From NCBI GenBank assembly GCA_028710895.1, contig JAQTTH010000002.1:323605-387604 (forward strand): a stretch of DNA of 64,000 nucleotides. Direction: 5' to 3'. Origin of the DNA: Paludibacter sp. GTDB taxonomy: Bacteria > Bacteroidota > Bacteroidia > Bacteroidales > Paludibacteraceae. Positions 1 through 64,000 of this stretch are shown here, in pieces. The translations under genes were made by a program, and so were the position numbers. The notes under the pieces were generated by a model. It saw nothing but the letters and a program-made list of their open reading frames with translations. It was not told the DNA's origin and made no database searches. Every line of letters begins with the position of its first letter. The stretch's first letter is position 1.

Positions 1-934
1 TTATGGACTTGGACTTTTTGCTGTACTGTGTTTTTTGTCGCTTATAAACGATATATTGACCATTTTCAAGCCGTTTGATATTATCAGGTGTAAGGTTCGC
101 CATATCCACAAAACTCATTCCATAGCAATAATATGAAAAAAGGAATACTAAGCGGGCAAATTGTACCGGTTCTTTTAATGGAATATCTGATTTTACTTTA
201 GTCAGGTAATCAGTCGGTAAATATCGTTTCTCGGTTTCTTCTTCGAGCTTAGCCACTTCAAAACCTCCTTTGCCGAATGGGTAGGTGGAACGATTTGCTT
301 CCTTGGCCTGTATTGCCAGATTGAGAATAGAGCGCAATTGTTTCATATAGCCTCTGCGGCTATTGCCACAACAACCCTTGCGCTGTACTATCTTGGTTGT
401 TCCATTCTTATATTTGTAAATGGACTCACGTGGGGTTTGAAGGAAAGCATCAAAATCCTGCACGTACTTAATATCAACTTCAGGAAACAAACGCTTTTCA
501 AACTTTTTGTCAAAGATTTCGAGCATCCTCAATGCTATTTCATAACTACGAGCATTACCCTGATGTCCAGTATTTTTCAAAGTTTGTATGTGGTTTTCGA
601 AAAAAGGCTTAACTTTGCCCTTCTTAGAACGATTGAGGAAAGCTTCTTCGAACTGATTTAGTGTCCAGTCGATTTTGTTGCGGTCGAATTCATCTATGAC
701 ATCCTTTGCTTTTAGAAACTGGCTGTTGATGTACGCATTGTTTTTCTCATAATCAGGATTGACACGTTTGTCTTTCTTGAATTGAGAAAACTCTTCGTTC
801 CATTGGTCGGGAACAGCTGAGAGATTTAGACTGATGAATTTTCTTACCCGGTCTTTGGTAATTCTCAAAACAATCGGGTGTTCACCACTCTTTAAAGTGG
901 TGCTTTTGTAAAGGATAATTGAAATGTATTTCAT
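1..934 (-). CDS. Tyrosine recombinase (integrase), 3' end outside window
   Basis: This is a site-specific tyrosine recombinase of the Bacteroidota type. The open frame starts at the ATG at 934 (MKYISIILYK) and stays open for 311 codons to the window edge, so the C-terminus with the catalytic His and Tyr is not visible. The N-terminal part resembles the arm-binding domain (RITKDRVRKFISLNL, then QWNEEF near residue 45). The middle resembles the SAM-like core-binding domain (YEIALRMLEIFDKKF). The start of the catalytic domain is recognisable by the motif GMSFVDMANL, which in this family occupies the position where other tyrosine recombinases have Arg I. Most homologues I know read RGM at this point; here it is YGM. 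Such genes usually mark integrative elements or invertible loci. I see no attachment site in the window, and the element, if any, probably extends to the left. Confidence 0.85.
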   Translation of the reverse strand, partial: MKYISIILYKSTTLKSGEHPIVLRITKDRVRKFISLNLSAVPDQWNEEFSQFKKDKRVNPDYEKNNAYINSQFLKAKDVIDEFDRNKIDWTLNQFEEAFLNRSKKGKVKPFFENHIQTLKNTGHQGNARSYEIALRMLEIFDKKFEKRLFPEVDIKYVQDFDAFLQTPRESIYKYKNGTTKIVQRKGCCGNSRRGYMKQLRSILNLAIQAKEANRSTYPFGKGGFEVAKLEEETEKRYLPTDYLTKVKSDIPLKEPVQFARLVFLFSYYCYGMSFVDMANLTPDNIKRLENGQYIVYKRQKTQYSKKSKSI

Positions 935-1228
935 ACTTACGTTACTCTTTACGTTACACAAACATTACACATTTGATAAAACTTAAGCGAAAAGTATCAA
1001 ATAAGTATGTTTGTTAGGCGTTGATTAATAAGTACAAAGATACATAAATACAAGTAATTACCAAAATATAAGTAATGGAATATACACTTCTAAAGGGGAT
1101 GTTAGATTACTATCGTCTCTGCAGAATAAATTTCAATTTGCAAATTTGTCAAAGTAGAATTAAGTAATGGTAAGGATACGATGTATTGCTTTTATATCAG
1201 TATTATAAGTAACCGTTGTAACTTCAAG

Positions 1229-1242
1229 TCCCCTTTAGGGGA
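1229..1242. repeat. Extragenic palindrome TCCCC-TTTA-GGGGA
   Basis: A perfect 5-bp inverted repeat with a TTTA loop, followed by ATTTAGGGG, a second GGGG block. Sequences of this kind recur between genes in many Bacteroidota genomes. It lies between two genes on the same strand and lacks a T-run, so it is more likely an extragenic repeat than a terminator. Confidence 0.5.
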
Positions 1243-1346
1243 TTTAGGGGTAGTTCTCAGTTAATTCTTATTCCTTAATTAAATCAATTTGGAACTGATT
1301 TTAGTCATGCTTGCATGACTGATAAGATAGTAGTTGAATGAAAATC

Positions 1347-1364
1347 ATCCCGATTAATCGGGAT
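1347..1364. repeat. 18-bp perfect palindrome ATCCCGATTAATCGGGAT
   Basis: A perfect palindrome about 50 bases downstream of the end of the hybrid sensor gene. There is no T-run, so terminator function is not supported. It could be an extragenic palindromic repeat or a protein-binding site. Confidence 0.5.
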
Positions 1365-1416
1365 TTAAATCCGTCTTATAATCCGTTATATTAGCTAAAA
1401 TCCGCGTTCCATTCTC

Positions 1417-4400
1417 TTATTCCTTAAATTTTAAATTCCGTACATATTCGCTGGGTGTCATTTTATATACCTCATTAAAGCAGGCCGTAAAGTAGGAGGG
1501 CGAATTAAATCCAACATCGTAGCATACCTCCGAGATATTCTTACCCGGAACAGATAAAAGTTCGTACGCTTTTTTGAGCCGTATGTTGCGTATAAATTCG
1601 CCGGTACTCTGATCGGTTAGTGCTTTTACTTTGCGGTGTAGTCCCATTCGGCTTATGCCCAGTTCTGCTGCCAGTGCATCGCCATTGAACTCCGTTTCTG
1701 CCATTTTATTCAATATGATGGATATCGTTTTTTGCAGAAACAGTACATCGGTCGATTCCTGATTTGGCTCCGCTTTTTGCGCTTCTCCCAGCGACAACCT
1801 GCGGCTAAAACGCTCCCGTAGCAGTTCACGTGTTTCAATAAGCTTTGCCACCCGTATCATCAGATGATTCGGATGGAAGGGTTTGGTAATGTAAGCGTCG
1901 GCGCCAATGCTCAGACCCTCTATTTTGTTTTCGATATCCGATTTGGCTGTTAGCAGCACGATAGGGATGTGGTCGGTTTCAATCGAGCTTTTCAGATGTT
2001 TACACATGGCTATTCCGTCCATTTCGGGCATCATTAGGTCGCTAATGATAAGGTCAAAGTCGTGCAGACTAATCATGTCAAGTCCGGCAACTCCGTTTTC
2101 GGCTTCGTCTATAATGTAGTCAGCGTCCAGAATACTGTGAATATAACTCCGGATATCCTCATTATCTTCTACTATCAGGATGCGTTTGCGGTGTTCTTTC
2201 GCGGTTTTGGCTGGTTGATTTTCATACACTTCAGTAGCATTGTCAGTTGAAGCCCCGGTTTCGTTGTCCGACTGCATTTCTTCCTCTTCCATGAGTTCAT
2301 GGCTTAAATAGGCACTCTTATCTATGGGAAGTGTTATCGTGAATGTTGTTTTTAGGTTTGGTGTGCTTTCCACTTCAATTGTTCCGTGGTGCAACTCAAC
2401 CAGGTTTTTGGTCAGATGCAATCCGATACCCGTTCCCTCCTGTATGCTGCTTTGCTCACTTCCCTGATAAAACCTGTCGAACACATAATCAATCTCATCG
2501 GGTTGTATGCCTTTGCCATTGTTCGATACGACCAGATGAACCACGCGGTGACCCTGCACATCGGTATCGGTACTGAGCGCTACATGAATATTCCCGTAGT
2601 CGGGCGTAAATTTAAAGGCATTCGAAAGCAGATTAAACAGCAATTTATTCAAAAACTCCGGATCAAACCAGGCCGGCAACACCTCTTCTTCGTACACAAA
2701 GTCGAGTTGTATGTTTTTCTGAACCCGCAATTCGTCGAACGAAAGTAGTATCTCGTTGATGGCTCCAACCAGGTCCTGCTGCCGAACCTTCAGCTTCATT
2801 TGTCCCCGTTCGGCTTTCCTGAAATCGAGCAACTGATTCACCATGTTCAACAGTCGTTTGGCATTTCGGAGCATCAGTTTCAAATGCGCTTTCTTGTCTT
2901 CGGCCACCTCATCCTGATGCATTTTTTCCAGCGGACTGATTATTAAGGTCAGCGGGGTACGGAATTCGTGCGATATATTGGTGAAAAACTGTAGTTTTTC
3001 CTGATGCAGCTCTTCTTCCTTTTCCCTTTTTGCACGCTCTATTTTCAAATGATTCGAAGTCCGCACGCGGATGGTTGCATATTGCCACACAAAATAGATA
3101 ACTCCGGATATCAGCAACAGGTAACAGATATAAGCCCACCACGTACGCCAGAAAGGCGGTTTAATAAGTATCTGTATGGATTGTATATTGGTGTCGCTCC
3201 ACACATTGTCGGGGCTCGACGCCTTCACTTTGAAACAATACTCACCGGGACTCAGGTTTCGCAGGGTCACAGTGTTCTGATTGCCAATGTTGTTCCATCG
3301 ATTGTCAGTCCCTTCCACTATGTAGGAATAGTTTATTTTCTGGGTGGCATTGTAATTAATGCCCGTAAACTCTATTGTAAAAATGGATTGGTCGTAATTG
3401 AGCTCTATGCGTTTACACAAGGTGATGTTTTCCTGCAGCGGCGAATGTTTTTTCGGGTCATTCGACGGGTTTACAACCGTATTGGACACCAGCAGTTTGG
3501 TGAAGACCACCTGCGGACATTTATCGTTTTTGTCCACAAGCAGGGGATCAAAAATATTGATTCCGCCAAACCCGCCAAAAGCCATCCGTCCATCGGCCAG
3601 TTTAATGGCACTTTTACCTGCCAGTTTCAGCGCCTGTACACCATCCTGCGTGTTGTAGTTTTGTATCTCGCCGGTTTTGGCAATCAACCGGGATATCCCC
3701 CTGTTCGTTCCCAGCCAGATTCTGCCTTTCGGGTCGCGCAGCAACGAACTGATGTAATTACTGGCCAGTCCGTTTGCTTCGGTATAGGTTCTCGATTTTT
3801 TCGTTTTATAATCGTAAACCGATAATCCATTGCCCGAGGTGGCAATCCAGATGCTGTCTTTATACACAAGTATGTCCGGAACTATTCGGGCATCAAATGG
3901 CAGCGCATTATTTCGCAAGGCATTTGTTTTCGGATTATACGACAGCACATAGCCGCCATAAGTCCCCAGCCAGAGTACCCCATCCGGGGTCTCGGCTATA
4001 CTCAGAATGGTTGTCAGCTTGCCGGGTATGTTTATCCGGATAAACCGGTTGTTAGCCTTGTCGTATTTTGCCAGTCCGTTATTGGTACCTATCCACAGCG
4101 TTTTATCCCTCGCTTCAAAAATGCAGGTAATCTCATTATCGGGCAATGAGTTTTCAGACTCACCTTTTCTGAAAACCTCTATCTGCGTGCTGTTCTTTTT
4201 CTTTCTCAGCAGCCCGTTTTTATAAGTGCCAAACCACAGGTTCTCGTCAGCATCCATAGCCACCACTTTAAAATACCTGCCGTATTTCTTTTCATCCATG
4301 GGGTAGCGCGACAGGTCACCGCTTTGCATATTCATTGTATAAACACCACTTCCGTCAATGCCTATCCATAAATTCCCTTTTCTGTCCTGACACAACGATG

Positions 4401-5514
4401 CCACCGAATAGTTGGGTAAATCAGTCGCCTCGCCCGGATTGTGTTTTATCAGCTTGAATTTGGGCGAAGCTGCCCCCAGCATAGTCACGCCGCCCCAGGC
4501 GGTACCCACCCAGATATTGTTGTCGCGGTCGACAAACAGGGCATTTATATAAGCACAATCCGGATTGGATGCCGACCTTTGTTGCAGGATGGTTTGGTAC
4601 GGAAATTTCTCGGTAAGCGAAAAGCTGCGGGCATCAAAGCTCATTAAAAAAAGCTCTGTACCTATCCATATCTTGCCGTTCCGATCCTCGCGGATAGCGC
4701 CAATGGATGTTTCGCTCAGGCTCTGCGGGCAATTAATTCGTTCGGGTACCTGCTTTGTTTCGTTGAACAGGAAGCAGCCTTCCGACGTGCCAAACCATAT
4801 TCTCCTGAAATGATCCTGGTAAATGGTGCGGATGGTCGATGCATTCTCCGGCAGCCTGTATTTCTGTAACTTTCGGGTCTCCTGGTTATAGCAGTATATT
4901 CCATCGTGCTGTGTCCCTATCCACAGTCTTTTATTATCATCTTCCAGTACACTCACCACATTCACAGGTTGCGCTATCCCCGCCGTTACCGGCAGTTGCA
5001 GTTTGTAGAACTTCCCCGTACCGTTGTCGAAATAATTGATGGCATCGCCGTAGGTGCCAATCCACACCCTGTTTTTGTCCACTCCCTGCGCCAGGCAGGT
5101 AATGTCGTTGTACACAAGTTTCAGGGGCTTTGTGTCTTTACGAACCTGAATTACGCTATCTGTTTTGTAATCGTAAATATTCAGTCCGTTGGGTGTGCCG
5201 GCCCATATATTGCCGTCCGGTGCCAGCAACATGGTTTGCGCGTAGTTGTGCGAAAGGGCATACCGCCCCTTGTTTATAGCAAATGGAGTGAAGTTTTTCC
5301 CGTCGAACCGGTTCAGTCCCTCTTCGGTCGAAATCCAGATTAAACCGTGCCTGTCCTGCAAAATACCAAAAATAGTGTTGCTCGACAAGCCCTGCTCAGT
5401 GGAATATTTATGTACAAAATTCGATTCGTTTTTTTGGGCTGCCAACGGCGAGTGTAGCAGGAAAAGCAGTAGGGTGGAGGATATTATGTTGGCAAAAATG
5501 CGATGTGTGTTCAT
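1417..5514 (-). CDS. Hybrid two-component system sensor/response regulator (HTCS)
   Basis: A one-protein signalling system of the kind that controls carbohydrate loci in Bacteroidota. It has a signal peptide (residues 1-26), then a large periplasmic sensor made of two-component-regulator propeller repeats (recurrent IWIGT/LWIGT motifs, about residues 40-660). A Y_Y_Y domain follows (about 725-785), then one membrane segment (about 790-812). The HisKA domain carries the phospho-acceptor His849 in NISHEFRTPL, and the HATPase domain carries N965 and the boxes NNGKGI and GTGIGLHL. The receiver domain (about 1108-1225) has phospho-acceptor Asp1159 in SDLMMPEMDG. The C-terminal AraC-type DNA-binding domain spans about 1259-1365. 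All key residues are present, so it should be functional. Its target is not obvious: the nearest susC is more than 11 kb away, behind its own SusR-type regulator. It may control genes left of the window. Confidence 0.95.
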   Translation of the reverse strand: MNTHRIFANIISSTLLLFLLHSPLAAQKNESNFVHKYSTEQGLSSNTIFGILQDRHGLIWISTEEGLNRFDGKNFTPFAINKGRYALSHNYAQTMLLAPDGNIWAGTPNGLNIYDYKTDSVIQVRKDTKPLKLVYNDITCLAQGVDKNRVWIGTYGDAINYFDNGTGKFYKLQLPVTAGIAQPVNVVSVLEDDNKRLWIGTQHDGIYCYNQETRKLQKYRLPENASTIRTIYQDHFRRIWFGTSEGCFLFNETKQVPERINCPQSLSETSIGAIREDRNGKIWIGTELFLMSFDARSFSLTEKFPYQTILQQRSASNPDCAYINALFVDRDNNIWVGTAWGGVTMLGAASPKFKLIKHNPGEATDLPNYSVASLCQDRKGNLWIGIDGSGVYTMNMQSGDLSRYPMDEKKYGRYFKVVAMDADENLWFGTYKNGLLRKKKNSTQIEVFRKGESENSLPDNEITCIFEARDKTLWIGTNNGLAKYDKANNRFIRINIPGKLTTILSIAETPDGVLWLGTYGGYVLSYNPKTNALRNNALPFDARIVPDILVYKDSIWIATSGNGLSVYDYKTKKSRTYTEANGLASNYISSLLRDPKGRIWLGTNRGISRLIAKTGEIQNYNTQDGVQALKLAGKSAIKLADGRMAFGGFGGINIFDPLLVDKNDKCPQVVFTKLLVSNTVVNPSNDPKKHSPLQENITLCKRIELNYDQSIFTIEFTGINYNATQKINYSYIVEGTDNRWNNIGNQNTVTLRNLSPGEYCFKVKASSPDNVWSDTNIQSIQILIKPPFWRTWWAYICYLLLISGVIYFVWQYATIRVRTSNHLKIERAKREKEEELHQEKLQFFTNISHEFRTPLTLIISPLEKMHQDEVAEDKKAHLKLMLRNAKRLLNMVNQLLDFRKAERGQMKLKVRQQDLVGAINEILLSFDELRVQKNIQLDFVYEEEVLPAWFDPEFLNKLLFNLLSNAFKFTPDYGNIHVALSTDTDVQGHRVVHLVVSNNGKGIQPDEIDYVFDRFYQGSEQSSIQEGTGIGLHLTKNLVELHHGTIEVESTPNLKTTFTITLPIDKSAYLSHELMEEEEMQSDNETGASTDNATEVYENQPAKTAKEHRKRILIVEDNEDIRSYIHSILDADYIIDEAENGVAGLDMISLHDFDLIISDLMMPEMDGIAMCKHLKSSIETDHIPIVLLTAKSDIENKIEGLSIGADAYITKPFHPNHLMIRVAKLIETRELLRERFSRRLSLGEAQKAEPNQESTDVLFLQKTISIILNKMAETEFNGDALAAELGISRMGLHRKVKALTDQSTGEFIRNIRLKKAYELLSVPGKNISEVCYDVGFNSPSYFTACFNEVYKMTPSEYVRNLKFKE

Positions 5515-5675
5515 ACGGTAGTATTAGTTACACAAAGAAAAGTATTTCGGCTTATATAACCAAAATCTACTGCGAATATATTGCCCGATGATAATATAGC
5601 AACAACATGTTACAATAGTGCCAGAAATCTTTCGGCCATCACGACCCACATCACGCTGTTTTGTCCCCTCTTACT

Positions 5676-5695
5676 CCCTCTCCATGAGGAGAGGG
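5676..5695. repeat. Extragenic stem-loop CCCTCTCC-ATGA-GGAGAGGG
   Basis: A perfect 8-bp stem with a 4-base loop sits in the 246-base gap between the 201-aa gene and the HTCS gene, inside a G/C-rich tract that ends in GGGGTGAGG. It resembles extragenic repeats scattered through Bacteroidota genomes. There is no T-run, so it is probably a repeat rather than an intrinsic terminator. Confidence 0.5.
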
Positions 5696-5760
5696 TCGGG
5701 GTGAGGTCTGGGGGACGAGCGTAGCGGAGGGGATTCCTGGTTTTTCTCTTTTCCCCGCAA

Positions 5761-6366
5761 TCACAATACCCCTATTTTCAGGTACAGCGTTACTTCATCC
5801 TCCGTCAATCCGCTTTTTTGCATATCAATTTCCAGATGCATGTTCGCCATCAGGTAATCGTATAGTTTTAAACGCTCGTACAGGGTGTAAAACTCCAACT
5901 CATCTTCCGTACCTGCAGCACCGAAAATTTTATCATAGTTTCGTATACCCGTGCATTTCTGCGTTTGTGCAATATCCGAATAAAGCAGGAATTCAATAAA
6001 ATCGCGTAGCTTATAATTGTAGTACAGCCCAGCATCCAATAGGTCGGGAGCACTGAATTGCTTTTGAGCAGGCACATACGCTTCAAAACTTGTTATCTTT
6101 TTCAGAAAAACATCCAATCCCAAATCAGCCAGTATAAGCGGAAAAACACTATCCACATACATTAAATTCCGTTGCTGTTGTATGTTCACAAAACGCTGAA
6201 ACAACAATTGGTGCTTCAGCCTGAAATCAGATAATTCAGTAACATGATAGCAATCGTTTATTCTGTAAACGATACCATATTCTGCCAGCTCCATTTTCTT
6301 TAAATGCACGAACCTTGTGTCAGACTCGTAGGTGGCTTGTACGTTGGGATTATAAAATGAACACAT
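5761..6366 (-). CDS. Hypothetical protein, partner of the DUF2075 helicase
   Basis: I do not recognise this 201-aa protein. It has no signal peptide and no membrane segment, so it should be cytoplasmic. It is mixed alpha/beta and rich in aromatic residues, with helical stretches such as YKLRDFIEFLLYSD and ELEFYTLYERLKLYDYL. No catalytic motif stands out. Its ATG lies only 4 bases after the stop codon of the DUF2075 helicase gene, which argues for translational coupling and a shared role. The pairing with a nuclease-helicase beside an integrase suggests an accessory, perhaps defence-related, function; this is inference from context only. Confidence 0.75.
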   Translation of the reverse strand: MCSFYNPNVQATYESDTRFVHLKKMELAEYGIVYRINDCYHVTELSDFRLKHQLLFQRFVNIQQQRNLMYVDSVFPLILADLGLDVFLKKITSFEAYVPAQKQFSAPDLLDAGLYYNYKLRDFIEFLLYSDIAQTQKCTGIRNYDKIFGAAGTEDELEFYTLYERLKLYDYLMANMHLEIDMQKSGLTEDEVTLYLKIGVL

Positions 6367-6370
6367 AAAA

Positions 6371-8347
6371 TTAAATTACGGGGATACCTATTTCTTTCAA
6401 ATATTCAAAAGTAGTATCATAATACTCAGACTTTCTTGTGTGATCCTCGGCGTTGCCTTCAGGAACTACAATCACCATTCCTTGACGAGCTCTGGTCAAC
6501 AAAACCCTGTAAGCATTTTTCAAATACAATTTCCGTTCTTCTTTATTGATATTTTGCCACTTATTTCCAACAAAAGAATATGTTTTCCAGCCGTCATTCG
6601 AATATCTAAAATCACCGTCCCAAGTCACACATGCCCAATCCAATTCCAATCCTTGAACTTGAAATTCTGTTGCAACATCTTCCAAATAATATGAAGAACG
6701 AACATCGTCTTTTTGACCAAGGAACCAATGTACTGGGTCTGTTTGTACACGTACATCCATTGCTAGTGGCTTTAACCGATATGCCTGAGAAGAAACTACG
6801 ATTCCATATCTTTCTGACCCTCTTGCTTTCTCACGTAACCATTTTTTTGCTGTTTCAACATTTCTGGTCAAAACAATTGGATAATTACTTGATATGTTTG
6901 ATAATGTCTCCTTTGCCTTATTAGTGTTAATGTCTAAAATCTGCTTTACAAAAAGAGACACATTCTCTGCACGGTAAGAACGCATCGAAACCGATAGATG
7001 TAAATTCGAATCATATTTAGCCACACAGGAGCCTTCTATTTCCGCAATTGCTTCTACAGCATTATATTCACTGTCGGTCAAATTAGGCGAAATACAAACT
7101 TCCCATTGTGGAAATGAATTTTTAATCGCATAAAGCCATTCCGAAATACCAGCTTCTCCGGTATTTATTTCTTGACCACCACCAACTAAGCAAACAATAA
7201 CAGCCCAATCTTTATGTCTATCAAGGCAAGAAATCAGATATTCTGGTTCGGAATAATCAAAATCAGGTTGATTTTTTTTCCTACGCATAAAATTGACAGT
7301 CTGCTCTTTATTCCAAGCACGTTGAGCTTCATCAAATATCGCAACATGGTCGTACGGTGCAGTATGGTCGATTAAATATGCATCTCTGTAATGGTGAATA
7401 ATTTGAATAAATGCTTTTACACCTTCACGAGCAGTACTTTTTGTTATCTTATTTCCTTTGTCCTTTTCTTGCTGTACTTTATCTCTAGTTAAAGCTTCTT
7501 GAAGAATAGCCACAAGTGGTCCATTCCCAGATAAGAATACGCTTGTTGTGGCTTGTTCCTTATCCAAATGTTTTGTCGCAATATCTAGTCCAACTAGTGT
7601 TTTCCCTGCTCCTGGAACTCCTGTCACAAAGCAAATAACTTTCTTATTTTCCGCTTGAGCATATTCAATTATTTGTGAAACAGAATTGGTTGTGTCCGTA
7701 AGATTTTTCGCATCTGCATCTCTTCTTGTAATTTCATCAACCGAGTGATTTTTATACATAGAAACAGCTGCTTCAATAATCGTTGGAGTCGGAGAATAAC
7801 TACCGTTAATATATTCGTCACCGTCAATATTTGAATCATTTGCCAGATTTAGAAGACAAAGCCTAATTACCTCGCCAATATTTATTTTATTTGCTTTTAG
7901 GGGTTTTATTAATTGGTCTTCATGCGATGTCTCTATAATCTGTATGGCTGAATCCTTTGCCTCTGTTGCTATCAAAATGGGAACTAAAACTGCACTATGA
8001 CTTGGTTTATGAAAGTTTTTCAGGTCAAGAGCATAATCCCAAACTTGATCATAATTTGCGTTAAGGTATTCCATCTCCCCAACCTTGAATTCAATTACAA
8101 AAACAATATTCTTGATAATCAAAATACAATCAACACGCTTTCCCATTCGTGGAATTGAAAACTCAAAATAAATCATTCCATTCAATCCAACAAGAGATTT
8201 TTTGAGTATCTCAATTTGTTGTTTCCAAGATTTATTCTGATTCATATTTGAATCAAATTGATTCGCAAGAGTAATTGAACCAATAATTTCTTCAGTATTT
8301 TTTTGAAAGAAATTATTTATTGTATCACCAAAATAGTAGTTGAGCAT
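6371..8347 (-). CDS. PD-(D/E)XK nuclease-DUF2075 (Schlafen-type) helicase
   Basis: A 658-aa cytoplasmic protein. The first 110 residues look like a PD-(D/E)XK nuclease-like domain: E62 and D73 in FEFSIPRMGKRVDC, then E86 and K88 in VIEFKVGE. The remainder is a DUF2075 helicase-like ATPase. Walker A is GVPGAGKT (residues 243-250) and Walker B is AIFDEAQRAW (D339/E340). The family signatures FLSGNGPLV and GGGQEINTGEAGISEWL are present, as is the C-terminal FQVQGLELDWACV and RVLLTRARQGMVI, which contains the arginine-rich motif VI. Related proteins occur in defence islands, but the substrate here is unknown. The gene has its own promoter with a palindrome near the start site and is followed after 4 bases by the 201-aa partner gene. 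Confidence 0.88.
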   Translation of the reverse strand: MLNYYFGDTINNFFQKNTEEIIGSITLANQFDSNMNQNKSWKQQIEILKKSLVGLNGMIYFEFSIPRMGKRVDCILIIKNIVFVIEFKVGEMEYLNANYDQVWDYALDLKNFHKPSHSAVLVPILIATEAKDSAIQIIETSHEDQLIKPLKANKINIGEVIRLCLLNLANDSNIDGDEYINGSYSPTPTIIEAAVSMYKNHSVDEITRRDADAKNLTDTTNSVSQIIEYAQAENKKVICFVTGVPGAGKTLVGLDIATKHLDKEQATTSVFLSGNGPLVAILQEALTRDKVQQEKDKGNKITKSTAREGVKAFIQIIHHYRDAYLIDHTAPYDHVAIFDEAQRAWNKEQTVNFMRRKKNQPDFDYSEPEYLISCLDRHKDWAVIVCLVGGGQEINTGEAGISEWLYAIKNSFPQWEVCISPNLTDSEYNAVEAIAEIEGSCVAKYDSNLHLSVSMRSYRAENVSLFVKQILDINTNKAKETLSNISSNYPIVLTRNVETAKKWLREKARGSERYGIVVSSQAYRLKPLAMDVRVQTDPVHWFLGQKDDVRSSYYLEDVATEFQVQGLELDWACVTWDGDFRYSNDGWKTYSFVGNKWQNINKEERKLYLKNAYRVLLTRARQGMVIVVPEGNAEDHTRKSEYYDTTFEYLKEIGIPVI

Positions 8348-8353
8348 GCGTAT

Positions 8354-8411
8354 AGTTTTGATTCAAATTATTTGATTTCACAAAACTACATATTCGTTTT
8401 CACATTTACAA
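8354..8411 (-). promoter_or_regulatory. Promoter with nested palindromes upstream of the DUF2075 operon
   Basis: On the minus strand a -7 box TAGTTTTG (8381-8388) matches TAnnTTTG, with a TTG (8409-8411) 20 bases upstream as the -33 element. Between the -7 box and the ATG at 8347 lies TCAAAT-T-ATTTGA (8363-8375), a perfect inverted repeat. It is framed by an outer inverted repeat, AGTTTTG (8354-8360) and CAAAACT (8381-8387). This placement over the expected start site is typical of a repressor site. No repressor gene is evident nearby. Confidence 0.55.
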
Positions 8412-8600
8412 CATTCACATAATTATTTTAAAAAATACCCACAAAGGTATTCAACCTTTAATGGCAATTCAAAGACTATAAGTAACACAATGTTATAAAA
8501 TAAAAGAGAGGCATCTTTTTAATGTTGCCACTTTTATAAATTGAACTTTAGTACTCAAAATTCAGCCTATCCTACAAAAGTATTTACCCTCAACCCTGAC

Positions 8601-8700
8601 AGTTGCAGAAAGTTTCCGGAATCGTCTCACAAAAATTGGAGAGTTGCAGAAAGTTTCCGCAACTGTCTCCTGAAAATCAGAAAGCTCCCGCAATCTGCGG
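8601..8700. repeat. Imperfect tandem repeat, period about 41 bp
   Basis: The 18-mer AGTTGCAGAAAGTTTCCG occurs at 8601 and again at 8642. It is followed in both copies by a ten-base stretch ending in GTCTC (GAATCGTCTC and CAACTGTCTC). A third, decayed copy (CAGAAAGCTCCCGCAATCT) follows near 8679. Within the second copy GTTGC...GCAAC is also an inverted repeat. The function is unknown. Confidence 0.6.
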
Positions 8701-8734
8701 CAGCTATAAAACTAATTTATCATTACTGCAGCTT

Positions 8735-8779
8735 CCAAAACAAAACCGCCCAATCTGAAATCTCAGATCGGGCGGGTTT
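8735..8779 (-). terminator. Intrinsic terminator, 45-bp sequence also found after dnaK
   Basis: Read on the minus strand, CCGCCCGATCTGA and TCAGATTGGGCGG form a 13-bp stem with one G-U pair, followed by TTTTGTTTT. It lies about 200 bases beyond the end of the six-hairpin glycosidase gene, behind a first terminator. The same 45 bases occur without a mismatch at 21650-21694, just downstream of dnaK. Confidence 0.8.
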
Positions 8780-8843
8780 GTTCTTAAGTTTCCATTCGTG
8801 GGCTGTAATAACGCCACTGTTTTCAGTTGATTGGTCGAAAAGA

Positions 8844-8872
8844 AAGCGGGTGTAGCTGCCATACACCCGCTT
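8844..8872 (-). terminator. Intrinsic terminator of the alpha-glucan operon
   Basis: AAGCGGGTGTA and TACACCCGCTT form a perfect 11-bp stem. On the minus strand it is followed by TTCTTTTC. It lies about 105 bases downstream of the last gene of the SusC-SusD-GH66 operon and is the likely end of that transcript. Confidence 0.8.
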
Positions 8873-8978
8873 CTAACTTACATCCCCGATGGGGGACAGG
8901 CCTTTAAAAATAGAGAAAAGAATGTATAACTCTATAATCCATTTTTATTAGCTGACACAATCTTCAAAAAAACAGGTA

Positions 8979-11654
8979 TTATCTTATTCGTGAAACAATC
9001 ATTTGATCAAGCATGGCCTGATTGATATCTCCGTTCATATTTTCGTTACAGCTTTCAAATGCAACCGAAATGCTATGTTTCCCCTTCGATAATTTCACCC
9101 GTACGGAGTTGGTATTTCCCCAGTTCGACCATTCACTGGTTCCGCGCTGAGGAAGGATAATCGTTCCGCTTATTTTTCCATCTGCTTTCAGGGTACGGAT
9201 AGCACATTTGTTTTCGGTATTCACAGGTCCGTTACCATTGGCATACCGGAAGCTGACAGCATATATTCCCGGTTCTGAAACACGGACAGGAATTGTTACA
9301 AGGCGGTTGACTGTTTTACTCACTTCCACAAAGCCTTCGCCCTGATAGTTCCTGTAATTCAGCGTTGATTTCGGTGCGTATTTCTCCACTTCAATCACCT
9401 GCTTAACCTTTGCCCCGGTTACCACCAAAGGCTCGGATGCAAACGACGATACCCGGTTTGAATCAACAGCCAACACCTGATATTCGGCATACCCCACGGC
9501 TGCAACTTTCAGCGATGTTCCGGTGGTTTGAGTTAGTTGTATGCCGTTTTTCAAAACTGTATATGTTTTGGCACCTTCCACCGCTGGCCAGGATAATACT
9601 CCCGAACCAAAGCTTACAACGGGTGTTTCAACAGTTGTATAATTCGGAACTTTATGAATGTCAGCGGGTGCACATGGCTGACTGGTTAATACTATTTTGA
9701 TTGAGTGATTTCCCGATAAAGTAGCCGGTAATGCCGCGGCCGTAACCCGACTATCCAGTTCGAAAGACTGTATCCGGTTGCCGTAACCTTCCAGCTGAAT
9801 GTCGAGCACAGCATTTCGATACCTGAAATTTGTCAGCGAACGTTTCCCTGCTAATGCCTGCGGAACAAAGGGATGAAAGTACAGGCTGTCTTTCCCGAAC
9901 TCAATTCCGAATAACACCCGTTGTACCAATGCCAGACTGCCCGAAAGGCTCCAGAGCATATTGCCGGAATTAATTTGAGTTCCGGCAAAATCACCGGTAC
10001 CGGCCACAAAGTTTTCTTTGTTGGTAAGGAACAAAGCTGCGGGACGGTATACTGCTGCAATACATTCCAGTACCGATTTTTCGTTTCCGGCTTTTGCCGA
10101 TGCCAGTGCCCAGTAGCTTTGTACAAACGGCCACACGGCATTGTTATGATAGGGCGGAATGCCCGGAATTTGAGGATAAATACAGGAAATGCCATAATCC
10201 GTTACCGGAACGCGGGAAATAACCGATTGTTGCTTTTCTTTATCCGTAATGCTAAACCATACGCACAAGGCTTCGCCCAGGGCTTCGGAACGTGGCGACA
10301 CTGTTTTAAAGTTTCTCCCATACAGAAATTGACCGTAATATCCTTTGTCGCTCAGCCATAACTGCTGATTGATTCCTGTTTTTATTTTCTGAGCAATCTG
10401 TCGGTGTCGTGCAGCCACTGCAGGTTCATTTAGCAGGGTTGCTATGTCGGCCAATACGCTGTTTGCCTGATAATGCACAGCATTGGTTCCCAGGCATTCC
10501 GACTCGTAAATGTCTGCCGGTTGCATCCAGCGTGGATAGGTTTCCTCGCGCCAGTCGAGAAACGACGATTCGCCTTTCACCAATCCTGTTTGCGGGTCGT
10601 ACACATTTTTCAGGTCATCGTCGATAGAGTTTTTGATAATGCTGTAGGCCTGTTTCAGCCAGTCTTTATCTCCGGTGGATTTGTACAATTCCCAGGCTGC
10701 TACTGCCCAGATAATACGGTCGGTAGAGGCGGGATAAGCGCCGCCAGTACCCGTATCCTGAATAATGCGATTGTTTTTTACCTTGCGCAGTAAGCTGTAT
10801 TTTGCTACCCGGGGTTGCAGGTAAGCCATGGAAAGTATGATGCTGTAGCTGATATCACGCGTCCATACCCCTGCCCATTCTTTTCCGGTCCGAAAAGTGC
10901 TGTCGGGTTCCACGGCTTTTATCATTTCTTCTGTGGCGAGTTTGTAAATGGCATCCGAGACGGGATAACCGGATGTATATTGCGGAAAAGCACTCAGGTC
11001 CTTAGTCAGCTGCCACCTGCCTTCGGTAAGTTTTACATCCTGCTTTTTATTCATTATCAGGGTTGTTTCATAAATACCATCGCCATCGGGATCGGTAAGC
11101 TGCAAATCCGGTTTATTGTACAGGTTGCTGAAATCCCACGATAGCGGCGCAATACTTCCGGCCACATATACTCCTTTGAAATCGGCTTTCGTCAATTTGT
11201 CCCCATTGTAAAAAGTATAATATCCAGTTTTATCGAATGCGCTGAATACTTTCCGCATATCCAGCCGGATTGTCCAGGCTGTGTTTTCGGGCAAATTAAT
11301 TCCGGCAGGAAGGGCTTTTGTTTCCTTCAACTGCTCACCGAAAATCACATTCGTAGTACATTTACCGTTTTCGGGAACCAGCGTCACACGATGGTCTTTC
11401 CCCGAAATCATTTCATTGTCGCGGGAATTAATGCTGAACTTAAACTGGATATCCGGACTGTATCTGTCGGCTTCCGGACTGCGGTAATTCGAGCTTAGCG
11501 CTGTGGGCGAAAGCACATTCGCCTCAAAAGCACCCTGAACAATCCTGTCCGGAAAAATGCTGTATGCATCAGATTGATATAGGACGGCCTGCTGTGCTGA
11601 AAGTGCAGGACATAGCCCGAGCAGGAGCACAATGATTTGTGTTTTGAAATTCAT
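8979..11654 (-). CDS. Secreted six-hairpin glycosidase-like multidomain protein
   Basis: Last gene of the putative dextran locus, 891 aa from the chosen ATG at 11654, which opens into a signal peptide (NFKTQIIVLLLGLCPALSA). A longer frame begins with TTG at 11687 inside the GH66 gene and is less likely. After an N-terminal beta region comes an early-set or binding-like module (GVYVAGSIAPLSWDF and DPDGDGIYETTL). A catalytic-looking (alpha/alpha)6 region follows, with WTRDISYSI, GGAYPASTDRIIW, SFLDWREETYPRWMQP and ECLGTNAVHYQA. Acidic residues in the WTRD and LDWREE motifs are the best catalytic candidates. A fibronectin-like linker and a C-terminal CBM35-like domain (EVEKYAP...) close the protein. 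I cannot assign a CAZy family. Context suggests an exo-acting or debranching enzyme on alpha-glucans. Confidence 0.8.
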   Translation of the reverse strand: MNFKTQIIVLLLGLCPALSAQQAVLYQSDAYSIFPDRIVQGAFEANVLSPTALSSNYRSPEADRYSPDIQFKFSINSRDNEMISGKDHRVTLVPENGKCTTNVIFGEQLKETKALPAGINLPENTAWTIRLDMRKVFSAFDKTGYYTFYNGDKLTKADFKGVYVAGSIAPLSWDFSNLYNKPDLQLTDPDGDGIYETTLIMNKKQDVKLTEGRWQLTKDLSAFPQYTSGYPVSDAIYKLATEEMIKAVEPDSTFRTGKEWAGVWTRDISYSIILSMAYLQPRVAKYSLLRKVKNNRIIQDTGTGGAYPASTDRIIWAVAAWELYKSTGDKDWLKQAYSIIKNSIDDDLKNVYDPQTGLVKGESSFLDWREETYPRWMQPADIYESECLGTNAVHYQANSVLADIATLLNEPAVAARHRQIAQKIKTGINQQLWLSDKGYYGQFLYGRNFKTVSPRSEALGEALCVWFSITDKEKQQSVISRVPVTDYGISCIYPQIPGIPPYHNNAVWPFVQSYWALASAKAGNEKSVLECIAAVYRPAALFLTNKENFVAGTGDFAGTQINSGNMLWSLSGSLALVQRVLFGIEFGKDSLYFHPFVPQALAGKRSLTNFRYRNAVLDIQLEGYGNRIQSFELDSRVTAAALPATLSGNHSIKIVLTSQPCAPADIHKVPNYTTVETPVVSFGSGVLSWPAVEGAKTYTVLKNGIQLTQTTGTSLKVAAVGYAEYQVLAVDSNRVSSFASEPLVVTGAKVKQVIEVEKYAPKSTLNYRNYQGEGFVEVSKTVNRLVTIPVRVSEPGIYAVSFRYANGNGPVNTENKCAIRTLKADGKISGTIILPQRGTSEWSNWGNTNSVRVKLSKGKHSISVAFESCNENMNGDINQAMLDQMIVSRIR

Positions 11655-11673
11655 CCTTAAAAACGATAAGATA

Positions 11674-13440
11674 TTAATATTCGACAACTACCATATCCCA
11701 ATAACGCAATTCGGGAAGTATGAAACTTACTTTATTCCCCGACTGCGCGAAGTTGAGTGAGCGGGATGCTCCACCGGCAACATCAGGAGTGGCAATCCAC
11801 ATTTTCCTGACTGTTTTATCGGTTGTCAGCAGTAACCTGGCATCTTTAATCAATGCAGGCATTACCTGAATACCATCTTTGTCGCGCCACTGTTGCGTAG
11901 TGGAATTGCTGAAGTTGATAAAATGAATTACCTGTGTGGTATCGTATTTTTTTCCAACAACAGCCACTTTTCCCTGTGCTGCAGGCCAGGCCGAAACAGA
12001 CATTTTGCTGTCGGTTGAAGTAATGCCGACTGTATTAAATGTTCCCCCATCGCGCAGGAGATTCTGATAAGCCACCAGAAAATCGTAGTAATTCACCAAA
12101 GCCTGTTTTAAATCATCCTTCATTGTCAGGTTATTGTTCGGGAAATATTCTTTACAAAGCATGTGTTCTCCCAGTTCCAGATGATCGCCACCGAAAGCAA
12201 ATATCACTGCATTGGCCATTAAGATGGAAGGCGTATTGAAATAACCGACGTTGTTTGCCCTGTCGTAATTCATATAGGCAGCTAAAACCGTATTTTTGGT
12301 ATTGTTGCTGAGGGTATTGTTCTGCTTAATGATGTTCACCAAATCATTATAACTGTCGGAAGGACTCCAGACTTCGGAGTATAAAAAATCACTTGTTGAA
12401 GTGGCTATTCCGGGTTGTCCATACTGGGCTACTGCATTCATAACATTGTATTTTTCGGGTGCAGCCGTTTTGATGGCATCGATATAGGGTTTAAACGAGG
12501 TAGCCAGATTCTCGAACGAACCATCGTATTTGTAGCGTGTGCCGCGGTCGCCCACCTGATCCATGTGATATCCATCGAAAGACAGGTACTTGTACACACT
12601 TTTCACGCTTTCTTTCATGTAGTTCTGCCATTCCGTATTTCCCGGATCGAGAAAATACAGGTTGCTGATAAAAGGAGAGTTGAGCGCAAAAAGATCGATG
12701 TTGCTGTGGGTATTATCGGTATAAATGTACCATTCTTTCTTCACTCCATCGGCATCTGCATTGTTCCAGGCACCATACACAAGGTCGTAAAACATAGCTT
12801 TCATGTTGTAAGTATGTGCAGCAGCAATGTATTTTTCAACAGTACTAAAGTAGATATCCCTGTTGCCTATATCTTTCCATGATGCCAGAGGTGTTGTGCC
12901 GTTTAAAGGCAGTGGTATGTGATGTTTGTTTTGCCAGTCGTAAAACTGGATACCATTAATGTGGTAACGGTTCAGATTGCTTATTATCGCATTCATATCG
13001 TTGTCGGAAACAGAGCCAAACTTTGAAAGAAAGCCATAGCGGGGGAATTTCTTCCAATCGGAAGAAACATCAATACCAATGGTGGCATAAATGGTTTCCA
13101 CATTATTGGTCAGGGAATAAACTTCAGCAACATAGCCTGTGTAATCGTTGGCCGGAGTTTTCCACGTCCAGTTGCCCGTAGTGATTGTTTCTTCGTCAAT
13201 GACTGTGTTGAGGTGTTTGTAACGTACTTTTGTGTCTGTGGCTAATGCCGGAATATGCATACTGAAAGACACCACGTCGCCGGGTTTATAGGCCGATTTA
13301 TTTGTATTGATGCTGAGATTGCTAAATACGGGAGTGGGCACATTGGCAGGTGCTTCCGGTGTTTTTTCGGGTTCTGCCGCTTTACAGGCTGTACTCATCA
13401 ACGAAAAAATAGCTATGATAAGAATCTGAAGTTGTTTCAT
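11674..13440 (-). CDS. GH66 dextranase, surface lipoprotein
   Basis: Endo-dextranase of glycoside hydrolase family 66, 588 aa, which cuts internal alpha-1,6 links of dextran. The N-terminus has a lipobox (LMSTAC, Cys19), so the enzyme is probably anchored at the cell surface. An immunoglobulin-like domain (about 35-125) precedes the (beta/alpha)8 barrel. Family catalytic residues are recognisable: nucleophile Asp294 in FDGYHMDQVGDRG and acid/base Glu356 in SDFLYSEVW. A C-terminal beta domain ends the protein. It follows the SusE-type gene by 54 bases in one operon. The combination of GH66 with SusC/D/E recalls the known dextran locus of Bacteroides thetaiotaomicron, where BT3087 is the GH66 enzyme. 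Cycloisomaltooligosaccharide glucanotransferases share the family, but they carry an inserted CBM35 that I do not see here. Confidence 0.92.
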   Translation of the reverse strand: MKQLQILIIAIFSLMSTACKAAEPEKTPEAPANVPTPVFSNLSINTNKSAYKPGDVVSFSMHIPALATDTKVRYKHLNTVIDEETITTGNWTWKTPANDYTGYVAEVYSLTNNVETIYATIGIDVSSDWKKFPRYGFLSKFGSVSDNDMNAIISNLNRYHINGIQFYDWQNKHHIPLPLNGTTPLASWKDIGNRDIYFSTVEKYIAAAHTYNMKAMFYDLVYGAWNNADADGVKKEWYIYTDNTHSNIDLFALNSPFISNLYFLDPGNTEWQNYMKESVKSVYKYLSFDGYHMDQVGDRGTRYKYDGSFENLATSFKPYIDAIKTAAPEKYNVMNAVAQYGQPGIATSTSDFLYSEVWSPSDSYNDLVNIIKQNNTLSNNTKNTVLAAYMNYDRANNVGYFNTPSILMANAVIFAFGGDHLELGEHMLCKEYFPNNNLTMKDDLKQALVNYYDFLVAYQNLLRDGGTFNTVGITSTDSKMSVSAWPAAQGKVAVVGKKYDTTQVIHFINFSNSTTQQWRDKDGIQVMPALIKDARLLLTTDKTVRKMWIATPDVAGGASRSLNFAQSGNKVSFILPELRYWDMVVVEY

Positions 13441-13494
13441 GTTATAGGAGTTAATTCAGGGTTGCTTTATGAGTAAGCAACCCTGAAAATAGAT

Positions 13495-14964
13495 TTATTG
13501 TTTGGTAATAGTCATAACCTGTGTTTCCGGATTGATCGTAATAACGTAATTACCGGCATCAGCAGCCTGAACTTTCCATTTATTATCATCACCTTCGCAA
13601 CCATGTCGGATTGTAAAGGCTGTGTTGCTGACTGACTGACCGTTTGAAGCTGCAATAATCCAGTCGTCGTCGCACCAGTCGCCTTTATATTTCGAGAATT
13701 TAAACTCGCCTGCTGTAAGAGGACCTGTGTAGGTGTAAACGCCATCGGCATAGGTCATCGGAGCAGGTGAATTGATATTCCAACCGTTTGGAGTCGCATC
13801 ACCTATGATATATAACATTACAGGATTGATTTTTATTTTATTGCCATAGGTATCCAGTGTGATTTTATATCGACCGGCATTGCTGCTCGTAATCTGCCAC
13901 TTATTATCCACATCGCAACCTGAATTCTGAGCCACGTCGGTTGAGGTCAAATCGGGATGATTTACAAGCGGACGATACCACTGACCACACCAATCATGTA
14001 ATGAAGCTGCTATTTTAAAATCACCTGCTTTCAGATTGGCTTCGTAGGTGAAAATAAACGGATTGGAAGTTGGACTAAACTCTTTGGGAGTATCGATATC
14101 CCATCCACTGGGTGAGGCATCGCCCACAATCCACAATTTCGTGAACAATGGTTGGGAAAACTCAGATACATTTAATGTTAAATCAATCAGATTGGCTGTA
14201 ATCTGGTAAGGTCCCCCTTTGGTTATTTGCCATTGGATATCAGTTCCGCTACCACCCGTGTTATGAATCATTTTAGTAGAATCAGTCGCATCTTTGGTAT
14301 AGAAATCCTGACACCAGCAACCCTCACGGTTGACTGCAAACTTATAACTACCTACCGACATTAATCCTTTGTAGGTAAATACCCAGGGCTCGGTGGCTGA
14401 AGGAGTCATTTCAACAGCATTACCGATATTCCAGCCAATAGGAGTAGCACTACCCACCATATAGAATGATGTACTCACCGGTTGATACGGAATAACTGAA
14501 AACCCTATTGCCGGAGATGTTTCGTCCGAAACAGGATTGGAATAAACTGTTGATACAACCCTTGCTTCCAGTTGGGTTGATGTTCCTGCTATGCCGCCCC
14601 ATCGTTTCAATAAACTGTCGTTAAGATCTTTTACAATTAAACTCTTACTGTAAATGCCTTTGCCCATATCGTAAGTTACCGGAGTACCCAGGTTGTTTCC
14701 TTTTTTATCCACCTGAATTAAGTAGGAAATAGAAGCTCCTGTTCCGTTGTTGGTGCCGGTTGTCCAGTCAAGTTTTACAGCCGTGTTGGCATAGTTCTTT
14801 TGACTCAGGGTTACTGCTGTGTCGGATGCAGTTACTGCCAGTGGCCCTGACTTCACAATGTCAGTTAAATATTCGGGGTTGCAGGCTGTAAAACCAGTCA
14901 GGATTAAACCTAACACACAGGCACAACCTGTAATTTTGCTGAATGTATTTCTAAACATGTTCAT
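13495..14964 (-). CDS. SusE/SusF-type surface glycan-binding lipoprotein
   Basis: A 489-aa lipoprotein (lipobox LTGFTAC, Cys28) in the SusE position, directly after SusD. The N-terminal SusE-like domain (about 35-150) is followed by three tandem starch-binding-like modules. Each opens with a similar phrase (FYMVGSATPIGWNI, LWIVGDASPSGWDI, LYIIGDATPNGWNI) and carries aromatic and Cys-rich loops such as CWCQDFY, WCGQWY and WCDDDW. Such modules bind alpha-glucan chains on the cell surface. In this locus the ligand is probably dextran. The start at 14964 gives MNMFRN; a start two codons later is also possible and changes nothing. Confidence 0.88.
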   Translation of the reverse strand: MNMFRNTFSKITGCACVLGLILTGFTACNPEYLTDIVKSGPLAVTASDTAVTLSQKNYANTAVKLDWTTGTNNGTGASISYLIQVDKKGNNLGTPVTYDMGKGIYSKSLIVKDLNDSLLKRWGGIAGTSTQLEARVVSTVYSNPVSDETSPAIGFSVIPYQPVSTSFYMVGSATPIGWNIGNAVEMTPSATEPWVFTYKGLMSVGSYKFAVNREGCWCQDFYTKDATDSTKMIHNTGGSGTDIQWQITKGGPYQITANLIDLTLNVSEFSQPLFTKLWIVGDASPSGWDIDTPKEFSPTSNPFIFTYEANLKAGDFKIAASLHDWCGQWYRPLVNHPDLTSTDVAQNSGCDVDNKWQITSSNAGRYKITLDTYGNKIKINPVMLYIIGDATPNGWNINSPAPMTYADGVYTYTGPLTAGEFKFSKYKGDWCDDDWIIAASNGQSVSNTAFTIRHGCEGDDNKWKVQAADAGNYVITINPETQVMTITKQ

Positions 14965-15001
14965 ATGCTTCGATTTTTTCTTTGAATGTTTGTTATTAGA
15001 T

Positions 15002-16501
15002 TTAGTAACCTGTATTTTGAGTCAGGTTCGGATTGCTGTCCCGTTCTTTCTGAGGTATAGGGAACAATAGGTATTTTGAGTTCATATTTGACTTGCCGAT
15101 GGATTTCAGAAAGTCAATTCCGTATTGGCCACTGTTTATGCGAACCAGATCGAACCAGCGTTGTCCTTCGAAAGCCAGTTCCATACGACGTTCATGAAGA
15201 ATTTTATCGCGTAAAGCACTTTGACTTAAACCTGTTACATCAGTAAGTCCGGCACGGGCGCGCACTTTGTTGAGTGTTGCATTCGCATTGGCCGCGGGCA
15301 ACTGAGCCTCGGTTGTATTTCCAAGTTCATTCAATGCCTCGGCTTTCATAAGCAGAATGTCAGCATAACGAAGTACGGGGAAATTCAGCGGACTGTTATC
15401 GTACGAAGTGGCAAGTGTTTTGTTTACAACAAATTTGCGTAGATTGTACCCGGTGGTTGAATAAGCTTTGTCATAGTCCATACCATCAAATTTTGGGCAA
15501 CCCTGATAAAATACAGTAGCGTCTTTCCGTTTATCGCCTGCTTCGTAAGCGTTCACAAATTCCTGGGTTGGCTGATTCCACCCCCATCCACCATTCACCA
15601 TATTGGATCCCCTGGGACCGGTAAAGGTACTTAGCCATGAGGCCTGATTTTCGTTAGCCCAGAAACTATATCCGGCATTACCCACATATTGTATTTCGAA
15701 TAATGATTCAACTCCGTTCTCTTTGGTACAATCAAAGTTGTCGGCATAACTTGTATTGAGCGCATAACCAAGGTCTTTTACCTGATTACACAGATCCACT
15801 ACTTTTTGCCAGTTGTCACCCATTGTGAGGTAGACCTTTGCCAGTGTACCTGTTGCTGCTCCTTTCGATGCCCTGCCAACATCGCTTCCTGAATACTCTT
15901 CGCGTTGCGGCAAGAGATTAATAGCATTATTCAGGTCGGAAATAATAAGATTATATACATCCGCTTTGGCAGCACGTAATGGTCGTAAATCGCTTGAGGG
16001 GTCGGTTGGTTCTGTTACAAGCGGAACATCTCCAAAGAAACGAACCAGAATGAAGTAATAGTTGGCACGCAGGAAGTACGCTTCACCAAGAACACGATTT
16101 TTTACAGACTCTTTGATTGTCATTCCGGGAACATTTTTCAGAATGATGTTGCAGCGTAAAATCCCCGGCCACGGACCGCGCCACAAATCAAGTACACCCT
16201 GATTATCGGTGGCAGTCACAAAATTGGCTTCGTCCTGTGTTTCTATACCATCAGTTCCACCACCGGCACCTACAATACTGTTACCGGCCATAATGTCGGT
16301 AGTCCACATACGCATATTATAGAGTTTGGGCCATTGCAAAGGTTGATAAGCACCATTTACAGCTCCAATGGCATCGGCTTCTGTCTGGAAAAAGTTTGCC
16401 GTATTAATAGTATCTTCAGGTGCTTTAGTCAGAAAGTCTTCGCTGCAGGCTGTTAGCATGGCAGCTATGAAGGCAAATGTAATATATTTTCTAAGTTTCA
16501 T
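15002..16501 (-). CDS. SusD-like glycan-binding lipoprotein
   Basis: Outer-membrane lipoprotein that forms the lid of the SusC transporter, about 499 aa from the ATG at 16501. The open frame extends upstream to a TTG at 16537, overlapping susC, but the signal peptide and lipobox (MLTACS, Cys19 from MKLRKY) fix the start. Family features are the TPR-like helices, the N-terminal APEDTINTANFFQTEADAI, the RANYYFILVRFFGDVPLVTEPT region, and the C-terminal RNGHERRMELAFEGQRWFDLVR-like segment (here KILHERRMELAFEGQRWFDL). It lies 25 bases after susC and before the SusE-type gene, so it is the second gene of the operon. Confidence 0.95.
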   Translation of the reverse strand: MKLRKYITFAFIAAMLTACSEDFLTKAPEDTINTANFFQTEADAIGAVNGAYQPLQWPKLYNMRMWTTDIMAGNSIVGAGGGTDGIETQDEANFVTATDNQGVLDLWRGPWPGILRCNIILKNVPGMTIKESVKNRVLGEAYFLRANYYFILVRFFGDVPLVTEPTDPSSDLRPLRAAKADVYNLIISDLNNAINLLPQREEYSGSDVGRASKGAATGTLAKVYLTMGDNWQKVVDLCNQVKDLGYALNTSYADNFDCTKENGVESLFEIQYVGNAGYSFWANENQASWLSTFTGPRGSNMVNGGWGWNQPTQEFVNAYEAGDKRKDATVFYQGCPKFDGMDYDKAYSTTGYNLRKFVVNKTLATSYDNSPLNFPVLRYADILLMKAEALNELGNTTEAQLPAANANATLNKVRARAGLTDVTGLSQSALRDKILHERRMELAFEGQRWFDLVRINSGQYGIDFLKSIGKSNMNSKYLLFPIPQKERDSNPNLTQNTGY

Positions 16502-16526
16502 ATGATTCGTTTTTTTTGAAGGGTGA

Positions 16527-19500
16527 TTAAAATCCAAGGTTTACACCAACGGTATATGTACGGGTTACAGGATATACATTGTTGTCAATTCCGCTTGTAC
16601 CTACTTCGGGATCAAAACCGCTGTATTTGGTAAACGTGAACAGATTTTGTCCGGTAACATACAATCTGGCAGTAGATAGTTTCATCTGTTTCATCAATTG
16701 TTTTGAGAAAGTATAACCAAGTGTCAGATTCTTGATTCTGAGATACGATCCGTCTTCGATATACCGGTCGGATGGGCGGGTATTTTTATTCGGGTCGTTG
16801 AATATTGCACGTGGCATGGTATTGCTGGTACCTTCTCCGGTCCAACGGTTCAGTGTTGCGGTGGTCTGGTTCTGAGCTACATCCATAGCCTCACTCCAGA
16901 AACGGTTGGCATTGCATATTTTATTTCCGGCTACTCCCTGAAGGAAAATGCTCAAATCGAATCCCTGATAGGAAAAATAGTTGTTCATAGCAAAAATAAA
17001 TGTCGGATTCGGGCTTCCCAGATAGGTCCGGTCTTTATCGTTGATAACACCATCGTTGTTCAAATCCTTAAAGCGAATATCACCGGCCGAAGTGCGGTTG
17101 TAAGGGTCGTTGCCCGGAACCTGTAATGCGTGATTGTCAACCTCAGCCTGATTCTGGAAGATACCATCGGTTTTGAAGCCATAGAATTCGTTGATAGGCA
17201 AACCTGCTTTGATAAGAGCCAGATTGGCATTCAACCCGATACTACCGGTCGACATAGGTACTGTATCGTTGATGCTAACCACTTTGTTCCGGTTGAAGGA
17301 TACGTTGAAACTGGTATTCCAAACCAACTTACCGGTAAAGTTTTTGGTGTTTACAGTCAACTCGATTCCTTTATTTTCCATTTGACCGGCATTGATCGAA
17401 GGTACGTAAATATCTGAATATCCCGAAGAAACCGGCACCGACATGGGTACCAACATTTTATCTGTATTTTTTACATAAGCATCAAGAATCACATCCACCC
17501 GTTGGTTGAACAGGGTTGCATCGATACCTATATTGGCTTGCTTTTGTTGCTCCCATTGCACATAAGGGTTAGGCATCACTGTTGGTATGACTGCCGACAC
17601 CATTGTGTTGTTGAAATTGTAAGCGTAGGTATTCAACGACGATGCGAAAGAGTAGTTCCCAATTTCCTGATTACCTGTTACACCATATCCGGCGCGTACT
17701 TTCATATCGTTCACAAAAGTCAGTCCTTTAAAGAATTCTTCTTCCGAGATACGCCATGCAAGCGAAGCAGAAGGAAACCAACCGTATTTGTTGCCGGAAC
17801 CAAAACGTGAAGAACCATCACGACGAAGGGTGGCAGTAGCGAGGTATTTATCGTTGTAAGCATAGTTCAATCGACCCATTAGAGAGAACAACGACCAACT
17901 GGACGTGTTACCACCGTTTACGGGCTGAGTCAGACCGTTGTCCATTTGTTGGGTCAGGTCGCTTGCAAACGATTTTTTTGAGGCTGAGATGTAGCTGTAG
18001 CGGTTTTCCTGAGCACTGGTACCCAACATTCCACCCACTTTGTGTTTCCCGAAAGTCTGCTCATAGGTAAGCATATTGTCCCACATCCATGTGATGTTTT
18101 TATTGTACTGCTGGAAAAGATACGAATCGTTGCTTCTGCTTGTATCCCAAACATATTTTGGAGCCCATGTACGTGAATCCCATAAATTTGTCTGAATCCC
18201 AAAAGTTGATTTAAATTTAAAACCTTTGTATAAATCCACTTCTCCATACACCGACCCCATGAGGTTATAACCATTTGTGGCTTTATCAACTGTTTTAGCC
18301 AGTCCTATCGGATTCACGATATCTCCATCGTAAAGAGGCTGAGCTACAGGGCCTGTATACGTGCCGTCGTCATGCAGAATAGCTTGCGTTGGCAGGGCGA
18401 GCATTGTATTCTTGATGTTGTAGTCGCCACTTGTTTTTATGTCGTGGTTCAGCGTCAGATTGTTTCCAAAGCGAAGAAAATCAGTTACTTTTGTGTCGGA
18501 GTTTACCTGGAATGTAAAGCGTTTGAATCCGGTGTTGATAACAATACCATCCTGACTCATATAGTTGCCCGACACATAGATGTTTGATTTGTCATTCGAA
18601 TTAGAATACGACAATGAATAGTTTTGCAGAGGTGCAGTGCGGAACAATGAACCAAGCCAGTCGGTACCTGCATCGAGACTTGAAGGGTCGGCATAAGCCG
18701 GGTTGGTTGTGAGACCTGCATTACTGAGCATCTCATTATGCAATGTAGCAAATTGCCGGGCATTTAGCATTTGAACAGTATTAGTGGCTTGCTGTATGCC
18801 ATAGGAATAATTGAAATTGATATGCGACGCACCACCTGCAGTTTTACCTCGCTTGGTGGTTACAATTACAACACCATTTGCTCCGCGGGAACCATAGATA
18901 GCCGTAGCTGAAGCATCCTTTAGCACTTGCAATGATTCCACATCCTCCATATTCAACTGATTTAATCCTCCGGAAACAGGGAGTCCGTCGATAACAACCA
19001 GCGGATTGCTGTTATTGATTGTACCTGTACCGCGAATACGGAAGGTAGCATCAGTTCCGGGTTCACCCGAAGAGATAACCTGTACACCGGCTGCACGTCC
19101 CTGCATAGCATCGCTGATACTTGGAACCGGCAGTGCTGCAATTTCGGTGCTTTTGATAACTGATACCGAGCCCGTCAGGTCTTTTTTACGTTGAGTACCG
19201 TAACCTACCACCACTACTTCTTCCAACGATTTGGAATTTTCAACCAATTGTACACGCACAACCTGTCCCTGATACAGAATTTCCTGAGCGTCGTAACCAA
19301 TGTACGTAAATACAAGTGTTGGATTTTTTGCCGGACCGGCGGGTAATGTAAATTTTCCGTTTACCTCGGTAACTGTCCCTGTCCTGGTCCCTTTGAGCAG
19401 AACATTCACACCGATTAGTGGCTCTCCTTTGGCATCTACTACAATACCAGAGATAGTTTTTGATGTAGTCTGAGCAACCACATCAGGCAAGACAAATAGC

Positions 19501-19553
19501 ATACTGAATAAAAACAGTAAGCTGAAAAGGCTTTTTTTCAAATTGATCATCAT
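16527..19553 (-). CDS. SusC-like TonB-dependent outer-membrane transporter
   Basis: Outer-membrane importer for oligosaccharides, about 1008 aa from the chosen ATG at 19553 (MMINLKKSLF, signal peptide ending DVVAQ). The longest frame starts at 19667, but that start lies upstream of a -7 promoter box at 19646-19653. After the signal peptide comes a carboxypeptidase-regulatory-like domain (ISGIVVDAKGEPLIGVNVLL). The plug domain follows, with the SusC box VVVVGYGTQRKKDLTGSVS and LKDASATAIYGSRGANGV, and then the 22-strand barrel ending in YTVGVNLGF. It is the first gene of the alpha-glucan operon and is likely activated by the SusR-type protein encoded upstream. Confidence 0.95.
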   Translation of the reverse strand: MMINLKKSLFSLLFLFSMLFVLPDVVAQTTSKTISGIVVDAKGEPLIGVNVLLKGTRTGTVTEVNGKFTLPAGPAKNPTLVFTYIGYDAQEILYQGQVVRVQLVENSKSLEEVVVVGYGTQRKKDLTGSVSVIKSTEIAALPVPSISDAMQGRAAGVQVISSGEPGTDATFRIRGTGTINNSNPLVVIDGLPVSGGLNQLNMEDVESLQVLKDASATAIYGSRGANGVVIVTTKRGKTAGGASHINFNYSYGIQQATNTVQMLNARQFATLHNEMLSNAGLTTNPAYADPSSLDAGTDWLGSLFRTAPLQNYSLSYSNSNDKSNIYVSGNYMSQDGIVINTGFKRFTFQVNSDTKVTDFLRFGNNLTLNHDIKTSGDYNIKNTMLALPTQAILHDDGTYTGPVAQPLYDGDIVNPIGLAKTVDKATNGYNLMGSVYGEVDLYKGFKFKSTFGIQTNLWDSRTWAPKYVWDTSRSNDSYLFQQYNKNITWMWDNMLTYEQTFGKHKVGGMLGTSAQENRYSYISASKKSFASDLTQQMDNGLTQPVNGGNTSSWSLFSLMGRLNYAYNDKYLATATLRRDGSSRFGSGNKYGWFPSASLAWRISEEEFFKGLTFVNDMKVRAGYGVTGNQEIGNYSFASSLNTYAYNFNNTMVSAVIPTVMPNPYVQWEQQKQANIGIDATLFNQRVDVILDAYVKNTDKMLVPMSVPVSSGYSDIYVPSINAGQMENKGIELTVNTKNFTGKLVWNTSFNVSFNRNKVVSINDTVPMSTGSIGLNANLALIKAGLPINEFYGFKTDGIFQNQAEVDNHALQVPGNDPYNRTSAGDIRFKDLNNDGVINDKDRTYLGSPNPTFIFAMNNYFSYQGFDLSIFLQGVAGNKICNANRFWSEAMDVAQNQTTATLNRWTGEGTSNTMPRAIFNDPNKNTRPSDRYIEDGSYLRIKNLTLGYTFSKQLMKQMKLSTARLYVTGQNLFTFTKYSGFDPEVGTSGIDNNVYPVTRTYTVGVNLGF

Positions 19554-19645
19554 TTTATTATTTAAGGTTATATAAATATGAATGACGAGAATCTTATGCA
19601 ATCCAAAAACAATTGTTTTGAATTGAGTTTTGACTTTCGACAATG

Positions 19646-19653
19646 CAAATGTA
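19646..19653 (-). promoter_or_regulatory. Likely -7 box of the susC operon
   Basis: TACATTTG on the minus strand matches the TAnnTTTG -7 consensus of Bacteroidota and lies about 93 bases upstream of the chosen susC ATG. A -33 TTG lies at 15 rather than 19-21 bases, so the promoter is imperfect, as expected if an activator is needed. Confidence 0.45.
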
Positions 19654-19788
19654 TAAACAGTATTCATCCAATATTTTCAGTAGAATAAGAATGTAGTGGT
19701 TTTATGTCTGTTGAATGTGTAATTTGCAGAAAATCAATATTGTATGGTTGGGTTGTATGCGAATAAATGTAGTAACTCTGGAAATAAA

Positions 19789-19821
19789 AAAAAGGTTTTC
19801 CAGCCTGTGAAAAACCTTTTT
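19789..19821 (-). terminator. Intrinsic terminator after the SusR-like gene
   Basis: AAAAAGGTTTT (19789-19799) and its complement AAAACCTTTTT (19811-19821) form an 11-bp stem. On the minus strand a long T-run follows. It sits just beyond the SusR-like stop codon and before the susC promoter, so the regulator and the susC operon are separate transcripts. Confidence 0.75.
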
Positions 19822-19842
19822 CTTGAACGATTAAATACTGTT

Positions 19843-21486
19843 TTATTCGTTCGAGGCCCCTATAAGCATTACCTTTTCTTCAAATTCGTCCCGTTGGCCT
19901 ATGGCTTTGTTCCGAATCTTTGTGCGGTAATTATAAATAGTAGATAATGAGCAACGCAGGAAGTGAGAAATTTTCACACTATCCGAAATCCCCAACCGGA
20001 TGAGTGCATAGATACGGAGTTCTGTGTTGAGCAATTGCCCCTGCTTAAGTTGCAGATATTCATCGTCGGTAAGCAGTTTTTTAAACTCTTCGACAAAACC
20101 GGGGAAAAGTTGCAGAAAAGTGATATCGAAATTAGTATAAAACTCTTTCAGTTCATCTTCAATAAACTGTTTCGATTTGATAGCCTGGAATAAATCATCC
20201 ACCTTTCCCGACGATGCTGTTTTATTTAAACTCCGACGATAATTGTCAAGTTTATCAATATACTCAGAACATTGATCCATATACCTGCCGATATATTCTT
20301 CTTTAATCAGATTACTCTCAGACAATGTTCGGTTTGTATCTTTTATTTCGCTATTAATCCTGGATAATTCACTATTCAGATCATTCAATCGGTCATTCGC
20401 CATGCTCAGGTTCTGTCGTGCAACAGACAGTTTTTTCATTTGACGATACACAAAGAAAACAGCTATCATCAGAAGGAGTGATAACACGCTAACAACTACT
20501 ATGGTTGTCATCATTAACCGCTGTCTCGACTCAGTTTGATGTTGATAGGCCTTATCGATAATCGGCATCATCTTCGAAATTTCATAGGTTCGAAGTCGGG
20601 CATTGCAAAATAAAGCATCATCTAGTGAGCGTTTCATATAACTGTAAGCCCTGTCCACATCCCCATCTTCATAAAGTAAAAAGGCCAGATTTCTCAAAGA
20701 AATGTATTCTTTCGTAGCCGACTCAATATCGTTGATGGCTGATACAGCCAACCAGTGTTTCTCCAGTTCCCGTTCTTTTTTTCCTTCGTATGCCAATGCA
20801 ATGCTATAGGCAATAATAGCCTTATCGTGTATATTGTTATTGATGGTTGGGAAATAATCCAACAGCAGCTTTAGAGCTTCGTCATATTTTTTATTGACAA
20901 TCAGTTGGTCCGATTTGACCATAATATGTGTTCCCGAACTTGGAGGATTAAAAACAAGTAAGGAGTCACGGTAGTCATCTGTTATTTTTTCGTATTGTTT
21001 CTTTACCTGAGTAGAGACAGCATAATCGGCCATAAAACCATACACGGTACGGTAAATATGAAAATAATAGGCTTTCAAATCGGGGAAATGTGACACATTT
21101 ACTGTACTCAACATGTCCATGGACTCTTTATACATACCGGTAATCCCCATGATAGCAGCCAGATTGAGCCGTGCATCCATCAGACTTTGGGCACTATTCA
21201 TTTGTTCAGCTATTTCCAACTTTCTGCGGGCATAACTAAGTGCAGAGTCTGACTTGTATATTTTGTATTCATCATACAGCTTTCCACAAATCTGATATCG
21301 CTGATTGTCTGTTGTTGTGTATTTAAGCAAGTCCTTCAGTTTATTCAACTGTTCTTCTTTTTGATTAGAATAATACTGATAATTATCTACTGTTTTGTCC
21401 AGTACCTTTAATAGAGAATCGATATTATTGGCAAAAAGAAGATAAGGAGAAAAGATCCAGAATAAAATCCAGTAAATTTTTTTCAT
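19843..21486 (-). CDS. SusR-like membrane-spanning transcriptional activator
   Basis: Regulator of the SusR family, about 547 aa, close to the length of SusR of B. thetaiotaomicron. A signal peptide ([19 protein letters not shown]) leads into a periplasmic TPR-like sensor (about 20-325). A membrane segment follows ([21 protein letters not shown]), then a coiled coil, and a cytoplasmic C-terminus with a winged-helix-like DNA-binding region ([19 protein letters not shown] and [20 protein letters not shown]). In the model of the family, periplasmic oligosaccharide binding turns on the adjacent susC operon. The start at 21486 is preferred: the longer frame begins with a TTG that lies inside a TATATTTG promoter box. 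Confidence 0.9.
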
Positions 21487-21507
21487 ATTGAGATGACTAT
21501 TATGCTG

Positions 21508-21515
21508 CAAATATA
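21508..21515 (-). promoter_or_regulatory. -7 box of the SusR-like gene
   Basis: TATATTTG on the minus strand is a perfect match to TAnnTTTG and lies 22 bases upstream of the ATG at 21486. It overlaps the TTG that opens the longest reading frame, which is why that start is rejected. No TTG at the usual -33 spacing is visible. Confidence 0.5.
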
Positions 21516-21649
21516 AAACAAATTTATTCAGATATAAAAATGGAATAAAGATTCTTCGTAATCGACGGTAGATTCAGAAAATAAGCTAAACAGGTTGTAT
21601 GCTATTTTCCATACAGCAGTTGCATTTTTAATGTCCTGTTCATTATTCC

Positions 21650-21694
21650 CCAAAACAAAACCGCCCAATCTGAAATCTCAGATCGGGCGGGTTT
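21650..21694 (-). terminator. dnaK terminator, identical to the 45-bp copy at 8735
   Basis: On the minus strand a 13-bp stem (CCGCCCGATCTGA with TCAGATTGGGCGG, one G-U pair) is followed by TTTTGTTTT, about 45 bases beyond the dnaK stop codon. All 45 bases match 8735-8779 exactly. Confidence 0.85.
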
Positions 21695-21738
21695 TATTTT
21701 TAATTAACCGATTAACGAATCAACCAATTAACCACATT

Positions 21739-23649
21739 TTATTTTACTTCTTCAAAATCAACATCAGTTACGTCGCCTTTTTGGCTACCGCCCTGCTCTT
21801 GTTGTCCACCAAAGTCGGCTCCCGGTTGAGCGCCGCCCTGTGCATTTTGAGCGTTGTACATTTCCTGACTTGCAGCCTGGAATGCAGCGTTTACTTCGTT
21901 TGTAGCTTCGTCAATAGCAGCTATATCCTGAGCTTTGTGAGCCTCTTTCAGTTTTGCCAAAGCAGCTTCGATAGGGCCTTTTTTGTCAGCAGGGATTTTA
22001 TCTCCAATTTCAGTAAGTTGTTTTTCTGTCTGGAAAATCAGGCTGTCGGCATGGTTCAATTTATCGATTTTTTCTTTTTCTTTTGCATCGGCATCAGCGT
22101 TAGCAGCAGCTTCATCTTTCATACGTTTGATTTCGGCATCGCTCAAACCGGATGATGCTTCGATACGGATGCGTTGTTCTTTACCTGTTGCTTTATCTTT
22201 GGCCGAAACATGAAGGATACCGTTGGCGTCAATATCAAAAGTCACCTCAATTTGTGGTTCGCCACGACGGGCCGGCATGATACCATCCAGGTGGAAACGA
22301 CCGATTGATTTATTCTGATTAGCCATTGGGCGCTCACCCTGCAGGATATGAATTTCTACAGAAGGTTGATTGTCGGCAGCCGTAGTAAATGTTTCCGATT
22401 TCTTCGTTGGAATAGTTGTGTTCGACTCAATCAAACGGGTCATTACACTTCCCATAGTTTCGATACCCAACGAAAGCGGAGTAACATCAAGCAACAATAC
22501 ATCGGTTACTTCACCTGTCAATACACCACCCTGGATAGCTGCACCTACTGCAACAACTTCATCCGGATTCACACCTTTTGAAGGAGATTTTCCGAAGAAT
22601 TTCTCAACAGCTGTTTGGATGGCAGGGATACGGGTTGATCCACCTACAAGGATAATTTCGTCGATATCGCCGATTGACAAACCTGCATTTTTCAACGCTG
22701 TTTTACATGGGTCGATTGTTTTTTGTACTAAATCGTCGATCAGTTGTTCGAATTTTGCACGAGTCAACGTACGAACCAGGTGACGTGGCACACCATCAAC
22801 AGGCATAATGTATGGCAGGTTGATTTCCGAAGAAGTAGTGTTCGACAATTCGATTTTTGCTTTTTCTGCAGCTTCTTTCAAGCGTTGCAAAGCCATTGGG
22901 TCTTTGCTCAAATCGATACCGCTGTTTTCGTTTTTGAATTCCTGTACCAACCAGTCGATAATACGGTGGTCGAAGTCATCACCACCCAGGTGAGTATCAC
23001 CATCGGTCGATTTTACTTCAAATACACCATCGCCCAATTCAAGTACCGAAACGTCATGAGTACCACCACCGCAGTCGAATACTACGATTTTCATGTCTTT
23101 GTTTGTTTTGTCCAAACCATAAGCCAAAGCAGCAGCAGTCGGTTCGTTTACAATACGACGAACGTTTAAACCTGCAATTTCGCCGGCTTCTTTGGTTGCC
23201 TGACGTTGAGCGTCGTTAAAGTAAGCAGGTACAGTGATAACTGCATCGGTAACTTCAGTTCCAAGATAATCTTCAGCTGTTTTTTTCATTTTTTGAAGAA
23301 TGATAGCCGAAATTTCCTGAGCCGAATACATCCGTCCGTCGATATCAACACGGGCTGTGTTGTTGTCGCCTTTTGCTACTTTAAATGGTACACGTGCAAT
23401 TTCTTTTGCCAAACGATCGTAGGTTTCGCCCATGAAACGTTTGATAGAAAATACAGTTTTAGTAGGGTTGGTAATGGCTTGACGTTTTGCAGGATCACCC
23501 ACTTTACGTTCGCCACCTTCAACAAATCCAACAACAGAAGGCGTTGTACGTTTACCTTCGCTGTTTGCGATAACGATTGGTTCGTTACCTTCCATTACAG
23601 AAACACACGAGTTGGTGGTTCCTAAGTCAATTCCAATAATTTTTCCCAT
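21739..23649 (-). CDS. dnaK: Molecular chaperone DnaK (Hsp70)
   Basis: ATP-dependent Hsp70 chaperone, 636 aa, full length. The N-terminal ATPase domain starts [21 protein letters not shown] and has the other family signatures [19 protein letters not shown] and [13 protein letters not shown]. The substrate-binding domain contains [13 protein letters not shown] and [11 protein letters not shown]. The C-terminal tail is Gly/Gln-rich and ends in [11 protein letters not shown], close to the usual EEVD-like bacterial terminus. dnaJ and grpE are not adjacent. The upstream region shows a sigma-54-like element and inverted repeats, described separately, and transcription ends at the terminator at 21650-21694. 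Confidence 0.98.
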
Positions 23650-23715
23650 AATGATAATTATTTATTTTATATGTTTGATTTTTTGTTTTACTGATCAAGT
23701 ACGCTTGCCAATTTA

Positions 23716-23730
23716 CAAAGCGTATGCCAA
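23716..23730 (-). promoter_or_regulatory. Sigma-54-like promoter element upstream of dnaK
   Basis: On the minus strand TTGGCATACGCTTTG fits TGGCAYR-N4-TTGC except for the last base (TTGT). It lies about 67 bases upstream of the dnaK ATG, leaving a leader of roughly 50-60 bases. No TAnnTTTG box is evident in this gap. The assignment rests on the pattern alone. Confidence 0.4.
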
Positions 23731-23759
23731 CGGATATTTTTAAAACCGATTTCAGATTT

Positions 23760-23818
23760 TGACAGAAAAAGTCAGAAAACAAGCCTGAAAAATGTAAATC
23801 CGACTGACAAAAGGTCAG
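23760..23818. promoter_or_regulatory. Paired inverted repeats upstream of dnaK
   Basis: Two dyads occur about 40 bases apart: TGAC-N7-GTCA (23760-23774) and CTGAC-AAAAG-GTCAG (23804-23818), with a related GGCAG just beyond. They lie 110-170 bases upstream of the dnaK ATG and 30-90 bases upstream of the sigma-54-like element, where an activator would bind. The regulator is unknown. Confidence 0.4.
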
Positions 23819-23960
23819 AAATGGCAGAAAATTCAGGGGATGGTTGATAATTTCCAATTCCACTGTTTTATGACCCCCAACCCCAAGTAACTACAAAGCT
23901 GTAGTATGCAGTCACAATTTTTCATTCTACATTTTTCATTTTCCATTATAAATTAAACCG

Positions 23961-23968
23961 TACCTTTG
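23961..23968 (+). promoter_or_regulatory. Likely -7 box of folK
   Basis: TACCTTTG matches TAnnTTTG and is followed by CA, as is common at such promoters. It lies 46 bases upstream of the folK ATG. A -33 TTG at the usual spacing is absent. Confidence 0.45.
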
Positions 23969-24014
23969 CACTCACAATTATGCATTATGAATTGTGCATT
24001 ATCAATTATAAAAC

Positions 24015-24473
24015 ATGGCTTTGATTTATCTGGGATTAGGAACGAATTTGGGCGATAAGGCGGGGAATCTGAATGAAGCTATCAACAAGCTTTCGTCAGG
24101 GGTGGGTTGTATTGTCAGGAAATCGGCATTTTACGCGTCTAAGCCCCGGGGTTTCGAATCGGACAATGACTTTATGAATGCGGTGGTATCGGTGGAAACG
24201 AATCTGTCGCCCCTTGCTTTGCTTGCCAAAACGCAGGAGATAGAGCGGGAGCTGGGTCGCACGGCTAAATCGGTAGATGGCTATGCCGACAGAATAATAG
24301 ATATCGATATATTGCTGTACGACCACTTAATTATAAACGAGGTGGCATTAAAAATCCCGCATCCGTTAATAACAGAGCGGGATTTTGTACTTATACCATT
24401 GCATGAAATTGCACCCGATTTGGTTGATCCGGTTTCGGGATTGCATTACAGTACGTTTATTCTTCAGGACTAG
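24015..24473 (+). CDS. folK: 2-amino-4-hydroxy-6-hydroxymethyldihydropteridine pyrophosphokinase
   Basis: Folate biosynthesis enzyme that transfers pyrophosphate from ATP to 6-hydroxymethyl-dihydropterin. It is cytoplasmic and 152 aa, a normal length. Family motifs are present: YLGLGTNLGDKAGNL at the N-terminus, DFMNAVVSVET, the ATP/Mg-binding DRIIDIDILLYD with its two essential Asp residues, and HPLITERDFVLIPLHEIAP. Its last 17 bases overlap the 3' end of the convergent DUF2007 gene. No other folate genes lie nearby. Confidence 0.95.
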   Translation: MALIYLGLGTNLGDKAGNLNEAINKLSSGVGCIVRKSAFYASKPRGFESDNDFMNAVVSVETNLSPLALLAKTQEIERELGRTAKSVDGYADRIIDIDILLYDHLIINEVALKIPHPLITERDFVLIPLHEIAPDLVDPVSGLHYSTFILQD

Positions 24474-24717
24474 TTTCTTGTGGAAGGTCGTCAACTGCAC
24501 TTTCGTAGTCTTCGAGTATTTTGGCTGCTTTTTCTACATCGTTTTCAAACACGAGCAGTCTGAGTCCGTTATCAATTTCTCCAAACATAGGCATTAATTC
24601 TACCGCATTCTCGTTGTTGATAGAACTTTCTACATTGTTTTCTTTCAAAATTTCCTGGTCGAACATGGCTTCTACCATTGTTTCGTAATTCTTGAGGGTT
24701 ACAAGTTTGTCTTCCAT
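24457..24717 (-). CDS. DUF2007 (putative signal-transducing) small protein
   Basis: Small cytoplasmic protein of 86 aa from the ATG at 24717 (MEDKLVTLKNYETMVEAM). It matches the DUF2007 pattern: a ferredoxin-like fold of about 65 residues with LKENNVESSINNENAV and GLRLLVFENDVEKAAKILEDYE, followed by an acidic tail. The family is often labelled signal transducing, without firm evidence of function. A longer frame to 24780 adds 21 non-conserved residues and is less likely. The stop codon lies inside the end of folK, so the two genes converge with a 17-base overlap. Confidence 0.8.
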   Translation of the reverse strand: MEDKLVTLKNYETMVEAMFDQEILKENNVESSINNENAVELMPMFGEIDNGLRLLVFENDVEKAAKILEDYESAVDDLPQETSPEE

Positions 24718-24855
24718 AATACTAAATTTTAGGGATTGTTGATAAATGCCATTTGTTTCTTTTCGATACAAATATAACACATTTTATTCCATATAAGTTC
24801 CTGATTTCCGAACAATTTCAAATTCATGTTTCACAAAATCTGAATGTAGATGGTA

Positions 24856-24888
24856 TTGTCCTGAAGTGAATATTTTTTCTTACTTTTG
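24856..24888 (+). promoter_or_regulatory. Promoter of the DUF5063-exonuclease-methyltransferase operon
   Basis: A TTG (24856-24858) and TACTTTTG (24881-24888) are 22 bases apart, close to the TTG-N19-TAnnTTTG arrangement. The -7 box ends 36 bases upstream of the DUF5063 ATG. Confidence 0.5.
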
Positions 24889-24924
24889 CATATCTAATTT
24901 TCAGCTTAAAAATTTCCCGTCATA

Positions 24925-25566
24925 ATGGATTTCGACCAATTACCCGATCATATTGTATACAGTCCCGCAGTTATTGAATTTGTGACAGTTACAGCAGAAA
25001 CCTGCCTGTTTCTGGAGCATGCCTCTGAATTCTCCCGCACCGATTTTGTGCAAAAAACAATCAAGATACTTCCGCTTCTGTACCTGAAAGCTTCGTTGCT
25101 CACAATTCCCGAACCGGTTTTCGATGATGTACCTGAGCGTTTTGTGTCGGAAGAAGACTATTTATACATTAAAGAACAGGTAGAACAACTGCTGGGTGCC
25201 GATGATTCGTACCTCGAAACGTTTCACCCCGATATGGCTATCAGCGATACGCCCATTGCAGCTTTTGTGTCCGAAAATCTGGCTGATGTGTATCAGGAAC
25301 TGAAAGACTTTGCAGCAAACTATCAGTTGGCCGATGTGGATACGATGAACGATGCGTTGGTAACTTGCCTGGAAGCATTCGGACAGCACTGGGGGCAAAA
25401 ATTGCTCAATGCCTTACGGGCTTTGCATGCTTTGCGTTTCAGCGAAAGTTTTGGAACTGAGGAGGAAGAGGCCGAAAATGAGCCCGGCGGGCAGTCGAAG
25501 ATTGACCGGAATTCATTTCTCAATTTTCTGCACGACGATGACGACGAACTGAGCGAGCTTTTATAA
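24925..25566 (+). CDS. DUF5063 family protein
   Basis: A 213-aa acidic cytoplasmic protein of the DUF5063 family, common in Bacteroidota and of unknown function. Predicted all-helical. Conserved stretches are VIEFVTVTAETCLFLEHA, LPLLYLKASLLTIPEP, FVSENLADVYQELKDFAANYQ and FGQHWGQKLLNALRALHALRF. The last 30 residues are acidic and low in complexity (DDDDELSELL). It is the first of three closely spaced genes; the 3'-5' exonuclease starts 7 bases after its stop, so it may be linked to RNA or DNA processing. Confidence 0.88.
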   Translation: MDFDQLPDHIVYSPAVIEFVTVTAETCLFLEHASEFSRTDFVQKTIKILPLLYLKASLLTIPEPVFDDVPERFVSEEDYLYIKEQVEQLLGADDSYLETFHPDMAISDTPIAAFVSENLADVYQELKDFAANYQLADVDTMNDALVTCLEAFGQHWGQKLLNALRALHALRFSESFGTEEEEAENEPGGQSKIDRNSFLNFLHDDDDELSELL

Positions 25567-25573
25567 TGATACT

Positions 25574-26281
25574 ATGCTGAAAACCAAGATAACAAAAGAA
25601 GAGGTGAATCAACTGCCGGTGATTGTCTTTGAAGGCAAAATAACCATGGTGGACGATCTCTCGAAGGTGTATCCTGCCATACAGGAACTCCGGAAAAGCA
25701 CAATTGTGGGAATTGATACCGAAACAAAACCATCGTTTACCCGCGGCACACACCACAAAGTATCGCTTGTACAAATTTCAACGCTGGACCACTGCTTTCT
25801 TTTTCGCCTGAATTATATCGATTTTCCGGCAGCACTTGCCGAATTTTTGGCCGATAAGGATATTACCAAAATAGGATTGTCGCTTCGCGATGACCTGGCC
25901 GGACTGAACAGACGACATACCTTTAAACCGGATGGTTTTATCGATATCCAGACCATTGCGCAAAGTTATGGTATCATGGAACTAAGCCTTCAGAAAATAT
26001 ATGCCATACTTTTTGAGAAGAAAATATCCAAATCGCAGCGACTCACCAACTGGGAAAGCCCCGAACTGACTGAACCACAACAACGCTATGCCGCTACCGA
26101 TGCCTGGGCCAGTTTGCAGATTTACCTGCAGCTGATGAATGAGAAAAAACTCTCCAAAAAGCAAATAACTCAAATGGTAGAAGCTGAGATGCAAACACAG
26201 CGTGAGCTGCGCGAGCAACAATTTCTGGCAAAACAGGCCGAAAATCAATCAGCAGAGACAACAGACGACCATTCAAACTAA
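25574..26281 (+). CDS. 3'-5' exonuclease, RNase D-like (DEDD superfamily)
   Basis: A 235-aa cytoplasmic nuclease with the DnaQ/RNase D fold. Metal-binding motifs of the DEDDy type are visible: IDTETKPSF (Asp and Glu), LSLRDDLAGL (Asp) and YAATDAWASLQIYLQL (Tyr and Asp). The C-terminal 40 residues are a charged helix (ELREQQFLAKQAENQ). Family members trim the 3' ends of structured RNAs or act on DNA, and the substrate cannot be told here. It lies 7 bases after the DUF5063 gene and 39 bases before the methyltransferase gene, and the arrangement suggests one transcript. Confidence 0.92.
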   Translation: MLKTKITKEEVNQLPVIVFEGKITMVDDLSKVYPAIQELRKSTIVGIDTETKPSFTRGTHHKVSLVQISTLDHCFLFRLNYIDFPAALAEFLADKDITKIGLSLRDDLAGLNRRHTFKPDGFIDIQTIAQSYGIMELSLQKIYAILFEKKISKSQRLTNWESPELTEPQQRYAATDAWASLQIYLQLMNEKKLSKKQITQMVEAEMQTQRELREQQFLAKQAENQSAETTDDHSN

Positions 26282-26320
26282 TCGCTGCCTACCATCAACT
26301 AATAACTGTCAACTAACGAA

Positions 26321-27508
26321 ATGATTACCATACAACTTAAGCCAAAGAAAGAAGAAAGTCTGCAACGTTTTCACCCCTGGGTGTTTTCGGGTGCTATACA
26401 AAAAATAGAAGGAAAACCTGCCGAAGGCGACCTGATGGAAGTGCTTGACAGCAACCGTAACTTTTTGGCAATTGGTCATTATCAGATTGGGAGCATTGCT
26501 GTCCGGGTGGTTTCGTTCGATAAGTTGAATATTGACGAGGCTTTTTGGGCTAAAAAAATACAGAATGCGTATGCCATGCGTCAATCGCTGGGACTTGTAA
26601 AGCCCGGCTTCAACAATACATATCGATTGGTTCACGGCGAAGGCGATTCGCTACCCGGCCTGATAGTGGATGTGTATGATGACACTGCCGTTATGCAGGC
26701 ACACTCCATTGGTATGCACGAAACCCGTGAAGCACTTGCCAAAGCTATTGTCGCAAATGTGCCTGAAGTGAAAAGTGTGTATTATAAATCGGAAACAACC
26801 CTGCCGTTTAAAGCTGCCATCGAACCCGAAAATGGCTATTTGATTGGAAGTGAAAACAAAAACCTGAAGGCACTCGAAAACGGGCTACAGTTTCATGTGG
26901 ACTGGCTGCACGGACAAAAAACCGGTTTTTTTGTGGATCAACGCGAGAATCGCTCCTTGCTCGAACGCTATTCAGCGGGTAAATCGGTTCTGAATATGTT
27001 CTGTTACACAGGTGGATTTTCCGTATACGCTATGCGGGGTGGTGCTAAACTAGTCCATTCGGTTGACAGTTCTGCCAAGGCTATTGATTTGACGGATAAG
27101 AATATGGAAATTAGTTTTCCTAACGATTCGCGCCATACATCCTATGCCGAGGATGCATTTAAGTACCTGAATAATCTGCATACGCTGGAGCAGCAATACG
27201 ATTTAATCATCCTAGACCCACCGGCATTTGCCAAACACCGCGAAGCATTGCGCAATGCACTGAAAGGCTATAAACGCCTGAATGCAAAAGCTTTTGAGCA
27301 AATTAAACCCGGTGGAATTCTGTTCACCTTTTCTTGCTCACAGGTGGTTTCGAAAGACCAATTCCGTTTGGCGGTATTCAGTGCAGCAGCCGAAAGCAAG
27401 CGCAACGTCCGCATTCTGCATCAGCTTTCGCAACCTGCCGATCATCCAATCAATATTTATCACCCGGAAGGTGAATACCTCAAAGGATTGGTTCTTTGGG
27501 TGGAATAG
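26321..27508 (+). CDS. rlmI: Class I SAM-dependent rRNA methyltransferase, RlmI-like
   Basis: Probable 23S rRNA cytosine-C5 methyltransferase, 395 aa, cytoplasmic. An N-terminal PUA domain (LQRFHPWVFSGAI, residues 1-80) and a central EEHUD-like domain (GEGDSLPGLIVDVYDDTAVMQ) precede the Rossmann methyltransferase domain. That domain has the SAM motif VLNMFCYTGGFSVYA, the acidic residue in HSVDSSAKAI, and catalytic motif IV, LIILDPPAFAK. The Cys in FTFSCSQ near the C-terminus is a candidate catalytic residue. E. coli RlmI (m5C1962) has the same layout, but the exact target base here is inferred. Confidence 0.9.
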   Translation: MITIQLKPKKEESLQRFHPWVFSGAIQKIEGKPAEGDLMEVLDSNRNFLAIGHYQIGSIAVRVVSFDKLNIDEAFWAKKIQNAYAMRQSLGLVKPGFNNTYRLVHGEGDSLPGLIVDVYDDTAVMQAHSIGMHETREALAKAIVANVPEVKSVYYKSETTLPFKAAIEPENGYLIGSENKNLKALENGLQFHVDWLHGQKTGFFVDQRENRSLLERYSAGKSVLNMFCYTGGFSVYAMRGGAKLVHSVDSSAKAIDLTDKNMEISFPNDSRHTSYAEDAFKYLNNLHTLEQQYDLIILDPPAFAKHREALRNALKGYKRLNAKAFEQIKPGGILFTFSCSQVVSKDQFRLAVFSAAAESKRNVRILHQLSQPADHPINIYHPEGEYLKGLVLWVE

Positions 27509-27562
27509 GGAAAACTCGGGCAGGGAAATCATACTAGAAAAAGAGTAAATTTGTATAAGCAT

Positions 27563-28846
27563 ATGAAGCAGTTTCTATTCATTGTAATTTGTGTTTTCGT
27601 GTGTGTCAATTTCATATCGGCACAAAACGATACGATGTATGTCTACAAAGGTGGAGTGGTAGTTATAAAGAGAGCAGTGACCGATATTGATAGTATGACC
27701 TTTCACAAAGAAAAAAGTCAGCTAAGGATTTATTCCTACATCCAAAATCTGGGGAATGATTATTCGATAATTCGCGATTCGATTCTCAGGAGCAACTATA
27801 AAAAATTTGATCAGGCAAATTCAACTCCAATAGGAATAAATGAATTGGGAAATACTATATATGATTCGGTATTTGTTACGTATAATCCAATTTTTGATAA
27901 GGCTGCAATAAATTCTGAGTTGAAGCAATTTACAATGTTTCTACCAAGCAATGCTGTAATAAATAGTTGTTTGCAGAGCCTACAATCCGGTTTTGCCAAA
28001 ATGGGTAAAGTTTTTGCGAAAAGTGATTCTGTTACAGCGTTTAAGTGGATAAAAGAAGCTATGTTTTACGATGGGATCATTACTGATTTTACACCAAGCG
28101 ACTTGAATTCTGTTTATGGTAGAGTCTGGAAAACCTCTGTGCAGCAGCTCGATGTGAATAATTTCGAGCAGGTTAGCAATGGTCTGATTTACAAAGTGAC
28201 AAAACTGAAAATACCTAACAATGTCATTGTTAATCGAATAAAATCTCTTGTGGAATACTGGGAATATCAGGATGCAGATAAATTATTCCCAAGCGCTGAT
28301 GATTTATACACTTTTAAAGGGATAACTGGTAATCCTACGGCATTTGTGGCCGATGTAACTCCAAAACCTGCTATTCTTCCAAACTATGTTTTATTTCAGA
28401 TGTCAGGAGATGTGAACTCATCAGAAGAATTCTCGGTTGAATTTCCACCACTTCAAAGATATTTTAGTAGCATTGATGGAAAATATCATGTCAGTGTTAT
28501 GCAGGTTCCAACTGGTGAATATAATTTATATATGGGATTTCGAACTGCAACGCATCCTTATGTATATGTTTCATTTAATGGAGTTCAGATTGGAACGGAG
28601 ATTCAGGCGGCATTGTCAGCTCCGTGGAACTACGACCGTTCAAATGAAACTGAGTACGATCTCGCCCCGCTAAACGGAACAAGAAAATGGGATGGCTTAG
28701 GAGGTTTGGTAGGAGTTGTCACAGTTACAGGCGAAGGTTCTGCCTCTTTTAAAATCAAGGTGAAATGGTCGAGAAATGACTTGGGAGGTACCAAAACGCT
28801 GAAAATATACCATTGGTCTCTGAAACCTACGGCTAATAATTATTGA
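27563..28846 (+). CDS. Secreted FAS1-like protein with C-terminal beta-domain
   Basis: A 427-aa exported protein with a signal peptide (MKQFLFIVICVFVCVNFISA). A longer frame starts with TTG at 27551, inside a TAAATTTG box at 27546-27553, and is rejected. The N-terminal half resembles a fasciclin (FAS1) domain, with the typical phrase FTMFLPSNAVINSCLQSL and a closing SNGLIYKVTKLKIPNNV. The C-terminal part (about 265-427) is a beta-rich domain: YHVSVMQVPTGEYNLYMGFR, YVYVSFNGVQIGTEIQAAL, FKIKVKWSR. The same type of domain appears at the end of the partial FAS1 lipoprotein at 62474-64000. Unlike that protein it has no lipobox and stands alone, with no SusC/SusD nearby. Function unknown. Confidence 0.8.
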   Translation: MKQFLFIVICVFVCVNFISAQNDTMYVYKGGVVVIKRAVTDIDSMTFHKEKSQLRIYSYIQNLGNDYSIIRDSILRSNYKKFDQANSTPIGINELGNTIYDSVFVTYNPIFDKAAINSELKQFTMFLPSNAVINSCLQSLQSGFAKMGKVFAKSDSVTAFKWIKEAMFYDGIITDFTPSDLNSVYGRVWKTSVQQLDVNNFEQVSNGLIYKVTKLKIPNNVIVNRIKSLVEYWEYQDADKLFPSADDLYTFKGITGNPTAFVADVTPKPAILPNYVLFQMSGDVNSSEEFSVEFPPLQRYFSSIDGKYHVSVMQVPTGEYNLYMGFRTATHPYVYVSFNGVQIGTEIQAALSAPWNYDRSNETEYDLAPLNGTRKWDGLGGLVGVVTVTGEGSASFKIKVKWSRNDLGGTKTLKIYHWSLKPTANNY

Positions 28847-28994
28847 TCAGTTCCGAATTAACCCTATTTTATTGACATGGATTTTGAGTAACGTCAGGAT
28901 ATCTCAAATCAATATATTTTACCCGAAAAAAAAGAGATTAATAACCTTGTGGTACTATTTACTGAAGTTTTTTGCACTTTTTTTACAAAAAGTA

Positions 28995-29024
28995 TTGTTT
29001 TTTTAATTTCAATCATTATATTTG
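28995..29024 (+). promoter_or_regulatory. Consensus promoter of the ECF sigma factor gene
   Basis: TTG (28995-28997), 19 bases, then TATATTTG (29017-29024): an exact match to TTG-N19-TAnnTTTG, the housekeeping promoter of Bacteroidota. It leaves a leader of about 70 bases before the ATG at 29104. Confidence 0.75.
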
Positions 29025-29103
29025 CAGTCTAATCATTCTACTAACCACTAAAATTTAGAACGCCTATTGCCCAAAATTACTTTGAACCTCAAAATTAAAA
29101 GTA

Positions 29104-29697
29104 ATGAAAGATCTGAATCAATTAACTGATGATGAATTGGTAAAATTGTACGAGATTGGGAATAATCAAGCGTTTGAAATTTTATTGTTACGGTACAAAT
29201 CAAAAGTTTACACTTACATCTATTTGATTGTACGTAACCGGGAACTCTCCGAAGATATTTTTCAAGACACTTTTATTAAAGCAATCGCTACCATTCAACA
29301 GGGTCGTTACGTCGAATCCGGTAGGTTTTTGGCGTGGATTAATCGGATTGCACACAACCTGATTATCGACCATTTCCGTCGCGAAAAGAACGAGAATACT
29401 TTCTCAGCCGATGCCGTAGATTACGACATTGTGAACAATGCCAAACTTTCTGAAAAAAGCGTGGAAGATACGATGTCGAACGAACAGGTGCTGGCCGATG
29501 TAGTTCAACTGATTGATTTTCTGCCACCTTCACAGCAAAGTGTGATTCGGATGCGCTATTTCGAAGATTTGAGCTTTAAAGAAATAGCCGAAAAGACGAA
29601 TGTGAGCATCAATACTGCCTTGGGACGTATGCGTTATGCCTTGCTGAACATGCGCCGGATTGCGGCCGAAAATGACGTTTACCTGGAAATGAAATAA
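29104..29697 (+). CDS. ECF-type RNA polymerase sigma factor
   Basis: A 197-aa sigma-70 family protein of the extracytoplasmic-function group. Region 2 covers about residues 20-95 (LLLRYKSKVYTYIYLIVRNRELSEDIFQDTFIKA and FLAWINRIAHNLIIDHFRR). Region 4 covers about 130-190 (IDFLPPSQQSVIRMRYFEDLSFKEIAEKTNVSINTALGRMRYAL, helix-turn-helix). There is no anti-sigma gene next to it, which differs from the FecI/FecR-type systems linked to SusC genes. Together with its strong consensus promoter this points to a constitutively expressed, possibly growth-related sigma factor. A 59-aa gene and a terminator follow. Confidence 0.93.
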   Translation: MKDLNQLTDDELVKLYEIGNNQAFEILLLRYKSKVYTYIYLIVRNRELSEDIFQDTFIKAIATIQQGRYVESGRFLAWINRIAHNLIIDHFRREKNENTFSADAVDYDIVNNAKLSEKSVEDTMSNEQVLADVVQLIDFLPPSQQSVIRMRYFEDLSFKEIAEKTNVSINTALGRMRYALLNMRRIAAENDVYLEMK

Positions 29698-29773
29698 ATA
29701 TTTCATTGTAAATATACTATTTTGCAATCACCTACGTTTTAGTATTATACTTCTAAAACATTTTAAGGTGCCT

Positions 29774-29953
29774 ATGCAAAAAACTTCTACTCCACGAAAC
29801 AAAACTGATTTAATTACTGAGAAAAAAAGAGTGACTGCCAGTCAGGAGCTACAGCCTCAAACGACTACATTACAGAAGATTATGCAATTTGCTTCTTCTT
29901 ACCGGGCAGAAAAAATAACCGACAATCAGTTCGTTGAATTGTTTTTAAATTAA
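29774..29953 (+). CDS. Small hypothetical protein after the sigma factor
   Basis: A 59-codon frame beginning MQKTSTPRNKTDL. An AAGG sequence 7-10 bases before the ATG could serve as ribosome binding site. A GTG start two codons earlier is possible. The N-terminal half is polar and disordered-looking; the C-terminal half is a compact, probably helical segment (LQKIMQFASSYRAEKI and DNQFVELFLN) of the kind seen conserved in Bacteroidota small proteins. It ends just before a strong terminator and probably shares the sigma factor transcript. Function unknown. Confidence 0.6.
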   Translation: MQKTSTPRNKTDLITEKKRVTASQELQPQTTTLQKIMQFASSYRAEKITDNQFVELFLN

Positions 29954-29961
29954 AAATAAAG

Positions 29962-29993
29962 AAAGGCTTCCAAACTGTTGGAAGCCTTTTTTT
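29962..29993 (+). terminator. Intrinsic terminator after the sigma factor operon
   Basis: AAAGGCTTCCAA (29962-29973) and TTGGAAGCCTTT (29978-29989) form a perfect 12-bp stem with a 4-base loop, followed by a T-run. It separates the sigma factor unit from rpe. Confidence 0.9.
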
Positions 29994-29995
29994 AT

Positions 29996-30003
29996 TATAT
30001 TTG
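29996..30003 (+). promoter_or_regulatory. Likely -7 box of rpe
   Basis: TATATTTG followed by CA matches TAnnTTTG and lies 35 bases upstream of the rpe ATG. It begins directly after the terminator T-run. The nearest TTG upstream is 15 bases away, inside the terminator stem. Confidence 0.5.
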
Positions 30004-30038
30004 CACTGTAAGAAAAACATGAATTTATTTTAGAAATT

Positions 30039-30689
30039 ATGACCCGTATTATATCTCCATCCTTATTAGCTGCTGATTTTGGCAATTTGAAAGCGGCCTG
30101 CGAACTAATTAATGCCAGCGAAGCCGAATGGTTTCACATCGATGTGATGGATGGAACGTTTGTACCGAACATTTCGTTTGGATTTCCGGTGCTGGAAGCC
30201 ATTCAAAAGCATTGTACCAAACTGATTGATGTGCATTTGATGATTGTTCACCCCGAAAAATACGTAAAACGATTTGCCGAAGGAGGAGCCGGAATGATTA
30301 CATTCCATTTCGAGACAGTTGAAAACCCTTCGGAAGTGATAGCTCAAATTCGTGCCGAGGGCGTAAAAGTGGGTATTACAATAAACCCGGATGTTGCCGT
30401 TGAAGTGTTGGAGCCATATATCGATCAGGTGGATATGGTGCTGCTTATGACCGTTTTTGCCGGTTATGGTGGTCAGAAATTTATCGAGGAGAGCTACCAA
30501 AGAATTGCTACCCTGAAGGAAATAATCGACCGTAAAAACCCCGATTGTCTGATACAGGTAGATGGTGGTGTGAATGATAAAAATGCGCCGAAACTATTTG
30601 CAAGTGGAGTGAATGTGTTGGTTGCGGGCAGTGCTGTGTTCAATGCCCCCGATCCGATTGAAATGGTTCATCGAATGCTTAAGAGTTAG
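30039..30689 (+). CDS. rpe: Ribulose-phosphate 3-epimerase
   Basis: Pentose phosphate pathway enzyme interconverting ribulose 5-phosphate and xylulose 5-phosphate, 216 aa, cytoplasmic TIM barrel. Family signatures: ISPSLLAADFGNL, the metal- and acid-bearing WFHIDVMDGTFVPNISFG, IDVHLMI, and LLMTVFAGYGGQKFIEE. The last reads TVFAG where most homologues have TVNPG, a mild deviation in the loop. QVDGGVN and VLVAGSAVF form the phosphate site. comEC follows after 3 bases, so the two are probably cotranscribed. Confidence 0.96.
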   Translation: MTRIISPSLLAADFGNLKAACELINASEAEWFHIDVMDGTFVPNISFGFPVLEAIQKHCTKLIDVHLMIVHPEKYVKRFAEGGAGMITFHFETVENPSEVIAQIRAEGVKVGITINPDVAVEVLEPYIDQVDMVLLMTVFAGYGGQKFIEESYQRIATLKEIIDRKNPDCLIQVDGGVNDKNAPKLFASGVNVLVAGSAVFNAPDPIEMVHRMLKS

Positions 30690-30692
30690 CTT

Positions 30693-32744
30693 ATGGACTT
30701 TTTGCAACGAACTCCATTTTTCAGATTGTTGCTTCCGTTTATATTGGGTATAATTTTATATCAATATGTGGAGTTGTTTCGCTGGAGTTTGCTTGCCCTG
30801 TTTGGTCTGTCATTCATTTTAGTTCTTTTGTCGGTTGTGATTCGTACTCCCAAACGGCAATTTCAATTCCGTTGGCTCTTTGGCTGCGGAATTTTTTTGT
30901 TCTTGTTATCGTCTGCCTATTTCCTGAGTGTGGTGCATGACGGGGAAAGTGCTTTTGATCACCTGCACCAAAAAGGAATTTATAGGGTAGAATTAAATTC
31001 AGCACCGGTAGAAAAGGCCAAATCGATTATGTGTAAAGTGGATGTTTTGCAGTATTACGATTCAGCGTGGAAACCTGCTCACGGACAGGCTATTTTATAC
31101 TTTCAAAAAGATAAGCAAGCTTCAACACTTTTGTTTGGCGACAGATTGATGGTGGAAGCAGATTTCGCAGAACCAGAAAAAGCGCTGAATCCCAATGGAT
31201 TTGATTATGCTGCTTATCTGAAACGACAGGGAGTGGGAGCGACCTGTTACATGGCATCGGGGAGTTGGAAAGCGATTGGCCGAAACGACGGCTTTTCCAT
31301 ACGGAGGGAGGCGGATAAATGGCGAAATTACCTGCTGCATGTGTACCGGAAATTCAATATTCAGGGCGATGAGTTTGCTGTGCTGGCAGCCTTAACGTTG
31401 GGCTACACTGATGACTTGCAACCTGATTTAAAAGCGAGTTATAGTGCTACCGGGGCCATGCATATTTTGTCGGTGAGCGGTATGCATGTGGGGGTTGTAT
31501 ATGTGGTGATGGCTTTTCTGCTCGGGTTTTTGAATAAAACACAACGACAAAAGGTATTCAAAGGTGTGTTTATCATGTTATTTCTGTGGGCATATGCTTT
31601 TCTTTCAGGCATGTCGGCGGCGGTTATTCGGGCTACGCTTATGTTTTCGTTTGTTGCTTTGGCTTCTTGCTTTGAACGAAAGTCACAGATTTACAATACA
31701 ATTTTTGCATCAGCATTTTTCATGTTGCTTTATAATCCTAATTTCCTCTACGATGTTGGATTTCAGTTGAGTTATTCGGCGGTACTGAGCATTATTTTCT
31801 TTCAACCGATTTTGGGTAAATTGTATAAACCCACTAATAAAGTCACTCGTTTTGGTTGGGAAATGTTCTCAGTCTCCATTGCCGCACAGTTGGGAACGAT
31901 GCCGTTTACCTTGTATTATTTCCAACAATTCCCGAATTACTTTTTAATTACAAATATAATCGCCATTCCCCTTTCAAGTCTCGTTATTTATCTGGCAATC
32001 GGTTTGTTGTTGACTTCTTTTATTCCCTACCTTTCGGTGGCAGTTGCATTTTTGCTGAAGTGGTCGCTCTGGTTGCTAAACTTTGTGATTGTTGGCATCC
32101 AAAACCTGCCATACTCCGTTTCGCATTTTTCGTTGGATATCAGACAAACGCTGATGTTGTTCCTGGCAGTTTTTTGCCTGTCAGCCTATTATTTTAATAG
32201 GAAATTTGCTGCTTTGTTTGTAGGATTAGCTTCGCTAATGATAGCTTGTGTGTTTAATTTGCAAACGAACTACGAAACACTTACTTCCAAAAGAATGATT
32301 GTGTATGCAGGTCAGAAAGGTTCGCATGTGAGTTTTATCAATCGCAATCAACATGCTGTTTTCACGACTGATTCTATTGAAGCTGAAAAGATTGGGAAAA
32401 TATTCTGGCAAAATCAAAAGTTGGAAAAGGCTGCTTTTATACAATCGTCCGGTTCGGATGGGTTTGTAAGTTTCGACGGCAGAAGAATTTTAATCCTAAC
32501 ACAGGATTTTCTGAGTAAAAAGATTAGTTATAAGCCTATTGAGATTGATTTTCTTGTTATAGGAAACAAGTTGAAACCTAAGATTGATCAACTACTGGAT
32601 TGTGTGCATCCCCGAAAAATCATTATCGATAAGAGCATTTCGAAATGGTATGCGAATACTATTCGGGAGGCATGCACCGCCCGTAGAATAGGCTTTTATT
32701 CTGTAGCCGAACAAGGTGCTTATACACTGAATATTAAAGATTGA
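30693..32744 (+). CDS. comEC: ComEC/Rec2 family DNA-uptake channel protein
   Basis: Inner-membrane protein of 683 aa, the putative channel that brings single-stranded DNA into the cytoplasm during transformation. The N-terminal part has membrane segments and a DUF4131-like soluble domain (about 95-190). The competence domain follows with the family phrase GAMHILSVSGMHVGVVYVVM, FLSGMSAAVIRATLMFSF and several further membrane helices to about residue 500. The C-terminal 150 residues are soluble and short; a complete metallo-beta-lactamase domain, as found in many ComEC proteins, is not visible. It starts 3 bases after rpe. Confidence 0.92.
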   Translation: MDFLQRTPFFRLLLPFILGIILYQYVELFRWSLLALFGLSFILVLLSVVIRTPKRQFQFRWLFGCGIFLFLLSSAYFLSVVHDGESAFDHLHQKGIYRVELNSAPVEKAKSIMCKVDVLQYYDSAWKPAHGQAILYFQKDKQASTLLFGDRLMVEADFAEPEKALNPNGFDYAAYLKRQGVGATCYMASGSWKAIGRNDGFSIRREADKWRNYLLHVYRKFNIQGDEFAVLAALTLGYTDDLQPDLKASYSATGAMHILSVSGMHVGVVYVVMAFLLGFLNKTQRQKVFKGVFIMLFLWAYAFLSGMSAAVIRATLMFSFVALASCFERKSQIYNTIFASAFFMLLYNPNFLYDVGFQLSYSAVLSIIFFQPILGKLYKPTNKVTRFGWEMFSVSIAAQLGTMPFTLYYFQQFPNYFLITNIIAIPLSSLVIYLAIGLLLTSFIPYLSVAVAFLLKWSLWLLNFVIVGIQNLPYSVSHFSLDIRQTLMLFLAVFCLSAYYFNRKFAALFVGLASLMIACVFNLQTNYETLTSKRMIVYAGQKGSHVSFINRNQHAVFTTDSIEAEKIGKIFWQNQKLEKAAFIQSSGSDGFVSFDGRRILILTQDFLSKKISYKPIEIDFLVIGNKLKPKIDQLLDCVHPRKIIIDKSISKWYANTIREACTARRIGFYSVAEQGAYTLNIKD

Positions 32745-32786
32745 TGCCGTGGAAGAGGGAACACTCTCAAAATCGTATTTTTTTGC

Positions 32787-32794
32787 TACTTTTG
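32787..32794 (+). promoter_or_regulatory. Likely -7 box of the nrnA-type gene
   Basis: TACTTTTG followed by CA matches TAnnTTTG and lies 22 bases upstream of the ATG at 32817. No -33 TTG is seen at the usual distance. Confidence 0.45.
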
Positions 32795-32816
32795 CAGTCA
32801 AATTAAAATCGGATAA

Positions 32817-33842
32817 ATGATTTCTAAAATTATTGCTGAAGACCTTATCGTTAAGGTGAAAAAGGCCATTGATGGCGTTGATAAAATTGCTATCGTGGCG
32901 CATGTTGGTCCGGATGGCGATGCCATGGGATCTACTCTCGCATTGTGGCATTACCTGATGACTATTGAAAAAGAACCTGTTGTGATTGTTCCAACGGCTT
33001 TTGCAAGTTTTCTGGCCTGGTTGCCCGGGGCTGATAAGGTGCTCATTTACGAAGACGAAAAGGAAAAGTGTGACGAAATATTTGCAACAACTGAGTTAAT
33101 CTTTACATTGGATTTCAACCAGGCAAGCCGTATGGCAAAAATGGCAGACGCAGTAATTAACGCTCCTGCTCCTAAAATTCTTGTCGATCATCATTTACAT
33201 CCGGGCGATTACGCGAAAGTAACTGTTTCCTATCCTCAAATTTCTTCCACAAGCGAGCTTGTTTTCAGACTTATTTGTCGGATGGGCGATTTTTCGCAAA
33301 TAAATCTGGCGTGTGCTGAGTGTATTTATACAGGCATGATGACCGATACCGGTGGATTTACATACAACTCGAATGGTCAGGAAATATATATCATTATTGC
33401 AGAACTAATTAAGTTGGGTATAGATAAAGATGAGATTTACCGCAAGGTTTTCAATACCTATTCGGCCGACCGCTTGCGATTAATGGGTTTTTGCCTGTTT
33501 AATAAAATGAAAGTTTATCCTGAATATCGGGCTGCTTTGATAACACTTACTTCGAAAGAATTGTATCAGTTCAATTATCAGAATGGTGATGCCGAGGGAT
33601 TTGTAAATATCCCGTTGTCTATTCAGGGTGTTGATTTTTCTGTTTTTATGCGTGAGGATACCGATAAAATCAAGATTTCACTTCGATCGCAGGGAACATT
33701 CCCTGCAAACAAAGTGTCGGCTGATTTGTTTAACGGAGGCGGACATCTAAATGCTGCCGGTGGTGAAAGTTATATGACTTTAGCAGAGACTGTAAAGAAA
33801 TTTGAAGACGCCCTGCCAAACTACAAAGCGTTTTTAGAATAG
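32817..33842 (+). CDS. nrnA: DHH-family phosphoesterase, NrnA-like
   Basis: Probable bifunctional nanoRNase and 3'-phosphoadenosine 5'-phosphate phosphatase, 341 aa, cytoplasmic. The DHH domain has the manganese-binding motifs AHVGPDGDAMGS, FTLDFNQASRM, the name-giving VDHHLHPGDY, and MTDTGGFTYNS. The C-terminal DHHA1 domain ends in the substrate-binding GGGHLNAAGG. It degrades short oligonucleotides to mononucleotides in species without Orn. It has its own promoter box and is followed by the ApgM-family gene after 44 bases. Confidence 0.93.
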   Translation: MISKIIAEDLIVKVKKAIDGVDKIAIVAHVGPDGDAMGSTLALWHYLMTIEKEPVVIVPTAFASFLAWLPGADKVLIYEDEKEKCDEIFATTELIFTLDFNQASRMAKMADAVINAPAPKILVDHHLHPGDYAKVTVSYPQISSTSELVFRLICRMGDFSQINLACAECIYTGMMTDTGGFTYNSNGQEIYIIIAELIKLGIDKDEIYRKVFNTYSADRLRLMGFCLFNKMKVYPEYRAALITLTSKELYQFNYQNGDAEGFVNIPLSIQGVDFSVFMREDTDKIKISLRSQGTFPANKVSADLFNGGGHLNAAGGESYMTLAETVKKFEDALPNYKAFLE

Positions 33843-33886
33843 CTGTCCGACAGCATCTAAGAATTAAAAACTTACAAACAACAAAA

Positions 33887-35095
33887 ATGAAATATCTTAT
33901 TATACTTGGTGATGGAATGGCCGATGAACCAATTGCATCACTGGGAAATAAAACCTGTTTACAGGCTGCCAGGAAACCAACTATCGACAAAATTGCATCG
34001 CTTGGACGCAGTGGTTTACTCGATACTATTCCGGAAGGTTTTGCGCCGGGTAGCGAAATTGCCAACATGAGCGTGATGGGCTATGATGTGCCCAAAGTAT
34101 TTGAAGGACGTGGGTCGTTGGAGGCGGCAAGCATGGGTGTGGCTATTGAGGATGGCGAAATGGCCATGCGCTGCAACATCATTTGCATACAGGACAAAAA
34201 GATAAAGAATCACTCGGCCGGGCATATCAGCAACGAAGAAGCCACCGAACTGATTCTTTTTTTGCAAAAGGAACTTGGAAATGATGTGATAAACTTCTTT
34301 CCGGGAGTTTCGTACCGTCATCTATTGAAAATAAAAGGAGGCGTAAAGCAATTAAAATGTACAGCTCCTCACGATGTCCCTGGAACACCCTTTGCCGATG
34401 TAATGATTGAGGCAGAGACCGAAGAAGCTCAGAAAACCGCTGATTTGCTGAATAATCTGATTCTTCGTTCGCAGGAATTACTTGAAAATCATCCGGTGAA
34501 CCTGAAGCGCGCAGCTGCCGGAAAGGATAAAGCGAACAGCATTTGGCCCTGGTCGCCGGGCTATAAACCAGCCATGAAAACCATGCAGGAACTTTACGGA
34601 TTGAAAAGTGGGTCGGTGATTTCAGCGGTGGATTTAATTCGGGGAATTGGCGTTTATGCTGGACTAAAAGTGATTCATGTGGAAGGAGCTACGGGACTTT
34701 ACGATACCAATTACGAAGGCAAAGCACAGGCAGCTATCGATGCTTTGCGCACCGACGATTTCGTGTACCTGCATATCGAAGCCAGCGACGAAGCCGGCCA
34801 CGAAGGTGATGTGGATTTGAAAATTAAAACCATTGAATACCTCGATAGCCGTGTTGTGAAACCAATTTTCGATGAAGTCTCCACCTGGGACGAGCCTGTT
34901 ACGATTGCTATTTTACCCGATCACCCTACGCCTTGTGTGTATAAAACGCATACCAATTCACCGGTTCCCTTTGTTATTTACCGTCCGGGAGAATTGGCTG
35001 ATGATGTGACCGTTTATGACGAATTTGCCGCAGAAAAAGGCAGCTATGGTTTGTTGAAAGGCATGGAATTTATGCGGGAATTAATTAAACACTAA
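33887..35095 (+). CDS. ApgM-family protein, probable homoserine kinase
   Basis: A 402-aa cytoplasmic protein of the cofactor-independent, archaeal-type phosphoglycerate mutase family (alkaline phosphatase superfamily). Metal-binding motifs are visible: IILGDGMADEP at the N-terminus, PGSEIANMSVMGYD with the expected catalytic Ser, and EASDEAGHEGDVDLK and ILPDHPTP near the C-terminus. In Bacteroidota this subgroup is found next to threonine genes and has been proposed to be the missing homoserine kinase. Here threonine synthase follows after 149 bases and no classical ThrB is seen, which supports that role. Glycolytic mutase activity is the alternative. Confidence 0.88.
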   Translation: MKYLIILGDGMADEPIASLGNKTCLQAARKPTIDKIASLGRSGLLDTIPEGFAPGSEIANMSVMGYDVPKVFEGRGSLEAASMGVAIEDGEMAMRCNIICIQDKKIKNHSAGHISNEEATELILFLQKELGNDVINFFPGVSYRHLLKIKGGVKQLKCTAPHDVPGTPFADVMIEAETEEAQKTADLLNNLILRSQELLENHPVNLKRAAAGKDKANSIWPWSPGYKPAMKTMQELYGLKSGSVISAVDLIRGIGVYAGLKVIHVEGATGLYDTNYEGKAQAAIDALRTDDFVYLHIEASDEAGHEGDVDLKIKTIEYLDSRVVKPIFDEVSTWDEPVTIAILPDHPTPCVYKTHTNSPVPFVIYRPGELADDVTVYDEFAAEKGSYGLLKGMEFMRELIKH

Positions 35096-35244
35096 GAAAC
35101 TAAGTGCACGAAAGCTCACTAAGAATCAGGGTGAAATATAAGATAATATACCGAAATCAAAATAATTACAGACTAACAGTTTGAATGACAGTTCGAAGCC
35201 TTGCGTGTTTCTATGCGTTCTTTGTGACTTAGTGATGAAAGAAA

Positions 35245-36546
35245 ATGAAATATTACAGTACCAACAAGAAAGTGAGTGGCGTTAGTCTACAGGACGCCGT
35301 AGTGAAGGGATTAGCCGAAGATAAGGGCTTGTTTATGCCCGATTCAATCAAAGCATTGCCACAGTCGTTTTTCGATACGATTGAAACTTTGTCGTTTCAG
35401 GAAATAGCTTACACAGTGGCTGACGCTTTCTTTGGCGAGGATGTGGAAGCTGAAGCACTGAAGAAAATCGTGTACGAAACGCTGAACTTCGATGTGCCTG
35501 TCGTTCATGTAAATGACAATATCTACAGCCTGGAGTTGTATCATGGGCCAACCCTTGCATTTAAAGATGTGGGCGGACGGTTTATGTCGCGCTTGTTGGG
35601 CTATTTCATTCAGAAGCAAGGCGAGAACAACGTAAAAGTGCTGGTGGCTACTTCGGGTGATACCGGGAGTGCTGTTGCTAACGGTTTTTTGGGTGTTGAA
35701 GGTATTCATGTGTACGTGCTTTATCCTAAAGGGTTGGTAAGTCCTATCCAGGAATGTCAGTTTACAACCTTGGGACAAAATATCACTGCATTGGAAGTTG
35801 ATGGTACGTTCGACGATTGTCAGGCATTGGTGAAATCGGCTTTCATGGACGACGAACTGAATGCAAAATTGAAACTGACTTCGGCCAATTCAATCAATGT
35901 AGCTCGCTTCCTTCCGCAATCTTTCTATTATTTTTATGCTTATGCACAGCTGAAAAAGTTGGGTAAAGCTAATGATGTGGTAATGTGTGTACCAAGTGGT
36001 AACTTCGGAAATATCACTGCCGGACTTTTTGGCAAGAAAATGGGATTGCCAATCAAACGCTTTATTGCTGCTAATAACCGTAACGATATTTTCCTTCAAT
36101 ACCTGCAAACCGGTGTTTATACGCCACGGCCGTCGGTTTCGACCATTGCCAACGCTATGGATGTAGGTGACCCGAGTAATTTTGCCCGTGTGTTGGATTT
36201 ATACGGAGCTTCGCACGAAGCTATTTCAGCTGAGATTAGTGGTGTGAGCTACAACGATGAGCAAATTGCTGAAACACTGAAAGCCTGCAAGCAGGAAACC
36301 GGATATTTACTTGATCCACATGGTGCTGTAGGCTACAGAGCGTTACAGGGAGGTTTAGCTGCAAACGAAACTGGTGTGTTTCTGGAAACGGCTCATCCGG
36401 CTAAATTCCTTGAAACAGTAGAAAATATCATTGGTGAGAAAGTGGAAATTCCACAGAAACTGCAGGAATTTATGAAGGGCGAAAAGAAAAGTCTGCCTAT
36501 GACAAAGAATTTTGAGTCGTTTAAAAGCTATTTAATGAGCATTTAA
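35245..36546 (+). CDS. thrC: Threonine synthase
   Basis: PLP enzyme converting O-phosphohomoserine to threonine, 433 aa, cytoplasmic. The N-terminal MKYYSTNKKVSGVSLQDAV is typical. The cofactor lysine is Lys107 in GPTLAFKDVGGRFM. The phosphate-binding loop VATSGDTGSAVANGF and the segment VCVPSGNFGNITAGLFGKKMGLP are present. The stop codon is followed by a bidirectional terminator. It lies downstream of the ApgM-family gene; thrA is not in the window. Confidence 0.96.
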   Translation: MKYYSTNKKVSGVSLQDAVVKGLAEDKGLFMPDSIKALPQSFFDTIETLSFQEIAYTVADAFFGEDVEAEALKKIVYETLNFDVPVVHVNDNIYSLELYHGPTLAFKDVGGRFMSRLLGYFIQKQGENNVKVLVATSGDTGSAVANGFLGVEGIHVYVLYPKGLVSPIQECQFTTLGQNITALEVDGTFDDCQALVKSAFMDDELNAKLKLTSANSINVARFLPQSFYYFYAYAQLKKLGKANDVVMCVPSGNFGNITAGLFGKKMGLPIKRFIAANNRNDIFLQYLQTGVYTPRPSVSTIANAMDVGDPSNFARVLDLYGASHEAISAEISGVSYNDEQIAETLKACKQETGYLLDPHGAVGYRALQGGLAANETGVFLETAHPAKFLETVENIIGEKVEIPQKLQEFMKGEKKSLPMTKNFESFKSYLMSI

Positions 36547-36566
36547 GTTTCAATTTATATAAAAAC

Positions 36567-36602
36567 AAAAGCGGGTGAATCTTGAATGATTCACCCGCTT
36601 TT
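36567..36602. terminator. Bidirectional terminator between thrC and the amidase gene
   Basis: AAAAGCGGGTGAATC (36567-36581) and GATTCACCCGCTTTT (36588-36602) form a perfect 15-bp stem with a 6-base loop. A-runs and T-runs flank both sides, so it can serve the two convergent genes. Confidence 0.88.
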
Positions 36603-36603
36603 G

Positions 36604-37167
36604 TTATTGTGCAAGTCGTTTCAAAAAATCTTCCCAGTTCATGTTCCATGGATCGGTTTTGCGGGCCGGAGCAATATCGCTATGACGCAAAATGTATTTG
36701 ATTGAGTAACGACTTTTTATGTTTTTTACCAACGCTGTCAATGATTTGATTTGTGGCTCTGTAGGTGCATCCAAACTGTCTTTAGAAGTAATCAGTTCAA
36801 TGCCTATTGAGCAGGAATTCACACCAGTTCTCCCATCGGGCAACTGACTGTGACCAGCCTGAAATGATACGTTTTTCTCGTCGACAAGTTTGTAAATCTT
36901 TCCATCCCGTCCGATAATATAATGCGAACTGACATGATAGCGTAAAAATTGTTTGATTACAAGATCCACATCATACTTGTCGCCTTCTGAGGCATTATAA
37001 ACCGAATGAATAATGACAGCATCGATTTTTCGGTTTTGGGTGGTGCGCATACCAAAGTTCACAGTTTTATCAATGACTTTGAGGGTTGTTTGGCTCCACA
37101 ATAAAGGTGCACTTAAACAAAGCAGGAGGAACGCGATTTTAAATTTATATGATTTAATTGAGTGCAT
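36604..37167 (-). CDS. N-acetylmuramoyl-L-alanine amidase (Amidase_2 family)
   Basis: Exported peptidoglycan amidase of 187 aa, which cuts the bond between MurNAc and L-alanine. The N-terminus is a signal peptide (FKIAFLLLCLSAPLLWS). Zinc ligands of the PGRP-like fold are seen in AVIIHSVYNA (His) and in ILRHSDIAPARKTDPW (His). The substrate region includes HVSSHYIIGRDGKIYKLV and GVNSCSIGIELI. It is the last of three minus-strand genes; the DedA/YqaA-type gene ends 12 bases upstream of its ATG. Confidence 0.93.
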   Translation of the reverse strand: MHSIKSYKFKIAFLLLCLSAPLLWSQTTLKVIDKTVNFGMRTTQNRKIDAVIIHSVYNASEGDKYDVDLVIKQFLRYHVSSHYIIGRDGKIYKLVDEKNVSFQAGHSQLPDGRTGVNSCSIGIELITSKDSLDAPTEPQIKSLTALVKNIKSRYSIKYILRHSDIAPARKTDPWNMNWEDFLKRLAQ

Positions 37168-37179
37168 ATCTTTTGTGAG

Positions 37180-37620
37180 TTACATGAATAATCCGTTCAG
37201 ATACATCCAAACAACATATCGACAAAATTTACCGAGCAACATGGAAATAGCAACTAACCACCAACGACAACGAAAGAAGCCGGAAGCAACGGCAATAATA
37301 TCGCCAATACCCGGCAGGAATGAGAAGAATGCAAACCAATCGCCATGCTTGTGAATTCTATCAGCAAATTTTTCAATTTTTTCTTTTTTTACTCCCAGGT
37401 ATTTCTCAATCCAGTGCATCTTGCCCAGTCTTCCAAGATAATAACACGACATACCGCCCAGCCAGTTCCCGAGTGTTGCCACCCAAACGCAGGTCCAGGC
37501 ATCCAATCCGCTGAAAACCATTGCAGAGAATATAACCTCGGAACTGAATGGAATTACCGTTGCAGCAAGGAAGGAAGCTATAAAGAGGCCTAAGTAGCCA
37601 AGTTCCATGAGTCCGGTCAT
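37180..37620 (-). CDS. YqaA/DedA-type SNARE-associated membrane protein
   Basis: Small inner-membrane protein, 146 aa from the ATG at 37620. The longest frame uses a TTG at 37656 inside the upstream gene and is less likely. Hydrophobic segments include GLFIASFLAATVIPFSSEVIFSAMV and TCVWVATLGNWLGGMSCYYLG, and the family loop FFSFLPGIGDIIAVASGFF with its conserved Pro and Gly. The family is related to DedA flippases implicated in undecaprenyl-phosphate or phospholipid recycling; the exact role of YqaA proteins is open. The start lies directly after the stop codon of the DUF6427 gene. Confidence 0.88.
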   Translation of the reverse strand: MTGLMELGYLGLFIASFLAATVIPFSSEVIFSAMVFSGLDAWTCVWVATLGNWLGGMSCYYLGRLGKMHWIEKYLGVKKEKIEKFADRIHKHGDWFAFFSFLPGIGDIIAVASGFFRCRWWLVAISMLLGKFCRYVVWMYLNGLFM

Positions 37621-37621
37621 G

Positions 37622-38614
37622 TTATATAAAGATAAATTTGGAGATGATATAAGCAATGTTTATTGCACAGAAAATTAGAAAAATAATTCCGTAGAAGTTG
37701 TTTTGTTTCAGCGTGAGTGGATGTGAAACAAGCAAAGAAAAAATCAGCACTATGATTGGTAGAAATGAAGAAAACTGACTTCGGAAGATTACTGTCAATA
37801 TGATGAGTGAGATTATAAGGAGTAACATGAAATTCAGTTTGTTACGTGTGTGGATTGCATCGCTGTTTGAAAGTGAAAACATTCCTATCGTACAAACAAT
37901 GAATATTGCCAATAAAGTACCGAAATAGATAGCTCCCTGAAGTGGAATTATTGCCGGGTTAAATTCCAGAACCGGGTTCAGTATAAAGATATTACCGATA
38001 TCAATTTTCCCTAAAAGTATTGCCTCCCCGGCAGTAAAAATGATCCAGGGGGCTACTGCTCCAAAGATTGATGCCAAAAATGTTCGAAGCGAAAAACTCT
38101 GGAACATCATGAAACCAATCCAGCAAACAGGTATAATGAAAATCAGAGGATTAATGATGATGCTACCAAGGCTTATAAGAAAGCTACCCATAAAAGCCTG
38201 TTCCGAAGCATTTCGGTCGCGGGCCATCCGAAAAAAGTAGAACAACGACAGAAGGACAATTGTCAATGCCAGATTTGAGCCGTTTGAGAGATGTGTTTCA
38301 CTCAAGGAGCTCATCAGGATCAAAAATATAATTGTTGGCAAAAATGTACGCGAACGAATGATTGTGAATCGGTTATTGACCTGTGACAACAAAAAAACGT
38401 TGAGCATTGTAAGCCCGAGACTAATCAGACTTGATAACAACGCACTTAGAGATAAGAAAGATAGCATGCTATCAACAACAGTGCTTTGAGTGGAATGAGC
38501 TGCTGCCAGTTGTGCACCAAAATCAGAAGCAACCCATAATCCGACACAGCTAAGTATAAGCAATACTGACAGTGGTATACTCGGAACAATTATATTTTTG
38601 AGAGTAACTTTCAT
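37622..38614 (-). CDS. DUF6427 family integral membrane protein
   Basis: A 330-aa protein with about nine to ten hydrophobic segments spread over its whole length and no soluble domain. It resembles the DUF6427 family of Bacteroidota, whose function is unknown. Recognisable stretches are RTFLPTIIFLILMSS, FFRMARDRNASEQAFMGSFLISLGSIIINP and FSLRTFLASIFGAVAPWIIF. It heads a three-gene minus-strand group with the YqaA-type protein and the amidase, which suggests a cell-envelope role. Confidence 0.85.
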   Translation of the reverse strand: MKVTLKNIIVPSIPLSVLLILSCVGLWVASDFGAQLAAAHSTQSTVVDSMLSFLSLSALLSSLISLGLTMLNVFLLSQVNNRFTIIRSRTFLPTIIFLILMSSLSETHLSNGSNLALTIVLLSLFYFFRMARDRNASEQAFMGSFLISLGSIIINPLIFIIPVCWIGFMMFQSFSLRTFLASIFGAVAPWIIFTAGEAILLGKIDIGNIFILNPVLEFNPAIIPLQGAIYFGTLLAIFIVCTIGMFSLSNSDAIHTRNKLNFMLLLIISLIILTVIFRSQFSSFLPIIVLIFSLLVSHPLTLKQNNFYGIIFLIFCAINIAYIISKFIFI

Positions 38615-38702
38615 TCGATATCGATAATTGTCATTGAAACAGGCTACAAAGATACAAGTTCCTACGATACGAACATCGCAGGAACTTGCACATTGTGATA
38701 TT

Positions 38703-40796
38703 TTATTTCAATCCCCTTTTTTTCAACAAAGCATCCGGGTTTGGATTGGCTCCACGAAAATCGCGATAGAGTTTCATTGGATCTTCCGAATCACCCCGCT
38801 CCAGCAGTTTTTTGCGGAATGCTGTGGCAACTTTCGGATTATACACATCGCCTGTTTCTTTGAACGCCTGGAATGCATCTGCATCTAAAACAGCCGCCCA
38901 GGTGTAGCTGTAATAACCTGCGCAATAATCGCCACTGAAAATATGATTGAAGTATGAGCTCCGATACCGAACAATAATTTCCGGAATCATCCCCATTTTA
39001 TCCAATGATGCTTTTTCGAACGCATTGACATCGAAAGCAGTTGTGTCTTTAATCATGTGATAATCGATATCCAACAACGATGCAGCGAGTAATTCGGTGT
39101 TTATAAAACCCTGGTTGAATGTTCCTGCCAGTTGAATTTTCTCCATCAACTCTTTTGGCATTATTTCACCTGTTTTATAATGCTTAGCGTAAGTTTGCAT
39201 AATCTGAGGCTCCCAACACCAGTTCTCCATAACCTGCGATGGTAGTTCCACGAAATCACGCGATACATTGGTTCCCGATAAACTTGGATAAGTACATTGA
39301 GTCAGCAGCCCATGAAGCGCATGTCCAAATTCGTGGAAGAGTGTTTCCACTTCATCCATATTCAGTAACGATGGTTTGTCGGCCGTAGGTTTGGTGAAAT
39401 TGCCAATATTACAAATGATTGGGCGGTGATTTACGCCGTCTTTTTTATATTGATCAACGATATTATTCATCCACGCACCTGCATGTTTTCCGGCCCTTGG
39501 GAAATAATCTGTATACAAAATCCCAATCAACGCATTGCTGGCATCCGTTACTTCAAAAACTTCAACATCCGGATTATAAACCGGCATATCCGAGAGCTTT
39601 TTGAATTTCAACCCATAAAGTTTAGAAGCTAAATCGAATACACCCTGACGAACATTTTCGAGTTTAAAATAGGGCTTCAGAGCTTCTTCGTCCAGGTTGT
39701 ATTTGGCTTTGCGCAATTTGTCGGAATAATACCACCAATCCCAGGCTTCGAGTTTTTCACCTTTGCCTTCTGCATCCATCAATTTCTGTAATTCAGCAGC
39801 TTCTTCTTTGGCTTTGGCCAATGCAGGTGTCCAAACGCTGTTCAGCAAGTCGTAAACAGCCTTAGGAGTTTTAGCCATTGTATCGTCCAGAATAAAATCA
39901 GCGGAAGTTGCAAAACCAAGTAATTGTGCTTTTTGAGTGCGCAATTTCATGATTTTGTTTATCACTACTTTATTGTCTTTGTCGTTATCGTGATTGGCAC
40001 GGGTTGAATATGCCAATAATAAATCTTTACGTAATTGACGGTTTTCGCTGTACTGAAGTACCGGAATAAAACTTGCTTTATGTGTAGTGAAGAGCCATTT
40101 GCCAGGTAGGTTGGCCTCTTTAGCTGCTTCGGCTGCTGCCTGACGAACGCTTTCGGGTAATCCAGCTAAGTCAGCTTCGTTGTCAACAATTCTTTTGTAC
40201 GAATTTGTTTCGGCCAACACATTTTGTCCAAATGCTATTTGGGCCAATGCAAGTTCTTTATTTATTTCGCGGAGTTGGGCTTTCTGCTCAGGTTTCAGTG
40301 CAGCACCACTGCGAATGAAATTGCGGTGATATTTCTCAATCAGGCGAATCTGTTCGTCATTCAACCCAAGTTTTGTGCGGTTATCATACAAATTCTTTAC
40401 CCGTGCAAATAGCTTGTCATTCAGGTAAATATTGTCGTTATGATCCGATAGGCTGGGGGTGATTTCAGTGGCAATGTTCTCCATACCTTCGTTTGTATCG
40501 GCAGAATAGAGATTGAAAAATACTGATGAAACTTTCTTCAATAAATCGCCGCAGTAATCCATTGCTGCAATCGTATTGTCAAAGGTTGGGGCTTTCTTAT
40601 TATTTGCAATAGCATCAATCTCGGCCTGATGCTGTTTGATGCCTTCCTGGAACGCAGGCATATAGTGCTCGTTTTTGATTTTGTCGAAAGGTGGAGCACC
40701 GTATTTGTTTTTGTACGCTTCGAAAAACGGATTATTGTTTTGGGCAGATCCCATCAAGGTAAGTCCAATCATTAGGGTTAATAAAGTTTTTTTCAT
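38703..40796 (-). CDS. dcp: M3 family metallopeptidase (peptidyl-dipeptidase Dcp-like)
   Basis: Zinc peptidase of family M3, 697 aa, which removes dipeptides or cuts oligopeptides. A signal peptide (MKKTLLTLMIGLTLMGSAQ) places it in the periplasm or beyond, unlike cytoplasmic E. coli Dcp. The zinc motif is HEFGH in VETLFHEFGHALHGLL, with the third ligand Glu expected in PSQVMENWCWEPQ. The C-terminal IFSGDYCAGYYSYTWAAVLDADAF is typical of M3 enzymes. It forms a single-gene unit with its own promoter box; oligopeptidase A activity is the alternative. Confidence 0.93.
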   Translation of the reverse strand: MKKTLLTLMIGLTLMGSAQNNNPFFEAYKNKYGAPPFDKIKNEHYMPAFQEGIKQHQAEIDAIANNKKAPTFDNTIAAMDYCGDLLKKVSSVFFNLYSADTNEGMENIATEITPSLSDHNDNIYLNDKLFARVKNLYDNRTKLGLNDEQIRLIEKYHRNFIRSGAALKPEQKAQLREINKELALAQIAFGQNVLAETNSYKRIVDNEADLAGLPESVRQAAAEAAKEANLPGKWLFTTHKASFIPVLQYSENRQLRKDLLLAYSTRANHDNDKDNKVVINKIMKLRTQKAQLLGFATSADFILDDTMAKTPKAVYDLLNSVWTPALAKAKEEAAELQKLMDAEGKGEKLEAWDWWYYSDKLRKAKYNLDEEALKPYFKLENVRQGVFDLASKLYGLKFKKLSDMPVYNPDVEVFEVTDASNALIGILYTDYFPRAGKHAGAWMNNIVDQYKKDGVNHRPIICNIGNFTKPTADKPSLLNMDEVETLFHEFGHALHGLLTQCTYPSLSGTNVSRDFVELPSQVMENWCWEPQIMQTYAKHYKTGEIMPKELMEKIQLAGTFNQGFINTELLAASLLDIDYHMIKDTTAFDVNAFEKASLDKMGMIPEIIVRYRSSYFNHIFSGDYCAGYYSYTWAAVLDADAFQAFKETGDVYNPKVATAFRKKLLERGDSEDPMKLYRDFRGANPNPDALLKKRGLK

Positions 40797-40835
40797 TTGA
40801 ATGTAGCATTTGTGAGTTTATACGGATTTTAGCTA

Positions 40836-40867
40836 CAAAGATACAGATATTTTGAATTTATATACAA
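40836..40867 (-). promoter_or_regulatory. Promoter of the M3 peptidase gene
   Basis: On the minus strand TATCTTTG (40836-40843) matches TAnnTTTG, with TTG (40865-40867) 21 bases upstream. The -7 box lies 39 bases before the ATG at 40796. Confidence 0.55.
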
Positions 40868-40881
40868 TAAGGCCGCTATGT

Positions 40882-41784
40882 TTATAGGATAGCCAGCACC
40901 TCTTGCTTATCTTTATTCAATTGCTCTATTAAAGCATCTATGCCATTAAACTTTTGTTCATCACGTATTTTCTGAATAAATTCAATTTCAATTGTCTGAT
41001 TATAAATATCCTGATTAAAATCAAGAATATGCACTTCAAGGCTTGTATGAAGTCCGTTTTCCAGTGTCGGGCGCGTTCCAATATTCATCATTCCTTTGTA
41101 AACCTGTTTGTTCCAATGTACACGCACGGCATAAACCCCATGCGCGGGAACTATTTTATCGGGATTGTTCGGCGAAAGATTAGCTGTTGGAAATCCGATT
41201 TTCCGCCCGTTCTTAAAGCCATTCATCACTTTTCCCTGAAGGGAATAATGATAAGTCAGCATTTTGTTGGCAGTTTCAATTTCACTTCGTAACAAAGCCA
41301 GACGGACTTCCGACGAACAAATATTCGTAAATTCAGCTGTGAAGTATTGCTTTTCCTGGATTACAGTCATTCCCAACGATTCACCATACTTTTTGTATTC
41401 GGCAAATCCATCTGTGCGGTTATGTCCAAACCGATGGTCATGACCTACTAATAACGTGCTTACATTATATTTCTCCCACAAAACTGTCTTGATAAATTCG
41501 TAGGCCGATAGTTTGGCCATTTCAGGTGTGAAATCAAGCACAATGCACGAATCAATACCTGTAGATTCTAACAAAGCAATTTTCTCGGACAAAGTATTTA
41601 GCAGTTCAGGTTTAAAAGCGGCATCCAGAACTTTGCGTGGATGGGTGGCAAAAGTTATTACAACGCTTTTCTTGTTCTGAGCTTTAGCAATGGCTTTCAG
41701 TTCATCAATCAAAAAACGATGTCCGGCATGAACTCCGTCGAAAAAGCCCACCGTGGCCACGCAACTATTTAATTCCTGATTCAT
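40882..41784 (-). CDS. ribF: Bifunctional riboflavin kinase/FAD synthetase
   Basis: Makes FMN and FAD from riboflavin, 300 aa, cytoplasmic. The N-terminal FAD synthetase (nucleotidyltransferase) domain has GFFDGVHAGHRFLI, an HxGH-like motif, and LVGHDHRFGHNRTDG. The C-terminal riboflavin kinase domain has GKVMNGFKNGRKIGFPTANL, GVYAVRV, MMNIGTRPT and LEVHILDFNQDIY. Length and domain order are normal. It starts 25 bases after the HAD hydrolase gene, so the two may share a transcript. Confidence 0.96.
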   Translation of the reverse strand: MNQELNSCVATVGFFDGVHAGHRFLIDELKAIAKAQNKKSVVITFATHPRKVLDAAFKPELLNTLSEKIALLESTGIDSCIVLDFTPEMAKLSAYEFIKTVLWEKYNVSTLLVGHDHRFGHNRTDGFAEYKKYGESLGMTVIQEKQYFTAEFTNICSSEVRLALLRSEIETANKMLTYHYSLQGKVMNGFKNGRKIGFPTANLSPNNPDKIVPAHGVYAVRVHWNKQVYKGMMNIGTRPTLENGLHTSLEVHILDFNQDIYNQTIEIEFIQKIRDEQKFNGIDALIEQLNKDKQEVLAIL

Positions 41785-41809
41785 CTATTGGATGGAGCGA
41801 ATTGAGAAT

Positions 41810-42445
41810 TTATTTCCATGTTTCTTTATTCAACAAAAAACTTAAGTCTTCGTTTGCTTCAACAAGGTAGCTTTGTATTCCAAGTTTCTGAGCTGTTTCT
41901 ATGTTTTTAGGTCCATCGTCCAGAAAAAGGCATTCATCGGCCCTAACACCCGCATCGGCCAATAAGGCTTCAAAGATATCGGTGTTGGGTTTCACCATAC
42001 CCATTTCGTATGAAAGGTAACATTTGTCGAAAAAGTCATTTTTGGTTTTTCCAACCCGCGCAAACTCACCGGCCGCGCTCACATCAATGTGTAATGGATT
42101 TGTATTGCTGAGCATTAGAACCTTAAATTTCTTTTTTAGTTCTAACAACATTTCAAGCTTTTCGTTTGGAATGTCGCATAAAAATGAACACCAGGCCTGA
42201 TCAATTTGCGCATTGGTAAGTGGTGTTGGACAAAGATTTCGGATGTGAGTTCTGAATTCCTCAATACCAATTTCGCCATTCTCAAATTGCAGGAAAAAAC
42301 CTTTCTGACCAAAATTACTCAAATATTGTTCGAAATTTTGTAGACCTAATTGTTTGAAGTTCTGTATACATTGTGCTAAATCGAGGTTGATAAGAACCCC
42401 TCCAAAGTCGAAAATAAGGGTAGTTATATTGCGGAAATGTTTCAT
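41810..42445 (-). CDS. HAD-IA family hydrolase
   Basis: Haloacid dehalogenase-type phosphatase, 211 aa, cytoplasmic. Motif I is IFDFGGVLINLD, with the nucleophile Asp; the second acidic position is Gly, as in many HAD-IA members. Motif II is MLSNTNP, motif III includes the Lys in GMVKPNTDIF, and motif IV is FLDDGPKNIETA. The helical cap is inserted after motif I. It precedes ribF, and a role in FMN or flavin-precursor phosphate removal is possible but not shown. The tRNA gene lies on the opposite strand upstream. Confidence 0.92.
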   Translation of the reverse strand: MKHFRNITTLIFDFGGVLINLDLAQCIQNFKQLGLQNFEQYLSNFGQKGFFLQFENGEIGIEEFRTHIRNLCPTPLTNAQIDQAWCSFLCDIPNEKLEMLLELKKKFKVLMLSNTNPLHIDVSAAGEFARVGKTKNDFFDKCYLSYEMGMVKPNTDIFEALLADAGVRADECLFLDDGPKNIETAQKLGIQSYLVEANEDLSFLLNKETWK

Positions 42446-42473
42446 TCGGGATTAAAAAAGTGGTCTATAATTT

Positions 42474-42502
42474 TTGCAGTATAGCAAAATTTATTACTTT
42501 TG
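42474..42502 (+). promoter_or_regulatory. Promoter of the tRNA gene
   Basis: TTG (42474-42476), 18 bases, then TACTTTTG (42495-42502), close to the TTG-N19-TAnnTTTG consensus, about 40 bases before the tRNA. Confidence 0.65.
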
Positions 42503-42541
42503 CATTCGCTTTGCAAAGATACACAAATTTTCGCAAATGTG

Positions 42542-42616
42542 GGGCCTATAGCTCAGTTGGTTAGTAGCACCTGACTCATAATCAGGGGGTCACTGGTTCA
42601 AGCCCAGTTGGGCCCA
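42542..42616 (+). tRNA. tRNA with CAT anticodon (Met or Ile2)
   Basis: A 75-base cloverleaf. The acceptor stem GGGCCTA pairs with TGGGCCC, with A as discriminator base. The D arm is GCTCAGTTGGTTAGTAGC. The anticodon arm is CCTGA-CTCATAA-TCAGG with anticodon CAT. The T arm is ACTGG-TTCAAGC-CCAGT. The 3' CCA is not encoded (CAA follows the discriminator). CAT may be elongator methionine or, with lysidine at C34, isoleucine AUA. It is not an initiator-type tRNA, as its first acceptor pair is G-C. The GGGCC acceptor start would fit isoleucine tRNAs, so the identity is open. Confidence 0.93.
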
Positions 42617-42620
42617 CAAA

Positions 42621-42650
42621 AAAAAGTTTCACAGAAGTGTGAAACTTTTT
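42621..42650 (+). terminator. Intrinsic terminator of the tRNA gene
   Basis: AAAAAGTTTCACA (42621-42633) and TGTGAAACTTTTT (42638-42650) form a perfect 13-bp stem with a GAAG loop. The T-run lies in the 3' arm of the stem. Confidence 0.88.
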
Positions 42651-43277
42651 TGTTTATATACTCAGCATTACTCTTCACCTGATTGAATATTATGTCATAT
42701 TCAACTAAAAACGGAGTATAATATTTACACTTCGGTTGCTAAGATATGATTTCAACGCTTTTCGCCATAAAGGCATATAATTCCACCACAGACGTTTTAT
42801 GAAGCAAATCTCCACATGCCGTTTAATAGGTGCTTCACAAAGTGATTAAGTCTGAATAAGATTATTCAATTTCTATTAAGTTGTTTTAAGTACTCCTGAT
42901 GAATCATGATGCCTGAAATGTACTCTGCCCGTTCTCCAATCTGTCCAAATATGATCATACACTAAGTAATACTACTTCCTATTTCAATAGCAATGAAATT
43001 GCTAGACATCAGGTTTTGTTATAGATTCGTTTATATACTATAATTTATTTTAAAATTTAAAATCGATATTGAATTAAACGAAAATGTAATAAGATTGTCC
43101 ATGTTTAAAATAAATTGCTCTATTTTTTCAAGTTCATATTTTGATTCTCTTTGCACTGTCAATTTAATGTTCCAGTCCGGACATACTTTGTCGATTTACA
43201 AACGAGCAATTTTTTATCTTATATTTACACCGAATCATTTTAGAAAAATACTTACACAACTAATAATTTCAATTGTA
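42651..43277. other. Long intergenic region without a clear gene
   Basis: About 630 AT-rich bases lie between the tRNA terminator and the chosen start of the sugar transporter. I see no supported gene, no strong hairpin and no perfect promoter; TTATATTTAC near 43218 is a weak -7 candidate for the transporter. A 30-codon minus-strand frame (42866-42958) reads like protein but is too short to call. Confidence 0.55.
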
Positions 43278-44663
43278 ATGAAGAAAAACACTAACTTTCA
43301 TTTATTCCTTATCTCATTAATATCTGCAATGGGTGGATTGCTTTTTGGGTACGATTGGGTCGTAATTGGAGGAGCGAAACCTTTTTATGAGCAGTTTTTC
43401 CAGATTGCCAATGAACCCATGTTACAAGGCTGGGCTATGAGTAGCGCTTTAATAGGTTGTTTGATTGGTGCGCTGGCATCCGGAAAACTAAGCGACCGGT
43501 ATGGTCGCAAACCGATACTGATTGTTGCGGCTGCTCTTTTTGTGTGTACTTCTATTGGTACCGGACTTTCCCCTGATTTTACATGGTTCAATATATTCAG
43601 GTTGATAGGTGGTTTTGCTATTGGTGCCGCTTCGAGTCTTTCGCCTATGTATATTGCTGAAATTGCTCCCGCCAAATTGCGTGGCCGGTTTGTAGCAATA
43701 AATCAGCTTACAGTTGTACTTGGAATTTTGGCTGCCCAGTTAGTTAACTGGTTAATTGCTGAGCCTGTTGCTGCTAATGCTACGGCTGAAATGATTCGTA
43801 TGTCGTGGAATGGCCAAACCGGTTGGCGTCTTATGTTTATAGTAATGACGATTCCTGCCAGTTTATTTTTTAGCCTTGGCTTCATATTGCCCGAAAGTCC
43901 ACGTTGGCTGGCAGTTAATGGAAAGCGGGAATCAGCTTTAAAGATCCTCACAAAACTCGTGGGATTGGATAATGCTAAGATTGAACTGCAAGCTATTGAG
44001 TCAAACATGCATTCGGAAGAAAAAGCAAGTTTCAAACAATTGCTTCATCCATCGCTTCGCAAAGTACTGATTATTGGAGTTGTGTTGGCTGTATTTCAGC
44101 AATGGTGCGGTATAAATGTGATTTTTAATTATGCGCAGGAAATCTTTATGTCAGCCGGTTTTGGAGTATCCGATGTGCTGCTGAATATTGTAATAACCGG
44201 AATTATGAATGTGATATTCACCGTGTTGGCCATGTATTTTGTAGACAAATGGGGACGAAAAGCATTGCTTTTGCTGGGTGCTTTTGGTCTGACTTTGATT
44301 TATGCTTTAATGGGTTCGGTGTATTATTTTCATATCTCAGGAAGCTTCTTATTGATAATTGTAGTATTGGCAATTGCTTGTTATGCAATGACTTTAGCAC
44401 CTGTAATGTGGATTGTGATTTCTGAAATTTACCCGAATCGTATTCGTGGAATTGCCATGTCGGTCGCCACATTCGCTTTGTGGACCGCCTGTTTTATTCT
44501 TACGTATACATTCCCGCTGTTGAACAAAGGCTTAGGTGCTGCCGGAACATTTTGGCTGTATGGTTTGATTTGCTTAATGGGTGGAATTTTTGTGATGAGA
44601 AATGTGCCTGAGACAAAAGGGAAAACCCTTGAAGAGCTCGAAAATGAATTGACAAAGAAATAA
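43278..44663 (+). CDS. Sugar:proton symporter, MFS family (XylE-like)
   Basis: Inner-membrane monosaccharide importer, 461 aa from the ATG at 43278 (MKKNTNFHLFLISL). A longer frame to 43095 adds a Ser/Phe-rich stretch before the first helix and is unlikely. Twelve membrane helices are expected. Family signatures are GGLLFGYDWVVIGGAKPF, GKLSDRYGRKP, the PESPRWL motif at the end of helix 6, QQWCGINVIFNYA in helix 7, and the C-terminal VPETKGKTLEELE. The closest E. coli relatives in layout are XylE and GalP; the sugar cannot be told. The DUF5107-TPR gene follows after 20 bases, implying a shared transcript. Confidence 0.93.
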   Translation: MKKNTNFHLFLISLISAMGGLLFGYDWVVIGGAKPFYEQFFQIANEPMLQGWAMSSALIGCLIGALASGKLSDRYGRKPILIVAAALFVCTSIGTGLSPDFTWFNIFRLIGGFAIGAASSLSPMYIAEIAPAKLRGRFVAINQLTVVLGILAAQLVNWLIAEPVAANATAEMIRMSWNGQTGWRLMFIVMTIPASLFFSLGFILPESPRWLAVNGKRESALKILTKLVGLDNAKIELQAIESNMHSEEKASFKQLLHPSLRKVLIIGVVLAVFQQWCGINVIFNYAQEIFMSAGFGVSDVLLNIVITGIMNVIFTVLAMYFVDKWGRKALLLLGAFGLTLIYALMGSVYYFHISGSFLLIIVVLAIACYAMTLAPVMWIVISEIYPNRIRGIAMSVATFALWTACFILTYTFPLLNKGLGAAGTFWLYGLICLMGGIFVMRNVPETKGKTLEELENELTKK

Positions 44664-44683
44664 TAGTGGAAATATTATATATA

Positions 44684-47600
44684 ATGGAAGATATTACTAA
44701 ATATTTAATTAAAAGCACGGTACATACCAAAGAAGTTCGTGCATGGAGAGAAGAGATTGCTTTGCCTACTTATGAGATAGGTGCGGAAGAAAAGAACCCG
44801 ATTTTTCTGGAGAAAAGAATTTATCAGGGAAGCAGCGGATCTGTGTATCCATATCCCGTTGTGGAAAAGATTTCTGATGTGAAAACACAGAAAACATATC
44901 AGGCTATTTTCATTGAAAATTATTATATCAAGTTGATGATTCTTCCGGAATTAGGCGGAAGGGTGCATATGGCTTACGACAAAATAAAACAACGTCATTT
45001 CGTATATTACAACCAGGTAGTGAAGCCGGCTTTGGTTGGGCTTACCGGTCCGTGGATTTCAGGAGGAATCGAATTTAACTGGCCGCAACATCACCGTCCG
45101 TCTACATTTTTGCCTACCGATTCGTGCATTGAAAAAAATGCTGATGGAAGTATGACGGTTTGGTGTAACGAAGTAGAACGCATGTTCCGAACCAAAGGAA
45201 CGCAGGGCTTTACGCTGCATCCGGACAAAGCTTACATCGAAATAAAAGTTAGGTTGTTTAACCGTGCGCCATTTCCACAGACATTTCTGTGGTGGGCCAA
45301 TCCGGCAGTGGTGGTGCATGATTTTTACCATTCGGTTTTTCCACCGGATGTGCATGCGGTTTTCGATCATGGAAAGCGTGATGTGTCAGATTTCCCCATT
45401 GCCCACGGAGTTTACTACAAACAGGATTATTCCGCTGGGGTAGATATTTCAAAATATAAGAATATTCCTGTGCCAACATCGTATATGGCCATTCGTTCCA
45501 AATACGATTTTGTGGGAGGTTACGAAACAAATGCGGGTGGTGGTTTGCTGCACGTTGCCAACCATCATGTTTCACCCGGAAAGAAGCAATGGACCTGGGG
45601 AAACAGTGATTTTGGACAGGCATGGGACAGAAACCTGACCGATGAAGATGGGCCGTACATTGAACTTATGACCGGAGTTTTCACGGATAACCAACCGGAT
45701 TTTTCGTGGATGCAACCGTACGAAATAAAATCGTGGGAGCAATATTTTATGCCATACAGCGAAGTAGGTTATGTGAAAAATGCCAACAAAGATGCCATTC
45801 TGAATCTGGAAGTGAATGATGGCAAAGCTCTGATTATTTTGTATGCCACTGCTGAAAATAAAAATGTAACGGTAAGATTAACTTCGGAAACCGGAAAAAC
45901 TCTTTTTGAAAAACAAACAGATATTTCTCCCGAAATGCCTTTTACAGCAGCGGTTGAAACTGGAAGTTATAAAAGTGAAGAACTTAAGTTGGATGTTTTA
46001 AATGCTGAAGGAAAATTAGTCATTAGTTATCAGGCTGAAAAACCGGAATCGAAAGAACTTCCTGAACCTGCAAAGGCCGCAAAAGATCCAAAAGATATTT
46101 CATCCATTGAGCAACTATTCCTGACCGGTTTGCATCTGGAGCAATACCGCCATGCTACTTACAATCCAATGGATTATTATCTGGAAGCATTGAGCCGCGA
46201 ACCGGGCGACAGCCGTTGCAATAACGCCGTAGGTTTGCTTTTGATGCGAAAAGCACAGTTTGCAAAAGCTGAAAGCTATTTCCGTAAAGCCATTGAAACG
46301 CTGACCGACCGTAATCCGAATCCGTATGATTGCGAAGCATATTACAATCTTGGATTATGCCTGAAATTACAAGGTAAAAACGATGAAGCCTACGACGCAC
46401 TGTTTAAAGCGAGCTGGAGTGCTGCGTGGCAAGATGCTGCTTTCCTGTCGTTGGCACAGATTGATACGTTGAAAGGAAATTATGCGCAAGCACTGGATTT
46501 GGTAGAACGGTCGTTGACTCGTAACTGGCACAACCACAAATCCCGTCAGTTGAAAGCTTCGGTATTACGCAAACTCGGACGAAATGAAGAAGCGATTGCA
46601 TGGATTGAAGATTCGTTGAAAATAGATTATTTCAATGTTGGTTGCCAATATGAGAAATACCTGTTGACAAAAAATGAAAAAGCACTGCAGGAAGTAAAAA
46701 CGATAACCCGTGGTTGGGTACATAATTACATTGAATATGCACTTGATTTTTCGGCAGCTGGATTATTTGAAGAGGCAAGTGAGTTATTGAAAATCCAGCT
46801 TGAATTTGATACGGAAAAATACCCGATGGTTTATTATGCATTAGGATATTTTGCCAACATGAGCGGTAAAAATACTGAAGCAAAAGAATTTTACCAACTG
46901 GCCGAAAAATGTAAACCTGATTATTGCTTCCCGAACCGTGTGGAAGAAGTAATTATCCTTCTGGATGCAGTTTGTGAAAATCCTGCAGGTTCAAAAGCTC
47001 ATTATTTCCTTGGAAACTTCTGGTACTCGAAACAACAATATGCCGAGGCTGTCGCAACATGGGAGAAATCGGCAGAATTGGATGAGACTTTCCCAACCGC
47101 TTGGCGCAATCTGTCACTGGCATATTATAACAAACAGAATGAAAAACCCAAAGCAATGAAAGCCCTGGAAAAAGCATTCTCGTTGGACGAAACCGATGCC
47201 CGCATTTTAATGGAACTGGATCAGTTGTATAAAAAAACAGGAAGATCGTACGGTGAAAGACTGGAATTTTTGCAAAAGCATATTCAGTTGGTTCAGTCCA
47301 GAGACGATTTAAGTATTGAATATATCCAACTGCTTAATCAACTGGAAGAATTTGAAACTGCAAAAACATTGATTGATAGCCGTAAGTTTCATCCATGGGA
47401 GGGAGGTGAAGGTAAAATTACCGGACAATATGTATTTTGTCGCGTAGAGCTGGCCAAACAGGCATTGGCTGCGGGCAATTTTGCAAAAGCACTTGATTTG
47501 CTGACCGAAACAGAAGCTTACCCGCACCATTTGGGTGAAGGTAAATTGCCGGGCATGGAGGAAAATGATATTTATTTTTACAAAGGACTGGCATATAAAG

Positions 47601-48061
47601 GCATTGGAGATGCGGACACTGCCAAACAAATGCTTACGAAAGCAACAATGGGCTCGTCGGAACCACAACAGGCATTTTTCTACAACGACTCGCAGCCGGA
47701 TAAAATTTACTATCAGGGTTTGGCATGGAAAGTGTTGAGCGAAACGGCCAAAGCTGAGATGTGTTTCGAAAACCTGATAAAACACGGTGAAAAACATTTG
47801 AATGACGATTGTCGGATTCATTATTTTGCAGTTTCATTACCCGATTTAGCTATTTGGGACGAAGACCTTAATGTGCGAAACCTGATACATTGTAAATATG
47901 TGATGGCATTAGGATTTTTAGGACAGGATGATAACGAAAATGCTGCAAGATTATTCGCAGATATTCTTAAACTGGACATAAATCATCAAGGGGCGCAAAT
48001 TCATTTGAAAATGTGTCAGTTGAAAAAATCCGTTTTGAATAATGAAATACAATATTCTTAA
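44684..48061 (+). CDS. DUF5107 domain protein with tetratricopeptide repeats
   Basis: A large cytoplasmic protein of 1125 aa from the ATG at 44684 (MEDITKYLIKS); a GTG six codons earlier is possible. No signal peptide is visible. The N-terminal DUF5107 domain (about 40-380) resembles the galactose-mutarotase beta-sandwich, with LMILPELGGRVHMAYDKIKQ and LTGPWISGGIEFNWPQHHRPS, where His and Glu residues could bind sugar. The remainder (about 480-1115) is a long solenoid of TPR repeats, for example NNAVGLLLMRKAQFAKAESYFRKAIE and AYYNLGLCLKLQGKNDEAYDALFKAS. It follows a sugar MFS transporter closely, so it probably acts on or senses the imported sugar. No reaction can be assigned from sequence. 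Confidence 0.88.
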   Translation: MEDITKYLIKSTVHTKEVRAWREEIALPTYEIGAEEKNPIFLEKRIYQGSSGSVYPYPVVEKISDVKTQKTYQAIFIENYYIKLMILPELGGRVHMAYDKIKQRHFVYYNQVVKPALVGLTGPWISGGIEFNWPQHHRPSTFLPTDSCIEKNADGSMTVWCNEVERMFRTKGTQGFTLHPDKAYIEIKVRLFNRAPFPQTFLWWANPAVVVHDFYHSVFPPDVHAVFDHGKRDVSDFPIAHGVYYKQDYSAGVDISKYKNIPVPTSYMAIRSKYDFVGGYETNAGGGLLHVANHHVSPGKKQWTWGNSDFGQAWDRNLTDEDGPYIELMTGVFTDNQPDFSWMQPYEIKSWEQYFMPYSEVGYVKNANKDAILNLEVNDGKALIILYATAENKNVTVRLTSETGKTLFEKQTDISPEMPFTAAVETGSYKSEELKLDVLNAEGKLVISYQAEKPESKELPEPAKAAKDPKDISSIEQLFLTGLHLEQYRHATYNPMDYYLEALSREPGDSRCNNAVGLLLMRKAQFAKAESYFRKAIETLTDRNPNPYDCEAYYNLGLCLKLQGKNDEAYDALFKASWSAAWQDAAFLSLAQIDTLKGNYAQALDLVERSLTRNWHNHKSRQLKASVLRKLGRNEEAIAWIEDSLKIDYFNVGCQYEKYLLTKNEKALQEVKTITRGWVHNYIEYALDFSAAGLFEEASELLKIQLEFDTEKYPMVYYALGYFANMSGKNTEAKEFYQLAEKCKPDYCFPNRVEEVIILLDAVCENPAGSKAHYFLGNFWYSKQQYAEAVATWEKSAELDETFPTAWRNLSLAYYNKQNEKPKAMKALEKAFSLDETDARILMELDQLYKKTGRSYGERLEFLQKHIQLVQSRDDLSIEYIQLLNQLEEFETAKTLIDSRKFHPWEGGEGKITGQYVFCRVELAKQALAAGNFAKALDLLTETEAYPHHLGEGKLPGMEENDIYFYKGLAYKGIGDADTAKQMLTKATMGSSEPQQAFFYNDSQPDKIYYQGLAWKVLSETAKAEMCFENLIKHGEKHLNDDCRIHYFAVSLPDLAIWDEDLNVRNLIHCKYVMALGFLGQDDNENAARLFADILKLDINHQGAQIHLKMCQLKKSVLNNEIQYS

Positions 48062-48065
48062 TAAA

Positions 48066-48088
48066 AACTTCCGGTTAAGCCGGAAGTT
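48066..48088 (+). terminator. Hairpin after the DUF5107 gene, possible terminator
   Basis: AACTTCCGG and CCGGAAGTT form a 9-bp stem with a TTAAG loop, directly after the stop codon. The following bases (GGATTTC) contain no real T-run, so termination would be weak or factor-dependent. Confidence 0.5.
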
Positions 48089-48528
48089 GGATTTCATGTA
48101 GTTTCATGAGTCAGTCATGACTTAGAATCGTTGAAAAATGTAACAATGGTAGCAAAATGCCTTCTGTATTCTGGTTGTAAGTTTTGCCGTTGTTTTAAAA
48201 AACAGGCATTTCCTGGAAATAATTGAAGTAATTGAAACATCAGTCGAAAATAATAGCAATATTGTCCTTTGGGTTAAGCATATTACCGAAATGAGACGAA
48301 ATTACTATTTATTGGTGCCGTTATTAGTAAATATGCTGATCAACTACTGTATTTTTGTTGAGGTGAAAACAATCTTTTGAACTGAAGCTTGTCATTTCGG
48401 ATTGCGTATGGATTAACAAATTTTAAATACAAAGAACAATCTTCAATACTTTTCTGGAAAGTTTGTTCAGGCAGGTGAAAGTCCTGCATAAAGAAAAAAC
48501 CTTAAAATAATTTTGTAATAAAATCACA
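48089..48528. other. Intergenic region upstream of the GH97 genes
   Basis: About 440 bases without a credible gene. TATTTTTG at 48350-48357 matches TAnnTTTG but is about 170 bases upstream of the GH97 start and lacks a -33 TTG. Any regulated promoter of the GH97 operon should lie here. Confidence 0.5.
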
Positions 48529-50505
48529 GTGAATAAAATCATCACATATATATGTTGTCTTCTTTTGGTATCGACAACTGCTTATTCTCAAAGCTACAAA
48601 TTATCTTCGCCTGATAAAAAGGTGGAACTAAAGATTCAGAATGATTCGGTTCTAAGGTACTCGCTTGTTTATCATGGTAAGGAAGTTACCCGCTCATCGT
48701 TTCTCGGGATGACTCTTGGTAATGGCAAGCGTTGGGGCTATGCTGATAAGGTAATCAAAAAAAGTATCCGGAATGAAAATTCTGTTGTTTCGTTGGTAAC
48801 CGGAAATTACAAAGAAATCAGCAATGTGTACAATGAATTAAAGCTCACGTTTAACGCCGGTTATTCAGTTTGCTTCAGGTTATACAACGAAGGAATGGCC
48901 TACCGGTTCGAAGGGAATGGCGGTGCTATCGATTCCATAACCGTAAAAACAGAAAAAGCCGATTTTCGTTTGTTGGATAATCCGGCGGTTATTCTGCCTG
49001 AAACAAACAATTTTACAGCCTGGGAACTCAGTCATAAAACATATAATTCCATTTCAGATATTGAAAATGGGAAATATGGAATTACACCCGTATTGTTTGA
49101 TAATAAGAAACAGGGATTGAAAGTGGTGATTGCCGAATCGAACCTGAATAACTATCCGGGAATGTATCTGCAAAAACAAGATGTCTCCATGAAAGGCTTT
49201 TGGGCATTGTACCCTAAAGAAGTGATAATGGGAAGTTGGGGAGATTTTGTAACTGTGGTGAAAGAACGCACAAGTTTTATTACCCGCACAGCCGGAAATC
49301 ATGTATTTCCATGGAGAATTATGATTGTGTCGGACGACGATCGCCAATTGTTGACTAACAATATGATTTATTTGTTGGCCAAACCACAGCAAATTAGAAA
49401 TACCGATTGGATTAAACCCGGAAAAGCAACCTGGGAATGGTGGCATTGTGCTATTTTGGAAAAAGCTCCTTTCGAAAGTGGCCCTGAGAAACTATCTACG
49501 CAGATGTATAAATATTATATCGATTTTGCGGCAGAAAACAAGCTCGAATATTTATTGATTGATGCCGGTTGGTCGAATTTATTTAAACCAAACGAATTAA
49601 ATCCGAACGTAGACGTAAAGGAAATAATACAATATGGTAAAGAGAAAAAAGTAGGAGTCTTATTGTGGACTGTAGCTTCCACACTGATGAAATATCCGCA
49701 CAAATATCTCGATTCGATAAGCAGTTGGGGTGCAGCCGGAGTTAAGATTGATTTTTTCGACCGTGACGATGCCCAAATCATGCCTCACTATGAGGAACTG
49801 GCAAAAGCTTGCGCCGAACGAAAATTGCTTGTTGATTTTCATGGCTGTAGTAAACCCACCGGTTTGAACCGGGCTTATCCAAATATCCTTTCGTACGAAG
49901 CAGTTCGTGGCATGGAGTGTTCCAAGTGGGATACGTCTACCAATCCAGATTACCGGCTTCAGTTCATTTTTAGCCGGATGTTGGCTGGTTCTATCGATTA
50001 TACTCCGGGCTCCATGCGCAATTCAAATCTCAAAAACTTCAAACCGATAGACCCTGGATTACCTATGAGTTTGGGCACCCGTTGTCAGGAACTAGCCGAA
50101 TATGTGGTTATCAACAGTTCGTTGGTAATGCTCGCCGATTCGCCGGATGAATATCGTAAATATCCGGACATTTTGAAATTCTTATCAGATGTTCCTGCAA
50201 GTTGGGATGACACGAAAGTGCTTTCGGCCAAATATGGAGAATTTGCTGTAGTTGCTAAGCGCAGAGGCAGTGACTGGTTTGTGGGTGGCATGACTAACTG
50301 GAATGAACGAGATATTACTCTTGATTTGTCATTTCTGACTTCAGGAAAAAAATATAAAGCTGAAATTTTCAGAGATGGCATTGATGCAAATCAGAATGCC
50401 AATCAGTATGTTTTTGAAACAAAAGAAGTAAAATCAACTTCTAGAATGACTATACACATGGCTAACGGAGGTGGTGTGGCTCTAAAAATTTCTCTGGTAA
50501 AATAA
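48529..50505 (+). CDS. GH97 glycoside hydrolase, retaining type, probably periplasmic
   Basis: A 658-aa enzyme of glycoside hydrolase family 97. The start codon is GTG, and the protein opens directly into a signal peptide (MNKIITYICCLLLVSTTAYS), so this start is well supported. An N-terminal beta-sandwich (about 25-290) precedes the barrel, which has WEWWHCAIL, LLIDAGWSN, GVKIDFFDRDD, DFHGCSKPTGLNRAYPN and SYEAVRGME. Asp408 in VKIDFF lies where retaining members such as the alpha-galactosidase BT1871 keep their nucleophile; SusB-type inverting alpha-glucosidases lack it. Glu457 is the likely acid/base. Alpha-galactosidase or beta-L-arabinopyranosidase activity is thus more likely than alpha-glucosidase. 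No type IX sorting domain is present. GH97 copy two follows after 30 bases. Confidence 0.9.
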   Translation: MNKIITYICCLLLVSTTAYSQSYKLSSPDKKVELKIQNDSVLRYSLVYHGKEVTRSSFLGMTLGNGKRWGYADKVIKKSIRNENSVVSLVTGNYKEISNVYNELKLTFNAGYSVCFRLYNEGMAYRFEGNGGAIDSITVKTEKADFRLLDNPAVILPETNNFTAWELSHKTYNSISDIENGKYGITPVLFDNKKQGLKVVIAESNLNNYPGMYLQKQDVSMKGFWALYPKEVIMGSWGDFVTVVKERTSFITRTAGNHVFPWRIMIVSDDDRQLLTNNMIYLLAKPQQIRNTDWIKPGKATWEWWHCAILEKAPFESGPEKLSTQMYKYYIDFAAENKLEYLLIDAGWSNLFKPNELNPNVDVKEIIQYGKEKKVGVLLWTVASTLMKYPHKYLDSISSWGAAGVKIDFFDRDDAQIMPHYEELAKACAERKLLVDFHGCSKPTGLNRAYPNILSYEAVRGMECSKWDTSTNPDYRLQFIFSRMLAGSIDYTPGSMRNSNLKNFKPIDPGLPMSLGTRCQELAEYVVINSSLVMLADSPDEYRKYPDILKFLSDVPASWDDTKVLSAKYGEFAVVAKRRGSDWFVGGMTNWNERDITLDLSFLTSGKKYKAEIFRDGIDANQNANQYVFETKEVKSTSRMTIHMANGGGVALKISLVK

Positions 50506-50535
50506 AACGAACACGTATACAATACATATAGAATC

Positions 50536-52776
50536 ATGAATTCACACACGAATAAAATAAGTATATTTCTATTTTTCACTCTTTTCTGTTTCCAGCATAT
50601 AATGGCGGTGGATTATGATGTGGCATCGCCTGATAGAAATTTCAAGATAACGCTTCATGTTGATAACGGAACACAGTATGAGGTTATTTATGGACAGACA
50701 CAACTGATATCTTCTTCAACAATTGGTATGAATCTTCAGGATGGAACGGTTGTGGGAAAAGGTACCATTAAAAGTGTTGAAAGAAATTCTGTTGATAATG
50801 TGCTTCCGGTTTTGATTGGCAAAAACAAAACATTGCAGGAAAAATATAATGAATTAATAGTTCACTATAATGAAAATTACGATCTGATTGTCAGGGCTTA
50901 CAATGAAGGTGTTGCATATCGTTTTGTAACTGCATTTTCAACTAACATTATTGTAAAATCAGAAGATGCAATCTTTAATTTTGCGGGTAACCCGAAAGTA
51001 TATTTTCCGGAAGCTACAACTTTAGACCACTGGGAAAAGGCGTATACCCTTTACAACTCGGTTAATGATTTGACTTCAAATCAATTTGCGGTTACGCCGA
51101 TTTTGTTCAGCTATCCGAACACCACTTGCAAAGTTGCAATTACCGAAGCCGATAATTCGGATTATCCCGGTTTGTATATTCAAAGCAATGGAACAAATTC
51201 GATGAAAGGGATGTGGGCGAACTATCCGGACTCAGTAAGTGATCCTACCAATGTTTATTCAAATCATGCACCGGTTACACGATTTAATTATATTGCCAAT
51301 ACCATTGGTACCCGCTCATTTCCTTGGCGTGTGATTATTGTATCGAATGATGATAAATCATTGTTGAATAACGAGTTGGTGTATATGCTGGCTACTCCAC
51401 TGAAGTTGGCAGATGTGTCGTGGATTGTTCCCGGAAAATCTTCTTGGGAATGGTGGCACAAAGCCATGCTTACTGCAGATGGTAGTGCTAATTCAGCATT
51501 AGGAATTCCTGCAAACGGAAATGCTAATTTGGGTCTCACCCTATATAAATATTATGTTGATTTTGCAGCCGCTAACCATATTGAATATATGACTTTGGAT
51601 GCAGGTTGGAGCGAAAGTTACATTAGTTCACTTTGTACCTATGCAAAATCCAAAAACGTCAAAATTATGGTTTGGACCTGGGCTAGTAATGCTTTGGAAA
51701 CTCCAAACTTGATTGCTAAATGGAAGCGATTTGGCATATCTGGAGTTAAAATTGATTTTTTTCAACGAAATGACCAAATAGCTATGAATTGGGGGGCTCG
51801 ATTGGCTCAGGATCTGGCAAACCAAAAAATGGTTGGTATATTTCATGGGTGCCCTGTTCCTACCGGATTGAACCGAGCTTACCCGAATATTCTGAATTTC
51901 GAAGCAGTACTGGGTGAAGAAGAGGATTTCTGGAGAAGAGGATCATCACCTGATTATCATGTGCTGTTTCCTTTTATGCGATCGTTGGTTGGGCCGGAAG
52001 ATTATACTCCGGGCTCAATGAGAAATAAGACTCAAAGACAATTTGTTCCTGTTGACTTGCCCAATATTATTCCATCCAGTCAGGGAACTCGTACGCATGA
52101 ATTATCTATGTACATTATAAACGATCAGTGGTTGGCTTATATGAGTGATGCTCCGACCGAATACATCAAATACCCCGATATTTTGGATTTTTTATCGAAG
52201 GTTCCAGCTGTATGGGATAAAACTGTTCCTTTAGATGCATCTCTTGGTGAATATATTCTTATCGCAAAACAAAAAGGGACTGACTGGTATGTTGGGGGAA
52301 TGAGCAGTTGGGTTGGTAAAAATGTAAATGTTGATTTTAGTTTTCTTAAGCCAGATACAAAATATACTGCAACAGTATTAAGAGATGATGTCACTTCGAG
52401 TGACTATCCGACACGCTATGTTAGCGAAACTATTGAGGTAACTTCAACAACAAATATGACTTATCAAATGTCTAACGGAGGTGGGTTTGTTATTCATCTC
52501 ACAGAAAGCACAACCAATGGAGTGAATGACGTTTATAGTGATTCGAAAGTATCCTTTGGAATTGATCGGGTGAATAAACTAATGAATCTCTATTCAGCAA
52601 ATCAAATAAAAACAGTCAATATATATAATGTTTCAGGACAACTGGTTTTTACTCAAGATTCTTTTTCAGATAACTCTTTTACTAAGCAAATCAATATTTC
52701 AAAAATCAATAGAGGAATTTATGTCGTAAAGGTGCAAACCTCAGAAGGTTTGAGTTCTTCTAAATTCACTAATTAA
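50536..52776 (+). CDS. GH97 glycoside hydrolase with type IX secretion domain
   Basis: A second GH97 enzyme, 746 aa, with a signal peptide (ISIFLFFTLFCFQHIMA). The barrel motifs parallel the preceding gene: WEWWHKAML, MTLDAGWSE, GVKIDFFQRND with the putative nucleophile Asp407, FHGCPVPTGLNRAYPN and NFEAVLGEEE with the candidate acid/base Glu456. It differs from its neighbour by an extra stretch after WEWWHKAML and a C-terminal extension of about 75 residues (VNIYNVSGQLVF, INRGIYVVKVQTSEG). That extension is a type A sorting domain of the type IX secretion system, so the enzyme should reach the cell surface or the medium. It lies in an operon between GH97 copy one and the FG-GAP gene. Confidence 0.9.
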   Translation: MNSHTNKISIFLFFTLFCFQHIMAVDYDVASPDRNFKITLHVDNGTQYEVIYGQTQLISSSTIGMNLQDGTVVGKGTIKSVERNSVDNVLPVLIGKNKTLQEKYNELIVHYNENYDLIVRAYNEGVAYRFVTAFSTNIIVKSEDAIFNFAGNPKVYFPEATTLDHWEKAYTLYNSVNDLTSNQFAVTPILFSYPNTTCKVAITEADNSDYPGLYIQSNGTNSMKGMWANYPDSVSDPTNVYSNHAPVTRFNYIANTIGTRSFPWRVIIVSNDDKSLLNNELVYMLATPLKLADVSWIVPGKSSWEWWHKAMLTADGSANSALGIPANGNANLGLTLYKYYVDFAAANHIEYMTLDAGWSESYISSLCTYAKSKNVKIMVWTWASNALETPNLIAKWKRFGISGVKIDFFQRNDQIAMNWGARLAQDLANQKMVGIFHGCPVPTGLNRAYPNILNFEAVLGEEEDFWRRGSSPDYHVLFPFMRSLVGPEDYTPGSMRNKTQRQFVPVDLPNIIPSSQGTRTHELSMYIINDQWLAYMSDAPTEYIKYPDILDFLSKVPAVWDKTVPLDASLGEYILIAKQKGTDWYVGGMSSWVGKNVNVDFSFLKPDTKYTATVLRDDVTSSDYPTRYVSETIEVTSTTNMTYQMSNGGGFVIHLTESTTNGVNDVYSDSKVSFGIDRVNKLMNLYSANQIKTVNIYNVSGQLVFTQDSFSDNSFTKQINISKINRGIYVVKVQTSEGLSSSKFTN

Positions 52777-52793
52777 AATTAAATTTATTTATT

Positions 52794-54692
52794 ATGAAAA
52801 AAAATTACTTTTTTAAGCCTGCTTTAATAGTGGTGGCTTTGTTTAGTTTTGGTGCTGTTTTTGCTCAAACAGCAAAAATTCCCAATTTTGTAGAAAATGT
52901 ATCACCAGTAATTAATGGAACTACAAGTGAAGATTTTACATTTGCATTTGAATGTTCAGCAGCTTGGGGTGACTATAATAACGATGGTTATATGGACTTA
53001 ATTACTTCTGGCGTAAGTAATAACTGGGTGAAAATGACTATTCTATATAAGAATAATGGAAATGGAACTTTTACTAAAATTACTACGCCCTTCGATAACT
53101 TAGATGCTGCAAATATTACGTGGCTGGATTTTAACAATGATGGAAATCTTGATGTTATTTTAGCAGGTAAGGATGATATTGGATATTACACTGCAATATA
53201 TAAAAACCTCGGTGCAGCAGGTAATTATGATTTTCAAGAAGTAAATATCGGTTCTTTAGAGTATGTAAACAATGGTGGCGGAAACAGAGCTAATCGCTAT
53301 ATTATTCCTTGTGACTATAATAACGATGGTTGGGTTGATCTATATCTTCAAGGTGAAAATGAAACCGGGAGACATTCATTCTTATATAAAAATTTAAAAG
53401 GTAAGGGATTTGAGAAAATTGAGAATCCTGTTAACGGCGTTCAACCTTTTATTCAATTAAATGGTGGATCTGCTGCTTTTGCTGATTATGATGGTGATGG
53501 ATATCAGGATTTGATTGTTAGTGGTTATGCAGCTACAACAGATAGCTATGCTGGAGGTTATACAGGAGCACGTTACCATAATAATGGTGATGGTACATTT
53601 GCAGCTCCCGTTCTTTTTGATGGAACAGAAAGTGGCGAACTTGCATGGTGCGATTATAATAATGATGGTAAATGGGATTATATTGTTACTGGAGTAGGAG
53701 CAAACGCATCAGGTTGGTACTGGAAGAGTGATATATATGAAAACAATGGTGACGGTACTTTCACGCGTATACCTGCTGAACAAAGCGGACTACCTAATAA
53801 TAAGCAGGAAACTTCAATTGCATGGGGAGATGTCAATAATGATGGATATGAAGATTTATTGTATATGAACACTGATCCAAATAGTATCTTTTTGAATAAC
53901 TTTGGAGATCAAACTTTTGCAAAATATAAATTTACATATACTGAACCAGTAAGTGGAAGTAGTAGTGTCGATTATACTTATCAGGGTAACCAATGGGGCG
54001 GAACTGCTTGTTTAGTAGATTACGATCGTGATGGAAACCTAGATGCATTCACTGCAGCTTACGGATTCAATCCGAGATTGATGAAAAATCAGTTAGGTGA
54101 AGGTATTACTTCAAATCAAGCTCCAACTGCTCCAACTAATCTGGCTAGTTCAATTGATCAAAACGGTAATGTGAATTTAAGTTGGACTGCTGCTACTGAC
54201 GATGCAACATTGACAGAAGCGCTTAAATATAACGTATATGTCAAAAAGAATGGTAATGATAGTGTTTCATTCCTTCTACCTGCTGACATAACAACAGGTC
54301 GATTGAAAGTGAACGAAACTCTTGCTCCATTGAATAAAACAACATATAAAATTAAAGGTTTGACAAATGGCACTTATACATTTGGAGTGCAAGCAATTGA
54401 TAATTCAAAACTTGGTGGACATTTTGCTACTGCTCAATTCTTAGTTGGACCATCCGCTGTGAAATCAGATCTTGAAAGTAAAGTATCAGTATTCTCTGAC
54501 AACAAATTAATCAGGATTTCAACTTCTGCAGACATGCAGGGTGTAATCTCTGTTTTCAATGCTAATGGTTTAACTGTTTACTCTAAGACTGGAAATATCA
54601 ATAACACCAAAGTAAGTTTACCAGCTGGCGTATATATAGTAAAAGTTACTTCAGATAAAAATAGTTTGGTAGAAAAAGCAATTCTCAGATAA
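52794..54692 (+). CDS. FG-GAP/VCBS repeat protein with type IX sorting domain
   Basis: Secreted protein of 632 aa, signal peptide to about residue 24 (FGAVFA). At least six repeats with calcium-binding DxDxDG-like loops (AWGDYNNDGYMDLI, DFNNDGNLDVIL, DYNNDGWVDLYL, DYDGDGYQDLIV, DYNNDGKWDYIV, DVNNDGYEDLLY, DYDRDGNLDAFT) form a likely seven-bladed beta-propeller (about 45-450). A fibronectin type III-like domain follows (about 455-550). The C-terminus (VISVFNANGLTVYS, LPAGVYIVKVTSD) is a type A sorting domain. No enzyme motif is visible; carbohydrate or matrix binding is possible. It ends the GH97 operon, 17 bases after the second GH97 gene, and is followed by a terminator. Confidence 0.88.
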   Translation: MKKNYFFKPALIVVALFSFGAVFAQTAKIPNFVENVSPVINGTTSEDFTFAFECSAAWGDYNNDGYMDLITSGVSNNWVKMTILYKNNGNGTFTKITTPFDNLDAANITWLDFNNDGNLDVILAGKDDIGYYTAIYKNLGAAGNYDFQEVNIGSLEYVNNGGGNRANRYIIPCDYNNDGWVDLYLQGENETGRHSFLYKNLKGKGFEKIENPVNGVQPFIQLNGGSAAFADYDGDGYQDLIVSGYAATTDSYAGGYTGARYHNNGDGTFAAPVLFDGTESGELAWCDYNNDGKWDYIVTGVGANASGWYWKSDIYENNGDGTFTRIPAEQSGLPNNKQETSIAWGDVNNDGYEDLLYMNTDPNSIFLNNFGDQTFAKYKFTYTEPVSGSSSVDYTYQGNQWGGTACLVDYDRDGNLDAFTAAYGFNPRLMKNQLGEGITSNQAPTAPTNLASSIDQNGNVNLSWTAATDDATLTEALKYNVYVKKNGNDSVSFLLPADITTGRLKVNETLAPLNKTTYKIKGLTNGTYTFGVQAIDNSKLGGHFATAQFLVGPSAVKSDLESKVSVFSDNKLIRISTSADMQGVISVFNANGLTVYSKTGNINNTKVSLPAGVYIVKVTSDKNSLVEKAILR

Positions 54693-54727
54693 AAAGCAAA
54701 TCATAAAAAGAGTTACAGATTGAAAAG

Positions 54728-54750
54728 AGGAGATTTCTTCTCCTATATTT
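54728..54750 (+). terminator. Terminator after the GH97/FG-GAP operon
   Basis: AGGAGA (54728-54733) and TCTCCT (54739-54744) form a short stem, followed by ATATTTTTT. It separates the GH97/FG-GAP genes from the FAS1-SusC-SusD unit, which therefore may have its own promoter in 54751-54938; none is clear by eye. Confidence 0.6.
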
Positions 54751-54938
54751 TTTCGGATGTTTTCAATTTGTAACTCTTTATTCCTCTTGATTTGATTCTT
54801 ACATTGAAAAAACGTATGGCTTAATTTCAGGAACCTATTTTTTTATACCCAAAATAAGCCATTTAGTTTATGAAAGTCATTTTCAGTTAGTTTTACTAAA
54901 CCGACGAATAAAATGGCATTTAATCAAATAATCATAAA

Positions 54939-57533
54939 ATGAAAGTTACTCTAAACAACAAAAGGTTGTACATTATCATGTCCATATTGATAATGCTTGG
55001 TACGTTTTTCAATTCTTGCAAAGACGACTATTTCTATAATGACAAGGAACCAAACTTTTTAGGTGCCAGCATCTATAACTATATGGAGCAAGATGGTCAT
55101 TTCCATTATTTCTTAAGATTAGTTGATGATCTAAATTACAAGGACGTACTGACTTATACAGGTAGTAAAACCCTTTTTCCAACGAGAGATGATGCTTTCG
55201 AACGCTTTTTCCAGAATAACTCATACGGTATCAAATCTTATGAAGACTTAACTGCTGCCCAAAAGCGTAGCCTGATGAACGTTAGTATGATAAATATGGC
55301 TTATTTGTCCAATATGTTGTCCAATGTAGCATCTACACAGAACGCTTCCGGCGAAGGCCTGGCATTACGCAGGAATACAGCAAATACCTTTCTTGATAGT
55401 ATATCTTATGTGAAAGATGAGACTTTGTTCTCAAACTCTTTTTGGAACCGTTTTGCATCAAAAGGATTGTATCTGGTTGATAATGAATATCCTGCTCCTG
55501 TTGTTCATTTTACATCGTTTAATATGATGAAGCAAGGTATCAGTGAAAATGATTTTTCCATTTTAAATAATGGGAAGTCTTTTGACAGTAATACGTTTTA
55601 TGTCAATGGAATTAAGGTAGTAGATAAAGATATTATTTGTAAAAACGGTTACGTACATGTGCTTGAAGATTTAATGTTGCCTGCAAAGAATATGGCTCAA
55701 ATCATTAGGGATAATGGTGAAACTAATTTGTTTAATGGCTTGCTGAATAAATTTTGTATGCCTTATTACGTGGACAATATTGCGAAAGAAACACATGATT
55801 ATTATAATGGTTCAGCCCCTGCTCGTCCAACCATTCCAACTTCCGACTCCATATTTGTTAAGCGTTACTTTACAAACAGTTTCAGCCAGGATGCAAATGG
55901 TAAAACACTTACCAACTACGGGCTATTATACTTTGATCCAAGCGATAATGCATACACACCTAGCGCTTTGCAACAAGATATGGGAGCAATGTTTGTTCCA
56001 ACCGACGAAGCAATGAGTAATTATATCAACGGTGAAAAGGGTCGTTATTTGAAAGATGCTTATGGAAGTTGGGAAAACATTCCAACATCACTATTGGCAT
56101 TATTCCTGAAAAATCATCAGAAGAAATCATTTCTGAATTCACTACCTCACACTTGGCCAACACTGACTGACGAATCAAGTGCTATGATGAATGTTTCGGC
56201 AAGTAATATTAAAAAAACATATATAGGTAACAACGGTGCGGTCTACATTTCCTCTGTCGTTTATCCTCCTATTGATTATCAATGTGTTTACGCTTCTGTT
56301 ATGACAAGTGGCACCACAAAAATCATGAACTGGGGAATTCAGGATGCAACCTTAAAATTTTATTTGTATCTGAGGTCAATGGAAAATATGTATAACCTAA
56401 TAGTTCCGGTTGATGAGGCATTTGATAATTATCGCGACCCGATTGCATGGGCTAAAGGCGAAGCAGCCCGCGAGATATGGTCATTCAGATATGTTCCTGA
56501 TAAAAACATGGTTTATGCCGATGTTTACAGCGTGAATGGATCGGGCGAAAAAGGAGCTAAATTAAGGCAATTGACAAATAGCAATGTAGATCAGGCAATT
56601 ATCAGAAACCGTATAAATGATATTATTGATATGCATATCGTTGTAGGTCAAAAAGTTGGGACTGAAATGTCCGGCTACATTGACGATGGAAATACGCTTT
56701 ATGCCCTGACAAAAGGTGGAGCAATGCTTAAAATAAGCGGTAGCAACGGAAATACACAGATGAAAGGTGGTGGAGATATTGAGCAAAATACTGTAGCAGC
56801 AAGCATAATTACTAACCCGACTTCGGGAGTGAAAAATCTTTATAGTTCGGATAACGGAAGAACGTATTTTGTAAATAAAATACTTCAGGACCCAATTAAG
56901 TCAGTGTATTCTATAATGGGAGAGCATCCAGAATACAAAGCATTTTTTAATTTATTGAAAGGTGACGACCGCGTATTTACTTATTTCCAGTCAGATAAGG
57001 ATATTGTTCCGGTTTTCAACCTGAAAAAAATGTCTGCTTCATCGGGATTAGGATATGTGGTAAATTCGTTTAATAACTTTCGTTATACAGTTTTTGTCCC
57101 AACCGAACAGGCCTTAAACCAAGCTTTTACCGATGACCCGAAACTATTTACATGGGATGAAATTGCCAACGAAACTGATTATAATTTGAAAAAAGCTAAA
57201 ACTATTTATTTGTTGAAATTTCTGAAATATCACTTCATGGATAATTCAACTTTCATAAATGGGAAAGCAATCAATAATTTGAAATATGAAACTGCAGCCA
57301 GAGATGACTCCGGGAAATTTTATAAGTTGATTTTAAACAGTGATGGCTCAAACCTCCAGGTAAATAATGAGCTTATAACAGTTAGAGCTAATGTTATTAA
57401 AACAGAAGGACTGTATAACTTGATGGCAAGGGATTATATTGTAGACAATGGCGATTATATGAGAGCAAACAAAATAGTATCTTCCTCGCGTGCTGTTATT
57501 CATTTAATAGACAAAGCATTAAAGTTTGAATAA
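54939..57533 (+). CDS. FAS1 (fasciclin) multidomain lipoprotein upstream of SusC
   Basis: An 864-aa lipoprotein (lipobox TFFNSC, Cys27), probably on the outer membrane. It appears to consist of four FAS1-like modules. The first holds YTGSKTLFPTRDDAFERFF, the second DMGAMFVPTDEAMSNYI, the third MYNLIVPVDEAFDNY and the fourth YTVFVPTEQALNQAF. Each is followed by a helical LKNH- or LKYHF-type segment. FAS1 domains mediate adhesion or ligand binding; in SusC/SusD loci their ligand is unknown. The stop codon TAA is directly followed by the ATG of the susC-like gene, so translation is coupled. Being first in the operon, before SusC, is unusual for a SusE-position protein. Confidence 0.85.
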   Translation: MKVTLNNKRLYIIMSILIMLGTFFNSCKDDYFYNDKEPNFLGASIYNYMEQDGHFHYFLRLVDDLNYKDVLTYTGSKTLFPTRDDAFERFFQNNSYGIKSYEDLTAAQKRSLMNVSMINMAYLSNMLSNVASTQNASGEGLALRRNTANTFLDSISYVKDETLFSNSFWNRFASKGLYLVDNEYPAPVVHFTSFNMMKQGISENDFSILNNGKSFDSNTFYVNGIKVVDKDIICKNGYVHVLEDLMLPAKNMAQIIRDNGETNLFNGLLNKFCMPYYVDNIAKETHDYYNGSAPARPTIPTSDSIFVKRYFTNSFSQDANGKTLTNYGLLYFDPSDNAYTPSALQQDMGAMFVPTDEAMSNYINGEKGRYLKDAYGSWENIPTSLLALFLKNHQKKSFLNSLPHTWPTLTDESSAMMNVSASNIKKTYIGNNGAVYISSVVYPPIDYQCVYASVMTSGTTKIMNWGIQDATLKFYLYLRSMENMYNLIVPVDEAFDNYRDPIAWAKGEAAREIWSFRYVPDKNMVYADVYSVNGSGEKGAKLRQLTNSNVDQAIIRNRINDIIDMHIVVGQKVGTEMSGYIDDGNTLYALTKGGAMLKISGSNGNTQMKGGGDIEQNTVAASIITNPTSGVKNLYSSDNGRTYFVNKILQDPIKSVYSIMGEHPEYKAFFNLLKGDDRVFTYFQSDKDIVPVFNLKKMSASSGLGYVVNSFNNFRYTVFVPTEQALNQAFTDDPKLFTWDEIANETDYNLKKAKTIYLLKFLKYHFMDNSTFINGKAINNLKYETAARDDSGKFYKLILNSDGSNLQVNNELITVRANVIKTEGLYNLMARDYIVDNGDYMRANKIVSSSRAVIHLIDKALKFE

Positions 57534-60500
57534 ATGAAAAAAGAAATAAATATGAATAACATAAAATATGTTTTCCAGCTTATACTTATTTGTTTGCCAT
57601 TATTCGTCTTTGGTCAGGTAAATTCGAAGCAATCGCTTATTACCGGCCATGTATATTCGGATGGAGTTGGTGGACTGATTGGAGTTCATGTACTTGAAAT
57701 TGATAAAACTAATCGAATTGTGTCAGCTACGATAACTGATTACAGTGGTAATTTTTCCCTTGCGATTAAAAATCCCGCAAATTCATTGAAAATTACATAC
57801 GTGGGTTATAAAATGGTTGTTCTTCCTATAGGTAGTAAAACCAGATTTGACGTGAAAATTGAAGATAATACTCAAATTTCCGAGGTTGTTGTAGCTGCCA
57901 AAAAGATGTATTCTGATGGAACGTTTGCAATCCCGCAGCGTGAAATTTCGGGTGCTGTACAAAAAATAAATACAAAAGAATTTGAAGGACTTTCTGTGTC
58001 ATCCATCGATGATGCGCTTCAGGGGCGCATTGCCGGGCTTGACATTGTAGGAAATTCCGGTAACTTAGGTTCCGGTTCTACATTGAGAATACGTGGTACG
58101 TCTTCTATCAATTCTAATGCAGAACCGCTGATTGTAGTCAATGATGTGCCCTTCGAAAATAATATCAGCACTTCTTTTGATTATGCTACAGCTAATCAGG
58201 AGCAGTTCGCTAACCTATTGAATATAAGTCCGGATGATATTGAAGAAATCCTTGTGCTGAAAGACGGTGCTTCTGCTGCAATTTGGGGATCGAGAGGTGC
58301 CAATGGAGTTATTTCCATCAAAACAAAGAAAGGTATCAAAGGTCCGACCAAAGTTCAGTATTCATACCGCTTTTCTGGAAAAACGCAACCTGCCGGTTTG
58401 AAGATGTTAAGTGGAAATGATTATACAATGATGATGAAACAGGCGTATTTCAATTCGTATCAAAACGAAGCTGATGCCAATAAGCCAGAATTTAACTATA
58501 ATCCTTCCTTTTCTGAGTATGAAAATTTCAACAACAACACGAATTGGGTTAAAGCAATTACCCAGTATGGTATAACGCACGATCATAACCTGACACTCTC
58601 GGGTGGTGAAGATAAAATCCGTTTCCGTATGTCGTTGGGATATTATGATGAATCGGGAACAATAATAAAACAAAATTTACGCCGACTTACTGGTCGTACC
58701 AATCTTGAATATCAGGTTTCTGACCGGATTAAATTCACTACAGATTTTTCTATTACGCAAACAAATAATGATAAGAATTTAGCTTACGATGTTGGTGATT
58801 CGTATAATACAGAAAACCTCCTGAGTATGGCGTACCGTAAAATGCCTAACGTATCTATCTACGAACAGGACCAGTTTGGTAATAATACGAGTAATTTTTA
58901 CAGGATTCCACAATCATCAACACTTGATGCATCTCAACGAGACCTGTTAAATCCGGTAGCATTGGCATACCTGGCTAAAAACAACGAAAAGAATCTTCGT
59001 ATCATACCTACATTCAGGTTGCAATATGATATTCTAGACCCAAATGTTACCATGTTGCGTTATAACGGTTATGTTTCTTTTGATATTGACAACCAGGGAG
59101 TTTCCAGGTATCTTCCACGTGAGGTTACGTCCAAGAACTGGGATGATGAAACCGTAAACCGTTCGTACGGAAAAGATGCAGAATCGATGTCAATATATGC
59201 CGATCAAAACATTACTTGGATGCCTAAAATAGGTAAAAATCATGATTTAATGTTGTATGCATCCTGGCAGCTTTCAACTGTGAATTCCAGAAGCCAGGAA
59301 TTTGAAGAATATGGATTGGCATCATCGATAATTACCGACCCCACAGTGTCGGGAAATGAAAGGACTTTCAGAAACGGATTTGGGCAAAGGCGGACTATGG
59401 GATTGTTGGGCAGGGTGCACTATACATATTTGAGCCGCTATATATTAGATCTTTCACTCCGACGAGATGCTGATTCCCGTTTTGGATCGAACAACCGTTG
59501 GGGGAATTTTCCGGCCACATCTATCAAATGGATTTTGTCAGATGAAGATTTCATGAAACCGACTAAATCGTGGTTAAGCGAATTGGGTATTCGCGCTGGA
59601 TATGGTGTTGTAGGTAACACGCCTAACAGGGATTATTTGTATTACAGCCGTTATGATGGTGATTGGGGCAGTTATGGAAATAATTACATTGATATTTCAA
59701 CGGTGAAACCAACTTCTGTGATGTTAGCTAACCTGAAATGGGAAAAGTCAACGTCTAACAATCTCGGTTTCGACATGAGTTTGTTTGATTATAAATGTAA
59801 TATTGACTTCAATGTCTATAAAAAGCGTACAGAAGATTTGTTATTTGAAAATCAGAGTATTCCCGGATCATCAGGCTTTTCATCCCTGGATTATATCAAT
59901 GCTGGTGTGATGGACAATACCGGTTGGGAATTTAATTTTTCCACTAACAAGTTATTCAAAACTAAAGACTGGACTTTTGATGTGAATTTGAATTTATCAA
60001 ATTATATCAATGAAATCGTTTCGCTTTCTCAAACATTTTTGAATGCTTATAATTCAAACTTCAGCTACACGAACGGTACTTATCTGTCCCGGCTTCAACA
60101 AGGTAATGCGTTAGGCTCTATCTATGGTTTCCGTTACAAAGGTGTTTATCAATACGATAAATATGTGGCTGGCCGTGAAGGAACTAGTCCTGTGGCAAGA
60201 AACGCCGCCGGAGATGTTATTACCGACAGTAAAGGAAATCCGTTTCCCATGCATTTTGCGTATGGAACCACGTCAAGCTATGTTTTTAGAGGCGGTGATG
60301 CCATTTACGAAGACATAAATCATGATGGTAGCATTGATGAACTTGATATTGTATACCTTGGGAATAGTAACCCAAAGGTTAACGGTGGTTTTGGAGCGAC
60401 AATAAAGTATAAGAACTTCTCTGTCAATACGTTTTTCAACTTCAGATACGGAAATAAAATTCTCAACAAAGCCCGTATGGACGCTGAGAATATGATGACA

Positions 60501-60878
60501 AACAATAACCAGTCTGTTGCTGTAAACTGGCGCTGGCGCAAAGATGGCGACGTTACAGAAATTCCACGGGCATTGTACAACTACGGATTTAACAGTCTTG
60601 GAAGTGACAGATATGTAGAAGATGGTTCTTTCCTGCGACTTAAGTATTTGACATTCTCTTACGAACTGGAGAAAAAGTTGTTGAAAGAACTTAAGCTGAA
60701 TCAAATGAATTTCTATCTGACACTCAATAATTTAGTTACATTTACTAAATATACAGGAGTGGATCCGGAAGTGTCAATCAATATGAATCCGGGTTATGGA
60801 CTCATCGGTGTGAGTACAGATAGCAATAAAACGCCACGTGCCCAGTACTTTACACTTGGAGTTACTGTAGTTTTGTAA
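57534..60878 (+). CDS. SusC-like TonB-dependent transporter, FAS1 locus
   Basis: Outer-membrane importer of 1114 aa. The ATG immediately follows the stop of the FAS1 gene; a second ATG six codons on (MNNIKYVFQLIL) opens directly into the signal peptide and is an alternative start. The carboxypeptidase-regulatory-like domain (LITGHVYSDGVGGLIGVHVLE) is followed by the plug (SSIDDALQGRIAGLDIVG, LRIRGTSSINSNAEPLIVVNDV, LKDGASAAIWGSRGANGV) and the barrel, which ends FTLGVTVVL. The usual VVVVGYG box is replaced by VVVAAKK, a divergence also seen in other FAS1-linked SusC proteins as far as I recall. It is probably paired with the SusD protein 18 bases downstream. Confidence 0.94.
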   Translation: MKKEINMNNIKYVFQLILICLPLFVFGQVNSKQSLITGHVYSDGVGGLIGVHVLEIDKTNRIVSATITDYSGNFSLAIKNPANSLKITYVGYKMVVLPIGSKTRFDVKIEDNTQISEVVVAAKKMYSDGTFAIPQREISGAVQKINTKEFEGLSVSSIDDALQGRIAGLDIVGNSGNLGSGSTLRIRGTSSINSNAEPLIVVNDVPFENNISTSFDYATANQEQFANLLNISPDDIEEILVLKDGASAAIWGSRGANGVISIKTKKGIKGPTKVQYSYRFSGKTQPAGLKMLSGNDYTMMMKQAYFNSYQNEADANKPEFNYNPSFSEYENFNNNTNWVKAITQYGITHDHNLTLSGGEDKIRFRMSLGYYDESGTIIKQNLRRLTGRTNLEYQVSDRIKFTTDFSITQTNNDKNLAYDVGDSYNTENLLSMAYRKMPNVSIYEQDQFGNNTSNFYRIPQSSTLDASQRDLLNPVALAYLAKNNEKNLRIIPTFRLQYDILDPNVTMLRYNGYVSFDIDNQGVSRYLPREVTSKNWDDETVNRSYGKDAESMSIYADQNITWMPKIGKNHDLMLYASWQLSTVNSRSQEFEEYGLASSIITDPTVSGNERTFRNGFGQRRTMGLLGRVHYTYLSRYILDLSLRRDADSRFGSNNRWGNFPATSIKWILSDEDFMKPTKSWLSELGIRAGYGVVGNTPNRDYLYYSRYDGDWGSYGNNYIDISTVKPTSVMLANLKWEKSTSNNLGFDMSLFDYKCNIDFNVYKKRTEDLLFENQSIPGSSGFSSLDYINAGVMDNTGWEFNFSTNKLFKTKDWTFDVNLNLSNYINEIVSLSQTFLNAYNSNFSYTNGTYLSRLQQGNALGSIYGFRYKGVYQYDKYVAGREGTSPVARNAAGDVITDSKGNPFPMHFAYGTTSSYVFRGGDAIYEDINHDGSIDELDIVYLGNSNPKVNGGFGATIKYKNFSVNTFFNFRYGNKILNKARMDAENMMTNNNQSVAVNWRWRKDGDVTEIPRALYNYGFNSLGSDRYVEDGSFLRLKYLTFSYELEKKLLKELKLNQMNFYLTLNNLVTFTKYTGVDPEVSINMNPGYGLIGVSTDSNKTPRAQYFTLGVTVVL

Positions 60879-60896
60879 ATAATAAAACGTAATAAT

Positions 60897-62465
60897 ATGA
60901 AAATTAAATATATACGTACCGTAATTGGTCTCATTGTTCTTTCGCTTTCGTTGTCAGGTTGCGGAGAATGGTTTGATTTGCGTCCACAGTCGGAAACGGT
61001 TCACGAAGAATACTGGAAAGATGAAAACGATGTAAAAAGTATGGTTGGTGCCTGCTATCGTGAAATGAACGAACCTGCTTTGATCGAAAGGTTAATTGTT
61101 TGGGGTGAAGTTCGTTCTGATAATGTTTTGAAAGGGATGAACACCTCAGGTGACCTGACTTATATTATGAATCTGGCTTTAAATGCATCTAATTCATATA
61201 CATCGTGGAATGACTTTTACAAAGTAATAAACTATTGCAATAATGTGATTTACTATGCACCCGGTGTTCGCCAAACTGACCCGAATTTCACAGAGGGCCA
61301 GCTCAGGGCATACATCGCCGAGGCAAAGGGAATACGTGCATTGTGTTATTTTACGCTGATTCGTACTTTTCACGATGTGCCGTTTATCACCAAACCAACA
61401 GTTGGTGATGCGGAATCATTTGAAGTGCCGCAATCTACTCCGGAATACATTGTGGATTATCTGATCCAGGATTTGAAAGACAGCGAAAATAGTGCTGTTT
61501 CGGGCTACGAAAACAAGCAATATGATAAAGGGCGCATTACCCAAAAATCTATTAGGGCACTTATAGCCGACATGTATCTCTGGAAAAACGATTATAACAA
61601 TTGTGTTGTGTATTGCAACAAGATCTTGAATGATCAGACCACGGGACTTGTTTTGGAACCATCGTCGGTTTACAATAAAAATGTTTTCATCGAGGGTAAC
61701 TCAAAAGAAAGTATTTTTGAGTTGCAGTTCGATAGTAAAAATATCAGTAATTATGTCGCGTATGAAATGTATAACGCTACTTCTTTCGGTAGTCGCCCTG
61801 GTTACAATACATATCAACTTTCTTCCTACGATTTTGCGAATAAAACGACTTTATTCGGGAAAACTGATTTACGGGGAAAAGATGCATTTCTACCAATATC
61901 AACAGGGGCTTTCTTCCCAATAATGAAATATGTTGCCATGCGGGTTGAAAACCCAACAGGTACAATTAGTGTGAATGATTATCAAATTTCTGTAACAAGT
62001 CCCAATTGGATTTTTTACAGATTGTCTGATGTCTATTTAATGAAGGCCGAAGCATTGGTTGAATTAGGCGATCAGGAAAGTTTGCAAGAGGCGTTTAATA
62101 TGGTATCAAAAACTTACGATCGGGCAAATCCCGATTTAGGCGCAGGGTCTTTACAATTTTCTTCCTTTAACACCCAATTGTTGATGCGAAATCTGGTTTT
62201 TGACGAACGCCAGCGGGAGTTTTTATTCGAAGGAAAAAGATATTATGATTTGCTCAGGCGAATTAATCGCGAAGGAACACCAGCAAATGTGGTCGGAACA
62301 TACCTGATGAAGAAATATACTGTTTTGGATCAGGCCACAGCACAGAGCCGGCTTAGCGATGTAAATGCACTTTATATGCCTGTTAATGCTAATGAGTTGA
62401 AATTAAATTCTTTATTGGTTCAAAATCCTTTTTATACGATATCATCCGACATTGATAAAAACTAG
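60897..62465 (+). CDS. SusD-like lipoprotein, FAS1 locus
   Basis: A 522-aa lipoprotein (lipobox SLSLSGC, Cys22) of the SusD/RagB family that should cap the upstream SusC. Family features: an N-terminal EWFDLRPQSETVHEEYWKDE, YIAEAKGIRALCYFTLIRTFHDVPFIT in the TPR-like core, the late YRLSDVYLMKAEALVELGD, and the C-terminal NLVFDERQREFLFEGKRYYDLLRR. It is full length. The next FAS1 lipoprotein gene starts 8 bases after its stop, completing a FAS1-SusC-SusD-FAS1 operon. Confidence 0.94.
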   Translation: MKIKYIRTVIGLIVLSLSLSGCGEWFDLRPQSETVHEEYWKDENDVKSMVGACYREMNEPALIERLIVWGEVRSDNVLKGMNTSGDLTYIMNLALNASNSYTSWNDFYKVINYCNNVIYYAPGVRQTDPNFTEGQLRAYIAEAKGIRALCYFTLIRTFHDVPFITKPTVGDAESFEVPQSTPEYIVDYLIQDLKDSENSAVSGYENKQYDKGRITQKSIRALIADMYLWKNDYNNCVVYCNKILNDQTTGLVLEPSSVYNKNVFIEGNSKESIFELQFDSKNISNYVAYEMYNATSFGSRPGYNTYQLSSYDFANKTTLFGKTDLRGKDAFLPISTGAFFPIMKYVAMRVENPTGTISVNDYQISVTSPNWIFYRLSDVYLMKAEALVELGDQESLQEAFNMVSKTYDRANPDLGAGSLQFSSFNTQLLMRNLVFDERQREFLFEGKRYYDLLRRINREGTPANVVGTYLMKKYTVLDQATAQSRLSDVNALYMPVNANELKLNSLLVQNPFYTISSDIDKN

Positions 62466-62473
62466 AGATAACC

Positions 62474-64000
62474 ATGAAAATAAAAAATATAAATATGGAT
62501 AATGCTCGCATTTTAAAGAGAAGATATCTTCTCATAATTTTTGCTCTCATTGGGCTGATGACTTCTTGCAACACCGATGATATTAAGACTAAAAATTATT
62601 ATACATTTACTGGTGAGACTGTTGCTTCTTTCTGCAAAAGCAAGAGCAATCTGTCTATTTTCTATCGTATTATAAACGAATCCAACAGCTATAATATGTT
62701 GTCGGTATACGGTCATTTTACCTGTTTTGCACCTACAGATTCGGCATTTAATGCATACTTTGTTGCAAAAAATATCAAGTACAGCGACCTCACAACTGAG
62801 GATAAACAGACGATCGTGAATAATCACATTATTCGAAATGAAACGAAGGAATACCTGACGAGTGATTTTGAAGAAGGAGCTTTGCCCACACCAAATATGA
62901 GCGACCGTTTTCTGGTCATTTCGTATTCCAATGCCGTGCCGGGGCATCAGGTTATTCTGGTGAATAAAAGTGCACCTATTTTAGTGAAAGACAATAAAGT
63001 GCATAATGGAGTGGTGCACATTGTTGGAAAAATTGTGGAGCCATCGGAGGATAATTTGCTTTCTGTAATGAAAGAACATGACTATTTTAAACTGTTTTCG
63101 CAAGCATTTGAACTTACGAATTTGTCCGATTCAGTCAAGGGAATTTATGATTATTCATATAAGGATCCGAGTCCGGGTGCTGATAGAACTAATGTAGTAG
63201 GCTACAGTGTGGCAGTTCTACACACCAAAAAAGTAGGCTATACTATTTTTGCTGAACCAGATGATATATTCAAAGCACAGAATATCAATAATTTGGAAGA
63301 GTTGGTTGAATTTTGTAAACAACACTACGGAACTCAGGACCTGAATGATTATACAAGCAGAAATAATCCATTGAACAAGTTTATCTCATATCACATGCTG
63401 AATCGGCAAATGTCTACAAATGCGTTTATATATTCTGGTCCAAATACTTCTGCATATGCTATGGATCAACGCTATGAGTATTATGAAACAATGCTCACAA
63501 AACGCTTGATTGAAATTAAAGCAGGAAACAAAATCAATACGCTTAAAGACGGAACTTTTGTGGGTGTAAATGAATCGAGAAGTAATTTGGATGGTATGAA
63601 TGGATATGTTCATGCACTGACCAAAGTGCTGGTTTATGATGAAAATAATATGGTGACGGACGTGCTGAATAAACGAATTCGCGTTGATGCTTACGCCATT
63701 CCACCTCAATTGACAAACAATAACCTGCGTTGGAATTTGGATGATATTAGAACCATTTCTCCTGATTTTTGCGGTAAATATCTGAAATTTAATCCAGCCT
63801 GTAAAATCATTTTGTGGGGAAGTAACAGCTGGGATGACCATCAGGCCGACGAAATAAGTATACGCGGCTGGTATGATTTCACACTGCGTTTGCCGCCAGT
63901 TCCACCGGGAACCTACGAAATTAGGTTTGGATACAATGCTGTTCCATGGCGCGGAATTGCCCAATTATTTATCGATAATCAGATTGTTGGGATTCCAGTG
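62474..64000 (+). CDS. FAS1 lipoprotein in SusE position, cut by window end
   Basis: An open frame of 509 codons from the ATG at 62474 (MKIKNINMDNARILKRR) to the window end with no stop, so the C-terminus is missing. A lipobox (IGLMTSC, Cys32) marks it as a lipoprotein. At least two FAS1-like modules are seen: SVYGHFTCFAPTDSAFNAYF with HNGVVHIVGKIVEP, and YTIFAEPDDIFKAQNI with GMNGYVHALTKVLVYDE. Then comes a beta-rich domain (WYDFTLRLPPVPPGTYEIRFGYN, AQLFIDNQIVGIPV), similar in style to the C-terminal domain of the secreted protein at 27563-28846. In position it replaces SusE as the surface glycan-binding partner of SusC/SusD. Confidence 0.85.
   Translation, partial: MKIKNINMDNARILKRRYLLIIFALIGLMTSCNTDDIKTKNYYTFTGETVASFCKSKSNLSIFYRIINESNSYNMLSVYGHFTCFAPTDSAFNAYFVAKNIKYSDLTTEDKQTIVNNHIIRNETKEYLTSDFEEGALPTPNMSDRFLVISYSNAVPGHQVILVNKSAPILVKDNKVHNGVVHIVGKIVEPSEDNLLSVMKEHDYFKLFSQAFELTNLSDSVKGIYDYSYKDPSPGADRTNVVGYSVAVLHTKKVGYTIFAEPDDIFKAQNINNLEELVEFCKQHYGTQDLNDYTSRNNPLNKFISYHMLNRQMSTNAFIYSGPNTSAYAMDQRYEYYETMLTKRLIEIKAGNKINTLKDGTFVGVNESRSNLDGMNGYVHALTKVLVYDENNMVTDVLNKRIRVDAYAIPPQLTNNNLRWNLDDIRTISPDFCGKYLKFNPACKIILWGSNSWDDHQADEISIRGWYDFTLRLPPVPPGTYEIRFGYNAVPWRGIAQLFIDNQIVGIPV

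What the first reader, a model, noticed from the sequence alone, without database searches (positions are those of the whole stretch)
54939..64000. FAS1-SusC-SusD-FAS1 operon: a poorly described glycan or adhesion import system
Seen: a four-module FAS1 lipoprotein is encoded before susC with TAA directly followed by ATG. A second FAS1 lipoprotein occupies the SusE position, and the SusC has VVVAAKK in place of the usual VVVVGYG box. Known: SusC/SusD pairs normally associate with SusE-type or immunoglobulin-like binding proteins. Two large FAS1 proteins flanking the transporter suggest a different mode of ligand capture, perhaps of a proteoglycan or matrix polymer. No hydrolase lies inside the operon; the GH97 genes upstream may supply it.
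Basis: partly seen in the sequence, partly recalled or inferred. Interest (0 to 1): 0.7.

Follow-up and report, generated by a model that had tools for sequence, protein, structure and literature searches.

The report
Seven-gene fasciclin double sugar importer

Summary
Read past 64000 it runs FAS1A-SusC1-SusD1-FAS1B-FAS1C-SusC2-SusD2, without an enzyme. The host genome, a Paludibacter relative, has seven such sets. In 395 genomes drawn across the phylum all 8 strong FAS1B hits outside the host lie in the complete order; the seven gene trees track each other. Models give FAS1A four FAS1 modules, as in periostin, and FAS1B two FAS1 modules plus a CBM84-like domain, so capture need not rest on FAS1. 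The odd VVVAAKK is a Ton box without the lock tyrosine that follows it in levan SusC: 0 of 68 SusC1 are aromatic there, against 30 of 30 ordinary SusCs. SusC2 linkers score like shuffled sequence, and the second SusC of ten ordinary tandem loci has a degraded box. Best reading: a TonB-driven pair with a weakly or non-driven partner pair and a fasciclin/CBM surface apparatus, importing plant-type glycans, for the window copy probably alpha-galactose-rich. Substrate and complex are inferred.

The parts
54939..57533 (+). FAS1A: lipoprotein, four FAS1 modules (about 48-250, 255-446, 461-652, 660-862; limits by my reading)
   Evidence: AlphaFold2 pLDDT 86.7; match to four-FAS1 chains of TGFBIp/periostin
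57534..60878 (+). SusC1: SusC/RagA TonB-dependent transporter; Ton box EVVVAA kept, lysine at the place of the aromatic-lock tyrosine
   Evidence: TIGR04056 722 bits
60897..62465 (+). SusD1: SusD lipoprotein lid of SusC1
   Evidence: PF07980 93.3 bits; solved SusD homologues
62474..64000 (+). FAS1B (runs to about 64321 beyond the window): lipoprotein, two FAS1 modules (47-390) plus a C-terminal CBM84-like domain (398-609)
   Evidence: AlphaFold2 pLDDT 92.1; fold matches
52794..54692 (+). FG-GAP repeat protein with T9SS tail; relatives are in view in 13 of 106 related loci compared, beside the operon or beside an extra FAS1B
50536..52776 (+). GH97 with T9SS tail, probable partner enzyme
48529..50505 (+). 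GH97, probable partner enzyme
43095..44663 (+). sugar transporter of the major facilitator superfamily, possible inner-membrane step (true start probably further in)
   Evidence: PF00083 376 bits

Best explanation
A seven-gene outer-membrane glycan-import module of Bacteroidota. Shown: gene content, order, repeated copies and co-inheritance; FAS1 chains, four modules in FAS1A; a CBM84-like fold at the end of FAS1B; a Ton box in SusC1 and none recognisable by matrix in SusC2. Inferred: SusC1-SusD1 is the TonB-driven importer. SusC2-SusD2 is a partner pair that TonB drives weakly or not at all, perhaps the second half of a hetero-dimer or a docking and loading platform. The FAS1 chains act as arms and scaffold on the cell surface in the role of SusE/SusF-type binding proteins, and the CBM-like domain of FAS1B binds the polysaccharide. 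Enzymes beside each copy cut different plant-type polysaccharides; the window copy most likely serves an alpha-galactose-rich glycan that also carries fucose or L-galactose and mannose.
Confidence: 0.62

Rival explanations
1. The FAS1 lipoproteins are adhesins that hold the cell to plant particles; the two SusCD pairs are merely co-regulated with them.
For: FAS1 proteins are often taken as adhesion proteins, and FAS1A resembles periostin and TGFBIp. The review PMC6032426 (passages) reports this view but calls it possibly misleading for bacteria and prefers 'matricellular'.
Against: Fixed places around and between the SusCD genes, short gaps and matched trees fit a complex better; FAS1B has a CBM-like domain.
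Confidence: 0.14
2. Both SusC proteins are TonB-driven importers, perhaps with different substrates; SusC2 uses an altered Ton box that the matrices miss.
For: Ton boxes are loose; SusC2 keeps N-terminal extension, plug and barrel (643 bits to TIGR04056); second SusCs of ordinary tandem loci keep an aromatic residue at the lock place by eye in 10 of 10.
Against: SusC2 linkers score like shuffled sequence with two matrices, while 30 of 30 single or otherwise boxed SusCs show a box followed by tyrosine.
Confidence: 0.3
3. The system imports peptides or glycopeptides, as RagAB does, not glycans.
For: SusCD pairs can carry peptides (passage of PMC7661554); RagA is among the solved relatives of SusC1.
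Against: The best solved match of SusC1 is the SusC homologue 8aa4; flanks of six of the seven copies include carbohydrate-active enzymes or glycosyl-hydrolase domains; beside the C8 copy only a DUF4450 protein was named.
Confidence: 0.06
4. One reading: the FAS1 modules themselves capture a matrix polymer or proteoglycan.
For: FAS1 domains bind varied ligands, and plant FLA4 has been proposed to touch galactan side chains of rhamnogalacturonan I (PMC6032426, passages).
Against: A separate CBM-like domain is present in FAS1B; no proteoglycan-type enzyme was named among the flanking proteins scanned.
Confidence: 0.15

Closest known systems
Levan and dextran utilisomes of Bacteroides thetaiotaomicron (SusC-SusD-SGBP-GH; PMC7618045, passages)
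   Same: SusCD core with surface binding lipoproteins; SusC1's best solved match is 8aa4, a SusC homologue; Ton box present
   Different: two SusCD pairs, three FAS1 lipoproteins, no enzyme gene in the operon, no aromatic-lock tyrosine in SusC1, no recognisable Ton box in SusC2
Ordinary tandem SusC-SusD-SusC-SusD loci
   Same: two SusCD pairs in a row; the second SusC has no box that scores above shuffles in 10 of 10 loci read here
   Different: no FAS1 proteins; their second SusC keeps an aromatic lock residue by eye; SusC1 and SusD1 of the FAS1 operons form separate subfamilies (at least 1186 and 332 bits; other SusC at most 593, other SusD at most 191)
TGFBIp and periostin (four-FAS1 matricellular proteins)
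   Same: four FAS1 modules in one chain
   Different: bacterial lipoprotein in a transporter operon; 11-17% identity
CBM84 xanthan-binding modules (and CBM35)
   Different: sequence match very weak (E 0.24); ligand site not examined

Membership tests
SusCD-type polysaccharide utilisation locus | adjacent SusC and SusD genes | tested here: met
   TIGR04056 for SusC1 and SusC2; PF07980 and PF14322 for SusD1 and, just over the cut-offs, SusD2
SusCD-type polysaccharide utilisation locus | carbohydrate-active enzymes and a sugar-type regulator nearby | tested here: met
   GH97, GH2, GH36, GH95, GH92; AraC-type regulator (below the equivalog cut-offs) and hybrid two-component regulator
SusCD-type polysaccharide utilisation locus | growth on a glycan depends on it | not testable with these tools
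   needs a bench test
Levan/dextran-type utilisome | SusE-type or Ig-type binding protein and surface glycanase in the operon | tested here: not met
   the positions hold FAS1 proteins and no enzyme is inside
FAS1 family | FAS1 fold and Pfam Fasciclin over its cut-off | tested here: met
   FAS1A, FAS1B, FAS1C over cut-off; fold for FAS1A and FAS1B; FAS1C not folded
TonB-dependent transporter, SusC1 | Ton box between N-terminal extension and plug | tested here: met
   62 of 68 above shuffles with the SusC1 matrix; 30 of 66 with an independent one
TonB-dependent transporter, SusC2 | Ton box between N-terminal extension and plug | tested here: not met
   2 of 68 and 4 of 66 above shuffles; 0 of 23 at least 8 on a joint alignment
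CBM84/CBM35 | beta-sandwich fold | tested here: met
CBM84/CBM35 | ligand-binding residues and sugar binding | not tested
   no residue mapping and no binding data

The most novel reading that the evidence does not exclude
Tandem SusCD systems in general are hetero-oligomeric importers made of one TonB-coupled SusC and one dedicated SusC whose Ton box has decayed or gone, and the FAS1 operon is their most elaborate form: a fasciclin and CBM surface apparatus that links a driven pore to a passive one, with a SusC1 that has also dropped the aromatic lock and so signals substrate loading in another way.
Probability: 0.34. Interest if true: 0.82.

Novelty: new variant of a known kind. Interest (0 to 1): 0.62.

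Why it matters
In the host genome these operons hold 14 of about 37 SusD genes, so a large share of its outer-membrane uptake may run through a machine that we did not find described. The Ton-box split could explain why many polysaccharide loci carry two SusCD pairs, and it is testable with point mutants. It also gives the widespread FAS1 domain a concrete bacterial setting.

Tried and rejected
Rejected: that the system has four genes (it was cut by the window edge). Rejected: that VVVAAKK is a private oddity of this SusC; 0 of 68 SusC1 have GYG there and 0 of 68 an aromatic residue at the lock position. Considered and not shown: a special link with pectin. Pectin or arabinan enzymes stand beside several copies, but in the host genome most PL11 and GH28 genes lie elsewhere. 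Softened after a recheck: that the second SusC of ordinary tandem loci has no Ton box at all. None of 10 scores above shuffles, but altered remnants are visible by eye, about half with a proline in or next to the box, and all 10 with Y or F near the lock place. Led nowhere: a promoter scan with a recalled Bacteroidota pattern found nothing in the 246 bases before FAS1A and no excess over shuffles. The C-terminal domains of FAS1B and FAS1C did not match each other (1.8% probability). Pfam gave nothing for the window's FAS1B C-terminal domain and nothing over a cut-off for the other C-terminal pieces. NCBIfam had no match for FAS1A, FAS1B, FAS1C or SusD2 at 0.001.

Literature: none of the rows listed by searches describes a FAS1 double-SusCD unit or a SusC without a Ton box. 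For most rows I saw the listing only; two searches listed 30 of 267 and 30 of 365 papers, and searched six exact phrases. The library holds open-licence papers only. One FAS1 gene is named in a figure legend of a Gramella cellulose/hemicellulose locus (PMC4891872, section 19). Passages only were read of PMC10199937, PMC7661554, PMC6032426, PMC10807430, PMC10881899, PMC7782687 and PMC7618045.

Limits of the counts: the 78 named loci were found by two FAS1B peptide patterns, which favours FAS1B with a full C-terminal domain. The count of 45 collapses neighbouring duplicates, so loci with split reading frames such as L042 are in it; 41 have seven single frames. The other 33: 22 are runs cut by a contig end or lacking a part, 10 have no SusCD pair in view, 1 is rearranged (my sorting of the list). 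The 68 operons contain two duplicates, L080/L153 and L082/L150; some searches were run on all 68. One of the 68, the C22:64646 copy, has FAS1B upstream of FAS1A. In one search only the three best first-look candidates of each genome were scored, six, so counts of hits are lower bounds. Of 22 hits of at least 200 bits outside the host (9 of 198 genomes, 20 loci L150-L169), 12 loci were complete, 3 cut by contig ends, 3 with components in another order, 2 without SusCD in view. The tandem and single control loci were picked by me from a capped list; in L170 the first SusC was not found, and in L184 and L187 it is off the contig, so their SusC is called second by the SusD before it.

Full report
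What is there. The window is C22:323605-387604 of a 4.9 Mb genome. The closest named relatives of the FAS1 proteins are from Paludibacter assemblies (FAS1A 79%; FAS1B 83% in L036); unnamed relatives reach 92% and 95%. Reading on past 64000, FAS1B ends at about 64321 and is followed by a third FAS1 protein (FAS1C), a second SusC and a second SusD, all on one strand. No enzyme lies inside the seven genes. The three FAS1 proteins and both SusD look like lipoproteins; in the window copy FAS1C's cysteine lies in a looser context that my pattern missed.

A repeated unit. The genome holds seven such sets, on C22 (three), C37, C5, C8 and C14. In one, C22:64646, FAS1B stands before FAS1A. All 23 Pfam FAS1 matches of the genome fall inside these sets (one search read). 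They contain 14 of about 37 SusD genes: 35 distinct genes, 12 of them in these sets, plus two SusD2 that the Pfam model missed.

A conserved unit. FAS1B loci from named records include Bacteroides nordii, Hallella, Xylanibacter, Paraprevotella, Dysgonomonas, Geofilum, Natronoflexus and Paludibacter; 45 of 78 have the full order and 22 more are cut by contig ends or lack a part. In 395 genomes drawn evenly over the phylum, 24 had a match to the FAS1B profile at 1e-20, the host included (three candidates scored per genome). Outside the host 8 hits in 7 genomes exceeded 200 bits, and all 8 lie in the complete seven-gene order. These genomes share only the class with the host. The weaker hits listed cover at most 247 of 626 profile positions and were not followed. 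Across 68 complete operons (66 distinct) tree distances of the seven genes correlate at 0.87-0.95, and for the window copy L036 is the nearest neighbour in all seven genes. The 21 pairs among the host's seven copies, where species history cannot be the cause, give 0.80-0.98. So the seven genes are inherited together.

The SusC boxes. In Bt1763 the Ton box is residues 82-88, next to Y89 of an aromatic lock (PMC7782687 passages; PMC7618045 passages). The usual VVVVGYG is thus Ton box plus lock tyrosine. In SusC1 the hydrophobic box remains but the residue at the Y89 place is never aromatic: 0 of 68, mostly K, Q, E or S. In SusC2 no such box is found between N-terminal extension and plug. A matrix from SusC1 boxes scores 14.3 (median, leave-one-out) in SusC1 linkers, 62 of 68 above their own shuffles at the 5% level, and -2.6 in SusC2 linkers, 2 of 68 above. 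A matrix from 30 ordinary SusCs is less kind to SusC1 (median 6.3, 30 of 66) but gives SusC2 -3.5 and 4 of 66.

Controls for the boxes. In the host genome and nine other genomes of its order, 22 SusCs with no second pair in the fetched stretch, 7 first SusCs of tandem loci and one further SusC all carry a box followed by tyrosine by reading (30 of 30; 28 score at least 8; 28 of 30 above shuffles leave-one-out). The second SusC of ordinary tandem loci scores at most 2.4 in 10 of 10, and none is above shuffles. By eye these ten keep altered remnants at the place, for example with proline or asparagine in the box, and an aromatic residue. So the box is degraded there rather than erased. Six of the ten loci are from three other genomes, so the rule needs a wider scan.

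Context and substrate. The copies have different neighbours. Window copy: GH97 x2, FG-GAP protein, then AraC-type regulator, GH2, GH36, aldose epimerase, hybrid regulator, GH36, Melibiase_C protein, GH95, GH92. C5: PL11 x2, a PcRGLX-type lyase and a GH95 relative. C14: GH28 and a pectic lyase. C22:64646: GH127, an alpha-L-arabinofuranosidase and GH43. C22:131384: GH43, GH125, GH2, GH127-type. C37: a T9SS protein with a Glyco_hydro_cc domain and an H-type lectin domain. C8: a DUF4450 protein. In other orders or families: PL4-type lyase with GH115, esterases, GH2. Among 106 related loci a GH95 relative is in view in 12 and the FG-GAP relative in 13; flanks are cut by locus ends, so absence means little. 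Extra FAS1B genes in L043, L044 and L049 sit among relatives of the window's flanking enzymes. I infer plant-type polysaccharides, with an alpha-galactose-rich glycan for the window copy. A basidiomycete fucomannogalactan would fit GH36, GH95 and GH92, but this is recalled chemistry and a guess.

Contrast within the window. At 8979-19667 (minus strand) lies a textbook locus: SusC with EEVVVVGYG, SusD, a SusE/SusF protein and a GH66 enzyme. It shows what the SusE position usually holds.

Verdict. The unit is a new variant of the SusCD kind. Function as a glycan importer is likely; CBM-based capture and the driven-plus-passive pairing are the testable proposals.

Noticed in passing
window 8979-19667 (-): Canonical SusC-SusD-SusE/F-GH66 locus, probably for dextran, with a hybrid two-component regulator at 1417-5514 and a DUF6377 protein at 19843-21510.
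   Followed up: partly
L170-L173 (host genome) and L182-L187 (three other genomes): Ordinary tandem SusCD loci whose second SusC has a degraded Ton box; possibly a general rule.
   Followed up: partly
L043, L044, L049: Extra FAS1B genes outside a FAS1 operon but among relatives of the window's flanking genes: L043 with GH95, GH2, GH92, GH36, Melibiase_C and FG-GAP; L044 with GH36, Melibiase_C and FG-GAP; L049 with GH2, Melibiase_C and FG-GAP. A FAS1A gene starts at the edge of L043 on the other strand, and L049 adjoins the complete operon of L050 on one contig.
   Followed up: partly
L066, L069: Three FAS1B-like genes in a row in Bacteroidaceae assemblies from rumen and omasum samples.
   Followed up: no
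L075 (= L151), L155 (= L110): A FAS1B gene followed by a conserved trio of about 557, 324 and 403 residues of unknown role.
   Followed up: no
C14:360976-363876 of the host genome (L028): A SusC2 of 966 residues that seems to lack the N-terminal extension domain.
   Followed up: no
window 44666-48061 (+): DUF5107 domain fused to a long tetratricopeptide-repeat region beside the sugar transporter and GH97 genes.
   Followed up: no
window 6371-8347 (-): Schlafen group 3 helicase-type protein.
   Followed up: no
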